Source: Gyromitra esculenta
Taxonomy: Eukaryota > Ascomycota > Pezizomycetes > Pezizales > Discinaceae
Assembly: GCA_038503075.1 (NCBI GenBank)
Contig: JBCAML010000005.1
Coordinates: 1,798,001-1,862,000, forward strand
Length of the DNA stretch: 64,000 nt
Direction: 5' to 3'
Positions 1-64,000 of the stretch are shown here, in pieces (positions within the stretch are counted from its first letter, which is position 1; each line of letters starts with the position of its first letter). A program made the position numbers and the translations under genes. The notes beneath the pieces are model-generated. The model did not search any database. It worked only from the letters and a program-made list of their open reading frames with translations, and was not told the origin of the DNA.

Positions 1-561
1 TAGAAAATAAGCAAAAATTCAACGTCCAAAGTTTACGCAAAATATACTTATCGTACCTAAGTCCTCCTTTATTGTCGCGGCTTCTATGATTCCTCGTTTG
101 CTTGAGGTCTATGCATTCTTGATTACTCTGGAGTGCCGCAAGGAAGCTTCAAGAAGCTTCAAGAAGCTGCTTAAGCTGCTTAAAGTTGCTACAGTAACGG
201 CTTAAGCTCCATCGGCCCACTCAGAGCATTCTACAACCGCCTTCAGGGAAATCAGTTTGAAGAGCTCGTTGCTTACAGGGAGTGTAGTGCTAGTTAAAAG
301 AAGTGTCCTCTACGGTTGTTTCTATGTTGGTTGTATATAATACACGTAACAATTGGCAGAATAACATTTAACCAAGGAAATCTGTGATGACGTATCGTGT
401 TGATGCTGAGTCACGTGAGACAAATCCGTGTAGCTTAAAAGGCTACTTTCCCACGAGTTACCGTACCATCAGGTCATCTTCCAACGCCTACTTTCGTCTT
501 TTTCCGTGTAGTCTGTACCAACCTTTAGCAAGGGGATATCATTAATCCTACGATCCTACTA
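1..561. other. Intergenic, no gene seen
   Basis: No reading frame of note and no RNA gene recognised. It is the presumed 5' region of the small gene that starts at 562. Confidence 0.5.
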
Positions 562-1240
562 ATGCCTCGAGTTCAAACAAACCGCACTCCTACAGCTACA
601 TCAGCTTTGGAGACCGCAGCTCCATACCCCAGCGCCAAAACCAAGAGAAAGACCACGAACAAGACTCAGAGCAAAACCCTCAACACTTCCGACGTTACTG
701 AAGACCCCCTTATCTTCCAAAGGGAAATTAAGCTTGAAGGCGAAGGCGAGGGTGAAGTCCCTATTTACGATTCCTGCGATGAGGTCCGACGAAAAATTCG
801 GGCGTTTTTTCGGGATCCTAGGTATTCCAAAATTACGCAGAAACGGTTTCTTGAGGAGATAGGGAACGTAAACTCTAATACGTATCGACGATTTATGGAG
901 AAGAAAGGCGAGGGGTGCGGAGCTGAGAGCGGCTGTTTTACAGGGGCGTGAGTATTGATTGTCTTTTAGGAATGTCAATAGTTCATCTCGCTAAAGAGCA
1001 ACTTTGTACAGCTATATATTCTTTGAGAAAAAACGTATATATGAAAACAAACCCAAGGGCAAAAAACGGCTCGAGAGCGAAAAAGAGTATGTAGATGCAT
1101 ACAATCACCCTCTTAGTTCGCTTTTACTTTCTTGTCTCCATTTCGTTCTGATTTTAGAGTCCTACCGTTTCTACATTCAAGTATTATGTTTCGTCCTGGG
1201 AGTCCAAACGTTGATAGGGGATACAAAACTGATATCCTGA
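562..1240 (+). CDS. Small DUF7726-like protein, two exons
   Basis: Function unknown. Exon 1 is 562-947 and exon 2 is 1012-1240. The intron (GTGAGT..ACAG, 64 nt) restores one frame across the join, giving 204 aa. The first ~55 residues are Ser/Thr/Lys-rich. Then comes a helical block with IYDSCDEVRRKIRAFFRDP and, after the splice, YIFFEKKRIYENKPKGKKR. This resembles the fungal DUF7726 domain, whose members share a YDSC-x-VR-x-KI start and a YxFFEKxRIxExKPKxK end. The family is recalled rather than searched. The last ~50 residues are hydrophobic and may be read-through into non-coding DNA, so the 3' end is uncertain. The copy stands alone next to transposon debris and could be a decaying paralogue. 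Confidence 0.5.
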
Positions 1241-2270
1241 TCTTTAGTTATCCTCACGGCCGCCCACTTGAAGATGACAATCGCCGTCGCATGTGGATTT
1301 GTTCCGCTGATATGTCCCCCCCCACACAGAAGCAAGCCAGAATCGCCATTGCAAGGGGACTGTAAGCGGATTTTTGAGCGATTTGTAGTTGTTGAGATTC
1401 TAGGAACATATGTCCTTGCTGACCTGGCTATTACTTCTTTCATTGAAATATGAATGTAACTACTTGACCGGAAGGACACATCTGAGTCAAGTATCGGGAA
1501 GGAACTGAATTTGAGAACTTCATTTTATAGCTTTATAATTTAGATAAGTTTCTTCTTTTTCTTTAGTTAAGATTCGTTTGCTATGGACAAGTGCCTACAA
1601 CCTTCTCATATAATATGAAGTGGGGTCAAGTTACACCATTCCGACCACTACATGCCCGCAATTACAATTAAATATATTTAGTAGAGATTAGAATCCAAAA
1701 AGAAATACTAGATATGCTGTTGACAAAGCCAATTCAACGGGCGGCTATTGATAATTCTCTTGGATCTCCCAGCCTACTAAATTGTCTCGTCAAAAACATA
1801 TTTCTTCTGCGTGTTCCTAATAACCTCGTAACTGTACCCTCTAAGATCTGATCCACCTCGCTCATCACAAGGCAGCCACTTGTATTGTAACATTTGTCTT
1901 GGATCGCGGGTAGTCATCTATGACAAGAGAAAAGGGATTTTAGTGAGCTGTCTATTTGTACGAGACGAAGGTATTACTAGGTTATGGTTGGGAACGCCTG
2001 TATCCGGAGAGTCGCGACATTCGTTATTTTAGCTTAGTAATGCATAAAACTTACTACTTCGGGTAATTTATTGCTTGGGAGCGAGCTCTGAAGTACCAAG
2101 TGTCAGCTTGCAGGCGCCAAGATACCAAAATAGAGTTAACACCTAGCCATATTGGGAAATGAATGAGATTACTAATGGTACCCACTATAGGTAATTGCCA
2201 GAATAGGGAGCTTCTGAGAGACATTGGTTGGGTCCTCCACCAAAAACCCAAGTTTTCAGACCACTATAGC
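1241..2270. other. Intergenic, no gene seen
   Basis: Only short overlapping frames on both strands, none with recognisable protein character. No repeat shared with the rest of the window was noticed. Confidence 0.5.
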
Positions 2271-2730
2271 TTTTCATGGATGGTTGTTTCGTGGGTTGGT
2301 TAGATACATGGGTACATGGTTGCTACGTTTCGTTATTGTTCTTTGTGTTTCCCTTGGTTTTTATTATAATGAGTCATGCGTTTGTCATTGAAGGGTTGGA
2401 TTGTTGGTATATAAGCGAAGGGCTTCCCCCTCTTGTTGTACTTTTTCTTCTCTTCTCTTTAAGCAACCTCTTCTATTGTCACTCTCCTTGTATCCTATAA
2501 GACAAGCCTGGATTCCAGTAGTTCACCCTTGCTGCCATGATTTGGATAGCATCCGGATCTCGCCACTACATCAACATAGTGCCTTTGACAGAGTTACCTT
2601 GACTCCCCATAGACGTAGAGCCTGTGGAATCTTCGCTCAAACTCTTGTCGCTTGTTGTCATTTAAGTAGCACTGCTCACCTTTGGGGATGTAACGGTACA
2701 ACTATTAGGGCTATATGTCTCTGAGAAAGA
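2271..2730 (+). mobile_element. Diverged copy of the TTTCACGG solo-LTR-like repeat (copy a)
   Basis: It starts with TTTTCATGGATGG and carries, in the same order as the copy at 8452-8874, a TATA-like stretch (TATATAAGCG near 2409), a CT-rich block, and the AAGTAGCACTGCTCACCTTTGGGGAT segment near the end. The terminus is degraded and no target duplication was seen, so this is the oldest copy. Ends are approximate. Confidence 0.55.
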
Positions 2731-3894
2731 TTATCTGGGCTGCGTGAAGTCATTGAACTTAAGAGAGAATTGGAGCCTGCAGACTGCAGGTGAACAGCTG
2801 GGAGCCAGTTACCCTACCTTGCAGGGAACCACACCGCCTGCGCCAGTTACCCTACTTAAGTTTTATAGGTTTTAGGCATGCGGCCAAGCCCCATGTGCCA
2901 CACCACCACCCCATGACACATATGACCTACGAGGTAACACCAGGAGGGGTTCTGCCGACAGGCAACCACTACCAGAGCAAGACTTGGATGGTGGAGACTC
3001 TCTTCCATAGGCCAAGAACTCTAGGTATGTGACTAGCTAATGACAACATTGCAGACATTCATGGCAGTTGGATTGGATAGCGTTTGGGGTTACCCCTCAG
3101 TAAAAACCACTGACATAGCGGGCGCACTGCACCCGGTGCAAGCAATCCAGTACAAGCTAACACATGTAGAGGGCTCAGAAGAAGTCTCCAGACAGTTCTA
3201 TCAGGTGCTACTAACCCCACTGCAACAGCAAAGCCATCCTGATCCATATTACTGGAGAAGGGGGGACATGGGCTAAAAAAGCGCGTCCCAGAGGGCAAAC
3301 GTAACCCCCAGGTCGTCAAGCCAAACCATCCGGCGGAATGTGGCCTGGAGGGTATATGAGGGAGCTCCTGTGAAAAGATTAAGTCAATCGAACAAGTATT
3401 GGCTGAGTTATGAGAAGTTAACTGAAACCTCCAAAATCTATGTTGCAACCACGTAACACATGCCCAAAAGTCTCTATCCGTTTGGCTTCATTTCTTCCAC
3501 GAGCTTAATATTAGTTCTGTTCCTTTTGCTTCCTACTGGCGCATTCATCCACCACTTGCCTGGAGGGTCTGCAACCCGACCAGGAGAACCTACTGGCTCA
3601 CCAGCACTTGCCCCGGGAACTCATTTTATGGTTACTATCACCAACAACTGAGTGCTGCCTCCAACATCTGAAGACTTTCTGCCTCCTCCACATCTACTCC
3701 TATTTTCTACGGGGGCATTTGGCTAATCTCAACCTGGAGGGCCCATCCACCCCCCCAGGCAATCTCAATCACCATCCCCCTCACCGCTGAAACTTGTACA
3801 GTTCAACTTCGCACCTGAGCAACTTGCTGGCCGTAAGAGAAACCTCTCAAGGCCTTCCCCCGCTCCCCAACGCTCCGGCTCCCCAGTCAAAGAC
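2731..3894. repeat. Repeat debris upstream of the LINE ORF1
   Basis: No intact gene. The stretch 3255-3385 (purine run GAGAAGGGGGGACA, then a block ending CCGGCGG) recurs diverged at 8255-8375. The stretch near 3463 (CCAAAAGTCTCT..TTTGGCTTCATTTC) resembles the 5' part of NLR-A near 5299, so the LINE whose ORF1 starts at 3895 probably begins around 3.4-3.5 kb. Confidence 0.45.
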
Positions 3895-5210
3895 ATGGCT
3901 GCCATTAGTGCAACTCCTGGATTTGGATCGCTTGGTCTTTCTAACGAAGACCCGATTGTATCACCCGATACTATCGATATCACTGATGAAAACATGGCAG
4001 AAGACATTGTCGATGACAATGATTCAATTGCTGTTGAAGAAAGCCATCTTTTTGAAGAGGATTCGGCCATGTCCTCCTTCCCACACACATTTATCGAAGG
4101 CAGTGACTACATGCCCGAAGCTAGCCAAGGCACCCACAAAAATGATTATCTTTGTTGGCTTATCCTCAGCGAGTTTAGCAATATGGCAAACCTCCACGAT
4201 GAAACCAACGAACGTATTTCCACTCTGCAACAACAGGTCACCACCTTAAAAGCTACTGCCAGTGGACTTACCAGCACTGTCAATCAACTGACAACTTCCA
4301 TTAAGCAAAGCAATAAGACAATCAACAGTTTGCAAGAAACTATAACCAAGTTAAGGGAAAATGGCCAAACCCTTGGGAGCAGAAATGTGGCCCCTTCTCT
4401 GGACCCACCAAACCAAAAATCCTACGCGAGCAATGCAAAAGTTGGAGGCCCAGGCCAAGCTCAAATCAAGCCAAAGCCCAAAGCCAAGAAAGAAACTCTC
4501 TTCAAACCAGAATTTACCAAGGTTAACCGGGAACTAATCGCTGAACTCTCAGAACCAGCCCCACCTTCAGCTACAACAGATGCCATCCTCACCTCCGTCA
4601 ACCGTGCCCTTCCAGACACTCACAAGCTCTGCTTCGCAAGATACACCATGCGGGACAATATAATGCTTCATACTTTTCCCTCCGTTTCAGCTAGCAAAGT
4701 TGTCAAATACGAAATGGAAATCACCAGTGCCCTTGCAGACTTAAAACTTGCCCCTTCCTCCGTCAAAGTAAACAGTCACTGGAGTCAATTCCTTGTCCAT
4801 AATGTTCCAACTTACATTGGATCCGGCAAAGAAGCAGGCCAGGCCCTCGCCAATGCCATTACCCAACATATTCCAAACATTACTTTTGCCCAGATTCCTA
4901 GATGGCTTCACCCGGATGAGTGACGAACCAAGGAGAGCTCAACAATGGTCATTTCCCTTCCCTCTTGATACACCATTGAAACCCTTGGTTTCAGGGAACT
5001 GGCTATCTTTAACAGATTATGCTGAATTGCAAACTATGTTTCTTCCTCCCCTTCCACCCAGTGCCGAAAATGTCAGATATATGGCTACCACCAGGACCTG
5101 TGCCCGAAAGAAACGCCGGCAGCCTGCGCAGTGTGCACAGGTCCCCATTTAACAAACGAACACAAATGCGACTCCTGCAAAGCAGGACCAAAGTGTGCTC
5201 ACCCTCCTAC
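3895..5210 (+). pseudogene. LINE ORF1 (Gag-like, zinc-knuckle), broken
   Basis: RNA-binding ORF1 protein of a non-LTR retrotransposon of the fungal Tad1/I-like type (inference). The frame is open from 3895 to TGA at 4921-4923. It then continues in the same frame, through two more TGA codons near 4978 and 5032, to a zinc-knuckle block: CRKC..YHQDLC, CAVCTGPHLTNEHKC and CDSCKAGPKCAHPPTRC. Residues ~95-165 form a coiled coil (QQQVTTLKATASGLTSTVNQ), followed by a basic KPKPKAKK tract. The C-terminal core before the stop contains HSWSQF/VHNVP-type residues seen in LINE ORF1 RNA-binding domains. All three stops are TGA, compatible with CGA or TGG changed by C-to-T transition. The element is cut at about 5224 by NLR-A copy 1, and no ORF2 follows. 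Confidence 0.7.
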
Positions 5211-5224
5211 TAGATGTGTCCCAT

Positions 5225-7216
5225 CATCCTCCGTCCCCGCTACAACCTCTTCGATTGAAAGTCCACCACCACCTTTTGCGTTGCAACGGCGTTACACACA
5301 GCCAAAAGTCTCTAACACTTTGGCTTCATTTCATTACCCCGCTCACAAAAACAAGTTGGTTCCTTGTTTTAACAATACCACTCCAATCGCATGTCTTCAG
5401 AAGGCACAGCCAGAATCTTTGCACCTCTCTTCCCCTCTTTCCAAAGAGGTGAAGCCTCTACCACTCCAGCTTCCTCCGCAACTGCCATGGCGGAACCCAG
5501 AACCCCCTCACCATCAAAATGGCAGAGAGCTGACCCCTCACCCCCGTCACCGCCAGTCTTTTCCCACCCTACAAACTGCATTAACTTAATCCTAAACAAG
5601 GACAACGGGATCACAGGAGACCCATTACCCTCAAGACAGTTAGCCAGTGCCTTACAAAGGCTGATGAACTGAATCTCATCCACTTCACCTCTCTCCTTAA
5701 CATGATCCAGCATCTACAAAGTGAGGTCACCTTACTCAAAGAGGCTGCTAAGAGTCCAGCACCTCTCCCAGACATGTTTCCAGAGTCTCCAACTCTGAGC
5801 AACCAAGAACACATGCACCTTCTCACAGTAGGGAAAGCAGCGCCCCCAGTACCACCTGCACCACTTAGTGCTCCTCCTGCTCCTGCTCCTGCTATTGCTC
5901 CCCAAGCACTTCCCCCTGCCCCAAAGCCTCTGCAATGGGCTCAGGTGGCAGCCAGCAAACCCAAGAGAAAAACCCAACCAACAAAGACCAAACAGGCTGC
6001 CTCTGCATCTGCCTCTAAGACTCATGTCTCCCCTCTCACCATCACTCCCACCATGTGTGCACACCGTTTGATTGTCAAACGTGACGGCTCCCCCCTTTCT
6101 AAAGGGTCACTCACGGAACTCAGAGATAAACTTAACTCTGCAATTGGTTCCATCACCATCCAATCTGTGGCAATAGACACACATTCTCAGAATGTGTCGT
6201 TGATGGTCATGAACAATATGTTTGCCAACACCCATTACCGGAAAGTTGGCCAATTTCTCCACATCATCCCAGGAGCTCGCTCCCTACACCTTGACGAACC
6301 ATTGCACCAACTTGTTGTACATGGCATTCCCACTTCCATGGAGCCCTCTGCCATTCAGCAAGAGCTCTGCAATTTCAACCCCAGCCTCACTATGGACACA
6401 CCTCCAAGGTGGCTCACCCTACCAGAAAAAGGAAGAGGAAAAACAGTTTCCTCCATTGTTTTCACACTCTCTGGCCCCAAAGCTAATGAGATCGCTAATC
6501 GCACACGGCTTTCTGCTTTTTCCACCACTGTCTCAGCTGAACGCAAACTCCGTTTTGGACCTTCCACCAAGTGTTCCCAATGTCACAAATTTGGACATCA
6601 CACAAACAAATGTCCCAACCAACCATGCTGTCGCTGGTGTGTTGGACTCCATCCTACTGCAGCTCATACCTGCCCCACCCTCACTTGCTCAATTAAAGGC
6701 CGCCCCTGCTCTCACACTCTTGTCAAGTATGTTAACTATGACGGACCCCATGAGTCACACCTGAGCAGCTGCCCATCACGCCCTTCAAAGGCCTCACAGC
6801 CCCCTCCGGCAGATGATCAGATGGACCACTCGGTCATTTTACTTATACTCGCTCAACCCTAACTAACTTTGATCGGAATTTTTCCTGGCTGCTTTTTACT
6901 TCCACTGCGGCTTTACTGTGGACCTTCTTCTATTGTTTCTCATTGTTTTTTAGCTGTTGCTTGCAAGTCTCTCTACTTTTACAGGCATTTGTTGTCAATT
7001 TTTCCCTGCACCATTAAGTCGTTCATCACAGAAACATCGTCTTGTTCTGTCGGAAGTACTTGGTTCGCTTTTCTTTTGTGTTCTCTCATGTTACCCAGGC
7101 GGATAAGGGTGTTTATTTGGTGGGGATAGGTTTTTTGACTTCATAACCTTTGTGTTGCATAAGCGGTTTTGTACCTAGAAACAACAATCAAATGATTTAA
7201 ACAAAAAAAAAAAAAA
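5225..7216 (+). mobile_element. NLR-A copy 1: ORF1-only non-LTR retrotransposon
   Basis: A 1.99-kb element running from CATCCTCCGTCCC (5225) to a poly-A tail (7203-7216). It matches the reverse copy at 33671-36086 and the split copy at 20205-32668 along its whole length. It has one ORF1 (next entry), a ~350-bp 3' region containing GGCGGATAAGGGTGTTTA and the terminal GTACCTAGAAACAACAATCAAATGATTTAAAC, then poly-A. No reverse transcriptase or endonuclease is encoded, so it must rely on another LINE's machinery. No clear target duplication was seen for this copy. Confidence 0.75.
5391..6862 (+). pseudogene. NLR-A ORF1 (zinc-knuckle Gag-like), 1-nt deletion
   Basis: Same protein as the intact 480-aa ORF at 34478-35920. 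The N-terminal part reads in one frame from ATG 5391 to about 5615. Where the intact copy has GGAGCACCCATT this one has GGAGACCCATT, a one-base deletion that throws the frame. Reading resumes in the other frame at 5702-6862 (386 aa). That part holds the Pro/Ala-rich linker, the basic KPKRKTQPTKTK tract, the RNA-binding core and the knuckles CSQCHKFGHHTNKC, CRWCVGLHPTAAHTC and a third CSHTLVKYVNYDGPHESHLSSC. In that last unit two Cys are lost relative to the intact copy (CVNC became YVNY). Confidence 0.7.
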
Positions 7217-7560
7217 CTGTGGCAGACGGGCACAACCTCTTACACTGAAAGTTCCCCACCACCTCTTCCTTTGCAATGGCTTTGCACCTAGCCAAAAGCT
7301 TTTTGCACTTTCGATTCATTTCACTACCCCGCTTTCTAAATGAACTTGGATCTTGGTTTACTCTACCAGTCCATCACTATGCTTCTCAAAGGCAAAGGAA
7401 ATGCATTTATACCTCTATTCTCTCATCATCCTGAAGGAATAAACAACCCTTTTGTGGCTTCTTCCTCGGTTGCAGGACCCAAAAACCCATTACCATTGAA
7501 ACGCTAGAGAGCTGACACCTCTCCTTCACTTCCCCCAAACATACTCATTAGCAAAAAAAA
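7217..7560 (+). mobile_element. Diverged 5' fragment of NLR-A (copy 1b)
   Basis: Directly after the poly-A of copy 1, the sequence again follows the NLR-A 5' region: ACAACCTCTTACACTGAAAG, CAGCCAAAAG-like, TTCACTACCCCGCT, and so on, parallel to 5230-5540 but about 25-30% diverged. It ends at a short A-run (7552-7560). Probably an older truncated copy into or beside which copy 1 inserted. Confidence 0.55.
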
Positions 7561-8451
7561 AGAATGGCTCCCCATACACTCACAACATTGGGCGCCCTGG
7601 GTGCACAGGGCGGAATACAGCCCTCCCTCGGGTACTTTTTCTTGCCCTCTTGTCTGGGTGCAGGGCTCTAGCAGCTTTGCTTCCCTAGGCTCGGCCTTGG
7701 GGAGGGCACTCTCCATGGAGGTTCTGTGTGAGCTATTGGGGTGCAGACCGCGCTTGGCTCCTGGTCTGCAGCTCACTCCAACACTTTTTTGCTCGCATTG
7801 ATATTGGTCTATTGATCCATATAACTCTCATTCTATATCCATATATCTATGACTATAGGCAGCAGGCGTGAAACTGGGGCGGAAGCAGGCCTGGAAGCGA
7901 GCAGGGAAGTGCTCAGCAAACAGGCGCCGAAACAGGCAAAACAGCAGGCAGGAAAGCAGGCATTGGAACTAGCGGATCCTAATAGGGGGGAGTTACAAGC
8001 CCAAAGATTTTGGGTACAAGAATACACACAATGTCAGTACTATTTGCCTGTGAAAAGGAAGGGGTGGAGAATGGAGAGAATGGGAGGGGAATGGTGCTGA
8101 TATGGAAAAAGGGGGACGGTGTTATACCTATACCATTGGAAGGAGTTCCTGGCCCTGGAGTTACCCTATCTTTGGAGTTACCCGACTTTAGCACTTTCCG
8201 GATCAGGACTAGAGCCTGTTACCTTGCCTCCAATCCTTCCATTAGGTATAGTATTTAGAGAAGGGGGGACAGCACCAAAAAGACCTGTCCCATAGGGCAA
8301 AAGTAACACCTAGGCCGTCAACCAAAACCGTCCGGCGGCATGGCACCTGGTGGGTATGTAGGGGAAGTGCCTGGCTTCTCTGTGGTTCAATCGGATTGCA
8401 AATCGGACCAAAACTGGCGGAGTTACAGGACGACAAAGATAAGAGAGCGCA
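7561..8451. other. Intergenic, repeat debris
   Basis: No gene recognised. A GCAGGC-rich imperfect tandem run lies at about 7858-7965. The 8255-8375 stretch is the second copy of the block at 3255-3385. Confidence 0.45.
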
Positions 8452-8874
8452 TTTCATGGATTGACTTAGGGAAGGAATTGTGGTTCGGATGGTTGTATAA
8501 TTCCTTTGTTGTTCGGTTATGTTTTAGGATTAGTGCAATAATGTCTTTGTGTTTCGGTTGTTGCCGGGTTGCTGTTGGTGCTACCAAAAAGCGGGGTATT
8601 TAAGGAAGGATTTTGGCTGCCTTTGTTTCTCTTCTTCTTCTTTCCTTAAGCAACGTTCTCGTTCACTTCTACCTGTATTATCTCAATACTACCTCGGTTC
8701 TATCTCAGAATCTTCGCTGCCGCTGTGAAACATCGTCGATACTTCGCCTTGAAGTATACTTCCCGTAGAACTTGTAGAAATATCGCACTCTTCGAACGAG
8801 TTAGTATCTCGCTTAAGTAGCACTGCTCACCTTCAGGGATACTGAAGGGCTTAACGAGAGACTGAACCGTGAGA
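8452..8874 (+). mobile_element. Solo-LTR-like repeat, copy b (5-bp TSD GCGCA)
   Basis: A 423-bp unit starting TTTCATGG and ending CCGTGAGA, flanked by GCGCA on both sides (8447-8451 and 8875-8879). Inside, GCGGGGTATTTAAGG (TATA-like, near 8593) is followed by a CT-rich, transcription-start-like block. That order fits U3-R-U5 of an LTR and sets the strand. No second LTR or internal region is present, so it is probably a solo LTR left by recombination. Confidence 0.7.
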
Positions 8875-9625
8875 GCGCAATGCTACACGACATTTCTGAT
8901 AAGCAAAATGATCACCACAAAGAGACGAACGCAATAAAGATGAATACATAACTCCCCTGTTACAGGCAAGCATACTGCTTAGAGAATTGCGGATCGGGGT
9001 CAGGGAACTCAATGGGGTACCAGGTATGGAGATAAGAGGATGTGGTTTCATGTTGTCATAGTAGTTAGCGCCTCTACACCACACTATACCCAAGCATAGT
9101 AGAAAGGAGGCAATATAAATACTCTTGCAGTGGATGTAAACTCTGAGTCGGATCATTAGTGACGAAGAACAAGCCTTATCAATATTATATTGTTTCTAGC
9201 AAAATTACTTCCGTGCAATTTACTACTTGTGAATTACTCTAATCTCGCTTAGTAAGGCCTTGGCCTTTCAGTGTTAGTTATTAAACCTTAATATTGGACT
9301 TTTTTCACAGAACTTTGCTCGATCCATACCTTGAACCCTACGGTTATCTTTTAGCGGTTCATAAGAAGCAGTTAGGACTTGCGCCTGTGTATTGTATTGT
9401 GGATAGCAACTGGGCAGGTTATAGTGTCTAGATTGTTATCTAAAGCTTCTTGGAGATTTCCTGTGTGGTAAGAAGTACCAGGCTTATAGACAGGTGGAGC
9501 GGAATAAGGGGAGATTGCGGCATCACCGGGGCAATGTCACCTAGCAAGGTCAGCCAACCCTTGCGCTGGTAGGGTAACTGTGGGTTAGGGTTCAACCTTT
9601 GCTTCTCACACGAGAATTTTCTCAG
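8875..9625. repeat. LTR-like direct repeat, copy 1 (family 2)
   Basis: No gene. The segment 9141-9480 matches 17930-18470 in the same orientation (GAAGAACAAGCCTTATCAATATTATATTG; GTTAGTTATTAAACCTTA; GTTATCTAAAGCTTCTTGGAGATTTCCTGTG). It is probably an old solo LTR. Termini were not defined. Confidence 0.5.
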
Positions 9626-9850
9626 TGTAACAGAGCTACAATACCATTACCTGCAGTGAAGCATAATAGTACTGGGCAAATAGAGAGGTAGTAAGGATTA
9701 GCATGAGTGGTGTAGCTACCACATGCTCGAGGATACCTGCTTAACTGCTGTTCTAATGGAGTGGAACCAGCGAGAATACATTAGCTGACGAGTCAATGAT
9801 ATATTTCTGATGATACCAAACACAGGAAGCTCCTGTGGTGGTGTTCCCAA
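9626..9850 (+). repeat. 5' part of the TGTAAC..GTTACA LTR (family 3), truncated
   Basis: From TGTAACAGAGC to GTTCCCAAATC this matches the first ~225 bp of the full LTR at 15762-16497 (shared blocks CAGTGAAGSATAATAGTA and CTCCTGTGGTGG). The match then stops, so the copy is truncated or interrupted at about 9855. Confidence 0.6.
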
Positions 9851-10463
9851 ATCACATCAGCAAAAAAGTTTTTGATCCGGGATGGCTCCACACGAGGTCC
9901 TGGATGGTATGCCTGGTCCACCAAAATGGCGGACCATGCATAGTCTATTTTAGGGACCATGACATCCGGCTCCTGATCCACATAGGACCATGGACCATTT
10001 TGAACCACCTGCGAACCGTCGTGGACTTTTCTTGAGCACCTCTCAATCTCTTCGATAATCTGGGACTTACCTGTATCCGTATAGCCTTCTTGTAAACCCT
10101 GCTGGTCAATGGTTCGTGGTCTGCTGATTATTATTAACACTGCCAGACCTTCCACCTGTGGTCTTACAATCTACATTTCTTTGGTTATCGTTCTGTGGAT
10201 CATGGCAAACCCATCGCGTGTGGTCTGGGGACCCTCTGCACAGTACAGTGCATGAAAATGCTTTCTGTGAACCCAGCAATTATGCTGCAGTCTCTGAAAT
10301 TTACTACCATGGTGACTAGAATCAAGGAAATGTAGAAAAGCAATTGTTCAAACTCTTCAATTATAGGACAAACCTGTAGGAATGTATATGTTCAGGATTT
10401 ACAAAGAATGACAATTATCTGTACTAAAAGTATGTAATATTTCCAAACCTCTGCAGACGAACC
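9851..10463. other. Intergenic, no gene seen
   Basis: Short palindrome-rich stretch (several CCATGGTCC-like repeats at 9880-10020). No convincing coding region; the minus-strand 120-codon frame over it shows no recognisable domain. Confidence 0.4.
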
Positions 10464-10820
10464 TTCCTCGGTCTTGAAGTCTGCATTTGCAGTGTCTTTG
10501 AACCTCTTGGACGAACCTTCCTTGATCTTGAAGGCTGCAGGTGCGATATCTTCAAGCCTTTTGGACAAACCTTCCTCAATCTTGACGGCTGCAGTTGCGG
10601 TTTGGATATATTTAAGCCTCTTGGACAAACCTTTCTCGATCTTGACGGTTGCATTCGCTGTGTCTTTGAGCCTCTTGGACAAACCTTCCTTGATCTTGAC
10701 AGCTGCAGGTGCGATAACTTTGAGCCTCATGGACATATCTTCCTCTGTCTTGAAAGCTTCAGTCGCAATTCAGATATCTTTGAGCCTCTTGGATGAATCT
10801 TCCTCGGTCTTGGGCTTCAG
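10464..10820. repeat. Minisatellite, 54/60-bp unit, about 6.5 copies
   Basis: Each unit runs CTTCCT-SGATCTTGA-GGCTGCAG-TGC-, followed by TTTGAGCCTCTTGGACAAA. Two units carry a 6-bp insertion (54 to 60 bp), so the period stays a multiple of three. Both strands are open through the array. The minus strand reads as an 18-20 residue repeat (KIEEGLSKRLKDTANA-like), the plus strand as LSLLDKPSSILTAAVAV-like. It lies 3' of the Plavaka transposase on that gene's strand and may be a degenerate repeat domain or simply a minisatellite. Confidence 0.75.
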
Positions 10821-10973
10821 GCGTATCATGATCTGCTAGTATTATCCGTGTTTTTTGTTGGTCAGGTCTCAACATGGTCTGTGTTTACTAGTATCTCTCT
10901 CCCAATCATAAAGCTTGAAATTGACTCGCATCTCTCTCGATTAGTTAGATACATACATCAGTGCACAACCCTT

Positions 10974-13900
10974 CTAGTAAACATAGTAGTATATTTCTAA
11001 ATCTATATCGCTGTTTACCAGCCAGGTCTTTGAATTTAGTTGCTTGTTTTCTTCAACTAACTGAACTGGACCTTCAATGCTCTCAATGGAAGTGATAAAT
11101 CGATCTCTTCGGTTCAACTCCACTTCAACAAATCCGTGAGCAGGATTTGGCTTGCTGGTTTTATTAAAAAACTTTGTACCTTGCACCATTGTGAACCCAA
11201 GCTCTTGTGGCTTCCTCACCAATACCTTCTTTCCTTGAACCAAATAAACTTGCTCAACCATCGGTACTGTCTCTGGTGTCACCAGAGAATCTTTCAGAAG
11301 CCATGATGGTGGCCTGCAGCCAAAATATAGAAGAGGGAAACATGCCTTTCGCCCCTGAAAACTATCCACCTCATGATCGTCAAATTGTTGAACCCAAACC
11401 GAGTGATCCGTGGACCTTCCTTCTTCCTTCCTTTTTCCACCTTTGGGACACTTAAGTAGCTGTTTCTTGATTGTGTCTGGACCCTGAAAAGGATAGTACC
11501 AGCATGACACTTCGTTGTATAGATTGATTTTGATCTCTTTGAACTCTTCGCCACCTAATTTATCCACCAATCCCCGCCCCCACTTACTTATGAGCCAATC
11601 ATGGAAACGCCAACCTAGGTCTGCGATTCCATAAAGTTCCTCTGCTCTTTTCAAGGTTATCAAAATTGCAAGTTTTGCTACTAGGCGGGGAGCAGGTGAC
11701 CGATTCACCCACCACTTCTCAGGTACCATCGGAACATCAGATTGTGGTACTTTGTTTTGATGTTGTTTCTGCCTTCCCGCCCGTGTAGTTGTGCATCAGG
11801 TTTCCTTGTCCTGCAACTGCAGTATGTTTGTAGTCTCAGATCTGTAGTATCCCCGTACAGCAAGGTACTCCAAAGTCTGGACCATATATGACAACCCTAA
11901 TTGGCGGTCATTAAAAGGCAGAATCTGTGTTTCATGATTGACATGATTAGATGCTCAGTATGCGTCTTTGACGCGCTCAACATGAAGTAATTCCGATATA
12001 TCTGTTGAATAATTGTCTGGCGCACCCATGTGATGGATATTCTCGCTAATATGACTGGCTAGATGCATCTTTCGGAACAAGAAGTGGTTGATCTCCGTCT
12101 CAAGTCTTTTCTTCTCTGCTTGCTTCCTCTTCTCAGACCATGTCGAACCGTTTTCCATGAGTAATTTTTCCCATTGAGTGTTGAATGGTGTGGTCCTCAC
12201 TGCAGTTGCCCTGGTCCCTTGAAATACCGCTTTGAAGATATAGAACGTTGAGAGCTCTTTCTGCAACAGAGAGAGTGAATAGTCTGAGTGACTTCATTGT
12301 TATAAGATTAAAACTAGCTCACACAACGCCCTGACGCACTTTAGGGCTTCCAGCTCTTCTTGACTCTTTGCTCTGACGGCGCAAGGCTTCGGGGCCAGTA
12401 GAGGACCTACAGTAACCAGAAAAAAGTGCACCATGGTTCGTATCTCTTTCCCTGGCCATTGGCTAACGTCTCGGTAGGTCCTGCAGAACCATTGGAATCA
12501 TGGGTATGCAGGCATCAATTTGAATCGCTTGTTGTATTTTTGGTACAGCTTTCTCGATTTGAGAAAGGGTATCAGCCACTCCACGAGCTTTTTCATGAGC
12601 CCAAGATAGAATTGACCGAGGATATCGACAATCCATAACTTATATACGTTGCACAGTAGATAGCTCCAGAGTGGATTGTCGACAGGTAATACCATTTTCT
12701 CACTCAGACGGCGAAAGGAATCCTCACGTATTTCGGTAGATGTGGTCCGGGACCTTGCAATCAGTTCATGATATTCCTCGTGTTCCCTCTCCTGACCACA
12801 AGTTGGACCATTATCATGCCCCATTTGAGTGACTGGGATCTCACAGGATGGGCAAGCTCCGTTCTTTATGCGTGCAATAATAATGTGTTCTTGATAATCA
12901 GCAACCCATGCAGCAATTACCGGGAAGCAGGGACGGACCTTTCCATCCGAGCAATCCCATTCAAATCCCGGACCCTTCAAATCAAGGTCTTTGATGCTCC
13001 TGAAAACCTCATCAAAAGCTGTATGCCAGGAAGCATGTATGGCGCCACTTTCCAGGTCTTTGGCAGGTATGGGAAGTAGGGCAAGTAAGATCCACACCAT
13101 TTTCGATCTCTCACACGGAACCTCTTTGTTGATGTTACCAAGAGTTATGTAAAGCGGCCAGGCAGATTTATCTCCTGAAATGTTTGTCAGAGAGGTCTTG
13201 TCGGAAGTGCAAATGAGAGGTATAAGGGTTCCACCGTCAGGGATGTTGCCTTGTGTTTCCCACCACCAGTCTACAGGATACATTTCCTTGTAAATCCACC
13301 GACTCTGTAAATCATAGTAGCAAACTGGCTCATATGTTGTATGGTCCGCGAAAGGGAGATGACCAAGAAGATGTTTGACACATTCCAAGAGATTCCATGT
13401 GTAGAGAGTGCCAATTGGCAGCTGCTTTTTAACCCAGCTATCGCCGCCTAGGCCAAAATCGATGTTTTCTAGTTTTTCCCAAAGCTCGTCGGTGGTTTGA
13501 AAGAACTTACAGTGGTCCGCGTCAAGCCCTCGGTCCATGTACAAATTGATCGCCGCTTTCGTAAGCCCATTTTCAAGCATTCAGTGAGCGAGTTCAAAGT
13601 CTTTGTCATTCACAAAAGGGTACCACGGGTTCCAGTTTTCCTCCAGATGCTTCTTATACAGTCCTTTTGCCAGATCATACGATCTGCCTGCACAGTCAGG
13701 TCCTTCAGCAGATGTATACCACAACGTTTTTGTTGGGTCCGGTGAACACGTCAGGTCCGGGTTTTCTGGTTTGAGGTTCACTTCCGCTTCTTCAACTCGG
13801 ATTTCTTCACCAAGATCTTCATTGAGATCGTAGGTCTCTGGTTGGCAGTCGTACTCCACTACCCTCTATCAGCACAGTTATCCACGATCAATAAGGGCAA

Positions 13901-14174
13901 ATTAGGTTATACCATCTTCCCAATCACAGTCATTTAAACTCCAGTCATATACACTCGTGGATGTAGCTTCTTTAGGGACTACTTATTTGTCGTCAGAATC
14001 CCAAAGGTTCCAGTGGTACACAGTCAGGAGTAATACCATAGGGGTTTGCTGACAATGAACATCAGGCTGGTCCGCTAACTTAGCCTCAGAGCAGTATTTA
14101 AGATGAAGCTGTAGACTGCGGGAAGACTTGCATCTCTTTCTGCAGTAGAAGCATGAGGCAGCTGGCATTGTCAT
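10974..14174 (-). pseudogene. Plavaka-type (KDZ superfamily) transposase, broken
   Basis: Transposase of the Kyakuja-Dileera-Zisupton superfamily, Plavaka branch. Reading on the minus strand: a first exon at 14174 downwards has a C2H2-like head (CFYCRKRCKSSRSLQLHLKYC). Then 13859-12498 carries the core with LICTSDKTSLTN and GDKSAWPLYITLGNI, WILLALLPIPAK, AAWVADYQEH, CPSCEIP and NPLWSYLLCNVYKLW..D. The stretch 12266-11955 has FRKMHLASHISENI..MGAPDNYSTDISE, and 11729-10974 is the C-terminal part with WKWG-type basic residues. These match the family's usual order. The frame is broken by TGA at 13581-13583 (FELAH*MLENGL), where relatives have Trp, so one TGG-to-TGA change explains it. Other breaks may be introns. 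Terminal repeats were not found. Confidence 0.8.
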
Positions 14175-14910
14175 ATGGCTGTCTGTTTCGTGGTTGTGGG
14201 GTGGTTGTGGTTTTCATGTTTGCGTGACTTTCAAACTCTCTAAGGCACGTGACTGATGACAAACACGGAAGAAGCTAACCAAACCAATAATGTCACTTCT
14301 TGGCAGCGGGGTCTGCAACCCTATTCCACACCTTTGTGCATTTGCAACCACCAACGTCAAACCTCACAAACCCCTCACAAACACCAAGAATAGCAACTCG
14401 CTTCCCTTTGGGGGAGGTTTGCTTCTCTGAGTCAAACTCTCTCTTCAAACTGCCCATATATCACCTCTGTTTGCCTCCTCCGTCATTCATTGCCTGTGCG
14501 GGAGAGAGATGTTTCATACCCTCCCGCTTTCATGATGTCATGTTATCAAGAAGAGCACCATGCTTCTTCTGATCTTCATCCTCATATTTTTCAAGATGAA
14601 CCCTGTATCGCTGCTCTTTGGTACATGGGGTTGGACGAAAAGAGAGGTTATATAAACCTCGCTCTGCTCCCCTACTGATCAAAGCTCCAGATTCAGTAGA
14701 AACACAAGAAATTTACTATATTTGCCTTTTATATTAATTATGTTCAATTAAAATATTCGATCAATATCAACCTATATTCACTGTCGATTAAAGAGACTCT
14801 TCAGGTAGACCTCCTCCCACTTATACGCCAAACTAGATTAAAAGATAACTAACAGACAAACCCTTACCAAACACAGACCTCTACAAACCGCAGCCCCACC
14901 TAAGATCAAC
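14175..14910. other. Intergenic between Plavaka and the next ORF
   Basis: No gene recognised. It would hold the Plavaka 5' end, but no terminal inverted repeat was identified. Confidence 0.4.
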
Positions 14911-16650
14911 ATGGCAATCACTGGCCAAGAAATTGTCACAATGCTCGGATTCGCCTCCAAAAAGTAAGAGGAGTGGATGGGATTTATTGCACCATTCAAA
15001 GCCAACTTGCTTGGGTCCCGACCGGAAATATGCAAGGGTTACAAGTATTTCGAAGACACGGGGGAAAAGGCTAGCTGGGAGGCATGCATTCAAGAGATGT
15101 TCACCGCGTACCCCGACATTTGGAGTATGGATCATTTCCCAGGAGCAGTTGGGGCCAAATTGAGGGCCAAGTACATGCATGCGTTTCAGCTGGCACAAAC
15201 GAAGAAGGTGCATGCAAAGGCACCAAAGGCACCCAAAGAAATTGCTGTCTCGAGGAGTGTAACCCCCAAATGCACACTCGAAGACGACGACGCAGGAGCA
15301 AGCCCCTCAGCAAAGTTGGCAAAGATAGAGCATCCCCTTCTCGAATTTCCTACATTCATATGCGCCCTCAAATACTGAGAGAATGGCAAGATTGTCAGCT
15401 ATCAGGCGGTCCACGATTTCGAGGACCTAGTTAAGTGGATCCCGGAAGAGACTGAGTTAACCGACGCACTTCTTGTATGGGTAGATGTGCCAATTCATGA
15501 CCCTGAATTGGCTGTGCTGATGGGCAATGGTGCTGACGGAGAACCCATGAAATGTACTAGCACCCCCGTTACAAATCAGCGATCTTTGAACACCGCCATT
15601 ATCAATGCTCAATCGAATAGTGAGTTTGTCAGCACATTCAAGTACCTAGGCATCGATGTTTGCAGGCAAACAGGTAAGGAACCAATAGAAAATGTCATCC
15701 AAGCTTCGGCTGTAGACGAAAAAAAAGCGGAAGAAGCGGCGAAGGCGGAAGGTTGGGCTGCTGTAACGGACCCACATAACCGTTACCTGCAGTGAAGGAT
15801 AATAGTACCGGGCAAGCAGAGAGGTAGTAAGGATCAGCATGAGTGGTGTAGCTACCACGTGCTAGAAGATACCTGCTACCCTGCTGTTCCAATGGAGTGG
15901 AACCAGCAAGAATACCATTAGCTGACGAGTCATTGATATATCTCCAGTGATACCAAACACACGAAGCTCCTGTGGTGGCGTTCCCAATCCATCTGTGCAT
16001 GTACCAGGGGCCCAGAGCCATTGGTGCGGCAATAGGGAAACTATTAAGTGCAGGACACCTCACATGCAACAGTAGACTGATCAGCGCTGATTCCTGCTAC
16101 CAGCATAGGCATGGCATGCAGCTGGCAGATCTAGAAGGTCTAACTGGACAGGACAACCGAGGAGTGCCGGAGAGCACCAAAGTGATCATTTCCTGAATCC
16201 TGAGGTGCCCCGCCCACAATAGCTTGGCATGTTCTCAGGGTCATGACGGGCCCCCAGCAGAGTAGAACAGAAAGAGGACGGCGAGTCAGCAGCACTATAA
16301 AGATAGTGCATGACCCCACCATTTGTTGCTCTTCTTCCCAGTCTCATCAGGCAGAATACTACCAAGTAGTGCTCTTAAGATTATTGAGTACTTTGCACGA
16401 AAATACTCTTAACATCTCAACCTGATTTCTTGTATTGGCAACGGCCGTATTCCTATACCTATTCCTACTATAGAGCAGTAGGGCTACCCCCGTTACACAT
16501 GCATGGCCTCTTGGATGACGATCTCACTTATGAGGAAATAATCAACGTACAGAGTACGTGAGTCACCGAGTTCTCATAGTCTGAGCACCAGGGAGATCAG
16601 GGCAGCTTCGGTGGTAGCGCGGACATGCCAGGTGAGGGTACCACTGCACA
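14911..16650 (+). pseudogene. Unknown ORF, two stops, split by a solo LTR
   Basis: Not recognised. One frame starts at ATG 14911 (MAITGQEIVTMLGFASKK) and runs to 15761 with two in-frame stops: TAA after FASKK at about 14965 and TGA at 15376-15378. Visible traits are a helical N-terminal third, a basic Lys/Ala linker (KKVHAKAPKAPKE), an acidic DDDA patch and an Ala/Glu/Lys-rich end (EKKAEEAAKAEGWAA). The LTR at 15762-16497 then interrupts. Immediately after it the frame can resume as MHGLLDDDLTYEEIINVQ before further stops. Joining 15761 to 16498 keeps the frame, which supports interruption rather than a natural end. It may be a captured or transposon-borne gene. Confidence 0.45.
15762..16497 (+). 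mobile_element. Solo LTR, 736 bp, TGTAACGG..CCGTTACA (family 3)
   Basis: Canonical TG..CA ends with a perfect 8-bp terminal inverted repeat (TGTAACGG at 15762, CCGTTACA ending at 16497). A TATA box (CACTATAAAGATAG near 16290) is followed by a CT-rich start-site-like stretch, as in the U3-R of an LTR. The flanking 5-mers (GCTGC and CATGC) do not form a clean duplication. The first 225 bp recur at 9626-9850. Confidence 0.7.
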
Positions 16651-17929
16651 CCCTATTATTGTCTAACTTCATGCACCTGCCACTTTTCTTTGTAGTAACT
16701 TCGCTTTCTATATCATTTCTTCGTAGTACTTCTTTCTCGGTTGACTATCTTGTTCTGGTAGGGATTTACAAATCTATTTAGGTTGGGGAATTATTTTCAT
16801 CAAAATCTATGGCACTCGTGGTGGAATTGTCTTTGGTATTCGGATTCCAACCGGTCTATGAGGATAGGTAAACACCCACATCTCTTGGTTTATATAGTAA
16901 CATTTTACGAACTAATGCATTGTCTTCTTGGGGATTTTAATCTATTTTTTATGGGGTCTCTTAAGTATTATTGCAGGGGGGGTTTCTTTGTAGAGGATAT
17001 GTAGTACTCGTGGTATTATTTCTTAAAGTCCAGCGGAGGGTCCTCAGGTGTTGGTAACTATTTTACACATCTATTCTTTTCTCATTGGATTTCTTACGTA
17101 TCGCTAGGTGTTTTGTTTTTTTCTGCAGGATAGGTAGCGGTGGTGATATTATTTTATTACTTTGACGTCCGGTGGAGGGTCCACAGTTACTAACTATTTT
17201 GTACATCAACTCATTTCTCAATTCACTCCTTCGCTTATATTTCCCTTATTAGGCAGCTCTAAGCTCCCGTAAGGAATTAAAGGACTCACGACTTGGAAAC
17301 TGAGCTTTGACTGTCTCTGATGCGTGACTCAGTCGAAAAATTTACACACCATGTTATATTTGGGACCTATGGTCCTACACCACACAATCTACTCTTGCCA
17401 TGAGACAGTTCCCCTTTTCCAAACTATACCGTGCAGTTTTAACGATATGGAACATAAACCAACAAAAAAATGGAGAGTGATGACTCGGACAGTACGAGGA
17501 CAGTCCAACAGTCTGCCGGCATGTGTGACATTCACAAAAACATCAGGGAATCCATCTAACTGTTATACCTATTGGTAACTTAGTAGATTAAGACTTGAGT
17601 TCTCTTACGATGCACACATATGGACTAGCGTTCAATCCCCGACCATGTCGGTTATTATTAATCATGGTTGATTCTTAATAAGATTCAGATTGGATGTTTG
17701 GTTTCTTTGTGTCATCAATGGCTGACTCTTTCGATCAACACTTCCCCGATTCGCTTATACTTTGTGTCGCCGGTTAATTCCGACTATCACGCCATACGAT
17801 AATGAGAGGGGTAGGAGTGAAGGAAAGCGTTCAGGGTCTATGGGATTTCTCCATGTTAGTTCATGTTATTACATAGCCTTTGTATTTGACGCTTGACTAC
17901 TATAAGTAGTCCAGGGTTCTACCATTGAG
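16651..17929. other. Intergenic with irregular repeats
   Basis: No gene. A loose tandem structure is visible at 16990-17200: ACTCGTGGT..ATTATTTCTT, GTCC-GYGGAGGGTCC, CAGTTACTAACTATTTTG-ACATC, about 140 bp apart, roughly two copies. Confidence 0.4.
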
Positions 17930-18470
17930 AAGGGTCTTCTTCCTGATCATTAGCAAAGAAGAACGAGCATTATCAATATAATATTGTATAGCTTAGCGGT
18001 ATACGACTGTCATTCATACTCTCAAGGTCCTGTGTTCGTTTCATCTTCAAGTAATACTTTCTTCATGCAAAGAATCCTTTATTTCATCAAGAGACTTTGT
18101 TGTTGCTTCACACGACACAAACCCAAAAGTCACAACGCGTCCACAACAGGCCTCGTCCTTCCAGATTGGTTAGACGACGAGTATATTCGAACGAACAAGA
18201 TACCAAACAAGCAAAGCAAGCGATATTCAAACTATACCCAGGGCCAAGGACCCTTCAGCGTTAGTTATTAAACCTTACTATTGGAAGTTCTTCTCGGAAC
18301 CTTGCTCAATCCCTACTTTGAACCCTACGGTTATCTAAGAATCAGTCACGACTTGTGCCTGTGTATTGTGTTGCGTATAGCAACCGGGCAGGTTATAGAG
18401 TCTAGATTGTTATCTAAAGCTTCTTGGAGATTTCCTGTGCGGTAAGAAGTACCGGTCTTACACTAACGCG
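17930..18470 (+). repeat. LTR-like direct repeat, copy 2 (family 2)
   Basis: Same-orientation match to 9141-9480, with about 200 bp extra in the middle. A TATA-like CTACTATAAGTAG lies just upstream at 17898. It includes GTTAGTTATTAAACCTTAC and GGTTATAGAGTCTAGATTGTTATCTAAAGC. Ends were not defined. Confidence 0.5.
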
Positions 18471-19513
18471 TGACTTAGGGGCCGGCAAACCTCGCAAAGG
18501 AACACGCTCGAAACAACATTCAACGCAAGCATCTCCGAATACCCGAATCTCACATGGTCAGAGCTCAATACCAGGGGAGTCATGGTGGTCTCAGAGGTCA
18601 CCAACTGCTGTAAACCGTGGGCGTTCCACAAGTAGCACACAATGACAAAGCGATTCAAGTGCTTCAAATACAGATACAGATATACTGTGTAGGGCTGCTC
18701 GAAGCCAATAGGTACCGTACTTACCTGGATAGGAAAATAACATGCTAAACAAAAATAAGGCGGATCATGTCAGGAGAATATCTCACATAAATTGGATTAG
18801 ACAGTTAAACGCATGATATCAACCTCCCAAAAGCGTTCAGGGACGTTCATAACTAGCGTACGGTCCAGTAAACGAGCTTCTACAGTCGTATCCCCACCCA
18901 ATTCGCGTCCGATCCACGGCACGTCCACCTCTTCCAGCCGCCACAAGACCAGAAATGAAGACAATACTAGTGAAAGCAACGGGAACGACAGATCTGTCTC
19001 ACGATGATTTCCTCGTCGGAGAATGATACCGATTGAAAATATAGGAACATTTAACATAGCTAATATACTTATCCAGGGCTTTGTTCTTGCTAAGACCCCT
19101 TAGCCCAACTCAAAATCTCGTGAGGATATGATAAATGAGTGCTGGAAAGATTCAATTACATGTTTGATTGGATCTTTGGTTGGTAACATGTCTCAAGCCC
19201 CTGACGTAGTTTCCGTCTCGCTCATATGTATCCCTCGCGATTTATTCCCAAGCTAGACAGTCCGTGGTTGCTGATGCGGTTTCTAGTTAACGAAAAGAGT
19301 GTCCAACGTACATGGATACCTGGTAGATTCAATTAAAAAATCTGTCATTCTCGATTAAGTTTAGACCTTCAGGATCCAATGAAATGCAAGGATCAGGTGA
19401 AAACCCTACTTGAAAATGATGCCTTTGCCGGGAAGTAGGTGAGAGTGGTACGTCGGACGAAACGTAGACCACTATCGACCAACCCTTAAGCTTATTGATG
19501 ACAGGATGGTACA
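18471..19513. other. Intergenic, no gene seen
   Basis: Short frames only. Nothing matches elsewhere in the window. Confidence 0.4.
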
Positions 19514-20044
19514 TTGGTGCTGGCCTACTTTAGTAGCCCGGCATTGTGCCATGCCGTAGTCAACTATTTCTTCAAGGAAGGCTGTGTACCTCAACATGCC
19601 AAATTACGAAGTTACTTTCGCCCTCTTAGATGGAAAACAATCATAATCACAGCAACGGCAATATCATGCGCACTACAAGAGTATGCAAGCAAAGGTGTTA
19701 AACACAGGCCAGTGATTGAGTTTAGCCAGTAAATGTTTTCAAGTACGATCATCTCAGCTATAGTGATGATTCTCGCGCTAACCTACACAGTGGTGTGTAT
19801 CCGATTACAAAACACAGCCAAAGAACTTACCCCTGGACGGCAACAAAAACTACTCGATTGGTACAACAAAAAGGTCGTAAAACGAATGTTGGAGAGGAAT
19901 GACCCTTCTCTCAGGCGAGTGAAAGGTTATAAGGATGAGGTAGGAGACTTTACCGGGAATCTAGTTGACAGCAACGGAGATAATGATGGTGGGAACATGG
20001 AAGGAAATTGGGATAGCAACAGTGAAGGGTCCGAGAAGAGTTAG
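19514..20044 (+). pseudogene. DUF6532-like fragment, one in-frame stop
   Basis: Function unknown. A single frame starts near 19514, meets TAA at 19730-19732 (VIEFSQ*MFSSTI) and continues to 20044. The N-terminal half has YFFKEGCVP..KLRSYFRP and IIITATAISCALQEY, followed by an EFS motif. This recalls DUF6532 proteins, abundant beside transposons in mushrooms and some truffles, which have FF...P..I..P.(L/I)A.(V/T)ATAI.(C/A)AL.EW. The second half has a hydrophobic segment (IISAIVMILALTYTVV) not typical of DUF6532, so the match is tentative. The tail is acidic (GDNDGGNMEGNWDSNSEGSE). Confidence 0.35.
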
Positions 20045-20192
20045 CATCAAACCAATATTGCAAGGAAGACTTTAAAGACAAAGGGGGGTAGAATAATCCA
20101 ATTTGGAAAACGGAAGGGATGATGTAGCAAGGCGCAAATGCAGGATGTGTATAATAGAGAAAGGAATAAAAAGAACAAAACCCTGCATAGCT

Positions 20193-20204
20193 AGAATAAA
20201 TGCT
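20193..20204 (+). repeat. Left 12-bp target-site duplication of NLR-A copy 2
   Basis: AGAATAAATGCT occurs here directly before the element's first bases (CATCCTTCATCCC) and again at 32669-32680 directly after its A-rich tail. This brackets a 12.4-kb composite insertion as one original target-primed event. Confidence 0.85.
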
Positions 20205-20370
20205 CATCCTTCATCCCAGCTACAACCTCTCCGATTGAAAGTTCACCACCACTGTTTGCGTTGTAAAGGCGTTACACAGAGCCAAAAGTCTTTAGCACTT
20301 CAGCGTCATTTCATTACCCCGCTCCCAAAAAGAAGTTGGATCCTTGTTTTAACAACACCACTCCAATCGC

Positions 20371-21782
20371 ATGTCTTCAGAAGACACAGCCAGAATCTTC
20401 ACACCACTCTTCCCCTCTCTCCAAGGAGGTGAAGCCTCTACCACTTGTGCTTCCTCTGAAACTGCGATGGTGGAACCAAGAACCCCCTCATCATCGAAAC
20501 GGCAGAGAGCCGACACCTCTCCTCCATCACCACCTGTCTTTTCCCACCCCACTAATTAGATCTCTATGATTCAAAATAAGGATAATGGGATTACAGGAGC
20601 CCCCATGACCCTCAAGACAGTTAGTCAGTTCCTCACAAAGGATGACGAACTGAATGTCATCCACTTCACCTCCTTCCTTAACATGATCAAGCATCTACAA
20701 GGCGAGATAACCCTACTGAAAGAGGCTGCTAAGAGTCCAGTACCTCTTCCTGACATGTTCTCAGAGTCTCCAACTCTGAGCAAACAAGAGTGCATGCACC
20801 TTCTCACAGTAGGGAAAGCAGCGCCCCCAGCCCCACCTGCACCCTTCAGTGCACCTCCTCCTCCTGCACCTGCTGCTGCTATTCCAGCTCCTCCTGCCCC
20901 AAAGCCTCTGCAATGGGCTCAGGTGGCTGCCAGCAAACCCAAGAGAAAACCCCAACCATCAAAGGCCAAACAGGCTGCAAGTGCACCTGCCCCTAAAACT
21001 TCTTCCTCTCCTCCCTCAACATCTCCCAACATGCACGCTCATCGTTTGATCGTCAAACGTGACGGCACTCCCATCTCTCAAGCGACACCCATGGAACACA
21101 GAGATACACTTAACTCTGCCATTTGTTCCATCACCATCCAGTCTGTGGCAATAGACACACATTCCCAGAATGTGTCGTTGATGGTCATGAACAACATGTT
21201 TGCCAACACTCATTACAGGGAAAGTTGGTTAATTTCTTCACCTAATCCCAGGAGCTCGCTCCCTACACCTTGACGAACCATTGCATCAACTTGTTGTACA
21301 TGGTATTCCCACCTCTATGGAGCCCGCTGCCATTCAGCAAGAACTCTGCAACTTCAACCCCAGCCTCACTATGGACACACCTCCAAGGTGGCTCACCCTA
21401 CCAGAAAAAGGAAGAGGAAAAATAGTTTCCTCCATTGTTATCACACTCTCCGGCCCCAAAGCTAATGAGATCGCCAACCGCACTCGTTTATCTGCCTTTT
21501 CTACCACTGTTAGATCTGAACGCAAACTCCGCTTCGGACCCTCCACCCAGTGCTTCTAATGCCACAAATTTGGACACCACACAAACAAATGCCCCAATCA
21601 ACCATGCTGTCGATGGTGTGTTGGACTCCATCCCACTGCAGCTCATACCTGCCCCACACTCTCTTGCTCAACTAAAGGCCGACCCTGCTCTCACACGCTT
21701 GTTAAGTGTGTTAACTGCGACGGACCCCATGAGTCACACCTGAACAGCTGCCTATCACGCCCTCCTAAGGCTTCACCGCCCC
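20371..21782 (+). pseudogene. NLR-A ORF1, copy 2, several disabling changes
   Basis: Homologous to the intact 480-aa ORF at 34478-35920. ATG 20371 opens the frame. TAG at 20557-20559 stops it, and the same frame continues from 20566. A small insertion near 21225 (CAGGGAAAGTTGG) shifts the frame, which resumes at 21281. The first zinc knuckle is hit where CTCCCAATGTCAC became CTTCTAATGCCAC, two C-to-T changes, one creating TAA at 21557-21559. Beyond it the knuckle residues continue until LTR copy c. Confidence 0.7.
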
Positions 21783-22196
21783 TCTCACGGTTGTGTCTTC
21801 TTTTGAGGTCTTTGGTATCCCCGAAGATGAGCAGTGCTACTCAAGATAGGAAACAACACGTCCGAGGAGTGTGGAGTTTCTACAAGTTCTACAGTGGGGT
21901 CTAACTCAAGGCGAGTGAAGTGTAGCGACAAGGACAGCGACAGCGAGGGTTCTGAGGTAGATCCAAAGTAGTATTAAATAATACAGGTAGAAGTGAAACG
22001 AGAATGTTGCTTAAGGAAGGAAAGGAAAACTACAACAACGATAAAACTATCTTCCTTATATACCCCGCTTTTCCTTCCCGTGACCCATAACCGAACATAA
22101 CCGAAAGACAAAGACATTATTACCAAAAGAAAACCCATAGTTCATTACCACCATTCTAACCGAACCGTAACCCATTATCCGTCTTCATCTGTGAAA
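21783..22196 (-). mobile_element. Solo-LTR-like repeat, copy c (5-bp TSD GCCCC)
   Basis: A 414-bp unit, TCTCACGG..CTGTGAAA on the plus strand, inserted near the ORF1 3' end of NLR-A copy 2. GCCCC duplications lie at 21778-21782 and 22197-22201. The strand is inferred from the TATA-like block read in reverse (GCGGGGTATATAAGG). Confidence 0.8.
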
Positions 22197-22506
22197 GCCC
22201 CCTCCAGCAGAAGACCAGATGGACCTTTAGGTCATTTTACTTTTACTCTCCCAACCCCAACTAACTTTGATTGGAGTCTTCTCCTGGCCGCTTTTTACTT
22301 GCGTTGTGGCTTTGCTATGGACTTTCCTCTATTATTTCTCATTGTTTCTTTGGCTGTTGTTGGTTTGTTGCTTTACTCTCATAGGTATACGTTGTCAACT
22401 ATCCCTGCACTGTTCAGTCGTTTATCGCAGGAACATCGTTTTGTTCTTTTGGAAGTACTTGGTTCACTTTTCTTTTGTGTTTTCTCTTGTTACCCAGGTG
22501 GATAAG

Positions 22507-22926
22507 TCTCACGGTTGAGTCCCTCGTTAAGCCCTTCAGTATCCCTGAAGGTGAGCAGTGCTACTTAATGAGGTATCAACGTGTTCAAAGAGTGCAGCGT
22601 TTCTACAGGTCCTACGGTGGGTATACTTCAAGGCGAAGTATCGGCGATGTTTCACAGTGACAGCGAGGGTTCTGAGGTAGAACCAAGATAGTATTTAGAA
22701 CAATACAAGTAGAAGTGGAACGAGAACGTTGCTTAAAGAAAGAAGAAGAAGAATACAAAAACAACTAAAAACTCCCTACTTAAATACCCCGCTTTCCCGT
22801 GACACAAACCAATAGTTCAAATAACAACCGAAACCTAACCGAACAACAAAGCCATTATACCCAAAGAAATCCTTCATAAGTACCGACAACTTCTTCCTAA
22901 CCTATTACCGGGTTCCATCCGTGAAA
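22507..22926 (-). mobile_element. Solo-LTR-like repeat, copy d (5-bp TSD ATAAG)
   Basis: A 420-bp unit, TCTCACGG..CCGTGAAA on the plus strand, with ATAAG at 22502-22506 and 22927-22931. The empty site is visible in copy 1 of NLR-A (GGATAAGGGTG at 7101), so ends and duplication are exact. Confidence 0.85.
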
Positions 22927-23204
22927 ATAAGGGTGTTTACTTGGTGGGGATTGGTTTTTTGACTATATAACCTTTGTGTTGCATAAGTGGTTTTGTACCT
23001 AGAAACTAGTTTTTGATAACCTATTTGTGGGACCGCTGGGCCAGGGCAGGGTAACTATCCTTGGCGTGTTACCCGTCCTTCGATTTTCTGTTTGCTCCAG
23101 CCACCCCTAACGAAGTCAACACCTTGCCTATACATCACCACATCTTATGCCCGCCCATCAACTCTCAATCCAAAGCTTTTCTCCTACGCCTCAAGCTCTT
23201 CTCT

Positions 23205-23575
23205 AACAGCCCCCGCCCAAGCAGCCTCCGCCCAAGCAGCCCCCACCCTAGCAGCCCTCGCTCGAGCAGCTCTTGACTGCCAGCTTCCCCCCGCCCAAGC
23301 AGCTCCCGCCCCAGCAGCCTCCACCCAAGCAGCCTCCGCCCAAGCAGCCTCCGCCCAAGCAGCCCCCGCCCAAGCAGTCCCCACCCAAGCACTCTGGTCG
23401 AGCAGCCCACCCCAAAACCTTAACCCTACAGTTCCCACCAAACAACTCTCAGCCTGCCTGCCTACCACGCTCCGCCTGCCTACCACGCTCCGCCTGCCTA
23501 CCGCGCTCCGCCTGCCTATCACCCTCCGCCTGCCTACCGCCTGCCTACCGCGCTCCGCCTGCCTTCTATTCTCTG
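23205..23575. repeat. Proline-type minisatellites (15-bp and 18-bp units)
   Basis: First a (GCCCAAGCAGCCYCC)n array at about 23210-23395, reading as QPPPK or AQAAS repeats depending on frame. Then come five to six 18-bp units CTGCCTACCRCGCTCCGC at 23458-23570, which read PAYHAP in one frame. The two arrays are not open in a single shared frame. They may be the wreck of a low-complexity protein or plain minisatellites within the Helitron. Confidence 0.65.
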
Positions 23576-24012
23576 CCTACCAACTGCTTTTATTATACTT
23601 CAAGGTTTGTTTTACATTCTCCTGTCAGTTTCTTCGCTCGCAACCTTGTTCCTGTCCCTGTCCCTGTCCCTGTATGGCTTTGGCTTCGGCCTTAGTACTA
23701 GTTCCATTCGTGTTCTTTGTGTAGCAAGCAAGTTCAGAATTCCTATGACCGCGCCAATGGTATACGTACTGTTGGTCAGGGACCTGGCTACTACAACGTC
23801 AATTTTTGACGGTGACGCATGGCAATACGGTCCGCCTGGGTGTAAGGCTTTCCGGCCCCACTTCTCGCTGCTCAATAAAGAGGGTAAAATTCCTGTGCAC
23901 AAGGATAAGGCAAAGAACCCTCGCGCAGGAGGCAAACATGCAAAAACTCGCTACTCATCAATACCGCATTCAACCGTCAGCATTAAGCTGACAGGAGACC
24001 AATAGATTTAAA

Positions 24013-25341
24013 ATGCCTTTTTCCGCTTGCGCTTCCACTTCCACCCCCGCTTCCACTTCTGCTTCCGCTTCCACTTCCGCCTCCGCTTCCGCCTCCGCCT
24101 CCACTTCCACTTCCGCTTCCACTTTCGCCTCCACCTCCACTTCCGCTTCCACTTTCGCCTCCACCTCTGCTTCCAAATCCCTTTCCGCTTCCGCTTCAAA
24201 TGATACACTATCCAGAATCCGTCACTTGATGGACAGCAAAGCATTCAAATACAGCAACTTCCCATATCAAATTCCTAAGGGCAGCACTGTTGAGACAGAA
24301 GTTACTACCATCTACCAATCATGGAAAGCGATCCAAAATATTTTTGTTGTTCGCTCTCCAATTTCCTACACACTTTTGAAAGAAAGGTATCATGGAGAAC
24401 AAAAGTTGATGGCAAGCATCACAGAGCACACAGAAGCCATTCATACCTTTGCATTCTACCCTTCTAGCATGGGAGATTTGGAAGTCCGTGATCAGGAAGG
24501 AGTTTTATTGGGATACAGATTCAAGCTTGCAAAATCACAGGTGCAAACTTTGACAGAATCTGATGCATTGCTGCCTGATTGCACTACCAGGAAAAGGGGG
24601 GGAGGTGGAGATCCACTTGCACGGGGTGTATACGACACAAGGCATTATGGTGTGTGGGCTCATTACAATAAGAGAATGATGGAGACAGCAGAGACAAAAA
24701 GGGATCAGCCTGTTGCTGATAAATGGTTGAAGGAAAATCAGGAACTATTTGAGGCAATCTCCTACGAACTGAGAATGCAAGCACCAGAACAATGGGTGAA
24801 GTTCACAGACCCTGTTGTTAAACATATGGCAACATACAAATCCAAAGCGGGGAAGGCATTAACACCTGCTGCAGGTGCCTGGCATGGGGTTTGTATCAAT
24901 TGAGGGCAGCAAGGTGATGTATCAGCTACACATCAAGATTGGATGGACCTGCCTACTTGTTTTAATGCAATGGCACCATATGGGACAGGATTCAAAGGTG
25001 GAGATTTGGTTTTATGGCAACTGAAAATGAAGATTCAGGTTGGCGTTGGTGAATGCATTATGTTTTTGGGAACTCTAATTGCTCACAAGGTGACGGGGAT
25101 CACCGAGGGGACAAGGAACTCTATTGATCTTTTTACTGCAAAAGGCAATTTTGACAAACTTGATCGATACAATGAAAAGGTAGGAAATCAAAAGTACAGT
25201 AAGAGTAAAGGGAAAAAGAGAATGGAAAAAGGATTGGCAAAGAAAAAAAAGGATAGAAAGAGTCATAGAGCTGAGCTACGAGAAGCAAAGAGGGAAAGGC
25301 AAAAGGGTATGAGGCAGGAAAAGCCAAGATGTAATAATTAG
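24013..25341 (+). pseudogene. TET/JBP-type 2-oxoglutarate/Fe(II) dioxygenase, one in-frame TGA
   Basis: Family enzymes oxidise 5-methylcytosine or thymine in DNA using Fe(II) and 2-oxoglutarate. There are 442 codons. Residues 1-60 are a Ser/Ala/Thr low-complexity tract encoded by TTCCGC/TTCCAC repeats. Residues ~60-290 form an N-terminal region containing ARGVYDTRHYGVWAHY. The double-stranded beta-helix core follows with THQDWMD (His307 and Asp309, the HxD iron ligands), FNAMAPYG, FKGGDLVLWQL, LIAHKV (His358, third ligand) and TRNSIDLF (Arg368, likely 2OG-binding). The last 50 residues are strongly basic (KGKKRMEKGLAKKKKDRK) and would suit nuclear or DNA binding. TGA at 24901-24903 (VCIN*GQQGD) interrupts, six codons after a Trp-His-Gly motif. 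A single CGA-to-TGA change would explain it. No intron is visible there. The rest is intact. It faces the Rep-helicase inside the Helitron. Confidence 0.8.
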
Positions 25342-25942
25342 TGGATTTTCTTTGTATTCATGTGTGATTTACGAGTTGAGTGTCTTTACCGTATGGAATG
25401 TTAACAGGTCATTTGTGTGTTATATTGCATGGCACTAGGCAGTAAGTACTAACCCTCTATATTTAGATGCTGTTTGAACAGGTTTACTCTACTAACGATC
25501 AAGAAAATGAATATCTTTTATGCTAGTGTTCTATATCTCCAACTACTACTACTAATATAATTACGATTACTGTTAACAATGTTTTAGCAACAACATCAAA
25601 CAGCATTATCTGCATGGTTTTACCTTACTACAAATTTTTCAACTGCCACATGCAACATCCTGGCTACCACTATTTACTTCCTCATTGCTAAATACTGTCC
25701 TTCTACTTTCTTTGAGGCTGTTACCTTGTTACCACCACAATCATTTTAACAGTCCCGAAACAATTTACCATTCTCTTGAGACTAATTACCCCTTAGTTTA
25801 TTAAACTCTCCTGACCTTATTTTCCTTGTTACCACTAATTAGCTACAGTATAACTATCTACTTTCCACTTCTCGATCTCTTAATTTTTTTGACATCAAAT
25901 ATTCACGACAATTGGCACCAGCACTGAACACACTACTATGAC
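25342..25942. other. AT-rich spacer between dioxygenase and Rep-helicase
   Basis: Convergent 3' regions of two genes. No ORF, and no terminal hairpin plus CTRR that would end the Helitron here was identified. Confidence 0.5.
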
Positions 25943-28900
25943 TTATGATACCAACACCGCCAATCTCTCATATTCTTTCACAGCCTCAATGTCAAATTTT
26001 ACTGCTAATGGATCAAAACAGGAGATACTGACATCTTCCCAGCGTTTGGCCCTACTTAATGCAGTATACGCCTGACCAGCACTAAAAAGGGTTTGATCTA
26101 ATGCAACGCTAACATTGTTCAAGGAGAGCCCTTGTGTTTTGTGGATCGTGAGTGCGAAAGCATTTTGAATTGGCAACTGAGTCCTGGAATATAGGATTCC
26201 ATAACTGCGAAAGTGGACTGTATCAAGTTGTATTTCCACCATCTACATTGCATGTTAGTTACTGACTGTTTACTAAACAATGCATATTTTCATCTTACCC
26301 GTATACCCTCAATAGTAGGGAATGCTACAGTCGGTAGTCCTTCTTCTCGAATGGCAACAATCACCCCACAGGTCCCATTGGATACTCCAACAGAGAGTAA
26401 TGTGTTATTTAAAAACATTACTTTTGCTCCAAGTACACAGACAACCTCCACAGGATAGTTGGTACCTTTTTTGAAGGTACGTTCATGTGATTCCTTTGAT
26501 AGAAGTTGTCCTTCCTCTCGATCAATTGCATGGAAGACATGTCTCATAGTGTCAGGTAGGGTATCAAGAAGAAGATTGTTGATTTTGTTGGCTGTTTGGC
26601 GAAAAGAGACCAAATAAGTTGTTAGATAGGTTTTTGCATGGGAGTGAAAGGCTTGAACTTTTTGTTGAATTATTTCACTGCTGGCAGGACTGATGTTGCC
26701 AAAGCGCAGATCGTTTAATAGGTTAAAAAAGGCAGGATCCTCACGTTGACGCATTGATTCCCGCAGAAATATTGGACTGAAAAGCCTCCATATTGGTGAA
26801 AAGAAAATCTTCTTTCCGGTGACAGGAGGCAATTGCAACAAATCGCCCAAACACAATACATGGAGGTTACCAAAAGGCTTGATATTGTTGTGAAGGCGAG
26901 CAAAGAGAGAGGATATGAATTCAAATAGGTCAGAGTTAACCATGGATATCACATCAATAATCAGAACCCTGACTTTTTTGAGTTGGTGAAGCTTTTCCGT
27001 TGACTGAAAGATGTTTGATTTCAGTCCACCACCATCTCCATGACCACCAATGTGAAGGGCACAGTGAATCGTTCGACCATTTATGTTGTTGGCAGCTATT
27101 CCAGTAGGTGCAAGTAACAGGAACTCCATACGCTGACTTGAAAACCATTGCTGTAAGGCACGAAGCAAATAGGACTTGCCAGTACCTGCAGGGCCAGTAA
27201 TAAACAATTTCACTCCAGGGCTGCCTAAGCGAGCTTGAGCTACTGCTTGAGTAATGTTACAGTATGCCGTGTATTGATCTCCACGAAGATCAAATATTGC
27301 CATTGAGTTGGGGACTGGGAGTGGAGATTGTTGCATCATAATTAACTGGTCTTGAATTACTGACTTCACGGATACGCATTGACCATCGACAATCGTATCA
27401 AGGAGCTCCAGGTAAATATCTGCTTGCTGAAGTGAATGTTGATGGATTCCTGACTGGTATGTTGACATCAAATCATGATAGAGATTTGGAAACTGAGCTA
27501 ACATGTGATCTTTGTAAGTAGTGAAGTTGCCGTTACCAAAGATCTCTTCGTCAGATCTCCATGGCTTCAGTTGAAGAAGTTTGACGAAAAAGAATGAATC
27601 ACCATCAGCTAAGCGACGATGAACAGTACGGATCAGGACAGGCTATATTCCATGTTAACAAATATCCAAGCAAACCTTTGACACAACTTTACCTTTTTAC
27701 GGGCATATACAAAGTTTCCATTCTTGTCAGGCCAATAATTGCCTTGACTTCTCCTTTTTCTCCGTTCCAGCTTATAATAAGAATGATAGTGGAAATATGT
27801 AAGTCTCTCAAACATGGGATGTGCTGGTCGAGCAAAATACTTTTCTAATGCATCGGGATAGTAGGGTGTGTCATCGTCAGCTTGCTGTTCGAGAAGCCAA
27901 GCAGGTTTGACAACTGATGTTCGTTCAGCAGGAATAGAGGTTGGAAGATACAAACAGCCACTCGACATTTGAAAGATGGGAAAGCTCAATAACAAAACCA
28001 TGCACTCCATTGAACCCATCCTACGGGAAAGAAGATGTGATGTGGTATGATTCTCACTCCTGATATCAACCAAAGATTTTGGTTCAGCTTTTGTGACATA
28101 CTTTGAAATGTATTTTGCCAGACCTCCGGAAGTGCAGTACTGGACATTGCAATGAGCCTGCCACAGGAGAAGAAGTTGTGGGCAGTACGGAACAACATAC
28201 TGATCAGCTTCAGTCAGCCTGCGGTATGTGTATCTGACTTCTCCTGGCTTTTGGAACGTGATTGGTGACAATTCTGCAGGAAAGCCTTTACGGCATGGGC
28301 CTGTCATTGTATCATCACGCCCACAAAGATGGATATGGCAGTGATGTATTTGATGCATCAAGACCAGCTCATACAACTCAGATTCCATTTCTGGATCAGG
28401 AATATCTGCACGGATAAAGGCTTTGCCAATTAACTCTGATTGATCAAATTCTGTCCAAAGAAGTGAATGAGTGTGAATAGCACCACGCAGTTGAAATTCA
28501 TGACGTTCCACCAACTCCCGCAACTGACCAAAGCCTGAGACAGTTGATCCACGAAAATAGGTTGTTTTGATCCAGTGCCAACGTTCATAGTAGTATTGAA
28601 TAGCATCCCATGGGCGATTGGAGGGTAAGGTATCATGGTTGCCAGTTTGAAGGAGAATTTGCTGATACTTTGGCCAACGTTCTGAGAAGGTTGTTGTGAC
28701 AAATAGTGTTGGAACCCCAAATGTTTGAAGCATACAACGAATCTTGGCCTCAGCAGTACTAAAAAAGGTATCACCAGTTCGAATAAACTTGGGAATCGTG
28801 GTAGTGAGTTCTTCGTTGAGGATGGACCAAGAACCATATTGACTGGGTTGGAGTAGTTGAGAAGCAGTATATCGTTGATCTGCTGATCGTTGAGCTTGGC

Positions 28901-30266
28901 CTTTGATTAATCTGCAATTATTTTGGAAGATGCGAGAGGCTTCAATTTCCATGTAAGTCCATGCAGGCCAGTAGTGGTCATCCCGATAATGTGAAACAAT
29001 GGAGTTTAACTTTGTCTTGGTGTCCACCAACCGAGTGTTGTGATAAGGGATCCTTTCTTGTCGAGAAGCCAACTGCCATTGACCCTGACCCCATGGATAG
29101 AGAACAGGAAACAAAAGAGGTTCCAAGGCAGGATCAGATCGTGTGAGACCTATATGATGATGTTCAGGGCTTGAAGATGGACCTGGTAAAGATCCAACAG
29201 GCAGTCTGAATCCACGATGATCTTCGTTTGCTGTTGCTGATGTATAGTCAAAGGGATGGAGGACAAGATCTGGACGATTCATTGGACGTGACTCTTCTGG
29301 TGGAGCTAATGATGAGATAGAAGCAGTGGGAACTGGATGACGTTGCAAGTGAGTACGAACATCATATCTGTGATATAGTGGATTGTTTGCTAATAGCCAG
29401 TCACGGCAGTGTTGCAGATGTTCAATATCATGACCTTGATCAACCGAGTTATTGGAACTTTCCAAAAATGCACCAATACAGCCACTAAACAATGCAACAG
29501 CACGTTCATTATTCAATAATGACATCTTCCCTACCTAATTTCAGCACTCAATGTATTTGGAACACGAGATGGAAATCTTACCAGTGACAGTGCGGTAGGT
29601 AGCATAAGGATTAATTGTCTGAGAGTGACTTTGTGTGCGGCCCAAGCTTGTCTGCAGAGAAACAGGACTTAGGAAAATCCTAGAGCGTTGAGACAAACTG
29701 ATAAGAACGTCAGGCCATGGGCCTGCAGCTGGTGGTTCCCTGGGAGTTGTCTTGCAATGAGTACAAACAGTGATTTGTGGTGATCCACTTTTCATTCTCT
29801 CGGATACTGAAAAGCCTAAAACAGCTACAAGAGGATAAATTTTGTTATTATCCTTATCAATCCAGTTGACGTGACGTGGAAGCATCAATATGCCACAAAA
29901 AGAACATGGACAGTCAGGGAAATATGTGTCATAAGTGGTTCAAAACCTAGAAAGAAGTCGTTGAAAAGGTACATCAGGGCTAAAGATGCTTTGGATGGAG
30001 CTGTGGATGTTGGTTTTTGGTGAGGATTCCTTTCTAGTGTTGTCCAATCGTGGTCTTCTATTACTGGTAGACTCTGCGTATTGGCGAGATTGTTGATTAC
30101 TATGTTGAACAAAACTAAAAGTAGAAAACAGGCCACCAGAATCCATCAGGATATCATCTGATGGTACAGCTGTCAATGCAATGGATTGTGATATATTCAT
30201 CATATCACCTGCTAATTGGTTGCTAGTTGTACGATGAGGGACATATGAGCGAAAGCGAATTGACAT
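25943..30266 (-). CDS. Helitron Rep-helicase (four exons, one internal TGA)
   Basis: Rolling-circle transposase of the Helitron. Exons are 30266-29582, 29530-27693, 27642-26299 and 26242-25943. All joins keep frame, giving 1388 aa with one TGA at 29940-29942 (LLSRF*TTYD). The N-terminal region has a Cys-rich unit (CPCSFC..H, CTHC). The Rep (HUH nuclease) domain shows RGAIHTHSLLW with its His-x-His, and KYISKYVTK with the paired Tyr. The stretch RTVHRRLADGDSFFFVKLLQ bridges to the helicase, which is PIF1-like: Walker A GPAGTGKS, Walker B VLIIDVISMV (Asp-Val where most have Asp-Glu), GDLLQLPPV, and the last-exon motifs TIHKTQGLSL and AYTALSRAKRWEDV. The single stop and the Asp-Val substitution suggest recent loss of activity. 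Confidence 0.88.
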
Positions 30267-30375
30267 TTTGGTTTACTGAGTTTCTCTATCAGTAAAGCCC
30301 TCATATTATTCCACCATGACAAAATTGAAAATATAAAAAATATAAAAAAAGATACAGTATCCAATCCTTCTATTG

Positions 30376-31667
30376 TTACATTTTATCCTTTCCTTTCCCT
30401 TGTCCTTTACCAACACGTTTAGACTTTGAAGACTGGATGGACACTGCAGCAGACAATTCATCCTCGTCCGAAGAAGACTCAACCATATCAATAGTTTCCA
30501 TAGGTAATGGCTGATCATCGGAACGCTCTGGACTATGAAAAGGAGTACGACTCGCTCTTGCTTCCGGTCGTTTGAACAGATTGCTTCTATCAGCATCTCG
30601 TCCAAAGTTCAGCTTAGCTCGAATGGGCCCTACAAATAGGAGTTGTGAGTATTAAAATCCACAATACTTGTTATATGCGAAACTGACCTGGCGATCCTGG
30701 TATTGTGCTTGAAGACACTCCCGATTTTGTAGGTGTTGCAGGACCACTGTCTGGATCTGGCTTAATTATCTTCATTGGACTTGGCGAGGTATTGACTGGG
30801 CCCAATAAAACCTTGCGTTTGGACTTCGGAGTTTGGAATATGGAGGCTTTGTCATCTTTGGGAACACCATCACATGAGAAATTTATAGCTTGAGTTATCC
30901 CATATGCTATAATGTCAAATATTTAGTAAATTGAGAGCTAAAAAATTGGTGTTGAGTAATTGATGTGATCTTACCTCTATCTATATCACTCTCATAAATA
31001 TACCTGAAAGCTATATCCAGTACTTTCCCCGAATGCAAATATTTAACCAACTTTGCGAACAATAGGACTTTGGTGTCATTCAAAAAGGTGAGAGTGCACT
31101 ACAGGATTCAAATTAGCTTTGTCAAATTTGTTTTAACAGGTGGAATAATTTAAGCTATTACCAGCACATCTTCTTTAGCCTCACTATTATACTGATACAT
31201 CTGACCTTGAAAGTGAAAATACGTTGTATTGGGCATATCTTCAAGATCCGAGAGCATAGTGACAGTTGATGTACAGAATGGATCATTGGAAATAAATTTG
31301 TCTGCAGGTGCGTTGTTCATAAGCTCGACATTACGGATCAATGAGTACTACTTGTGTTATTAGCATAATCAAAAAGTATGAGGCATACAAAAGGATGATA
31401 GATGGTAGCCAACCTTTGGAGTGTTTCCAGCGAAAAAGATAACAGTGCCATAAAATAGGTATACTCGATCAGGATAGAGAGTGTTGTCGGTGTTTTGGTA
31501 GTACTTCACAGACACCTCACGGGATGCACCATCTGCATCATGATGAAGGACTTTTGCCGATTTGAATCCACCCACACCAGAAATTGAGGAGATTCTGCCA
31601 ACGAAAGAATAATAAATAGGCATGTGGAAATAATACTTACAATTGATACTGTGTGAAAAATGTTCAT
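30376..31667 (-). CDS. Helitron accessory protein, multi-exon, possibly OB-fold
   Basis: Unrecognised by name. The open pieces on the minus strand, separated by short GT..AG introns, chain into one protein of roughly 300-350 aa. They are a beta-rich block near 31590-31410 (GVGGFKSAKVLHHDADGASR.. DRVYLFYGTVIFFAGN), then 31355-31160 (FHFQGQMYQYNSEAKEDVLV), then about 31095-30990 (CTLTFLNDTKVLLFAKLVKYL). Next is a Ser/Pro/Lys linker at about 30900-30690 (TPKSKRKVLLGPVNTSPSP), and last 30632-30376 with an acidic patch (VESSSDEDELSAA) and a basic tail (KRVGKGQGKGKDKM). Several small beta blocks followed by a charged tail would suit an OB-fold ssDNA-binding partner, as plant Helitrons carry RPA-like genes. 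That is inference. The first exon and start codon are uncertain. Confidence 0.45.
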
Positions 31668-32623
31668 CCAAAAGTGTGAGTTGGTAAAGGTAAGGGTGAC
31701 AGAAGTAAACCCCGAATGTTTGAAAGAAGAAGAAGAAAGCGGAGAATGAAAACCCAGGTGGGAATCATGGGGTATTTAACACGTCATGTCCAAAGCTATA
31801 ACACAGGAACTAATTATAACATACACACCAAAAGAGAAGCAATAAGTGAAACCAAGAGAAACCAAAAGTTATGCCGATTCTGTACAGATATCAAAGAAGT
31901 CTGTGCAATTGAGCTTAACAACTGCTCTAAGATCACACGTACTACATACCAAACAGGTTTAATCAAGCAGGAAATAACTTGCCACGGGCTAAAATAGGAA
32001 ATTGAATGCAGAAAGGCACATGGTGAGAGTTGATAGCTCAAACTAAGAATGAGGTGAATCAGCTGATTCAGAGCAAAAAGAAAGAATAAGAAGCGATCTG
32101 GTGCAAAATGTACGATGTCCAACGCTATTCATACAACAACAAAGTTGTAGGTGATGTAGGCTGAAAAAGCAACACAATCTAATGTTCAGTATGATTGTGT
32201 ATCCAAGCATACGAATGATATTTGTGAAGGTTTGGGGAATGACATCACGAAGGGTTAGGGTTTTTGAATGTTGTTGAGAATGGTGAATCGAGCAATAATT
32301 AGCGTTGAAGTATTGAAGTGAGAAGACAAAAACACTAAAATTTTATGTTAGGATTGGCTCGAAGGAAAAACATGAAGGGAAAAGGTTCAAAAGTGAATTT
32401 GAATATTTCTAAAGCAAACTATTTGGATGATGTACCATTCACGATACCTTATAAAAGTAATTATAACAATAACATGTGTTTTGATACATATAGCGATATC
32501 ATATATAAAATCTAAATATCAAGAAAATCGATGTGCTTCCAAATCTGGCAAAAAGTGTCTAATCTGGTTTAGCGTTATATTAAACAGTAGGATCAACACA
32601 CCTACTCAATTTTTATAATGTTT
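31668..32623. other. 5' region of the Helitron
   Basis: No gene recognised; AT-rich. It ends at the junction with NLR-A. Confidence 0.5.
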
Positions 32624-32668
32624 AACAACAATCAAATTATTTAAACAGAAAACAAAAAAAAAACACCA

Positions 32669-32680
32669 AGAATAAATGCT
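32669..32680 (+). repeat. Right 12-bp target-site duplication of NLR-A copy 2
   Basis: AGAATAAATGCT, identical to 20193-20204. Confidence 0.85.
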
Positions 32681-32780
32681 TGGCATATGCCTATGGAATG
32701 AACATCATCCAATGGATGGTCCACGGATGGTACACGGATGGTCCAATAAAATAACGAAGATAGTCTAATAAAGACCTATG

Positions 32781-33188
32781 TCTCACGGTTCAGTCTCTTG
32801 TTTAGCCCTTCAGTATCCCTGAAGGTGAGCAGTGCTACTTAAACGAGGAACTAACACATTTTGAAGAGTGCGTGATTTCTACATGTTGTACAGTGGGGTC
32901 TAACTCAAGGCGAGTTAAATGTAATGGCGAGTGCAGCAACAGAGAGGGTTCTGAGGTAGAACCGAGATAGTATTAAATGAATACAGTAGAAGTGGAACGA
33001 GAACATTGCTTAAGAAAAGAAGAAGAAGATACACAGCGACCGAAATCCATCACTTAAATACCCCGCTTTTCATACCAAATAACTCATAACCATGAAACAA
33101 CCGAACAACAAAAACATTATATCCTTTACCCAAAACCGTTGCAACCAACATATTATCCTAAACCCCTTATTCATTCCTATCCGTGAAA
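32781..33188 (-). mobile_element. Solo-LTR-like repeat, copy e (5-bp TSD CTATG)
   Basis: A 408-bp unit, TCTCACGG..CCGTGAAA on the plus strand, with CTATG at 32776-32780 and 33189-33193. Confidence 0.8.
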
Positions 33189-33274
33189 CTATGGGAGTCT
33201 CTAGGACCGTGACAGAAGGGGTCACGGGGTTACCATGGGAAATATAGGTAGGTCCCAGGGGTATCAAAGAATCC

Positions 33275-33307
33275 CACGGGACTGGGTGGTGTCCTTACAG
33301 TCCCGTG
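33275..33307. repeat. Perfect 10-bp hairpin
   Basis: CACGGGACTG and its exact complement CAGTCCCGTG, separated by 13 nt. Confidence 0.6.
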
Positions 33308-33347
33308 TGTCCCAGGACCATACAGGGATTCCCTGTGATCATTTTTA

Positions 33348-33668
33348 ACTTTTCCTGATGGATGACAGCTTGAGCCAATCTTCTGTTGTGTGAGGTGGGG
33401 CGTGTTCCAGCTGGAGAAAGGCAGTGGAGGAGAAGAAATGTGTTGCTGGCTTTTAGAAAGCGTTGATTGAAGTGGTGAAATGGTGATAGGTTGGCTTCAA
33501 ACCAGAGGCCAATCCATTTGAAGAGTTTGAGTGCAAAGAAGAGTGTGTTGTTGAGAAAGATGGGGAGGTTGCAGAAGGGAGACTAGTCTCTTTCAGTTCT
33601 GCAGTGGATGAAATCTGTTTTGGCGATGGAGAATGAAATGTCTAGAGCTGACCCAACACGCTGTAGGT
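33348..33668 (-). pseudogene. LINE reverse transcriptase fragment (post-catalytic part)
   Basis: One minus-strand frame of about 107 codons with a single TAG. It reads SALDISFSIAKTDFIHC, then LKLFKWIGLWFEANLSPFHHF, then FLKASNTFLLLHCLSPAGTRPTSHNRRLAQAVI. This is the pattern that follows the catalytic aspartates in LINE reverse transcriptases (KT-[DE]-x-xH; +LG-x-W-x-D-x-x-L-x-F; A..L..L..LS..G). The YxDD box itself is absent, so only the thumb-side remnant survives. It abuts the poly-T of NLR-A copy 3 and lies on the same strand. Confidence 0.6.
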
Positions 33669-33900
33669 AGTTTTTTTTTGTTTTTTGTTGTTTAAATTAT
33701 TTGATTATTGTTTCTAGGTACAAAACCTCTAATGCAACACAAAGGTTATGAAGTCAAAAAACCTATCCCCACCAAGTAAACACCCTTATCCGCCTGGGTA
33801 ACAAGAGAAAACACAAAAGAAAAGTAAACCAAGTACTTCCAACAGAACAAGACGATGTTCCTGCGATAAACGACTTAACGCTGCAGGGAAAATTGACAGC

Positions 33901-34312
33901 TCTTACGGTATGACCTTTGTTTAAGCCCGTCAGTATCCCTGAAGGTGAGCAGAGCTACTTAAACTAAAAGGTCAAGCGACAAGGTATACGATGTTTCTAC
34001 AGGTCCTACAGGGGTTTAAATCAAGGAGAGTTAAGTGGAGAGGGTTTCACAACAACAGCGACCGCGAGGATTCTGAGATAGAATCGAGGTAGTATTAAAA
34101 CGATACAACAGAAGTAAAGTAAGAATGTTGCTTAAGGAAAGAAAAGAAGAAGATACAAGTGAACAATTTGCATCCTTTAAATACCCCACTTTTAGATCAT
34201 CATGACTCATAACCGACCACAACCGAACTACAAAGACATTATACTCCTAACCAAGATCCTAACACAACCCATGCAATATCCTAGACCCATTTACTCCGTC
34301 TTATCCGTGAAA
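33901..34312 (-). mobile_element. Solo-LTR-like repeat, copy f (5-bp TSD ACAGC)
   Basis: A 412-bp unit, TCTTACGG..CCGTGAAA on the plus strand, with ACAGC at 33896-33900 and 34313-34317. The interrupted NLR-A sequence resumes on the far side. Confidence 0.85.
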
Positions 34313-34477
34313 ACAGCGTATGCCTATGAAAGTAAAGAGACTTGCGAACAACAGCCAAAAAACAATGAGAAACCATAGAAGAAAGTCCATAGTAAAGCCA
34401 CAGTGGAAGCGAAAAGTAGCCAGGAGAAGATTCCAATCAAAGTTAGTAGGGGTTGGGGAAGTATTGGTAAAGTGACC

Positions 34478-35920
34478 TTAAAGGTCCATCTGGTCATCTG
34501 CTGGAGGGGGCGGTGAGGCCTTTGAAGGGCGTGATGGACAGCTGTTCAGGTGTGACTCATGGGGTCCGTCGCAGTTGACACACTGAACAAGAGTGTGAGA
34601 GCAAGAGCAGCCTTTAATTGAGCATGTGAGGGTGGGGCAGGTATGAGCTGCAGTAGGATGAAGTCCAACACACCAGCGACAGCATGGTTGGTTGGGACAT
34701 TTGTTTGTGTGGTGTCCAAATTTGTGACATTGGGAGCACTGGGTGGAGGGTCCAAAACGGAGTTTGCGTTCAGCTCGGACAGTGGTGGAAAAAGCAGAAA
34801 GCCGTGTGCGATTAGCGATCTCATTAGCTTTGGGGCCAGAGAGTGTGAAAACAATGGAGGAAACTGTTTTTCCTCTTCCTTTTTCTGGTAGGGTGAGCCA
34901 CCTTGGAGGTGTGTCCATAGTGAGGCTGGTGTTGAAATTGCAGAGCTCTTGCTGAATGGCAGAGGGCTCCATGGAAGTGGGAATGCCATGTACAACAAGT
35001 TGGTGCAATGGTTCGTCAAGGTGTAGGGAGCGAGCACCTGGGATGATGTGGAGAAATTGGCCAACTTTCCGGTAATGGGTGTTGGCAAACATATTGTTCA
35101 TGACCGTCAACGACACATTCTGAGAATGTGTGTCTATTGCCACAGACTGGATGGTGATGGAACCAATTGCAGAGTTAAGTTTATCTCTGAGTTCCGTGGG
35201 TGACCCTTGAGAAAGGGGGGAGCCGTCACGTTTGACAATCAAATGGTGTGCACGCATGGTGGGAGTGATGGTGAGAGGGGAGACATGAGTCTTAGAGGCA
35301 GATGCAGAGGCAGCCTGTTTGGTCTTTGTTGGTTGAGTTTTTCTCTTGGGTTTGCTGGCCGCCACCTTAGCCCATTGCAGAGGCTTTGGGGCAGGGGGAA
35401 GTGCTTGGGGAGCAATAGCAGGAGCAGGAGCAGGAGGAGCACTAAGTGGTGCAGGTGGTACTGGGGGTGCTGCTTTCCCTACTGTGAGAAGGTGCATGTG
35501 TTCTTGGTTGCTCAGAGTTGGAGACTCTGGAAACATGTCTGGGAGAGGTGCTGGACTCTTAGCAGCCTCTTTGAGTAAGGTGACCTCACTTTGTAGATGC
35601 TGGATCATGTTAAGGAGAGAGGTGAAGTGGATGAGATTCAGTTCATCAGCCTTTGTAAGGCACTGGCTAACTGTCTTGAGGGTAATGGGTGCTCCTGTGA
35701 TCCCGTTGTCCTTGTTTAGGATTAAGTTAATGCAGTTTGTAGGGTGGGAAAAGACTGGCAGTGATGGGGGTGAGGGGTCAGCTCTCTGCCATTTCGATGG
35801 TGAGGGGGTTCTGGGTTCCGCCATGGCAGTTGCGGAGGAAGCTGGAGTGGTAGAGGCTTCACCTCTTTGGAAAGAGGGGAAGAGAGGTGCAAAGATTCTG
35901 GCTGTGCCTTCTGAAGACAT
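34478..35920 (-). CDS. NLR-A ORF1 protein, intact, 480 aa
   Basis: Gag/ORF1-like RNA-binding protein of a non-LTR retrotransposon. Layout: a Ser/Pro-rich head (1-60); a helical segment with LNMIQHLQSEVTLLKEAAK (about 95-115), a probable coiled coil for multimerisation; a Pro/Ala linker; a basic tract (KPKRKTQPTKTK); and an RNA-binding core (about 220-390) with QSVAIDTHSQNVSL, HQLVVHGIPTSMEP and PRWLTLPEKGRGKTVSSIV. Three zinc knuckles end the protein: CSQCHKFGHHTNKC, CRWCVGLHPTAAHTC and CSCSHTLVQCVNCDGPHESH..C. Fungal LINE ORF1s (Tad1, I-like) have this arrangement. It is the only undamaged copy of three, and no ORF2 follows it. Confidence 0.8.
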   Translation of the reverse strand: MSSEGTARIFAPLFPSFQRGEASTTPASSATAMAEPRTPSPSKWQRADPSPPSLPVFSHPTNCINLILNKDNGITGAPITLKTVSQCLTKADELNLIHFTSLLNMIQHLQSEVTLLKEAAKSPAPLPDMFPESPTLSNQEHMHLLTVGKAAPPVPPAPLSAPPAPAPAIAPQALPPAPKPLQWAKVAASKPKRKTQPTKTKQAASASASKTHVSPLTITPTMRAHHLIVKRDGSPLSQGSPTELRDKLNSAIGSITIQSVAIDTHSQNVSLTVMNNMFANTHYRKVGQFLHIIPGARSLHLDEPLHQLVVHGIPTSMEPSAIQQELCNFNTSLTMDTPPRWLTLPEKGRGKTVSSIVFTLSGPKANEIANRTRLSAFSTTVRAERKLRFGPSTQCSQCHKFGHHTNKCPNQPCCRWCVGLHPTAAHTCPTLTCSIKGCSCSHTLVQCVNCDGPHESHLNSCPSRPSKASPPPPADDQMDL

Positions 35921-36086
35921 GCGATTGGAGTGGTGTTGTTAAAACAAGGAACCAACTTGTTTTTGTGAGCGGGGTAATGAAATGAAGCCAAAGTGTTAGA
36001 GACTTTTGGCTGTGTGTAACGCCGTTGCAACGCAAAAGGTGGTGGTGAACTTTCAATCAAAGAGGTTGTAGCAGGGACGGAGGATG

Positions 36087-36540
36087 GTTTAAATGTGTTG
36101 GTATGGACTCATATGAATTCATATGAATTCATATATGTATTGAGTTGATCGAACTATCGAATGTTTACGTGAATACTGGTGATAGTTTGATGTGGATGTA
36201 TGTGGATTCATTTGGATTCATATACCTTTATACCACTTCAGATAACAGCCTAATCAAATTCTCAGGAAGCACATGACCACTACGTGTATCTCAGACAATC
36301 CATTCTAGGAGTAGACAATCGCGATCAGCATACCATGCAATGGGAAAATATCAATATCCACTCTGTAACCCGCATTACGCTTGGCCACCTAACCGATTGG
36401 TTTACTTATCCTATGTTGAAGCCCTCAATTGCAGTAGGCTAGACTTTATATACCCCCACTCAAGTTCTAGCCAGAGTAGGCGATCAATGATAACACTTCT
36501 AAATCCAGGCCATATCTTTCACAAGAGATTGAAGCATGGT
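36087..36540. other. Intergenic, AT-rich palindromes
   Basis: CATATGAATT repeats at 36110-36135 and an imperfect inverted echo (GGATTCATTTGGATTCATATACC) near 36200. No gene. Confidence 0.4.
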
Positions 36541-37115
36541 CTACCATGAATCATAACACACTGTGGAAGCAAATGGAGCGCGCCATCCAGAAGCAACGCG
36601 AATACGAGGAATAGAATGCCACAAAGCTAGCAGAAGCATGTAAAAAGTGAAATGAAGAAATCCGTCTCCGGGAAGAGAAGCGGTAGAAAGACTTTGATGG
36701 GGAAGAAGGGAGAGGAAAGCAGTTGTACAGCAATAGAAGAACATGCAGGGGGAGAAAAGTTCAAACCAATTGCGGAACAGAGAAAGAAGATGCAGGAGGA
36801 GGAGGAAAAGCAAAAGGCAATCACAGAGTAAAGGAAAAAGATGCAGGAGGAAGAAGATGCAGGAGAAGGAATATGCAGGAGGAAGAAGAAAAGCGAAAGA
36901 CAATCGCAGAGCAGAGTAAGAAGATGCAGGAGAAAGAAAAGCAAAAGACAATCGCAGAGCAAAGGAAGATGATGCAGGAGGAAGATGATGCAGGAGGAAG
37001 AAGAAAAGCGAAAGACAATCGCAGAGCAAAGGAAGAAGATGCAGGAGGAAGAAGAAAAGTGAAAGACAATCGCAGAGCAAAGAAAGAAGATACAGGAGGA
37101 AGCCAAAATAGATAA
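36541..37115 (+). pseudogene. Degenerate coiled-coil repeat remnant (GA-rich)
   Basis: A 51-bp-based tandem unit (GAAGATGCAGGAGGAAGAAGAAAAGCGAAAGACAATCGCAGAGCAAAG) recurs about five times at 36775-37090, with frame-breaking length differences. In one frame each unit reads IAEQRKKMQEEEEKRKT, a charged heptad-like repeat. Upstream, MNHNTLWKQMERAIQKQREYEE shows the same Glu/Lys/Arg-rich helix with stops. It could be the tail of a lost gene, for example a transposase or a cytoskeletal-type coiled coil. No domain identifies it. Confidence 0.4.
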
Positions 37116-38686
37116 TGTCCAGAAGAATGGGGTTGTTGGTGTCGACATCTTGGACTACATGTAAGTTTGGGCTAAATCAATGATCATCGCTAATCACTCG
37201 CACGTCGCTATACGGGTCAAGCTCACTATCTCCCATGAAGTGCTCTTATCCCTGGATTCCTTTTCATAACCCAAGTGTACGTGACTAAATCCTTTAAAGG
37301 GATAACACATACATGTATGTATGTATGTGGCTCTAGCCCCGGGGCGATCGCCTTTGAGCTTGCAATTAGACCTTTCGATAATACGTGTATATCACTATAT
37401 TATTCATTCGAATTGGCTTATCTGCCTAGTAAACACATAGACATATATATGAACATATATCTCCTCATATCTTCCCGAATATTGAGGCCGTTTCTCAATA
37501 TTCTGCGCCGCCATAAATTTCTCGAAAGCTATGGGTCTATCTACCTATTGATGTATGCGAGTGATTAAGATATAGCTATGATAGTTCTATCCTACCTAAA
37601 AGCCTAATTGTATGACAATATGTAGCAATAGGCTGCCCAGAATACTGGCTTATCGCGGTATCACCCCCTGCATGACGTGTTTCTTCTATTACCCATATCC
37701 AGGCTTCAGCTTTCCAAACCATGGGGATTAAGTGCTCTAGGTTGACTAGCCTAGCCTTCGCCTGATATGTATTAATATATCATCATATGCCTACATATAG
37801 CTATATATACTTATGGCTTTAGATACACGTTTGTAGGTTTTCTGACGTTGTCGCAGAATATAGATTGACGACGTTACAGCTCAAGTCACGAGACCGCACC
37901 TTCCATTTTGGGGACCTTTCTGACTAAGCGCCAAATGACCGTGGTCTGGATGAGCAACTTCCCCGTCAATTAACCAAATGACCGGCTCCACCCTTATCCT
38001 GCCTTGTACGCTATTGGTGAATCGGTATACCTTACTTGCACCGCCACCTGTAGTCCATACCTGTAACACCACCCCTACCGACAATCTCTTGGTACCTAGT
38101 TGCTTGTAGCCCAGCGATGCATGAGTGAACTCGTCCTACCCCTAACTATACACGCTGTATATCCTTAACAACGTGACAGTATCAGCAGTCCGGCCCTCGA
38201 AACCACAAGTCGGATGATCTCCTTGGATATAAACGCTTAGAACACTTCAGTCCGAGTTATATTAACACATCTTGAAGCTCTGGTATCTGCACTTAAGTAC
38301 CAAGCAACTGACTATTGCAATACAAAGTTTCAAGAGCCAACCAATAGCATAACTTGACCCAACTTTTCTCCAAATTTGGTGTCATTTTGACAAATATTCA
38401 CCGATAGGTGGAAATGATATAGAGAAAATAAATCCCAAGAGCAACCAGAAACAAAACCTAACCAACGTTATCAAAAGCAATCATCCAATAAATGATCAAA
38501 ATACACGGAATATCAAGACAAGAAAAGAACCCCAATAACCAAATTTAAAAGTATAAGATATAGAACTATTTCAAATCAGAAAGAGCTTCCTTCATCTTGT
38601 CTCTCTCGACAAATCCAGAACACCGGTATGAAATCATAGCAAACTTTCACCTTCACAATTAATAATGAAACCCACAGTACATTGCT
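37116..38686. other. Intergenic, AT-rich, no gene seen
   Basis: TA-rich runs at 37400-37850, no sizeable frame. It includes the 3' flank of the minus-strand gene ending at 38687. Confidence 0.5.
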
Positions 38687-41600
38687 CTACTCGACTGACT
38701 TCCATTCCTTTTGCAGTAAATCAAGACTCTTATACAGTTCGGCCATTGTTGAATCCGCATTGCTGTCGTATCCCATTCGTGCAACCGCATTTCCATATCC
38801 ATATCCATCGTCCCCTACCCGGGCCACCGCATTGGAGTATTTGCCCACCATTCTATTCTTCCTCTGCTGAATTTGATCATTGATCTCCTTAGACCTTTCG
38901 AGGATGTCACAGTAAATCCTGCCTCTTTCGATCGCCGCTTCCACAAAATGGTTCAAATCTCGCGATTGGCATGCTTCGTCCCAAATTCGCTTCATGCGTG
39001 GTGAATAAAGATCGCAAGCTTGTGGCTCGGGCGAATATCGAGCGTGAACAGTCATCAGATGAGCTAATGGACTTTCTCGGACGTGCTCAAACCAACATTC
39101 CTCGCAAACCACAAAGTCGTCTGTTCCGTACCATTTCGCTCGTGCCAGAAATTTCCCTGGTTGACATGGCGGAATACGAGCGCGAGGAATAATATACGAT
39201 AAAAATATATTGAAATTTTTCCAGTTCGCGGCCTCGCCCAGCTTGTCTAGCAACGGGAGGAATCGTTGACTTTCCGGTGTAAGGCTACAGACTCGAGTAA
39301 CCGAAGTACCATCAGAGGGGCTCATATATATTACGGGCTCGAAGTAGTGGGCCAAATTCAGTGGTCGAAGGAGAGTGTAATAGCATGTCCGGCAACATTT
39401 AAAATTTTCAAGGTTTTGGTCATGATGGTGAAGCGTGAACCATTCTCCGCCAACAATGTGATCTGAGAATCCTTTTTCTGTACAAGGTGGCATAGTAAAG
39501 ACGGCGTGGGCAGCTTCCCACCAAACTGGATATGAATTATTTTCTACTGCCAATGCCCAAGGGCCTTTGATGTTGAAATTTGCCATTGCACAGGAGAGTA
39601 GTGGCTGTGGAGACTGAGGTGGAGGGAGAACTGCTAGCGTAAATTCGTCCTTGAAGTGGGGCACAATGTCGTCGCAGTAGCAGGCATCACAAACACAAAG
39701 ACCCGGAATTGCATTTTTAGGCATCCACCATTTTCTCCCAGAAGCCTTAACAGGAGTTTTTCCAGGGCAAGAAGGGACGTCGTTCAGACGGTAGAGAGCA
39801 ATTTTGCGAAACTCATCCCATTGGTCCTGACCTGTCGAATCTTGGTATTTCGAAAGCTGCAACATCCCACCAGCAATGAACGGTATCGCAAGGTCACATG
39901 TCCATACCTTGTCTTCAGGCTGAGGGTGTGCCGGGGCAAAATAACCCGCAAAACCTGTCGCCATTATAATATCGTTATAGCAGGCGTCACAGCACCGAAA
40001 CCTAGGTATCGATCCATCATAGACTTTCCATCTCTTCGCCGACAGCCCACCTATTGAGGTTCCTTCAACCCCGGTGCATGGCGGGACATTAGATCTTGAG
40101 GAGGCATATTCCTTGAAAACATTGAAATTGCCAGTTTGTTTGGCCTGCGGCCAAACTTTTTGTAAAACACGGTCCGTATTAAAGTAGCACGAAGCTTCAG
40201 CACCCTTGGATTTGTCAAAGTGAAGGAAATGAGCAAAGAACTGCGTGGGATGTATGTGTGTATAATAGCAATTTATACACACATCGAAGTTCGAAATCCC
40301 TGGTATTTGAAACCACTTGTTCCAGGAGACAAGCGTTTTTTTAGGGCATGGTGGGAGAAGTTCAAGGGGCGGGGCAGGTTCTCGCTTAGGAAGTGGACGC
40401 GGCGATGCCTGTGGTAGAGGGGGCGTTTGCCGATAACGCGGCTGTGGGCTCGGACGGGAGGTCTGCGGGGGGTCAAGAGGCGGAGGTTGATATCTTGCTT
40501 GTGGGCTAGGCGAGTGATTGTATGGCCTTGGGTCACGCACGACAGGGGAAGGTGGATCGGTTTTCAAGGCGTAAGGTCTTGGTGCTCGTGGTACAGCGAC
40601 AGAAGGTTCGGAGACATCAGGTCTGATTGAGTAAGGTCTTGGCTGGCGGGTTGAGGTTGGCGTGGCAGGTGGAGGGGATGGAGAATTGCTGCTGAGAGCA
40701 TAAGGTCTGGAATTTCTGGCAGAACTTCCTTCTGGCGAATCCGGTTCCGAATCCGAATCCGAATTGTCAACTAGTTGTAACGGGTATCTCTTCCATGAAT
40801 CTGATCTTGGGAAGGAGGGTTTCAACCATTCCGTTGCCTTATTTGTGGGTCCTATCCTCTCCCTTTCGAGGGGCGGAGTAAAAACTGGATCAAGTTTGGG
40901 TTTTATATCTTCCGGCAGTGGTTCGTTACGCAGCCGAGCCTTAATCTCAGCTGATAGCGTTGAAAAATAGCCCTCATCCTCATCCAAAACATGTTTAGAG
41001 TCAGGAGATAGTGTAGATAAACTAGCCGGTGAGGGTGGGGCGCTCTCTACACTAGGTGGTTTATAACCTGGAGGAAACGGCCTCTTTGGTATTCGAATAT
41101 TGTTTGGCTTGATACGGCCTGTAGAACGGCGGGAGTTGTCTTCACGGAGACGAGAGGTATCTGTGATGCCTTGCTGACCTTTCAGAGGACGCCTTGAAAA
41201 AGACGTATGAGATGAAGCTGATGATACCGATGAAGATGCTGAGGATGATGCAGATGAAAAAGATCCTGGACGATGATATTGTTGCTGTGGCTGCTGTTGC
41301 TGTTGTTGCTGTGGCTGTGGCTGTTGCTGATACTGAGGTCTTTGATGCTGTTGAGAGCTGTAGAAGTCAGCATTGCTTGTTTTCTAGGCGTAATGTGATC
41401 CAGAAATGGATGTGAAATCGAGCTAGGGGGGTTTATACAGAGGAGAGTTTAAGCCGCCAGTATTCCGACGACCGCTCAGACGCTCAAACACACCAGGAGC
41501 CCCTCTCCTATGGGGATTTGAAGGGACCAGGTGAGGCTCCTCTGGTGGGGGTGGATATTGAGATTGCGGAAAGGTGGATGGTGGTGTGGGTGGTGGTGGT

Positions 41601-41725
41601 GGTGGTGGTGGGACATATGACGATGACGATGGATAGGTCCCCGGATGGACTGGATAGGGTGGTTGTCGAGGCGGGGCCGACGACGACGAAGACGCGGGGT
41701 AGCGCTGGTACTGGTGCGATGACAT
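38687..41725 (-). CDS. Large fungal protein with five Cys-rich repeats, 985 aa
   Basis: Function unknown. Exon 1 is 41725-41439 and exon 2 is 41357-38687. The 81-nt intron (GTATAA..CTACAG) joins in frame. The first ~230 residues are disordered: polyproline (YVPPPPPPPPTPPS), polyglutamine (QQQPQPQQQQQQQPQ), Ser-rich. More Pro/Ser-rich sequence with repeated RPYAL/RPYSI motifs follows. The C-terminal ~540 residues contain five related units, each with a PPC.. start, a Trp some 10-20 residues on, then F-x-V/C-C-x-x-C-[YW]: NFDVCINCYY, RFRCCDACYN, GLCVCDACYC, NFKCCRTCYY and DFVVCEECWF, each followed by a ..HF/YF/HL helix. Cys spacing suggests a small zinc-binding module. Not transposon-like; ordinary codon use; one of the few single-copy-looking genes here. 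Confidence 0.75.
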
Positions 41726-42921
41726 CGTAGCTGGCTAAGCCGAGCCGATCTGAGCAGAGCTGAGACGAGAGAGAAGGCCCGAAAGTTCACTGGGAAGATT
41801 ATGTGTGTGTTCGGTTTGCGGGTGTTGGAGAGAATGAAGAAGAAAATGAGGAGGGGAAGGACTGATGAGGCGGAAACAAGCGTCTTTTCGGTGACGTCGG
41901 CTACGGTGTGATAGGAAGTGAGCCCAGCGACGTGACACAGGAAAGGGTCGATCTTGCAAAGATCAACTCGCGATTGGACCCTTTGTCCGTTCTTTACCTT
42001 TGGTAGGTCTCTGTTTGCTGGATTCCTGTCGCTTTATCGTACAGATACATGTAGAGTACATATTTGTGGTTTTGCCTTACCTCTCAATGGCTGATGTGAG
42101 TTGATATAAACTGTCTGGAGAAATCCAGAGTCAAACATCCAACCCCCCCTCCCAGCACACTAACCCCCGCTACCAGCGACCAGCCCCTTCCAGAATGTTC
42201 CCGCACCGTAAACCTTCGGATGACTTTTGTTTCATACTTGTGTTACCACTGATCCAGATCGAAATTGATCAATACCCTAGAGGTAAGACGGGTTATCAGT
42301 CACAAAGCCTTTATGTCTAATTCTTTGACTACATGAACTGCTTTAGATCCTACACACTGTAGGCAATACAAAATACCTACGCTCTGAACGTGGAATGGTA
42401 CATTCGCGCTATATTCATATCGCAATAAGCAAGCATTGAATAGCATAATGGTGAACTTGAACGTGTACAACATTATTTTTCTAGTTTTTGTTTTTTGCTC
42501 TCTATGCATATCTAGTATACACGGGCCGCCCTGGTAATCAAATAATTGACAACCCTTCGACCTCAACTCAGTCACCACCCGCTCAATAGTCAACCTTTAG
42601 CGATTGAGAGGATTCTAATGGCAAAAAGATTCAAAGGGACTAATTCATCGTTTGGCACCTTTTAGGTTTGGCTACTTTTATCGGCTATCACCTTATATTG
42701 TACTTAGCCGTTGCTGTTCATTCTCGGGCTGATGGTGGTCTAAGTGGAACTTAATGTTCCCATGTAACTATAACTACTTTGTGTGTTTGCAACTACAGAA
42801 ACCGAGTGTACCTAGCGAAAGAGCTACACTATTTCATTGACTCAACCTTTTCATCTAGACATATGCATATTGCTGCCATCATCGCAGAATCCACTAAGTG
42901 CAGTGTCCGTCAGTGATTCGG
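41726..42921. other. Intergenic, promoter side of the 985-aa gene
   Basis: No gene recognised. CT/GA-rich near 41800-41950, AT-rich beyond. Confidence 0.5.
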
Positions 42922-43725
42922 TCATAAGTTACTAATAATAGTAGTAGCAGTAATGAAAAGAGGTTGACCCATACCTCGGGGTGCAATCGTCAAATAGTAA
43001 GTCTGCTGATCGAATTCTAGCTGCCCAGCATTCAAGAAACTGCGATCGATCCTTGCCACAGTTTTTCCCTCGCAGGAAATAGACGCCTTTCTTCCCCAGA
43101 AATCTCCTACGGTCTCTAATATTATCTCCTTACCATCGAATTTATTTTTAAAGTGGACCATCATCTCAGGGATCCCCGTAAGCTTAAATTTTCCGCGAAT
43201 GGTAACGAGTTGTTCTTCACTCGACTCCCCATGAAAGATTCTGAATTCTCGATGCAGCGAAAGCGGTTTTTGTTGAATGTTGAGAACAGGTTGCCCACTA
43301 GCAGCATCCACGAGAACTAAGACGTTGTCAGAAAAAAAACCCCCAGTCCTGCTCCGGCCTGCTACGCCTGAGATCAAAAAAGGGTGGGCTCCGGAGAGGG
43401 CCATCAGAAGTGAAGCTCACCATTCTTTCCGTTGAAAGACATTATGCTTGGCTTTGTTTTTAAGAAACTTTGGCCATCTGCCATCGTGATCTCAAAGCTG
43501 TCGCCGCTTAAAGATAGTTTTTTCTCTCTGAGTTTGAGAATAATTTCATTATCGTGAAAGCAGTAATCGCCAAATACCCCCAAGGGGTTCGGCCAACTAT
43601 AGTTTTTCTGCTGTTAGTTAAAGTAGCTTCATAACGGCTCTTTCCCCAAATCGTGGGGGGCCATACGCGGGCAAGGTATCCTTGACCTCCTGGTTGTTGT
43701 CGTTCGAGGAGCTAAAGAGGCCCAT
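42922..43725 (-). CDS. LURP-one-related / Tubby-C-like protein, 226 aa
   Basis: Members of this family have a Tubby C-terminal-like beta-barrel, related to phospholipid scramblases and plant LURP-one. Their molecular role in fungi is unknown. Exons are 43725-43667, 43596-43421 and 43367-42922; the introns are 73 and 53 nt and all joins stay in frame. The start MGLFSSSNDNNQ was chosen because it precedes a clean donor. The barrel strands are visible as regular alternating hydrophobic segments: EIILKLREKKLSLSGDSFEI, SDNVLVLVDAASGQPVLNIQ, LHREFRIFHGESSEEQLVTI, and a C-terminal TYYLTIAPRGM, the typical last strand and helix start. No signal peptide. It is independent of the nitrate genes next door. 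Confidence 0.75.
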
Positions 43726-45069
43726 TTGAAAATGCCTGAAAACGCGGTAAATTACCAAATTTGATTTAACGGTTTTTGGTGTAGGTAAATGTTCCGTAAG
43801 GTCTATCTACCAGAGCGATGTCTAGCTCTTATGTAGGAACAATAAAGTAGGCGTAGCGCCATAGGACTAGAAGCACTCTACGTCATATGCATTGTCGTCG
43901 CTTCAAATATCCTTGTACTGGTAGAGAAGTTGGCAGTGGCTGTAAACAAGGTTTGTTAATATAAGCAGGCTTACGAAGCTACCAAACACTAAAGCAAAAT
44001 ATCAGTACATACCAAGATATGAATCTATCAACTTTGGCTAGCACTTTCATAAATCTATCATCAAAACTGATAAGTCTGACACCTTAATAGATAACCTCAC
44101 AAGCAACGCGATCAGTTTGAACCTTTAGGCATATCGATTCGAATTCCTGTCGATCAGTTGTTCCAGCCAAGAGGCGATCGCGTGGCTGGCCCCAGCTTAT
44201 TCCAAAAATAGATTTTGTACTACTTTGCATGTGTATGCTAATTGACAAACCCTCTTTAGTGGCCACCAGAGGAGTTGTGGAGTTTTATGTCTTAGAAAAA
44301 TTGATATTTGTATCGGAAGTGGTATGCTCGTTCCCAGGAATATGCACTGGAAAGCAGGGGGCTATGGCTTGGTATAACACGCAGTCTCAGAATGATATGT
44401 AGCGTACAAAGTCCAACCCTCTGTTGTCTGGTTCATATGCCCGGGGACGAGTATATGGGAAGTGGCACTATCTATCATCTTCAAATTTGGCTCCAGGGTT
44501 AGCATTTAACTCGTGTGTAAGTATTAGCCACTCATATGCATATATGGGGCTGGGAGAAAAATACACGTAGTGATTGTAGGTCTCATGACAATAGCGAGTG
44601 TATGGTGCAGCAATACAAAAAACTTGCAGAATTTTCTCTCGCCCCATTGTATCTCAGTGTACAAAAACCTAAGGGTTAAGGAAGAGGTTTGCGATAAATA
44701 AAGTTCAAAATTAGAACAGTTTTTGAGCGGAATAGCTATGGCACGGGAAAACTGGGTGGATCTAGTATCATATTATAATTACTAAGAAAGCTTAATTCCA
44801 GGGAGCTGCCGAACTCACCACAGCAATACAGGCTTGATCCAGCATTCTCATCCCCTTTTTTCGTACAGTAATTGGCCTCGCCCCTAATATTACGTAAAGC
44901 TAACAGAAAGTTACACGACACACAGACCTTTTGATTTGGAACCGATTTACTTTAGTTACGGTTGATACTGTGCGTTGAATTATTTTTTTTGCTCCGTGGA
45001 ATTCTATATATACATATCAAGTTCCATACGTCTTTTGATCTAGAGTAGAGTACTCTCTCCTCCTAAAAG
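43726..45069. other. Intergenic, with one small foldback element
   Basis: No gene. It holds the foldback element at 44327-44451 and the 3' flank of the nitrite reductase gene. Confidence 0.5.
44327..44451. mobile_element. Foldback MITE, family M1, copy 1
   Basis: A 125-bp unit with ends CTCGTTCCCAGGAATATGCA and (complement of) TGGTTCATATGCCCGGGGACGAG. It has TG on the left and TA on the right, one base off a TA duplication. The middle (ACGCAGTCTCAGAATGATATGTA) matches the copy at 59837-59988. Non-coding. Confidence 0.65.
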
Positions 45070-48000
45070 CTACCAATCAATACTACCTACCTTTGCACTT
45101 ATGCGAGTGTCATCTGTGATTGCTGTAGGTTTTGTAGACTTCCGCCCTTTAGAAGTACACCGCTTCCGATCCATCTCTGCAAACGGATCTTGAGTTTCTT
45201 CCTTCTTTACCTTCCATCTTGCTGTTCCCAAGAGTGCATCCAATTCCGCAACCGACGGAAGCTTCAAATAAACCCAGCCATCCACCCGCTCTTCGACTTC
45301 AAAAGTCGCAATATTAACTTCCGAATCGCTACTGCAGCTTCCTGCAGATTTTCCGCTAAGATGGAAATTTCGCTTGTGATATGGGCATGAGACCCAAAGC
45401 TTCTTCCCTTCCCTTCCTTCCTCGGTGCTATCGTCAAGTTCCTCGCCAATCATGCCATCAGAAAGGACAAAGGCCCGTTTGTGCGGACACATTTGCTGTG
45501 TAGCATAGAATTTGCCCTTGACCTTAAAGATAGCGAGCTGGGTATCACCACGTTTGACCGCCGCGGAGACGGGGGTGGATTGAGTAGCTGCAGCAAAGTA
45601 CGAGGCTTCCATGATAGGTTGCCAGGCCAAGTTTGACCATCTATGGCCTTTGAAGTCATACTTTACAGAATCTTTCGGCCAATATGTCGGTCTAAATTGA
45701 TCCCGCTCTTCGATAATCTCAATGGATTCGCTAGATTCGCCGGTATTGGCAAACTGCTGGAAAGCCCTGGGTAAATAAGAAACCGATCAGTCCGTTTAAC
45801 ATAAATAAATCAAACCGCTAATGATATTCATACTTTCGTCTCTCTGCATTCTTGACTACCTCGGCCCATTCACAAAAGTACGATCCTACCAGCTCCTGCA
45901 TTTGCTGTTCGAGATCAGCGCAAATTCCCAATTTGTCGCCTAGTATAACTTCCTTAAGATACTTGATTCCACCAGGTAGGGCCTCCATCCAGCGCGCTGT
46001 CCGCTGAAGTTTATCTGCGGTACGAATGTAAAACATAAGGTACCTGTCCAAGATCGGGATAACTTGGTCCACAGGGCAGTCCTTAATCAATAGCTCCGAG
46101 TGTCGAGGTTTAGATCCACCGTTTCCTCCAACAAAGATATTATATCCTGTTTCGGTAGCGATCAAGCCGAAGCTGTTAAAAGAAGGTTTGTTAGATAAAT
46201 ATTCTGGCCTGTGTCCAAAGAGAGGGGTTACTCTTTGTTTTGAGCTTCTGCACATTCTCTAATACAACCGGAAACACCAGATTTTATCTTATGGGGAGAA
46301 CGGATACTTTTGTATCGTTCCTCCAGTCTGATCGCCATACCCACACTATCACCAACACCGAATCTACACCAGGTCGTTCCAACGCAACTCTATAGTAGCC
46401 AGCCCCATTATTAGCATAACAACCAACTATTAAGCTAGATTTCAAGATGGCGCCCAAACCTTAATCGTTCTCAGGCTCTTAGCATAAGCGTGACCGCTTT
46501 CCATTCCTGCATTAACAAGCTCCGTCCAAATGTCAACTAAATCCTGTTTTCTCGCACCAAACATGTCGATTCTCTGTCCACCCGTAATTTTGCAGTAAAG
46601 ATTATATTTCTTTGCAACTGTTCCAATAATAATGAGCTTATCAGGGGTTATTTCGCCACCAGCAACTCGAGGAACGACAGAAAAGGTGCCGTTGCGCTGG
46701 ATGTTGGCTAAGAATTTGTCGTTTGTTTCCTGCAACATGTGCATAGGTTGATCCATTACATGTTGATTGAATAAGGTAGCGAAGATAGATCCTAGTGTAG
46801 GTTTGCAGACCTCACAGCCAAGTGATTCGGGATCTTTGCCACATTCACGCATGACTTCGGCGAGAGTTTTCAGCTTCTGTACAGCATTTTTTACTTTTAT
46901 TCAGCAATCAATCACTTGATAAAGGTGCAGCCGGTGGGGTACTAACTTTCACTCTAACAATGTTGAACAAGTCAACACGAGAGTAGGCCAAATGAGGACA
47001 CACTAGGTTTTTAGCATACGATCATGACTACATGTACTCATAGAATTGCGAAGCAGACAAGATGACATACGATGGTTTGAAACCTCTGCTCCCATAGCTT
47101 TCATCTCCGCGTTGAAAATCGACTGTACAACTGGTATGCAACCTGCACAACCAGTACCAGCCTTTGTACAAGATTTCACTTCGCCGAGGCTCTTGCAGGT
47201 GCCATCCTTCACAACTTTGCTGATATCGGCCTTTGTCACGTTGTGACATGAACATACTTGTGTATCATCATCTCTACGGCACATGTTCGTTAGCTGGTAG
47301 ACGATGTATGGAGAGAGCAGTTGGGAGTAGGTCTTACAAGTCATCCAGATTGTCTTCTTCTCCATCCGCCTTTGCTCCTAATATCAACTGGGATGGCGGC
47401 ACTTCCAATGCCTTATTGGATTTTACTATTCCGACTAGTTTTATATAGTCTCTGATGTCTCCAATTATCATACCACCAAGAAGATATTTTCCATCAGCTG
47501 TAAAGAGATATTTCTTGTACACAGCTTGAAATGGATCCTTGTAGCTCAGGGCCTTAATTTGCGGTCCCTTCAGCTGCGTGCTTTCAGCAGCGACAGACTC
47601 TCGACGATGACCAGGGAGCTCTTTTGGCCCATCGCGGTCGGCAAAGAAATCTCCAAAAGAAGCAACATTGACCCCTAGAAGTTTCAGCTTTGTCGAGAGA
47701 TCTGGCCGCCTGAAAGCCCTTTGGGGCTCGGAGTGCCCGTGTAGCACAGACTTGCAAAGGTTGAATGCGAGAACATCCGCCATTTCGACACCAGGAGCAA
47801 TGAGCCCAAAGGTTTGGTTTTCCCACGACGCACACTCGCCAATGGCATAGATACCAGGTACCGTTGTTTCGACACTAGAAAGCCTATGTGATTAACCAAA
47901 GCAACCAAGAATTCGTTACTAGGAGAAAATCGTAAATACTCTTTATTGATCATAAAGCCACCCCGTGGGGCCGTTTTAATCCCAGCCGAAACAGCTAATT

Positions 48001-49144
48001 CATCTCTGGGTTTAATCCCAATCTACCATAACTATGTTAGAATTCGTATTTTCTAAAAACCCAGTTCCACTCACAGCAAAACAAATGCAGGTAGTATCCA
48101 TCGTATCTCCGCTTTCAAAAGTAACACTTTTTACTCGGTTTTGCTCATCCCCATTGATTGTTCTAATCTTTCTGCAACTTAATACGTCCAACCCCAACTC
48201 GGTAACTTTATCAACGACTAGCTTTCCTGCATCTTGATCTAGCTGCCGCGAAAGGACCCATGGGTTCTTATCAATCAGTTTAACAGACCCAAACTGTTCT
48301 AGATCCATCATCGCCTTTGCTGCCTCCAGGCCTAGCAAGCCCCCACCAACAACGCAACCAGTCGACCCGTTGACGGTAGAAGAGAAAGTTATTAGTTTCT
48401 CAAGATCATCTATGTTTCGGTACACAAAAACGCCCTCACTATCATGTCCCGGGGTATTTGATGGAATCACAGCATCAGAGCCTGTTGCAAGAACCAAAAT
48501 ATCATATTTGATATCACGCCCAGCCGAAGTAGTGATTAATCTTGACATTGGATTGATAGATGTTACTTTTGTGCTAATCTTGTGATGTAAGACATCCGGA
48601 TGTGAATCGTACTAGAATTTTAGATATATTAGTACTAATCGTAAACGTGTCTTAGCATATTTTAGCTGAAGGGAGGTAAGACATACCCATTCTTTGGGAT
48701 TTAGGTAAAGATCTTCGACTTTCCGGTGTTCAAAGAACGATGTTAGCCCCACACGATTATAGGCTACGTGAGGCTCCTCGCCGATCACGACAATTTCGTA
48801 TTGGTTATTTTCAGCATCTAATTTAAGTATCTTTTCTCTTCACGTCAAAAAAATATTAGCCTCTTGGTGGTCTCGATTTTGAGTTGGATCAAACCCCTCC
48901 ATAAACGGAGTGGGATGAATAATATGGTTCGTCCATACATGAATGCAATCGCAACCATCCCCAAGCCAACCACTACTATCCGTTGCCGCTTATGGTCTGC
49001 CCGACTCATGCCGCTAATAGGCATAGGTGATGTTTCGTTAGAATTAGTAGGTGCTGAAAGCCCAGTGTCTACGCCATTTTCCATAGCCGTTGATGGTTCA
49101 GTATCCGTGGGATTAGGTGCCAATGATAGGGTTTCGCTTTCCAT
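45070..49144 (-). CDS. niiA: Nitrite reductase [NAD(P)H], 11 exons, 1130 aa
   Basis: Reduces nitrite to ammonium in the cytosol with six electrons from NAD(P)H via FAD, Fe-S centres and siroheme. Exons: 49144-48939, 48837-48687, 48611-48075, 48022-47940, 47883-47338, 47273-47071, 47002-46947, 46876-46460, 46389-46232, 46172-45834 and 45766-45070. All ten introns (52-101 nt) join in frame. The N-terminal FAD/NAD domain has [14 protein letters not shown] and [17 protein letters not shown]-type 2Fe-2S unit follows ([11 protein letters not shown].. [11 protein letters not shown]). The sulfite/nitrite reductase half has [29 protein letters not shown] and [16 protein letters not shown]-terminal Rieske domain has CPHKRAF and [16 protein letters not shown]. 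Length and order equal Aspergillus NiiA. Start 49144 (MESETLSL) is preferred over an in-frame ATG at 49186. Confidence 0.95.
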
Positions 49145-49473
49145 GGTCTGAAATCTTCCTGGAATGAGGGATCGAAGGTAAAACAATGCAAAGACTGCAA
49201 AGCAGAGAAAAATCTCCGTGTAATACGCCAGTTCTTGAAGTTTGTAGGGACCAAACCCACAGCGTCTTGCGATCGATTATAAGAAGTTAGGGCACAAGGA
49301 TGCGGAAAATATTTTGAGCCTTAAGATTTCAGCGATGACAGCGACGCTGTATCTTATACAGTTCTTGTAACGCTGTATTGTTCGTTCCCCTATTGATTAA
49401 TCTTAGAGGTTCAGCTCTACTCTGAAACCGTCTCCCGAGACCTCGATGGAGAAGCAAACGATGGAGATAAAAC

Positions 49474-49481
49474 CCGCGGAG
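49474..49481 (-). promoter_or_regulatory. NirA/NIT4-type site CTCCGCGG
   Basis: CCGCGGAG on the plus strand, i.e. CTCCGCGG, fits the nitrate-activator consensus CTCCGHGG exactly. It lies 330 nt upstream of the nitrite reductase start and next to AGATAA (49465-49470), a GATA-factor (AreA/NIT2) core. Assignment rests on motif and context. Confidence 0.6.
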
Positions 49482-51100
49482 ACAATCCCCAAAAGTTCTA
49501 ATGTTTTTACAGGTTAGATCTTTAGCCTGATGGATCCTTAAACAGGAAGGGAGATCAACGATTCAAGTGTCGTCCCAGGAACGAATCGGACTTGACTGTT
49601 AAGCAATCTTGGGACCGCCACAGATATCCGATCGGCCGCCGGAGACATTTTCCGAGGAGAGTTTCAAATAAGATCTGAGTTAGGGAAACCCCGGAAACAG
49701 ATCTACTCCGGATAACGGAGAAATTTAGGTTACACACATATTTTGTGTCACATAACGAATTTAGGTCATGCACATACCATATATGTGCTCTTCAAATGCA
49801 ACCTACACCTGCCCAAAGCTAAACCTAATATAATACTGGATGGCTAGCGATTTGCATTAGCCACATACCGCTCATGTAGCTTTCTCGAGAGACCTTCCGA
49901 GTGGTAAGATATCGATAATTTAGCTACATTTTGCACTATATTAGCTCCGGCAGGTGCAAGTCGTATTTGAAAAGCTCGAGCACATACGGTATGTATTGAT
50001 AATACTCAATAGCAGCAGCATAACATGTTAGACCTGGAAACAAGTCGGGCTAGGAAACGAGTTGGTCAAAAGCACACCAAATCTCCACAACATTCAAACT
50101 GTAGAGCTACCACAACAATCACTCAGAGTTAAGTTACAACACCTGCGGGGGAGCCTATGGACAAAATATCCTAAGTGAAAGTCTGCGGTCGATGATCCTA
50201 TTCCTTGGAGTAAGGGCTCTGTCCTGGAAGCCTATAAATATTTGTATAGGGTACATGCATTGAACCCATTTCTCTATAAATTTTTCAGAAAATTATATTA
50301 TAAAAAAGCTGTGGCCTTTAACAATATCGCTAGATCTAACTCCATATGCTCTGTACAATATTATGGCCCTTTGCAATTATTTTGGGAATTATTCTGAAGT
50401 TTGATTTGCTTATTTTTTTCACCTATCACTACGTTGCCCATTTCCCCGTCTAGCTCGTTTTCCGGTCCAATACGTTATTCCTGAACATTGTCAATTTCAA
50501 GAGAGGATTATTGAATAGTATGAGTAAATTTTATGTGTAGCTACAGCGTAATGTAATTCAAACCCGTCACATACTACGTGCACGCTGTTAATCTATACAT
50601 GTAATCATAGGCGTTTCCTTAACAAGTAAAAGAAGAGAGTAATAATAATTATCTTATCACGTGCACTAGCCAGCAAATTATATAGGGAGTCAATCTTTTA
50701 ATTAAAATTTCTAGTTTTTACCAATGGATGGAAAATCCGTACCCGATACAAATATGCATTTCCCGAGGCTTCTTTTTCCCGGTATTTGCTACGTATATGT
50801 AGCTGAGCCGAGCTCTAAAGCGATATTTGGTTCAAACCAGTTTCAGCGACGCGTTGCCTCGTACGAACTTTAAACTTATATCTGCTGAACTAAAGCGCTC
50901 AAAACAAAAAGCATCTACTACAATTGTATGGTTTCTCCACTCAACTCCCTCAGCTATCGCTTGGTTTGTTCCATTATATTTAAAATTATGCTGGACTGTA
51001 CTTTAACTGGTTCAGAATTTCTCTACCCCAATACTATCAATGGATGATATGCAGCGATGAGCTTAAGTCCGCTAGTGGAAGTAACCTATATGTGTATATA

Positions 51101-51233
51101 CTCGGGGCAGGCATGAAGAACCCGAAAACGCAAGCAGAAGTTGATCAATCAATCCGATAATGCGGCTAAGGAGAGCAAATCAAAAAATCTTACCAGCAAA
51201 AGACATCTTCGGGTTCTTCATACCTGCCCCGAG
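51101..51233 (-). mobile_element. Foldback MITE, family M2, copy 1 (133 bp)
   Basis: Starts CTCGGGGCAGGCATGAAGAACC and ends with the inverted GGGTTCTTCATACCTGCCCCGAG. TA lies before it, CA after it. The interior, read in reverse, matches the copy at 51522. Confidence 0.8.
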
Positions 51234-51521
51234 CACGTATATATATGCATCTCGTAGAGATCTATACATGTAGGAACCGAGCGCTTGCAAAACCGTAAGC
51301 AAAAACACCACTGAATAAGAGATCAGCTAGCTATATAACTGGCGATCAAAATTATCGGTCCACAATTTCGATCGGCAGCTGATTTTCAATACGTTTTACT
51401 AATTCTAAGGTAGGTCTTACATGTACAGGCTAAGGTCGAAAGATACATGTATACGTACATGCGTAGATGCATTGATTCCCGAATAAACGAGACCACGCAT
51501 ATTCCAACTGAAAATAATATA

Positions 51522-51654
51522 CTCGGGGCAGGCGTGAAGAACCTGAACATAAGTTTTGCTGGTAGCGATTTTTGATTCGTTCTTAGCTAGCACATCGACG
51601 GATTGGTTGGTCAACTCGCATTTGCATGTTCAGGTTCTTCATGCCTGCCCCGAG
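51522..51654 (+). mobile_element. Foldback MITE, family M2, copy 2 (133 bp)
   Basis: Starts CTCGGGGCAGGCGTGAAGAACC and ends GGTTCTTCATGCCTGCCCCGAG; terminal inverted repeats of about 30 bp. TA flanks it on both sides (51520-51521, 51655-51656), as for Tc1/mariner-derived MITEs. Exactly the same length as copy 1. Confidence 0.85.
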
Positions 51655-51720
51655 TATATACGCACATGTAGTTACTCAGAATATGCGGAGCCATAGCCGA
51701 AAGGCTGGATGCATGTATGA

Positions 51721-51722
<2 letters not shown>

Positions 51723-51760
<38 letters not shown>

Positions 51761-51761
51761 C
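51723..51761. repeat. (CTAT)n microsatellite
   Basis: About ten tandem CTAT/TATC units. Confidence 0.9.
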
Positions 51762-52857
51762 CCAGAATATGCTGCACGAAGACATCTAAAAGGGAACCAA
51801 TCCTTCGATCTTTTTCTCGACCCCCACCACATACCGGCATGGAGCGGGTGAGGATCGCGTACATATAGTTATTACTATTGCTTTTACCCAACTCATACTT
51901 GTTTCTCCTTTCACAACCTAACCTGTCATATCTCTCCTAAAATTGACCGATACGACCCCTATATGCACCTGCTCGCATTACGGAACCGACAACTTCTCCA
52001 TGTTCATTTCGATCGATGTCCTAGATCCCGTGTTCTATATATAATATATACACTTGAATTTAACGGGTTTACTTACGCCCTAGTAAATTTCACACTCTTC
52101 GCTCAAAACAGAGCCTTGTAGTTACTTTTTCGCTGGCAAGCGGAACTCATAACCCTAAGGTTACGAGTTTCAACTCCGTGTCCCTACTCCGGCCCACGTA
52201 CCTACATACACTTACACCTATTTAAGTTTCCCAGACCCGATGAGGTTTTGTAATTTTACTTAGCCATAGCGCCCAAACAGTCTCAGGGTTACATGCGGGT
52301 ATATGTGCTCGGTGTTGCTGCTCCGCACGCGAATTGGGTTGGTGTGGTTTAGTGCGCTCGCGATCATCGAGTGATCAGAAATGATTTTTCCTATTAGGTG
52401 ATTTTACACACACAAACCTACGTAAATACATAGAAACATAAATATTTATTTTACCACTCGGGGATGATAAAAATACGCGTAGGGATTGATGAAATATCAC
52501 GATACAGTCATAAACATATAAGCCACGACCAAAGGACTTCTAGCACTAACAATATCTATCTCAAAATTCGATATTATATTCTAGCTTAGCCATCAGGGAC
52601 TTGATATCGAAAGTTCTGCGTCTAATGCGGAATATTCCAGAGTTTATCGCGATCAAATCACACCACCCAATCAAACTTTCACCCTAACGCAAGAACATAC
52701 ATATACATAAGAAGCGGGAGTATGTTACTATTGCCAATAGTAAGACACCTAGTATCACGTATGTGAGTATATTTATAACAGAGATGATCCAGAACCTAAT
52801 TTCTAGCCTTGATATTACATTACGGAATTTATAACTGAGACTAACCATGAAGCATAG

Positions 52858-55800
52858 CTAGAAAAACACCATGTCACAAGCATCCCAGCCTGCATTACTT
52901 AAAATGCTACGAACACTCTTCTCAAGTGTTTCTGGACCACATATCAGAGCCATTGGCTTCTTCCCCCCATCATTCAAAACCACGTATCTTCTAATCAGAT
53001 CACCGTCAATCCTTCCAGTCTCGCCATTCCAATTTCTTCCAGGTTTCGTGAGTGTATACACGATTTTACACCTGTCAGGGTGGGATTCACCCAATCCGTC
53101 GAGATCTTCTTTGCAAAGTATATCCTCCTCTGACCGATTTCCATCGAGAACTATACAATTCGTGGTATCGCTTGAGTCGGCTAAGACTGTACAGAGCACT
53201 TGGAATATAGGAGTTATGCCGCTACCCGCACAGATCATGAGGAACGAATCAACTTTACGTGGAGTATCTAAAATTGAGAGATTGCCGTGGCCGTGATAAA
53301 CCAGTTTTCCGATAGGCCCCTTAAAATCGGCAGCATAGCCAATTGCTGTATGGGAAAAAGTTAATATCTGTCCGGGGAAAACACAGTTGATGTTTTACGT
53401 ACGTAGTTTGTCTAGTGCCACTGTCATCTCACCACCCCTTGTAGTAGACGTATCGAAGTAGATCTTCACAAGCACATGAACCATCCCCTTATCGGTTACT
53501 TTGGATATTGGTGTGTATGGCCGAGTAATCGACTTTCCTGTAATTGGATCCTTGATTTTGAGTAGAAGGTGCTGCCCAACTGGAAGTCCTAAGGTTTGTT
53601 CAGGTGTTTCAAGGTTGAAGGTAAATATTCTCGTGTTCCATGAAATTGATTTTTTGCCCACAAGCGTAGCGCTCAACCACAACCGAGGCTTTAAGAATGT
53701 TGCCGATGGAGTAGAGGCGTCAGTAGTTGCCGAAGTCTGCTCAAGGAGTGCTTGACGAGCAGATTGGGAGAGAGATCCAAGGTGAAATTTCGACATCATT
53801 AACTTTGCGCTCTCGCTGTCTGTAATTATAGTTAGACATCTGTTTTCTCAACCAATTCCAGCTTCAGAGAATCATACGAATTCCCATAAACTCATCAGTA
53901 GCATCCAACCCAGCAGCAGTGATGATACTAGTGGCGCCGCCTGGATGCTCTTTCAGAAAATCTGTTCCATCGTATACCTCTCCCTCGACCACAAACCATG
54001 GTTCATCTCCTGTGCTATGTTGACTCAGTTCGTCAATACTAATAATTCTGCTGACCGAATCATTTGTCATCTTGGTGATATCTTTTTCCTTCTTTACTTC
54101 CACAGCAACAGCCAATTCAGAACCACCAACTCTTTCTCCCCAATTCGGATCTTGTAGATCACCCCCTTCATTCTTAACCCTCTCCATCCATCCCCCTTTC
54201 TGTAGTGCTGGCTGAGTGGGATGCTCAAACAGCAGTATCCGGCCCTCTTCTCTCCGAATGGCGATACGAAACCAGGAATTGTGCATCATCCCTAAGACAG
54301 ACCAGTAGGTATCCCGGGGTTGTGTATTCATGCTGTCATCCATTGCTCTCACCACGATATCCTCTGCATTAGATAGCGATGAGAACGAAACGTCGAGAGA
54401 CCAGAAACACCAGCAAAGACATGCCTCGCGCCAGGACATGTCGAGCCTACCGCCAAATAACATACTGTTCTCTGGAGCGTTACGGTAAAGATCTTCGGGG
54501 TAGGATATCGGTGCGAGGATCCAGCCTACAGTAAATACATGTTAGACTTTACGCACCATCACATTCAAATTCAGTTGACAGACATACTTCGGCCTTTATC
54601 GATGGAAATCTCGACTCGGGTAATCCTTCTTCCTGCGCCAGCATATGCATAACCTTTGATGGTGTACTTCTGTCTTTTTGGGTCAAGCCCCAGAACAAGT
54701 CTTTCATTATGAGCCGGGTACGCAATGGCTGAGTTGACCGAGAGGTCATAGATGGCATATCGTTCATCGTACCACCAATTTCTATCTAATTTCGCCATCT
54801 CGGGGGTTACCATTGTTGGAAGCACTCGATTATCGTAGATATGATACCAATTCTCGCTTGGCCCTTCGCTGAGAATAAGTTTCTTCAGCCATTTCACTGA
54901 TCTCCCACCAATCATCGACGGTACAACAACACGCAGCGGGCGGCCGTGATCAGGGCGCAATGATTCGCCATTCATCTTATGCGCTAACATTATCCCACGG
55001 TTCTCGTCCATCACCTGGGATAATCGGACTGAGGTACCGTAGTTTCCGTTTGGTAACTCATCCGCACCTTCCATACATAGATATCGAGCATTTCGCAAAG
55101 GTCTAGCAACCTTTAGTACATCAGCTAGAAGCGGTCCGGTGAATAGTGATGTCGAGACACCAGCCGCACCCCACGAAAACCCCTGCGATTTTCGGATTTG
55201 ATTTTGCTCCTTTCGTCGATTCCCAGCGCACACAAGTGTTACTGGTAGTGTAACTTGTTCGAAGTCTGTGAGGATTTGCCGCAAAGTGAGGACTATGGGA
55301 TTTTCGACTAAGCTATATCGAGAGTTAATCCAGCACTCTCAAACCTACGATTAAGGGAGAAAATATATATAACTAACCCTTCGATAGTTATATCCCATTC
55401 CATAACCTCCGAGTCCAAAACTTCTGGGACTGCTCCATGGTTACGAACATAGAAAAGTTCGGGAGGTGTTAGAAAGCCTTAAATTATCAGCGCTGGTAAA
55501 TAACTCAAAACATCGAGAGAAAAATTTGTTACGAAAAGGCGGAAATAAAATATAGCAACTTCATAAAAATAAAAAATATGAATAAAAAGAGAAGAAAAAA
55601 GGGATCTGAGACACGGATACATACCAGAGTCAAACAGAGCTGACAGAGGGGCTTCAACGTTGAATGGATGTACGCCTGTCAGTCGTATCAAGCGTGGATC
55701 CCGAGGAACATGGGCATCAGGTGTGCCGATGTCTATATCCAACACCTTTTGGGGACTGATTGACGGGGGTGGAAGAGGAATACATTCTTCAATTTCTTCG

Positions 55801-55904
55801 TCGCTTTTATCAGAACGGGGAGGGCTTGGGGGAAGGTGTTGCTCAAGAGCAGACGATTTTCCAGTTTTAAGGGTGGTAATAATAGTAGTAGTCGTGGGAG
55901 TCAT
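52858..55904 (-). CDS. niaD: Nitrate reductase [NAD(P)H], 6 exons, 885 aa
   Basis: Reduces nitrate to nitrite in the cytosol, passing electrons NAD(P)H-FAD-heme-molybdenum cofactor. Exons: 55904-55625, 55477-55378, 55312-54588, 54525-53878, 53819-53403 and 53345-52858; introns of 57-147 nt, all in frame. The Mo domain shows LVCAGNRRKEQN (Cys ligand of molybdenum), SWGAAGVSTS and DHGRPLRVVVP. The dimerisation domain includes DKGRSWILAPISYPEDLYR. Cytochrome b5 follows with FLKEHPGGATSI (heme His) and HSESAKLMM. The FAD/NADH domain has ITRPYTPIS, DFKGPIGKL and MICAGSGITPIFQ. It ends in the conserved MVFF-like F terminus. Start MTPTTTTI (55904) is preferred; an in-frame ATG at 56006 would add 34 hydrophobic residues. 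Divergent from the transporter. Confidence 0.95.
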
Positions 55905-56336
55905 GGTAGGGGGCGTTTTTTTGAAGACTCGCGATATTGTGAAGAGATAGAGAAAACAATTGACGAGAACGTCGATCAGCTGCTTTTTGAACGGATAAAA
56001 TGACATGAGATGTGGAAAAGCTCAGAGCACAGTAATACTAAATACCGACGGGGGGCGGTTTACAGCACGGTCAGGGTCCTACTAGTTTTGGAGTCTTCGA
56101 CACAACCGGAAGCAGTTTGAGGCAGCGGCCAGCTTTTCTGTTCTTGTTCCCTTGTCTCCCAGTTTTTTATTGAGTAAGAAGCCGACAAACATGGCGTAAT
56201 ATTGAGGGTCGCTACTAGGCAGTGGGATAAACTATCTCCGAGTTCCCCACATTTTTCCGTTCATGATCAGGATACGATTGCTCGTGTTGATACACCCGGA
56301 AAGTCCACGTCTACATCAACATCGGTCAAGATTTTT

Positions 56337-56344
56337 CCGCGGAG
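56337..56344 (-). promoter_or_regulatory. NirA/NIT4-type site CTCCGCGG
   Basis: Reads CCGCGGAG on the plus strand. It is 433 nt upstream of the nitrate reductase start at 55904. Confidence 0.55.
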
Positions 56345-56873
56345 AACGGTATCTGAGAAGACAGATACGATTCGATCCTAGATGCTACCGCAGTTAATGT
56401 ATGTAGGTACATGTCTGCTTGCACAGTTGTACAGCTCCACATATTCTGTTTACTCGACAGCACTCGGGAAGGTTGATACCATATCAGATTAACAATCTTG
56501 GCCAACCAAATAGCCGTGGGAAACAGGCAGATATAGCGTGTGGCGAGATCAGACATTCAAGCCAGTTATGGCTGTGGCAGTACGTGCGGTGGCTGAGAGC
56601 TGCGATACCCCATTGGCATTGCTTTTTGGTGACAGAAAAAGCAAGCAGCCGGCAGTCCAGGCAACCCTGAGCCAGAGGATGCGCTGGAATCCGATTCTCG
56701 GCTTTGAAAACTGTGGGGGGGCTCCCTGGCTTGATGCGAAATCGTCGTCCATCTCAAATTACTGCTGCTAGAGCTGTGAGGGTCCCTGGAATCGATGATC
56801 CAGGCTACTCGAGAGATTTCGCCCGCCCGAAGCAACATGGTAACCCCACAGAAACACACCGCTCGCTTAACTC

Positions 56874-56881
56874 CCGCGGAG
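56874..56881 (-). promoter_or_regulatory. NirA/NIT4-type site CTCCGCGG
   Basis: Second copy in the divergent region, 530 nt upstream of the transporter ATG. Same sequence and orientation as those at 56337 and 49474. Confidence 0.55.
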
Positions 56882-57411
56882 AAATCATCCAGCAGCACTA
56901 CCGCGAAACGCTCTTACGCGTAGGGACGACTTGCAAGTCTCTATGCCCGTCTAGAACAGGTAGGTCGGTTTCTGTGGGGGTTTACCATTTTAGACAACCC
57001 ACTTTCGGTGGAAATATAGTATCCAGTGGCTGATAGTGATAAGAGGATAGGAGTTCAAACAGAACCTCTTGCTAGTCTTTGTAAAAGCGAATAGTACTGG
57101 AAATACTTTGCTTTTATTCTGTAGAAGCCACAATTAGACCGGCAACAATCAACACCCTAGTCTGTGCTTGATATTGCGAGGGAGTAAAACAAAGATAAAT
57201 AGAGAGCGGAAGATATCCCTACTCTAAGTCGAAGTCGAAGTCGGTCGATCTCTGGCCATCCAAAATTTAATACCGGAACAGTCTTTTGCAGTTCACAGCT
57301 ATAAATAACAATCGACTATCCCAGTGGCCTTCGCCGAAACATATATTTAGGGTCGACTTACCGTCCTTCTCGCTTGCCTAGCTCTCGAAATATCACCTAA
57401 ATATCACGACG

Positions 57412-59176
57412 ATGAGGCTGAACTTGCTATGGAAGGCGCCGAGCATCAATCCATCAAATAATAAGGCCCGATCAATACCTATCCTCAATCCCTTTGATCC
57501 TTATGGTCGAACATTTTTCTTCTCAACCTTCGGGTTCATGATCGCGTTCCTTTCCTGGTACGCGTTTCCACCATTGGTAGGCAGATCCGATGTTCAAAGG
57601 CGATGAGTTGTGGTTCTTAACAGATATTTAATTTGCAGCTCACGAAAACCATCAAAAAAGACTTGCATCTTAGCCAAAACGAAGTCGCGAATTCCAACAT
57701 TCTTGCTCTTACTGCAACGTGAGTCTTTATCTAGCCTAGTGAATTCATCTACTACTTTTGTCAAATTCATGGATAATCGAGCTGAAAAATTGTCCAATAG
57801 TCTTGTGGTTCGTTTAATCATTGGCCCGCTCTGTGATCGCTTTGGCCCTCGACTCTGCTTTGCTGGAATCCTACTCGCCGGCGCCGTCCCAACGGCGATG
57901 GCTGGCCTCGTCACAAACGGGGCTGGCCTTCTGACACTCCGGTTCTTTATTGGTATACTCGGGGCGTCTTTTGTGCCTTGCCAGGTTTGGTCGACCGGAT
58001 TTTTTGACAAGAATGTTGTCGGCTCAGCAAACGCCTTGATGGCTGGCATTGGTAATGCTGGTGGTGGGATTACTTAGTAAGTTTAGCTGATACGCTATCA
58101 GGCATATTCTCCAGCTAAAAAATAGTCAGTTTCGTGATGCCTGCTATCTTCGACTCCCTTGTCCATGAACGTGCTCTCACTCCCCATAAAGCATGGAGAG
58201 TTGCTTTTATCGTCCCCTTCATCCTCATCGTGACTTTCGCCCTCGGGATGATATTCTTATGCGAAGACACTCCCACCGGATCATGGGCAGATCGCCATAA
58301 CATGGTTTTGACGACAAAGACCTCCATCCAGGGGAAGATCGTTGATGCCACTGGGAAACTGACTGATGTGCCGACCGAACCTGAATCTCTTCCCACTTCC
58401 GAAAAGCTCATGGACAAGAAAATTCAAGACCCTGAATATTCCAGCGCTGGTGATGACATTGATACTATTGTACAGAGCGAAGTCGTCCAGGCACCTACTC
58501 TGAAGGAAGCCATGCATGTCATTTTCAGCTGGCAGTGCCTCTTACTCGCAGCACCTTACGCCTGCTCTTTCGGTGGCGAACTCGCAATCAATTCTATTCT
58601 CGGTGCATACTACTTCAAAAATTTCCCATATCTCGGACAGACGAGCTCAGGAAGATGGGCGGCCATGTTTGGGCTCGTCAACTTATTATTCAGGCCAGCT
58701 GGTGGGTTCATCGCAGATATCCTCTACAAATATACCAAGAGCATTCAGGTCAAGAAGTTCTGGCTCCTGGTTTGTGGCTTCGCCATGGGCGCGATGTGTT
58801 TGGCAATTGGACTTGTGAATCCCCACAGTGAGAGCATGATGTTCGGACTTGTTGCAGGCCTCGCGTTCTTCGTGGATGCGGCCAACGGGGCAAACTTTGC
58901 TATCGTTCCTCACGTTCACCCATTCGCCAATGGTAAATTCTTCCCTTGCTGCTCGCATCTCTAAGCGTATTTATGTACTAACTATCAGTAGGTATCCTAT
59001 CAGGCGTAGTCGGTGCAGCTGGAAACTTCGGGGGCATCATCTTCGGTATCATCTTCCGCTATAACGGAACAAGATACGATAAAGTCATCGCAATTATCGG
59101 TGCGATTTGTATTGGCATCAATCTCGGCGTTTCTTGGATCAAACCTATCCCGAAAGGGCAGATTGGAGGGCGGTAG
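57412..59176 (+). CDS. nrtA: Nitrate transporter (NNP family, MFS), 5 exons, 502 aa
   Basis: High-affinity nitrate/H+ symporter of the plasma membrane. Exons: 57412-57576, 57639-57718, 57801-58076, 58130-58932 and 58992-59176; introns of 53-82 nt join in frame. The cytosolic head [20 protein letters not shown] precedes TM1 ([18 protein letters not shown]). The MFS loop is [10 protein letters not shown] after TM2/3. The NNP nitrate signatures AGIGNAGGG (TM5) and [12 protein letters not shown] (TM11) are both present. A long hydrophilic loop between TM6 and TM7 (about 200-290, [18 protein letters not shown]) is typical of fungal NrtA/CrnA. Length is in the family's 490-510 range. It is divergently transcribed from nitrate reductase. 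Confidence 0.95.
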
Positions 59177-59836
59177 ACAGCTTTTTGTGGCACGCTCCTT
59201 ATCTTTTCACGCTATTTGATTATAGGTCACGGGTTAAATTAGGCCCTTTTTTTTATCATTTTCGTTATAATTGGGTCATATAATTTTTGTTCGCATAAAA
59301 GTCGGATGGTTGTTTCTTTGAATCGCCCTCAATAGTACACGTGCATGTGCTTAGAGAGCCTTGGTGGGGGGAAAGTTGTTTCTCAAGTTTCTCTTCTCTT
59401 CAGCCTTTTTTTCTTCTTTTTTTCTCCACCCTCGTTTTCTTAAAGAGGACGGACCGCATACGTATGTTATATTTTTGAGCGTTTCGATGCCTAAAAATGC
59501 AGTTATATTTATCCAGACCTATGTCGTGAACCATCCGATTCCAATAGCATATGCTTGACACGAGATACTCATAATTACGTATAGGTTCTACTTATCGTCC
59601 AGACTTACAGTTAGCGATGAGTGACAGCCCACCATCCGGAAAACCATCATTTTATCACAACAGCGCGCGATTGGCTCCTTCGCAGCAGTTCTTCTTTGTC
59701 GCGCCATCACCGATAGTGTGGCACATATATTTAGGTAAGCTTGGCAGTTGAGCTGCCCGCCAGCAGAAAAACCCGGAGGCAGGGAAGTGTGGTAAGGTAG
59801 TCGATCAAGGATACATCTACCTTAGTATCCAATATA

Positions 59837-59988
59837 CTCGTTTCCGTGAATATGAACCGGAAAACAGGGGTGTGTGGCTTTGTATGCTATGGAAGTGGCT
59901 TTGTGTATATAACATGCAGCCTGAGAATGGTGTTGAACCATAAGGAGTCACATCCCCCTGTTTTCTGGTTCATATCCCCAGGAACGAG
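59837..59988. mobile_element. Foldback MITE, family M1, copy 2 (152 bp)
   Basis: Ends CTCGTTTCCGTGAATATGAACCGGAAAACAGGGG and inverted CCCCTGTTTTCTGGTTCATATCCCCAGGAACGAG. TA on the left and TG on the right. The interior (TATAACATGCAGCCTGAGAATGGTG) matches 44327-44451. Confidence 0.75.
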
Positions 59989-60133
59989 TGATTAGTTTAC
60001 TCTGGTACCACAGCAGCCTGCGAACTTTATATCATGGCTGTGTGCTCTAGGCCAATTATCAAAAGACAGAGTTAAATTCAAGTTGAAGGTGCACATACAG
60101 CCCAAGAAATAACAATAAAAAAGATAAGCCCTA

Positions 60134-60308
60134 CCGTAGTATTTGGTGAAATTCGTTCCGGCGCTAGTAGGTAAGATATGCATATAATCCGGCAATACTC
60201 TACGTCTATGATGTCGCCGGGGGGCTTTTAGCGGAAAACCATGGACAGTCAGCACGTTCTAGTATGTTTACCTACTAGCGCCAGAACGAATATCACCAAA
60301 TACTCCGG
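60134..60308. mobile_element. Foldback MITE, family M3 (175 bp, TA flanks)
   Basis: Terminal inverted repeats of about 41 bp (CCGTAGTATTTGGTGAAATT.. against the complement of ..TATCACCAAATACTCCGG, 60268-60308) with only three or four mismatches, flanked by TA on both sides (60132-60133, 60309-60310). Non-coding middle of about 90 bp. It fits a Tc1/mariner-type MITE. Confidence 0.8.
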
Positions 60309-61514
60309 TACCCTATTCCAAGCGATTGTCGATGTTGTGTTACGTGGAGAACGTCTTGGAAAGCTTAAGCTGAGAAGTTGAAATAAGCTTGGTGTGAAGG
60401 GTACGTAAGCTAGTCGTTTGTAGTTGGCCTTGGCCCAGGGTTTAGATAAGGCTTGTTGCCCAAGCCTAACCGAGGGCCGCCTGTAGTGTCGATTGAGCTC
60501 AAGCAAGAAGGGAAAGCCCCAGGACGAAGCGCTCGACTCCTAAGATTGTTAGGGATCCGGATTAGTCCCTGCTGCTGTAGAGTAGAGAACTCTACATGTA
60601 TCGTGTCCCTGTTTCTGTAACGTCTTGTATGTACTCCAAGTCTCTCCCCCTCTCTCGAGTTGGGTGGCTTTTTGCTAAGCGATACCCAGCCAATCGAGAG
60701 CCAACACTACCACGAGGCACAGGGATCCGCCTCAGCCCTGTATGAGTTGTTTTTCTGAGAGCGTTCGGAAGACAAGCAAGGAGGGCAGCATGTAAATGTA
60801 CTGCACAAATACTCCAGCATTCCATACAGCCATACTCGAGCGTGTGACTGACTACCTGCCTTGCCTCTTAGGTCCCTATCCTTATCCCTATGTACAGATC
60901 ACACAGGGTGTGAGCTCTAGAATCCTTGTGTACAGGAGTAGCTGTAGAAGGGGAATCACTTTGGATAAAGCGCAGGCCAATGTGGATGGCTTCTCAAGAA
61001 GACTGTCGAGATGACTTTCAGTGCCGAGAAAGGACCTTTTTTTGGCACTGCAAGCCACGTCGCTGCGTAACTTTGTACATTGGGTATAATCTATAGAGAA
61101 TATTTTGTTGGCCTGACCGCAGCCAGGCGAAATGCATTATCAGGAACCTGTTTTCCCGGGAATTACTCTTCATTCCCCATCCACCCGGATCCAAGCAACA
61201 AACCCCGAGAGGTTGCTCACTTCGGCGAGAGGTTCAGCACGTTCCACCTGCGGCTGAGCGAACTCCCCTCACTCCGGCGGTGCTTCTTGCACTACAGTAT
61301 CTTCACCAATACATCACAACTAACAGGGGAAGTCAGTCCCTCACAGTCGAAGCCTTCTAGTACTCAAAGCTATCTCAGGCAGCCGGTCCTCTATGTGTCT
61401 TTCTGGCTGCCAATAGCCACTGAACAACTCAAGCAGTAGCAGAAGCATCTAAATCCTCTAGCTCTACTGGTGCATCGCATCTCATCGCGTCGATCCTGAT
61501 CGCGGCTGGGCGAC

Positions 61515-63711
61515 ATGGCGCATCGACAGCAGGATTACGAACTATATGAAAGCGAAAATCTCTCTCCTCGTGAGCCCGAATCCTGCCCACCTAAATCTCC
61601 CAAAGCACCGATACTAAAGGGCGCATATATGTCAGTTCCAACACGGCACATCAGCAATCCTAGCACGATAAACTCCTCGAGGATGTCGGGCGACATCCTC
61701 ACTAGGATGAGGTCGCGGGAGCAACAAATGCTATGGGGTACAGAGATCCATTGGTTCCTACCTTCATCGATGTTTGTCTTGCTGCTGCTAGGATTCTTGG
61801 GCGCTGTTTCCCATCACCTATTTTATGACTCGTTGGACGGAAAGAAAGCAGAGAAACAGTTGACTATGGTTCGTATTGGGACTGCCTTGGCCTTTTTCAC
61901 GAAAGCTATGCTGGTGGGGTCTGTGGTAATCGCATACAGGTCAGTTTGGTCCTTCCATATGCAAAACCCCAATTGACCTTTGCAGGCAACGGGTATGGTA
62001 CACACTGCGAGAAAAGCATGTCTCGCTGAAGGGCATTGACGGCATGTTCGCGGTCGTCGAAGATCCAACCCATTTCGCCACAAAAGAAATATATCTGAAG
62101 GCCAAAATTGCTACCGCAATGGCGGTTGCCACTTGGTAAACCTCTTATGGTCACTTGCGCCATCTTTGGCTCGTTACACGTGGCTGACCTCTGGAAAGGA
62201 TCATTCCTCTCGCCTCGGTGCTGTCGCCTGCCGCGCTCACCACAGGGCTTACGAACTTTCAAGCCGGCAGCAGAAACTGCACCGTTCCCACCGTAAACTT
62301 TAATGCTGAGAATTTCGCCGACTGGCGAAAACCCAAGTTCCGACCCGGTGATTCGTTGGCGTTCTACAATATCACGCCGCCGTATGATTTGCCCGGGGGG
62401 AAAGCAATCGACTATTTCGATCAGCCCAGTCACAACGCGTACCGTTTAGTGACCCTGACCACACTCGGGCATACATTCATCCCAATGAAATCACCATGTG
62501 ATGGCTATAACTGCACGTGGACTATCAGTTTCCCTGGACCGTGGTACAACTGCTCTGACCTGACTGTTGAAGAATTCACCAAGGATAAACCAGCGCTGGT
62601 CAACCATACATACAACCAATTAGCCCCAGAGGGCGAGTTTATTTATTTTGGCGACAATGACTACCCGGAGTATGAGAAGCCTCAGCCAAACTATAACGAT
62701 TCAGTTTTAACCCTGCAGGGTATCTTTGCTCAAGAGCCCAGGCTTTGGTTCGGATACACCATCAACACCACTCATCCAGCGGTTGACGAATCAGTCAGAA
62801 ACAAATGGGGGTGCGACCTGCAGCGCAAATTGCTGCGATGTGAGCTTCAAAAAGCGAATTACACAGTTGATTTCAGCTATATCAACAACAGGCAAACCAA
62901 CAACGTCACGGTTAGTGCAGGACGCCCCATCAACCCGCACGATGGTCAGGGTATAACGCCCTTGGACGAGGGATATCGGGAATATTCTGTGTATCATGCT
63001 TTAGGTATGCTCGCTAGACAACAGGTTGTAGGCTGGATGACACAAAAGAACAAAACATCACCTGTCCTCACATTCTCAGATATTTCCCAGACCAAACTAG
63101 TTGACCCACTTACTGCTTACCCGCTTGTGGACTTGAAGCAACTGTTTCAAACCTTTTTCGAAGAAATTATTATTTCACTTCTCTCCGAAGATTACTTGGA
63201 AGTCAGTAAAAAGGTACCAACTGGGTGTAATATGACTAGGTACCAAAACAACTTCCACTACCAACGCACTAGTCTTTGGATCGGTTATGCCTTCTCCATC
63301 GCCATCGCCGCTGCCTCCATTATCGTTGGTGGTTTCTCGCTCATCGCAAATGGCATCACCTCGGATACAACGTTCTCTAAAATCTTAGTCACGACACGGA
63401 ACAGAACAATTGACAGATTAGTAGAAGAGTATGAGGGTGTCTGTCTAGGCGGCGACCCATTCCCGAAGGAGTTGGAAAATACGCAGCTCAGGTTTGGCGT
63501 CATCGACGAGAAGTCGACGCAAGAGAGCGGGAGGAGCCACAAACATGCGGCTTTCGGAACGGTGGACGAGGTTATCCCGATACAGAGGGGCGACTCATAT
63601 GCGAGACTTTCAGCAAGTGGGAGTCACTATCAGTCGAGCAATTCATGGGTATCAAGGTCGGGAGAAAATAGCTCGGAGACGTTGAACACTCGGTACTCGA
63701 GGCGGGTATGA
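61515..63711 (+). CDS. Fungal multi-pass membrane protein, 695 aa
   Basis: Function unknown. It belongs by pattern to a common Pezizomycotina family often labelled, without biochemical support, formylmethionine deformylase-like. Exons: 61515-61939, 61986-62135 and 62199-63711, all in frame. Layout: a cytosolic Ser/Pro-rich head (1-75); TM1 (FLPSSMFVLLLLGFLGAVSH); TM2 (IGTALAFFTKAMLVGSVVIAY) followed by RQRVWYTLREK; a helix and TM3 (AKIATAMAVATWIIPLASVL). Then a large, probably extracytoplasmic, region of about 370 residues holds many N-x-S/T sites (NCTVP, YNCTW, YNCSD, NHTYN, INTTH, NYTVD, NNVTV) and paired Cys. A last TM (WIGYAFSIAIAAASIIVGGFSL) and a Ser-rich cytosolic tail with STQESGRSHKHA complete it. 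It is not linked to nitrate use. Confidence 0.8.
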
Positions 63712-64000
63712 GTTCGTTTCTAGCAGTTACGAATGGGAGTGCACAGGCTTAGCTGATGCTTTGGTTCTCGGAGTTTGGCGTACTTATTGCTAGAGGCGCT
63801 AGTGTTGTTTTACTTTTGCAAATTGGCTGAGATGAATTGGGGGGGGGGGTTTTTTTTTTCATATACATCCTCAGCTGCCGGCGTTGGTACTCTTCCCACA
63901 ATTTACCAGCATTTCTTTTCTTCCCCTTATTATCCCTACTAAAATTTGTTTCTTTTTTCCTTTTGGATATATTGATCCAAGTACCTCCTTGAATTTAGAA
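63712..64000. other. 3' flank of the membrane protein gene
   Basis: No gene. A G(10)T(10) homopolymer junction at 63840-63860 could be a sequencing or assembly weak point. Confidence 0.5.

Follow-up and report, generated by a model that had tools for sequence, protein, structure and literature searches.

The window, the whole stretch of 64,000 nucleotides analysed here, contains a Rep-helicase and a TET/JBP-type dioxygenase gene between the two parts of a split repeat. It raises the question of whether these form one mobile element and, if so, what such an enzyme would do for a transposon. Our reading, which we hold to be probable, is that of a recently active non-canonical Helitron, belonging to a fungus in or near Pezizales, with a TET/JBP-type 2OG-Fe(II) dioxygenase as a working part, most likely oxidising 5-methylcytosine against silencing.

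Boundaries and class of the element

The features on which the argument depends are listed below.

23004..32625, minus strand (that of Rep): whole Helitron-like element, its ends aligned among copies with differing flanks and with the empty site
23004..23005 and again 32624-32625, no strand: AA dinucleotide (TT on the Rep strand), single in the empty site
32586..32606, minus strand: 6-bp hairpin AGTAGG...CCTACT near the Rep-strand 5' end, from the fold of the ends
29541..30272, minus strand: Rep N-terminus, interrupted by a stop codon in the copy of the window
27633..29534, minus strand: Rep, carrying the HUH motif IHTHSLLW and the two-tyrosine motif YISKY (PF14214, 1.8e-13)
26290..27642, minus strand: PIF1-type helicase (PF05970, 1.6e-30)
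25943..26242, minus strand: C-terminal part of the helicase (UvrD_C_2, 1.1e-5, under its curated cut-off)
24013..25341, plus strand: TET/JBP-type dioxygenase ORF, convergent to the Rep-helicase and near the element's 3' end
20204..23003, plus strand: left part of the target, a non-LTR-type repeat whose tail resumes at 32626
about 7103..7216, plus strand: uninterrupted sister of the target in the same window, the 3' tail of a non-LTR-type repeat

The initial annotation had taken 23007-32623 for a single insertion holding a Helitron-type Rep-helicase and, in convergent orientation, a dioxygenase. Copy alignment and the empty site bear out the single insertion and refine its ends to 23004 and 32625; the Rep-helicase is recovered by profile (Helitron_like_N, 1.8e-13; PIF1-type helicase, 1.6e-30) and the dioxygenase lies in the same block. 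The split target, then named NLR-A, is a non-LTR-type repeat; taking the name to mean an immune receptor was considered and dropped. Its 3' tail at 22927-23003 continues at 32626, and its left part is itself interrupted at 21783-22196 and 22507-22926. At the sister site (about 7103-7216) a single AA is present, whereas the filled site has AA at each end, from which the target is deduced to be TT on the Rep strand; a 2-bp duplication is here indistinguishable from an element end lying inside TT. The uninterrupted sister accounts for the entire block, and not for 23007-25900 separately.

The common Rep-strand termini of the aligned copies are TTAAAC...CTAGTT. The left end falls on the identical base in the window and in all 17 other dioxygenase-bearing copies, and the right end does so in 11 of 11 copies examined, including that on contig C6; the right-end sequence is GTTTAA in nine of these, GTTGAA in C18 and GTTTGA in C6. 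An HUH Rep with two tyrosines, a PIF1-type helicase and defined ends with no target duplication beyond the AA at both ends assign the element to the Helitron superfamily. It departs from the canonical Helitron1 pattern (5'-TC...CTRR-3' between A and T) in its TTAAAC / CTAGTT ends and TT target; the CTAG of the 3' end fits CTRR, yet two extra bases beyond it are common to the copies. The target reported for Helentrons is TT, as against A^T in Helitron1 and TTTT^T or C in Helitron2 (PMC5148889). Amongst the Helitron2/Helentron features, the TT-type target is present; a comparison of the element's first 60 bases with its last 300 gave no inverted repeat of at least 7 bases. The 141-base fold of the two ends as a whole was no more stable than shuffles. 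The element is a sharply bounded, non-canonical TET-bearing Helitron.

The HUH and two-tyrosine motif strings are kept in all 11 full copies examined, and the N-terminal ORF of Rep forms one 243-aa frame in nine of 11. The ORFs at 29541-30272 had been regarded as a separate accessory protein; they belong to the Rep N-terminus, since relatives with a longer Rep align unbroken from about 30260 to 27684 (P0024, with P0027 and P0028 similar). For the helicase, a 450-aa frame is found in 6 of 11 copies and a 99-aa C-terminal frame, at the same place, in 7 of 11; as the same frames recur across copies, the frame changes between the helicase parts may be introns. One helicase stop is common to more than one copy, which counts against the working-part reading.

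Copies in the genome

The genome searched comprises 47.1 Mb in 23 contigs, and the copy counts are lower bounds. The helicase segment has at least 19 copies at 98-99% identity to the window copy (that on C19 in two pieces); further matches are a C4 copy in three pieces (89-95%) and a C9 relative (68%). The dioxygenase is carried by 18 of the 19 near-identical copies (C14 in two pieces), while C6 keeps 51 bases of it. The alignments establish the element, its ends, its copies and the presence of the gene in them, and the expectation that the dioxygenase travels within identical Helitron ends holds at the left end for these 18 copies and at the right end for those examined there.

Convergent orientation might suggest that a shorter Helitron was joined later by a second insertion bearing the dioxygenase, and two places point the same way: the C6 copy starts at 25290 (L021 4291), next to non-LTR sequence, and a 271-base fragment on C18 starts at 25293 (L013 1252-1521), also adjoining non-LTR sequence. 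Copies ending within 25342-25942, which the initial annotation had named as evidence for such an origin, were sought and none was found inside that interval; the two starts near 25290 lie just outside it. As no terminal sequence stands at either start, we read both as broken copies, with their near-coincidence unexplained. Against a later insertion stand the gene in 18 of 19 copies, a left end at one base in all 18 and an empty site that covers the whole block, and we treat it as refuted, its remaining probability being negligible.

The C9 relative combines a helicase with a 126-aa dioxygenase piece (48%, one stop), convergent and about 1.8 kb apart, compared with 0.6 kb in the window. The C9 element is not whole, the Helitron_like_N match on that contig being about 18 kb off. 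The pairing of TET and Helitron looks older than the present burst.

Flanks mostly differ among the copies, the exceptions being three shared targets. One is a single site within the non-LTR-type repeat's tail (window 22976-23005), used by the window copy, by C13 and by one of the C16 copies; the others are shared by two C12 copies and by C10 and C22. The C10, C12 and C22 targets belong to a different repeat and lie close to GTACCT. Pairs of oppositely oriented copies, separated by 9-15 kb, occur on C3 (2.92/2.94 Mb), C12 (0.615/0.628 Mb) and C16 (0.818/0.827 Mb). The C8 copy contains an inserted 425-base repeat (L012 4156-4581) with a 5-base flank overlap, as for a solo LTR, and relatives of this repeat lie in the window at 22507-22926, 32781-33188 and 33921-34312.

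The dioxygenase and its relatives

The protein has a Ser/Thr/Ala-rich repeat N-terminus followed by a catalytic part with HQD...H...R; the window copy of the gene has one in-frame TGA (24901-24903). The N-terminus (window 24021-24197 and equivalents) is built of a tandem repeat that varies in length, and stop-to-stop frames range from 397 to 553 aa among nine copies open throughout. At the iron site, 19 of 22 alignment rows have HQD and three have RQD, and the HxD...H arrangement with a distal Arg is present. A PDB search with the single protein gave no matches. The full-length profile had chance matches to an unrelated protein as its best rows and reached NgTET at E 0.19; with the catalytic-part profile NgTET ranks first, HxD...H and Arg being aligned with those of NgTET. 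In a structure search, the top 11 rows were CcTET, TET2 and NgTET (query model mean pLDDT 59.9); pLDDT in the predicted catalytic part is mostly below 50, which counts against our main reading. The Pfam Tet_JBP cut-off was not reached, sequence L036 being unmatched and only one of 19 family members matching, at E 0.0052, which likewise counts against our main reading. The TET-type fold of the predicted model and the HxD...H...R site agree with the earlier proposal that a TET/JBP-type enzyme is part of the element. We regard the TET-type fold, together with past constraint on the gene, as well supported.

The best structural match is to CcTET of Coprinopsis cinerea and the AG-type TET of Kyakuja, which share the fold of the predicted model; however, identity in the structural alignment is 7% and neither AG-type residue is kept in the element. 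The AG-type hallmark is Asp at CcTET 337 with Gly or Ser at 331 (PMC12730594), whereas the element has Asn at H+11 in nine of nine alignment rows and Asp at H+5, positions counted from HxD and equated with 337 and 331 by this counting, not by structure. The PE-type hallmark HxE is likewise absent, the element having HQD.

Two other loci of the genome are of note in their own right. An ORF of 380 aa from base 266 of L046 (G000:C2:360300-362100) encodes a distant dioxygenase relative with PHVDVLD at the iron site, 28% identical to the element's enzyme (profile comparison probability 95.7, E 9e-9) and with no match in Pfam or PDB; it may be a TET-like gene of the host or a domesticated one. The sole genome-wide Pfam Tet_JBP match over the cut-off, L043 (G000:C17:1015945-1016316), has four stops and is separated by some 40 kb from the Helitron copy of that contig; it is a decayed TET of a type different from the element's family.

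Signs of selection on the gene

Codons were compared over 381 positions of the dioxygenase in 17 copies, excluding the interrupted C14 copy and C6, which has no gene. Ten of the 17 are free of stop or indel and seven carry one, the latter weighing against a working gene; C3a, among the ten, has the repeat-rich N-terminus in another frame. Substitutions found in at least two copies comprise 13 non-synonymous and 15 synonymous changes, where neutrality would give a ratio of 2.52 to 1 (omega-like 0.34, p 0.004), and private ones comprise 41 and 16 (omega-like 1.02). Corresponding shared and private values in 11 copies are 0.27 and 1.18 for Rep and 0.37 and 0.77 for the helicase. The contrast between shared and private substitutions gives p 0.031 for TET, 0.027 for Rep, 0.25 (not significant) for the helicase and 0.0007 when pooled, with counts made without a tree and with gene conversion as a possible contributor. 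This pattern fits a gene that would be needed for jumping and neutral after landing.

Gene capture is known for Helitrons (PMC5148889), and the dioxygenase could be a captured passenger, amplified along with the element and useless to it. The private TET substitutions, which look neutral, would suit such a passenger. Constraint on the shared substitutions like that on Rep and helicase speaks against it, as do the ten copies of 17 without stop or indel, the helicase-dioxygenase pair retained in the older C9 relative, and the closest TET and closest Rep relatives lying on one 6799-base contig of a single source. We therefore consider a mere passenger distinctly unlikely.

Mutation signature and methylation

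Private C>T changes, counted over 4.9 kb in 11 copies, fall at CpG in 39 of 80 cases, a context that holds 216 of the 2040 cytosines (odds ratio 8.0, p 1e-16). At CpA they are depleted, with 17 of 80 (odds ratio 0.43, p 0.001); C8 with 6 and C17 with 5 contribute most of these. The CpG excess and CpA depletion point to CpG methylation of the copies and away from classical RIP, which was rejected as the mutation process. The CpG signature also shows that any protection of the copies by the enzyme is incomplete, a point against our main reading. The single TET-less copy, on C6, has 14 CpG and 23 other private changes against 25 and 83 in the ten others; its relative CpG mutation is not significantly raised (p 0.09), which weighs against our main reading. 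The genome has four C5-methylase loci, the one on C14 with stops, and one C5-methylase protein has methyltransferases of Morchella, Maublancomyces, Choiromyces and Tuber among its named relatives. Together with further Tuber matches, these relatives place the host in or near Pezizales.

In the mechanism that we propose, the Rep-helicase would drive rolling-circle transposition, and the convergent 3'-end dioxygenase would oxidise 5-methylcytosine at CpG sites of the element's copies. Host DNA methylation might thereby be kept from shutting the element down before its next move. The lifting of silencing by the enzyme, as we infer it, is backed by the signs of selection and the CpG mutation signature.

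An enzyme that belongs to the element could instead act on 6mA, thymine, RNA or a single-stranded transposition intermediate. CcTET acts on 6mA too (PMC12730594), MT-A70 family genes are present in this genome, and the residues at CcTET positions 331 and 337 differ in the element's enzyme. The mutation signature of the copies is nevertheless that of CpG, the 5mC context, and the best alignment of the profile is with NgTET, a 5mC oxidase; we see another substrate as a minor possibility.

Chromosomal setting

The target's non-LTR-type repeat occurs on at least 16 contigs (40 of 122 candidates scored), 13 of which have two to five repeat places within 2-99 kb and three of which have one listed place. 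On the 12 contigs holding both, 16 Helitron places lie at a mean of 29 kb from a listed repeat. None of 20000 circular shifts was as close (shift mean 605 kb, best 135 kb), in a test that understates the lengths of C4 and C9, enters C9 as two places and leaves out six copies whose contigs have no listed repeat (one each on C8, C14, C17 and C20, two on C16). Either target preference or retention fits this proximity. One repeat-rich site per contig suggests that the clusters may be centromeres or pericentromeres.

In the window, ordinary genes start about 12 kb from the element (from 45 kb). Rieske, molybdopterin oxidoreductase and weak MFS matches at 45073-58961 perhaps represent a nitrate-assimilation gene cluster adjoining the repeat region. 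A Plavaka transposase is present at 12501-13580 (PF18759, 9.3e-59); TET genes have been reported in the Plavaka lineage too (PMC12730594).

Comparison with published elements

TET genes have been described in eleven transposon lineages (Kojima 2025, PMC12730594), and escape from methylation silencing has been proposed there. Among these lineages are Helitron1, in Puccinia graminis as well as five species of Pezizales, and Helitron2, in Agaricus bisporus. The earlier statement that no TET/JBP cargo of a rolling-circle transposon was on record is thus contradicted by that paper: both this kind of Helitron and the anti-silencing idea were already published in December 2025. A search of titles and abstract beginnings, with subscription literature mostly outside its scope, gave no further report of a TET-bearing Helitron.

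The Pezizales Helitron1 with its PE-type TET is similar in being a Helitron with a TET/JBP-type gene of a family beyond ordinary sequence profiles; compared by description, it differs in the HxE hallmark, where the present element has HxD and ends TTAAAC...CTAGTT at TT. Agaricus bisporus Helitron2 also combines a TET gene with a non-canonical group, but belongs to another fungal phylum and has a PE-type HxE enzyme, and Puccinia graminis Helitron1 (PU-type TET) shares the combination of Helitron and TET gene. FoHeli of Fusarium oxysporum (PMC5148889) resembles the element as an ascomycete Helitron with non-canonical ends and a 5' hairpin; its end sequences are different, no asymmetric terminal inverted repeat was found in the present element, and the description of FoHeli in that source mentions no dioxygenase. 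Set against the published descriptions, what differs is HxD in place of the PE-type HxE, an Asn where CcTET has Asp337, and the T^T ends. In the main text of PMC12730594 the words 'purifying', 'synonymous' and 'selection' are absent. The paper has 'centromer' in two places, one concerning Coprinopsis and the other the title of a reference.

More tentatively, and as a possibility that we would not call probable, the gene may represent a fourth, HxD-type lineage of transposon TETs, needed by a non-canonical Helitron whose home, and perhaps whose target, is the methylated repeat core of each chromosome, the presumed centromere, where the enzyme would open CpG-methylated chromatin for the next jump. 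Transposons with anti-methylation enzymes make the silencing arms race directly testable. The 18 gene-bearing copies and the one that lost the gene, all in one genome, offer a natural set on which to ask whether the TET that a transposon encodes alters methylation on its copies and in the surrounding repeat core.
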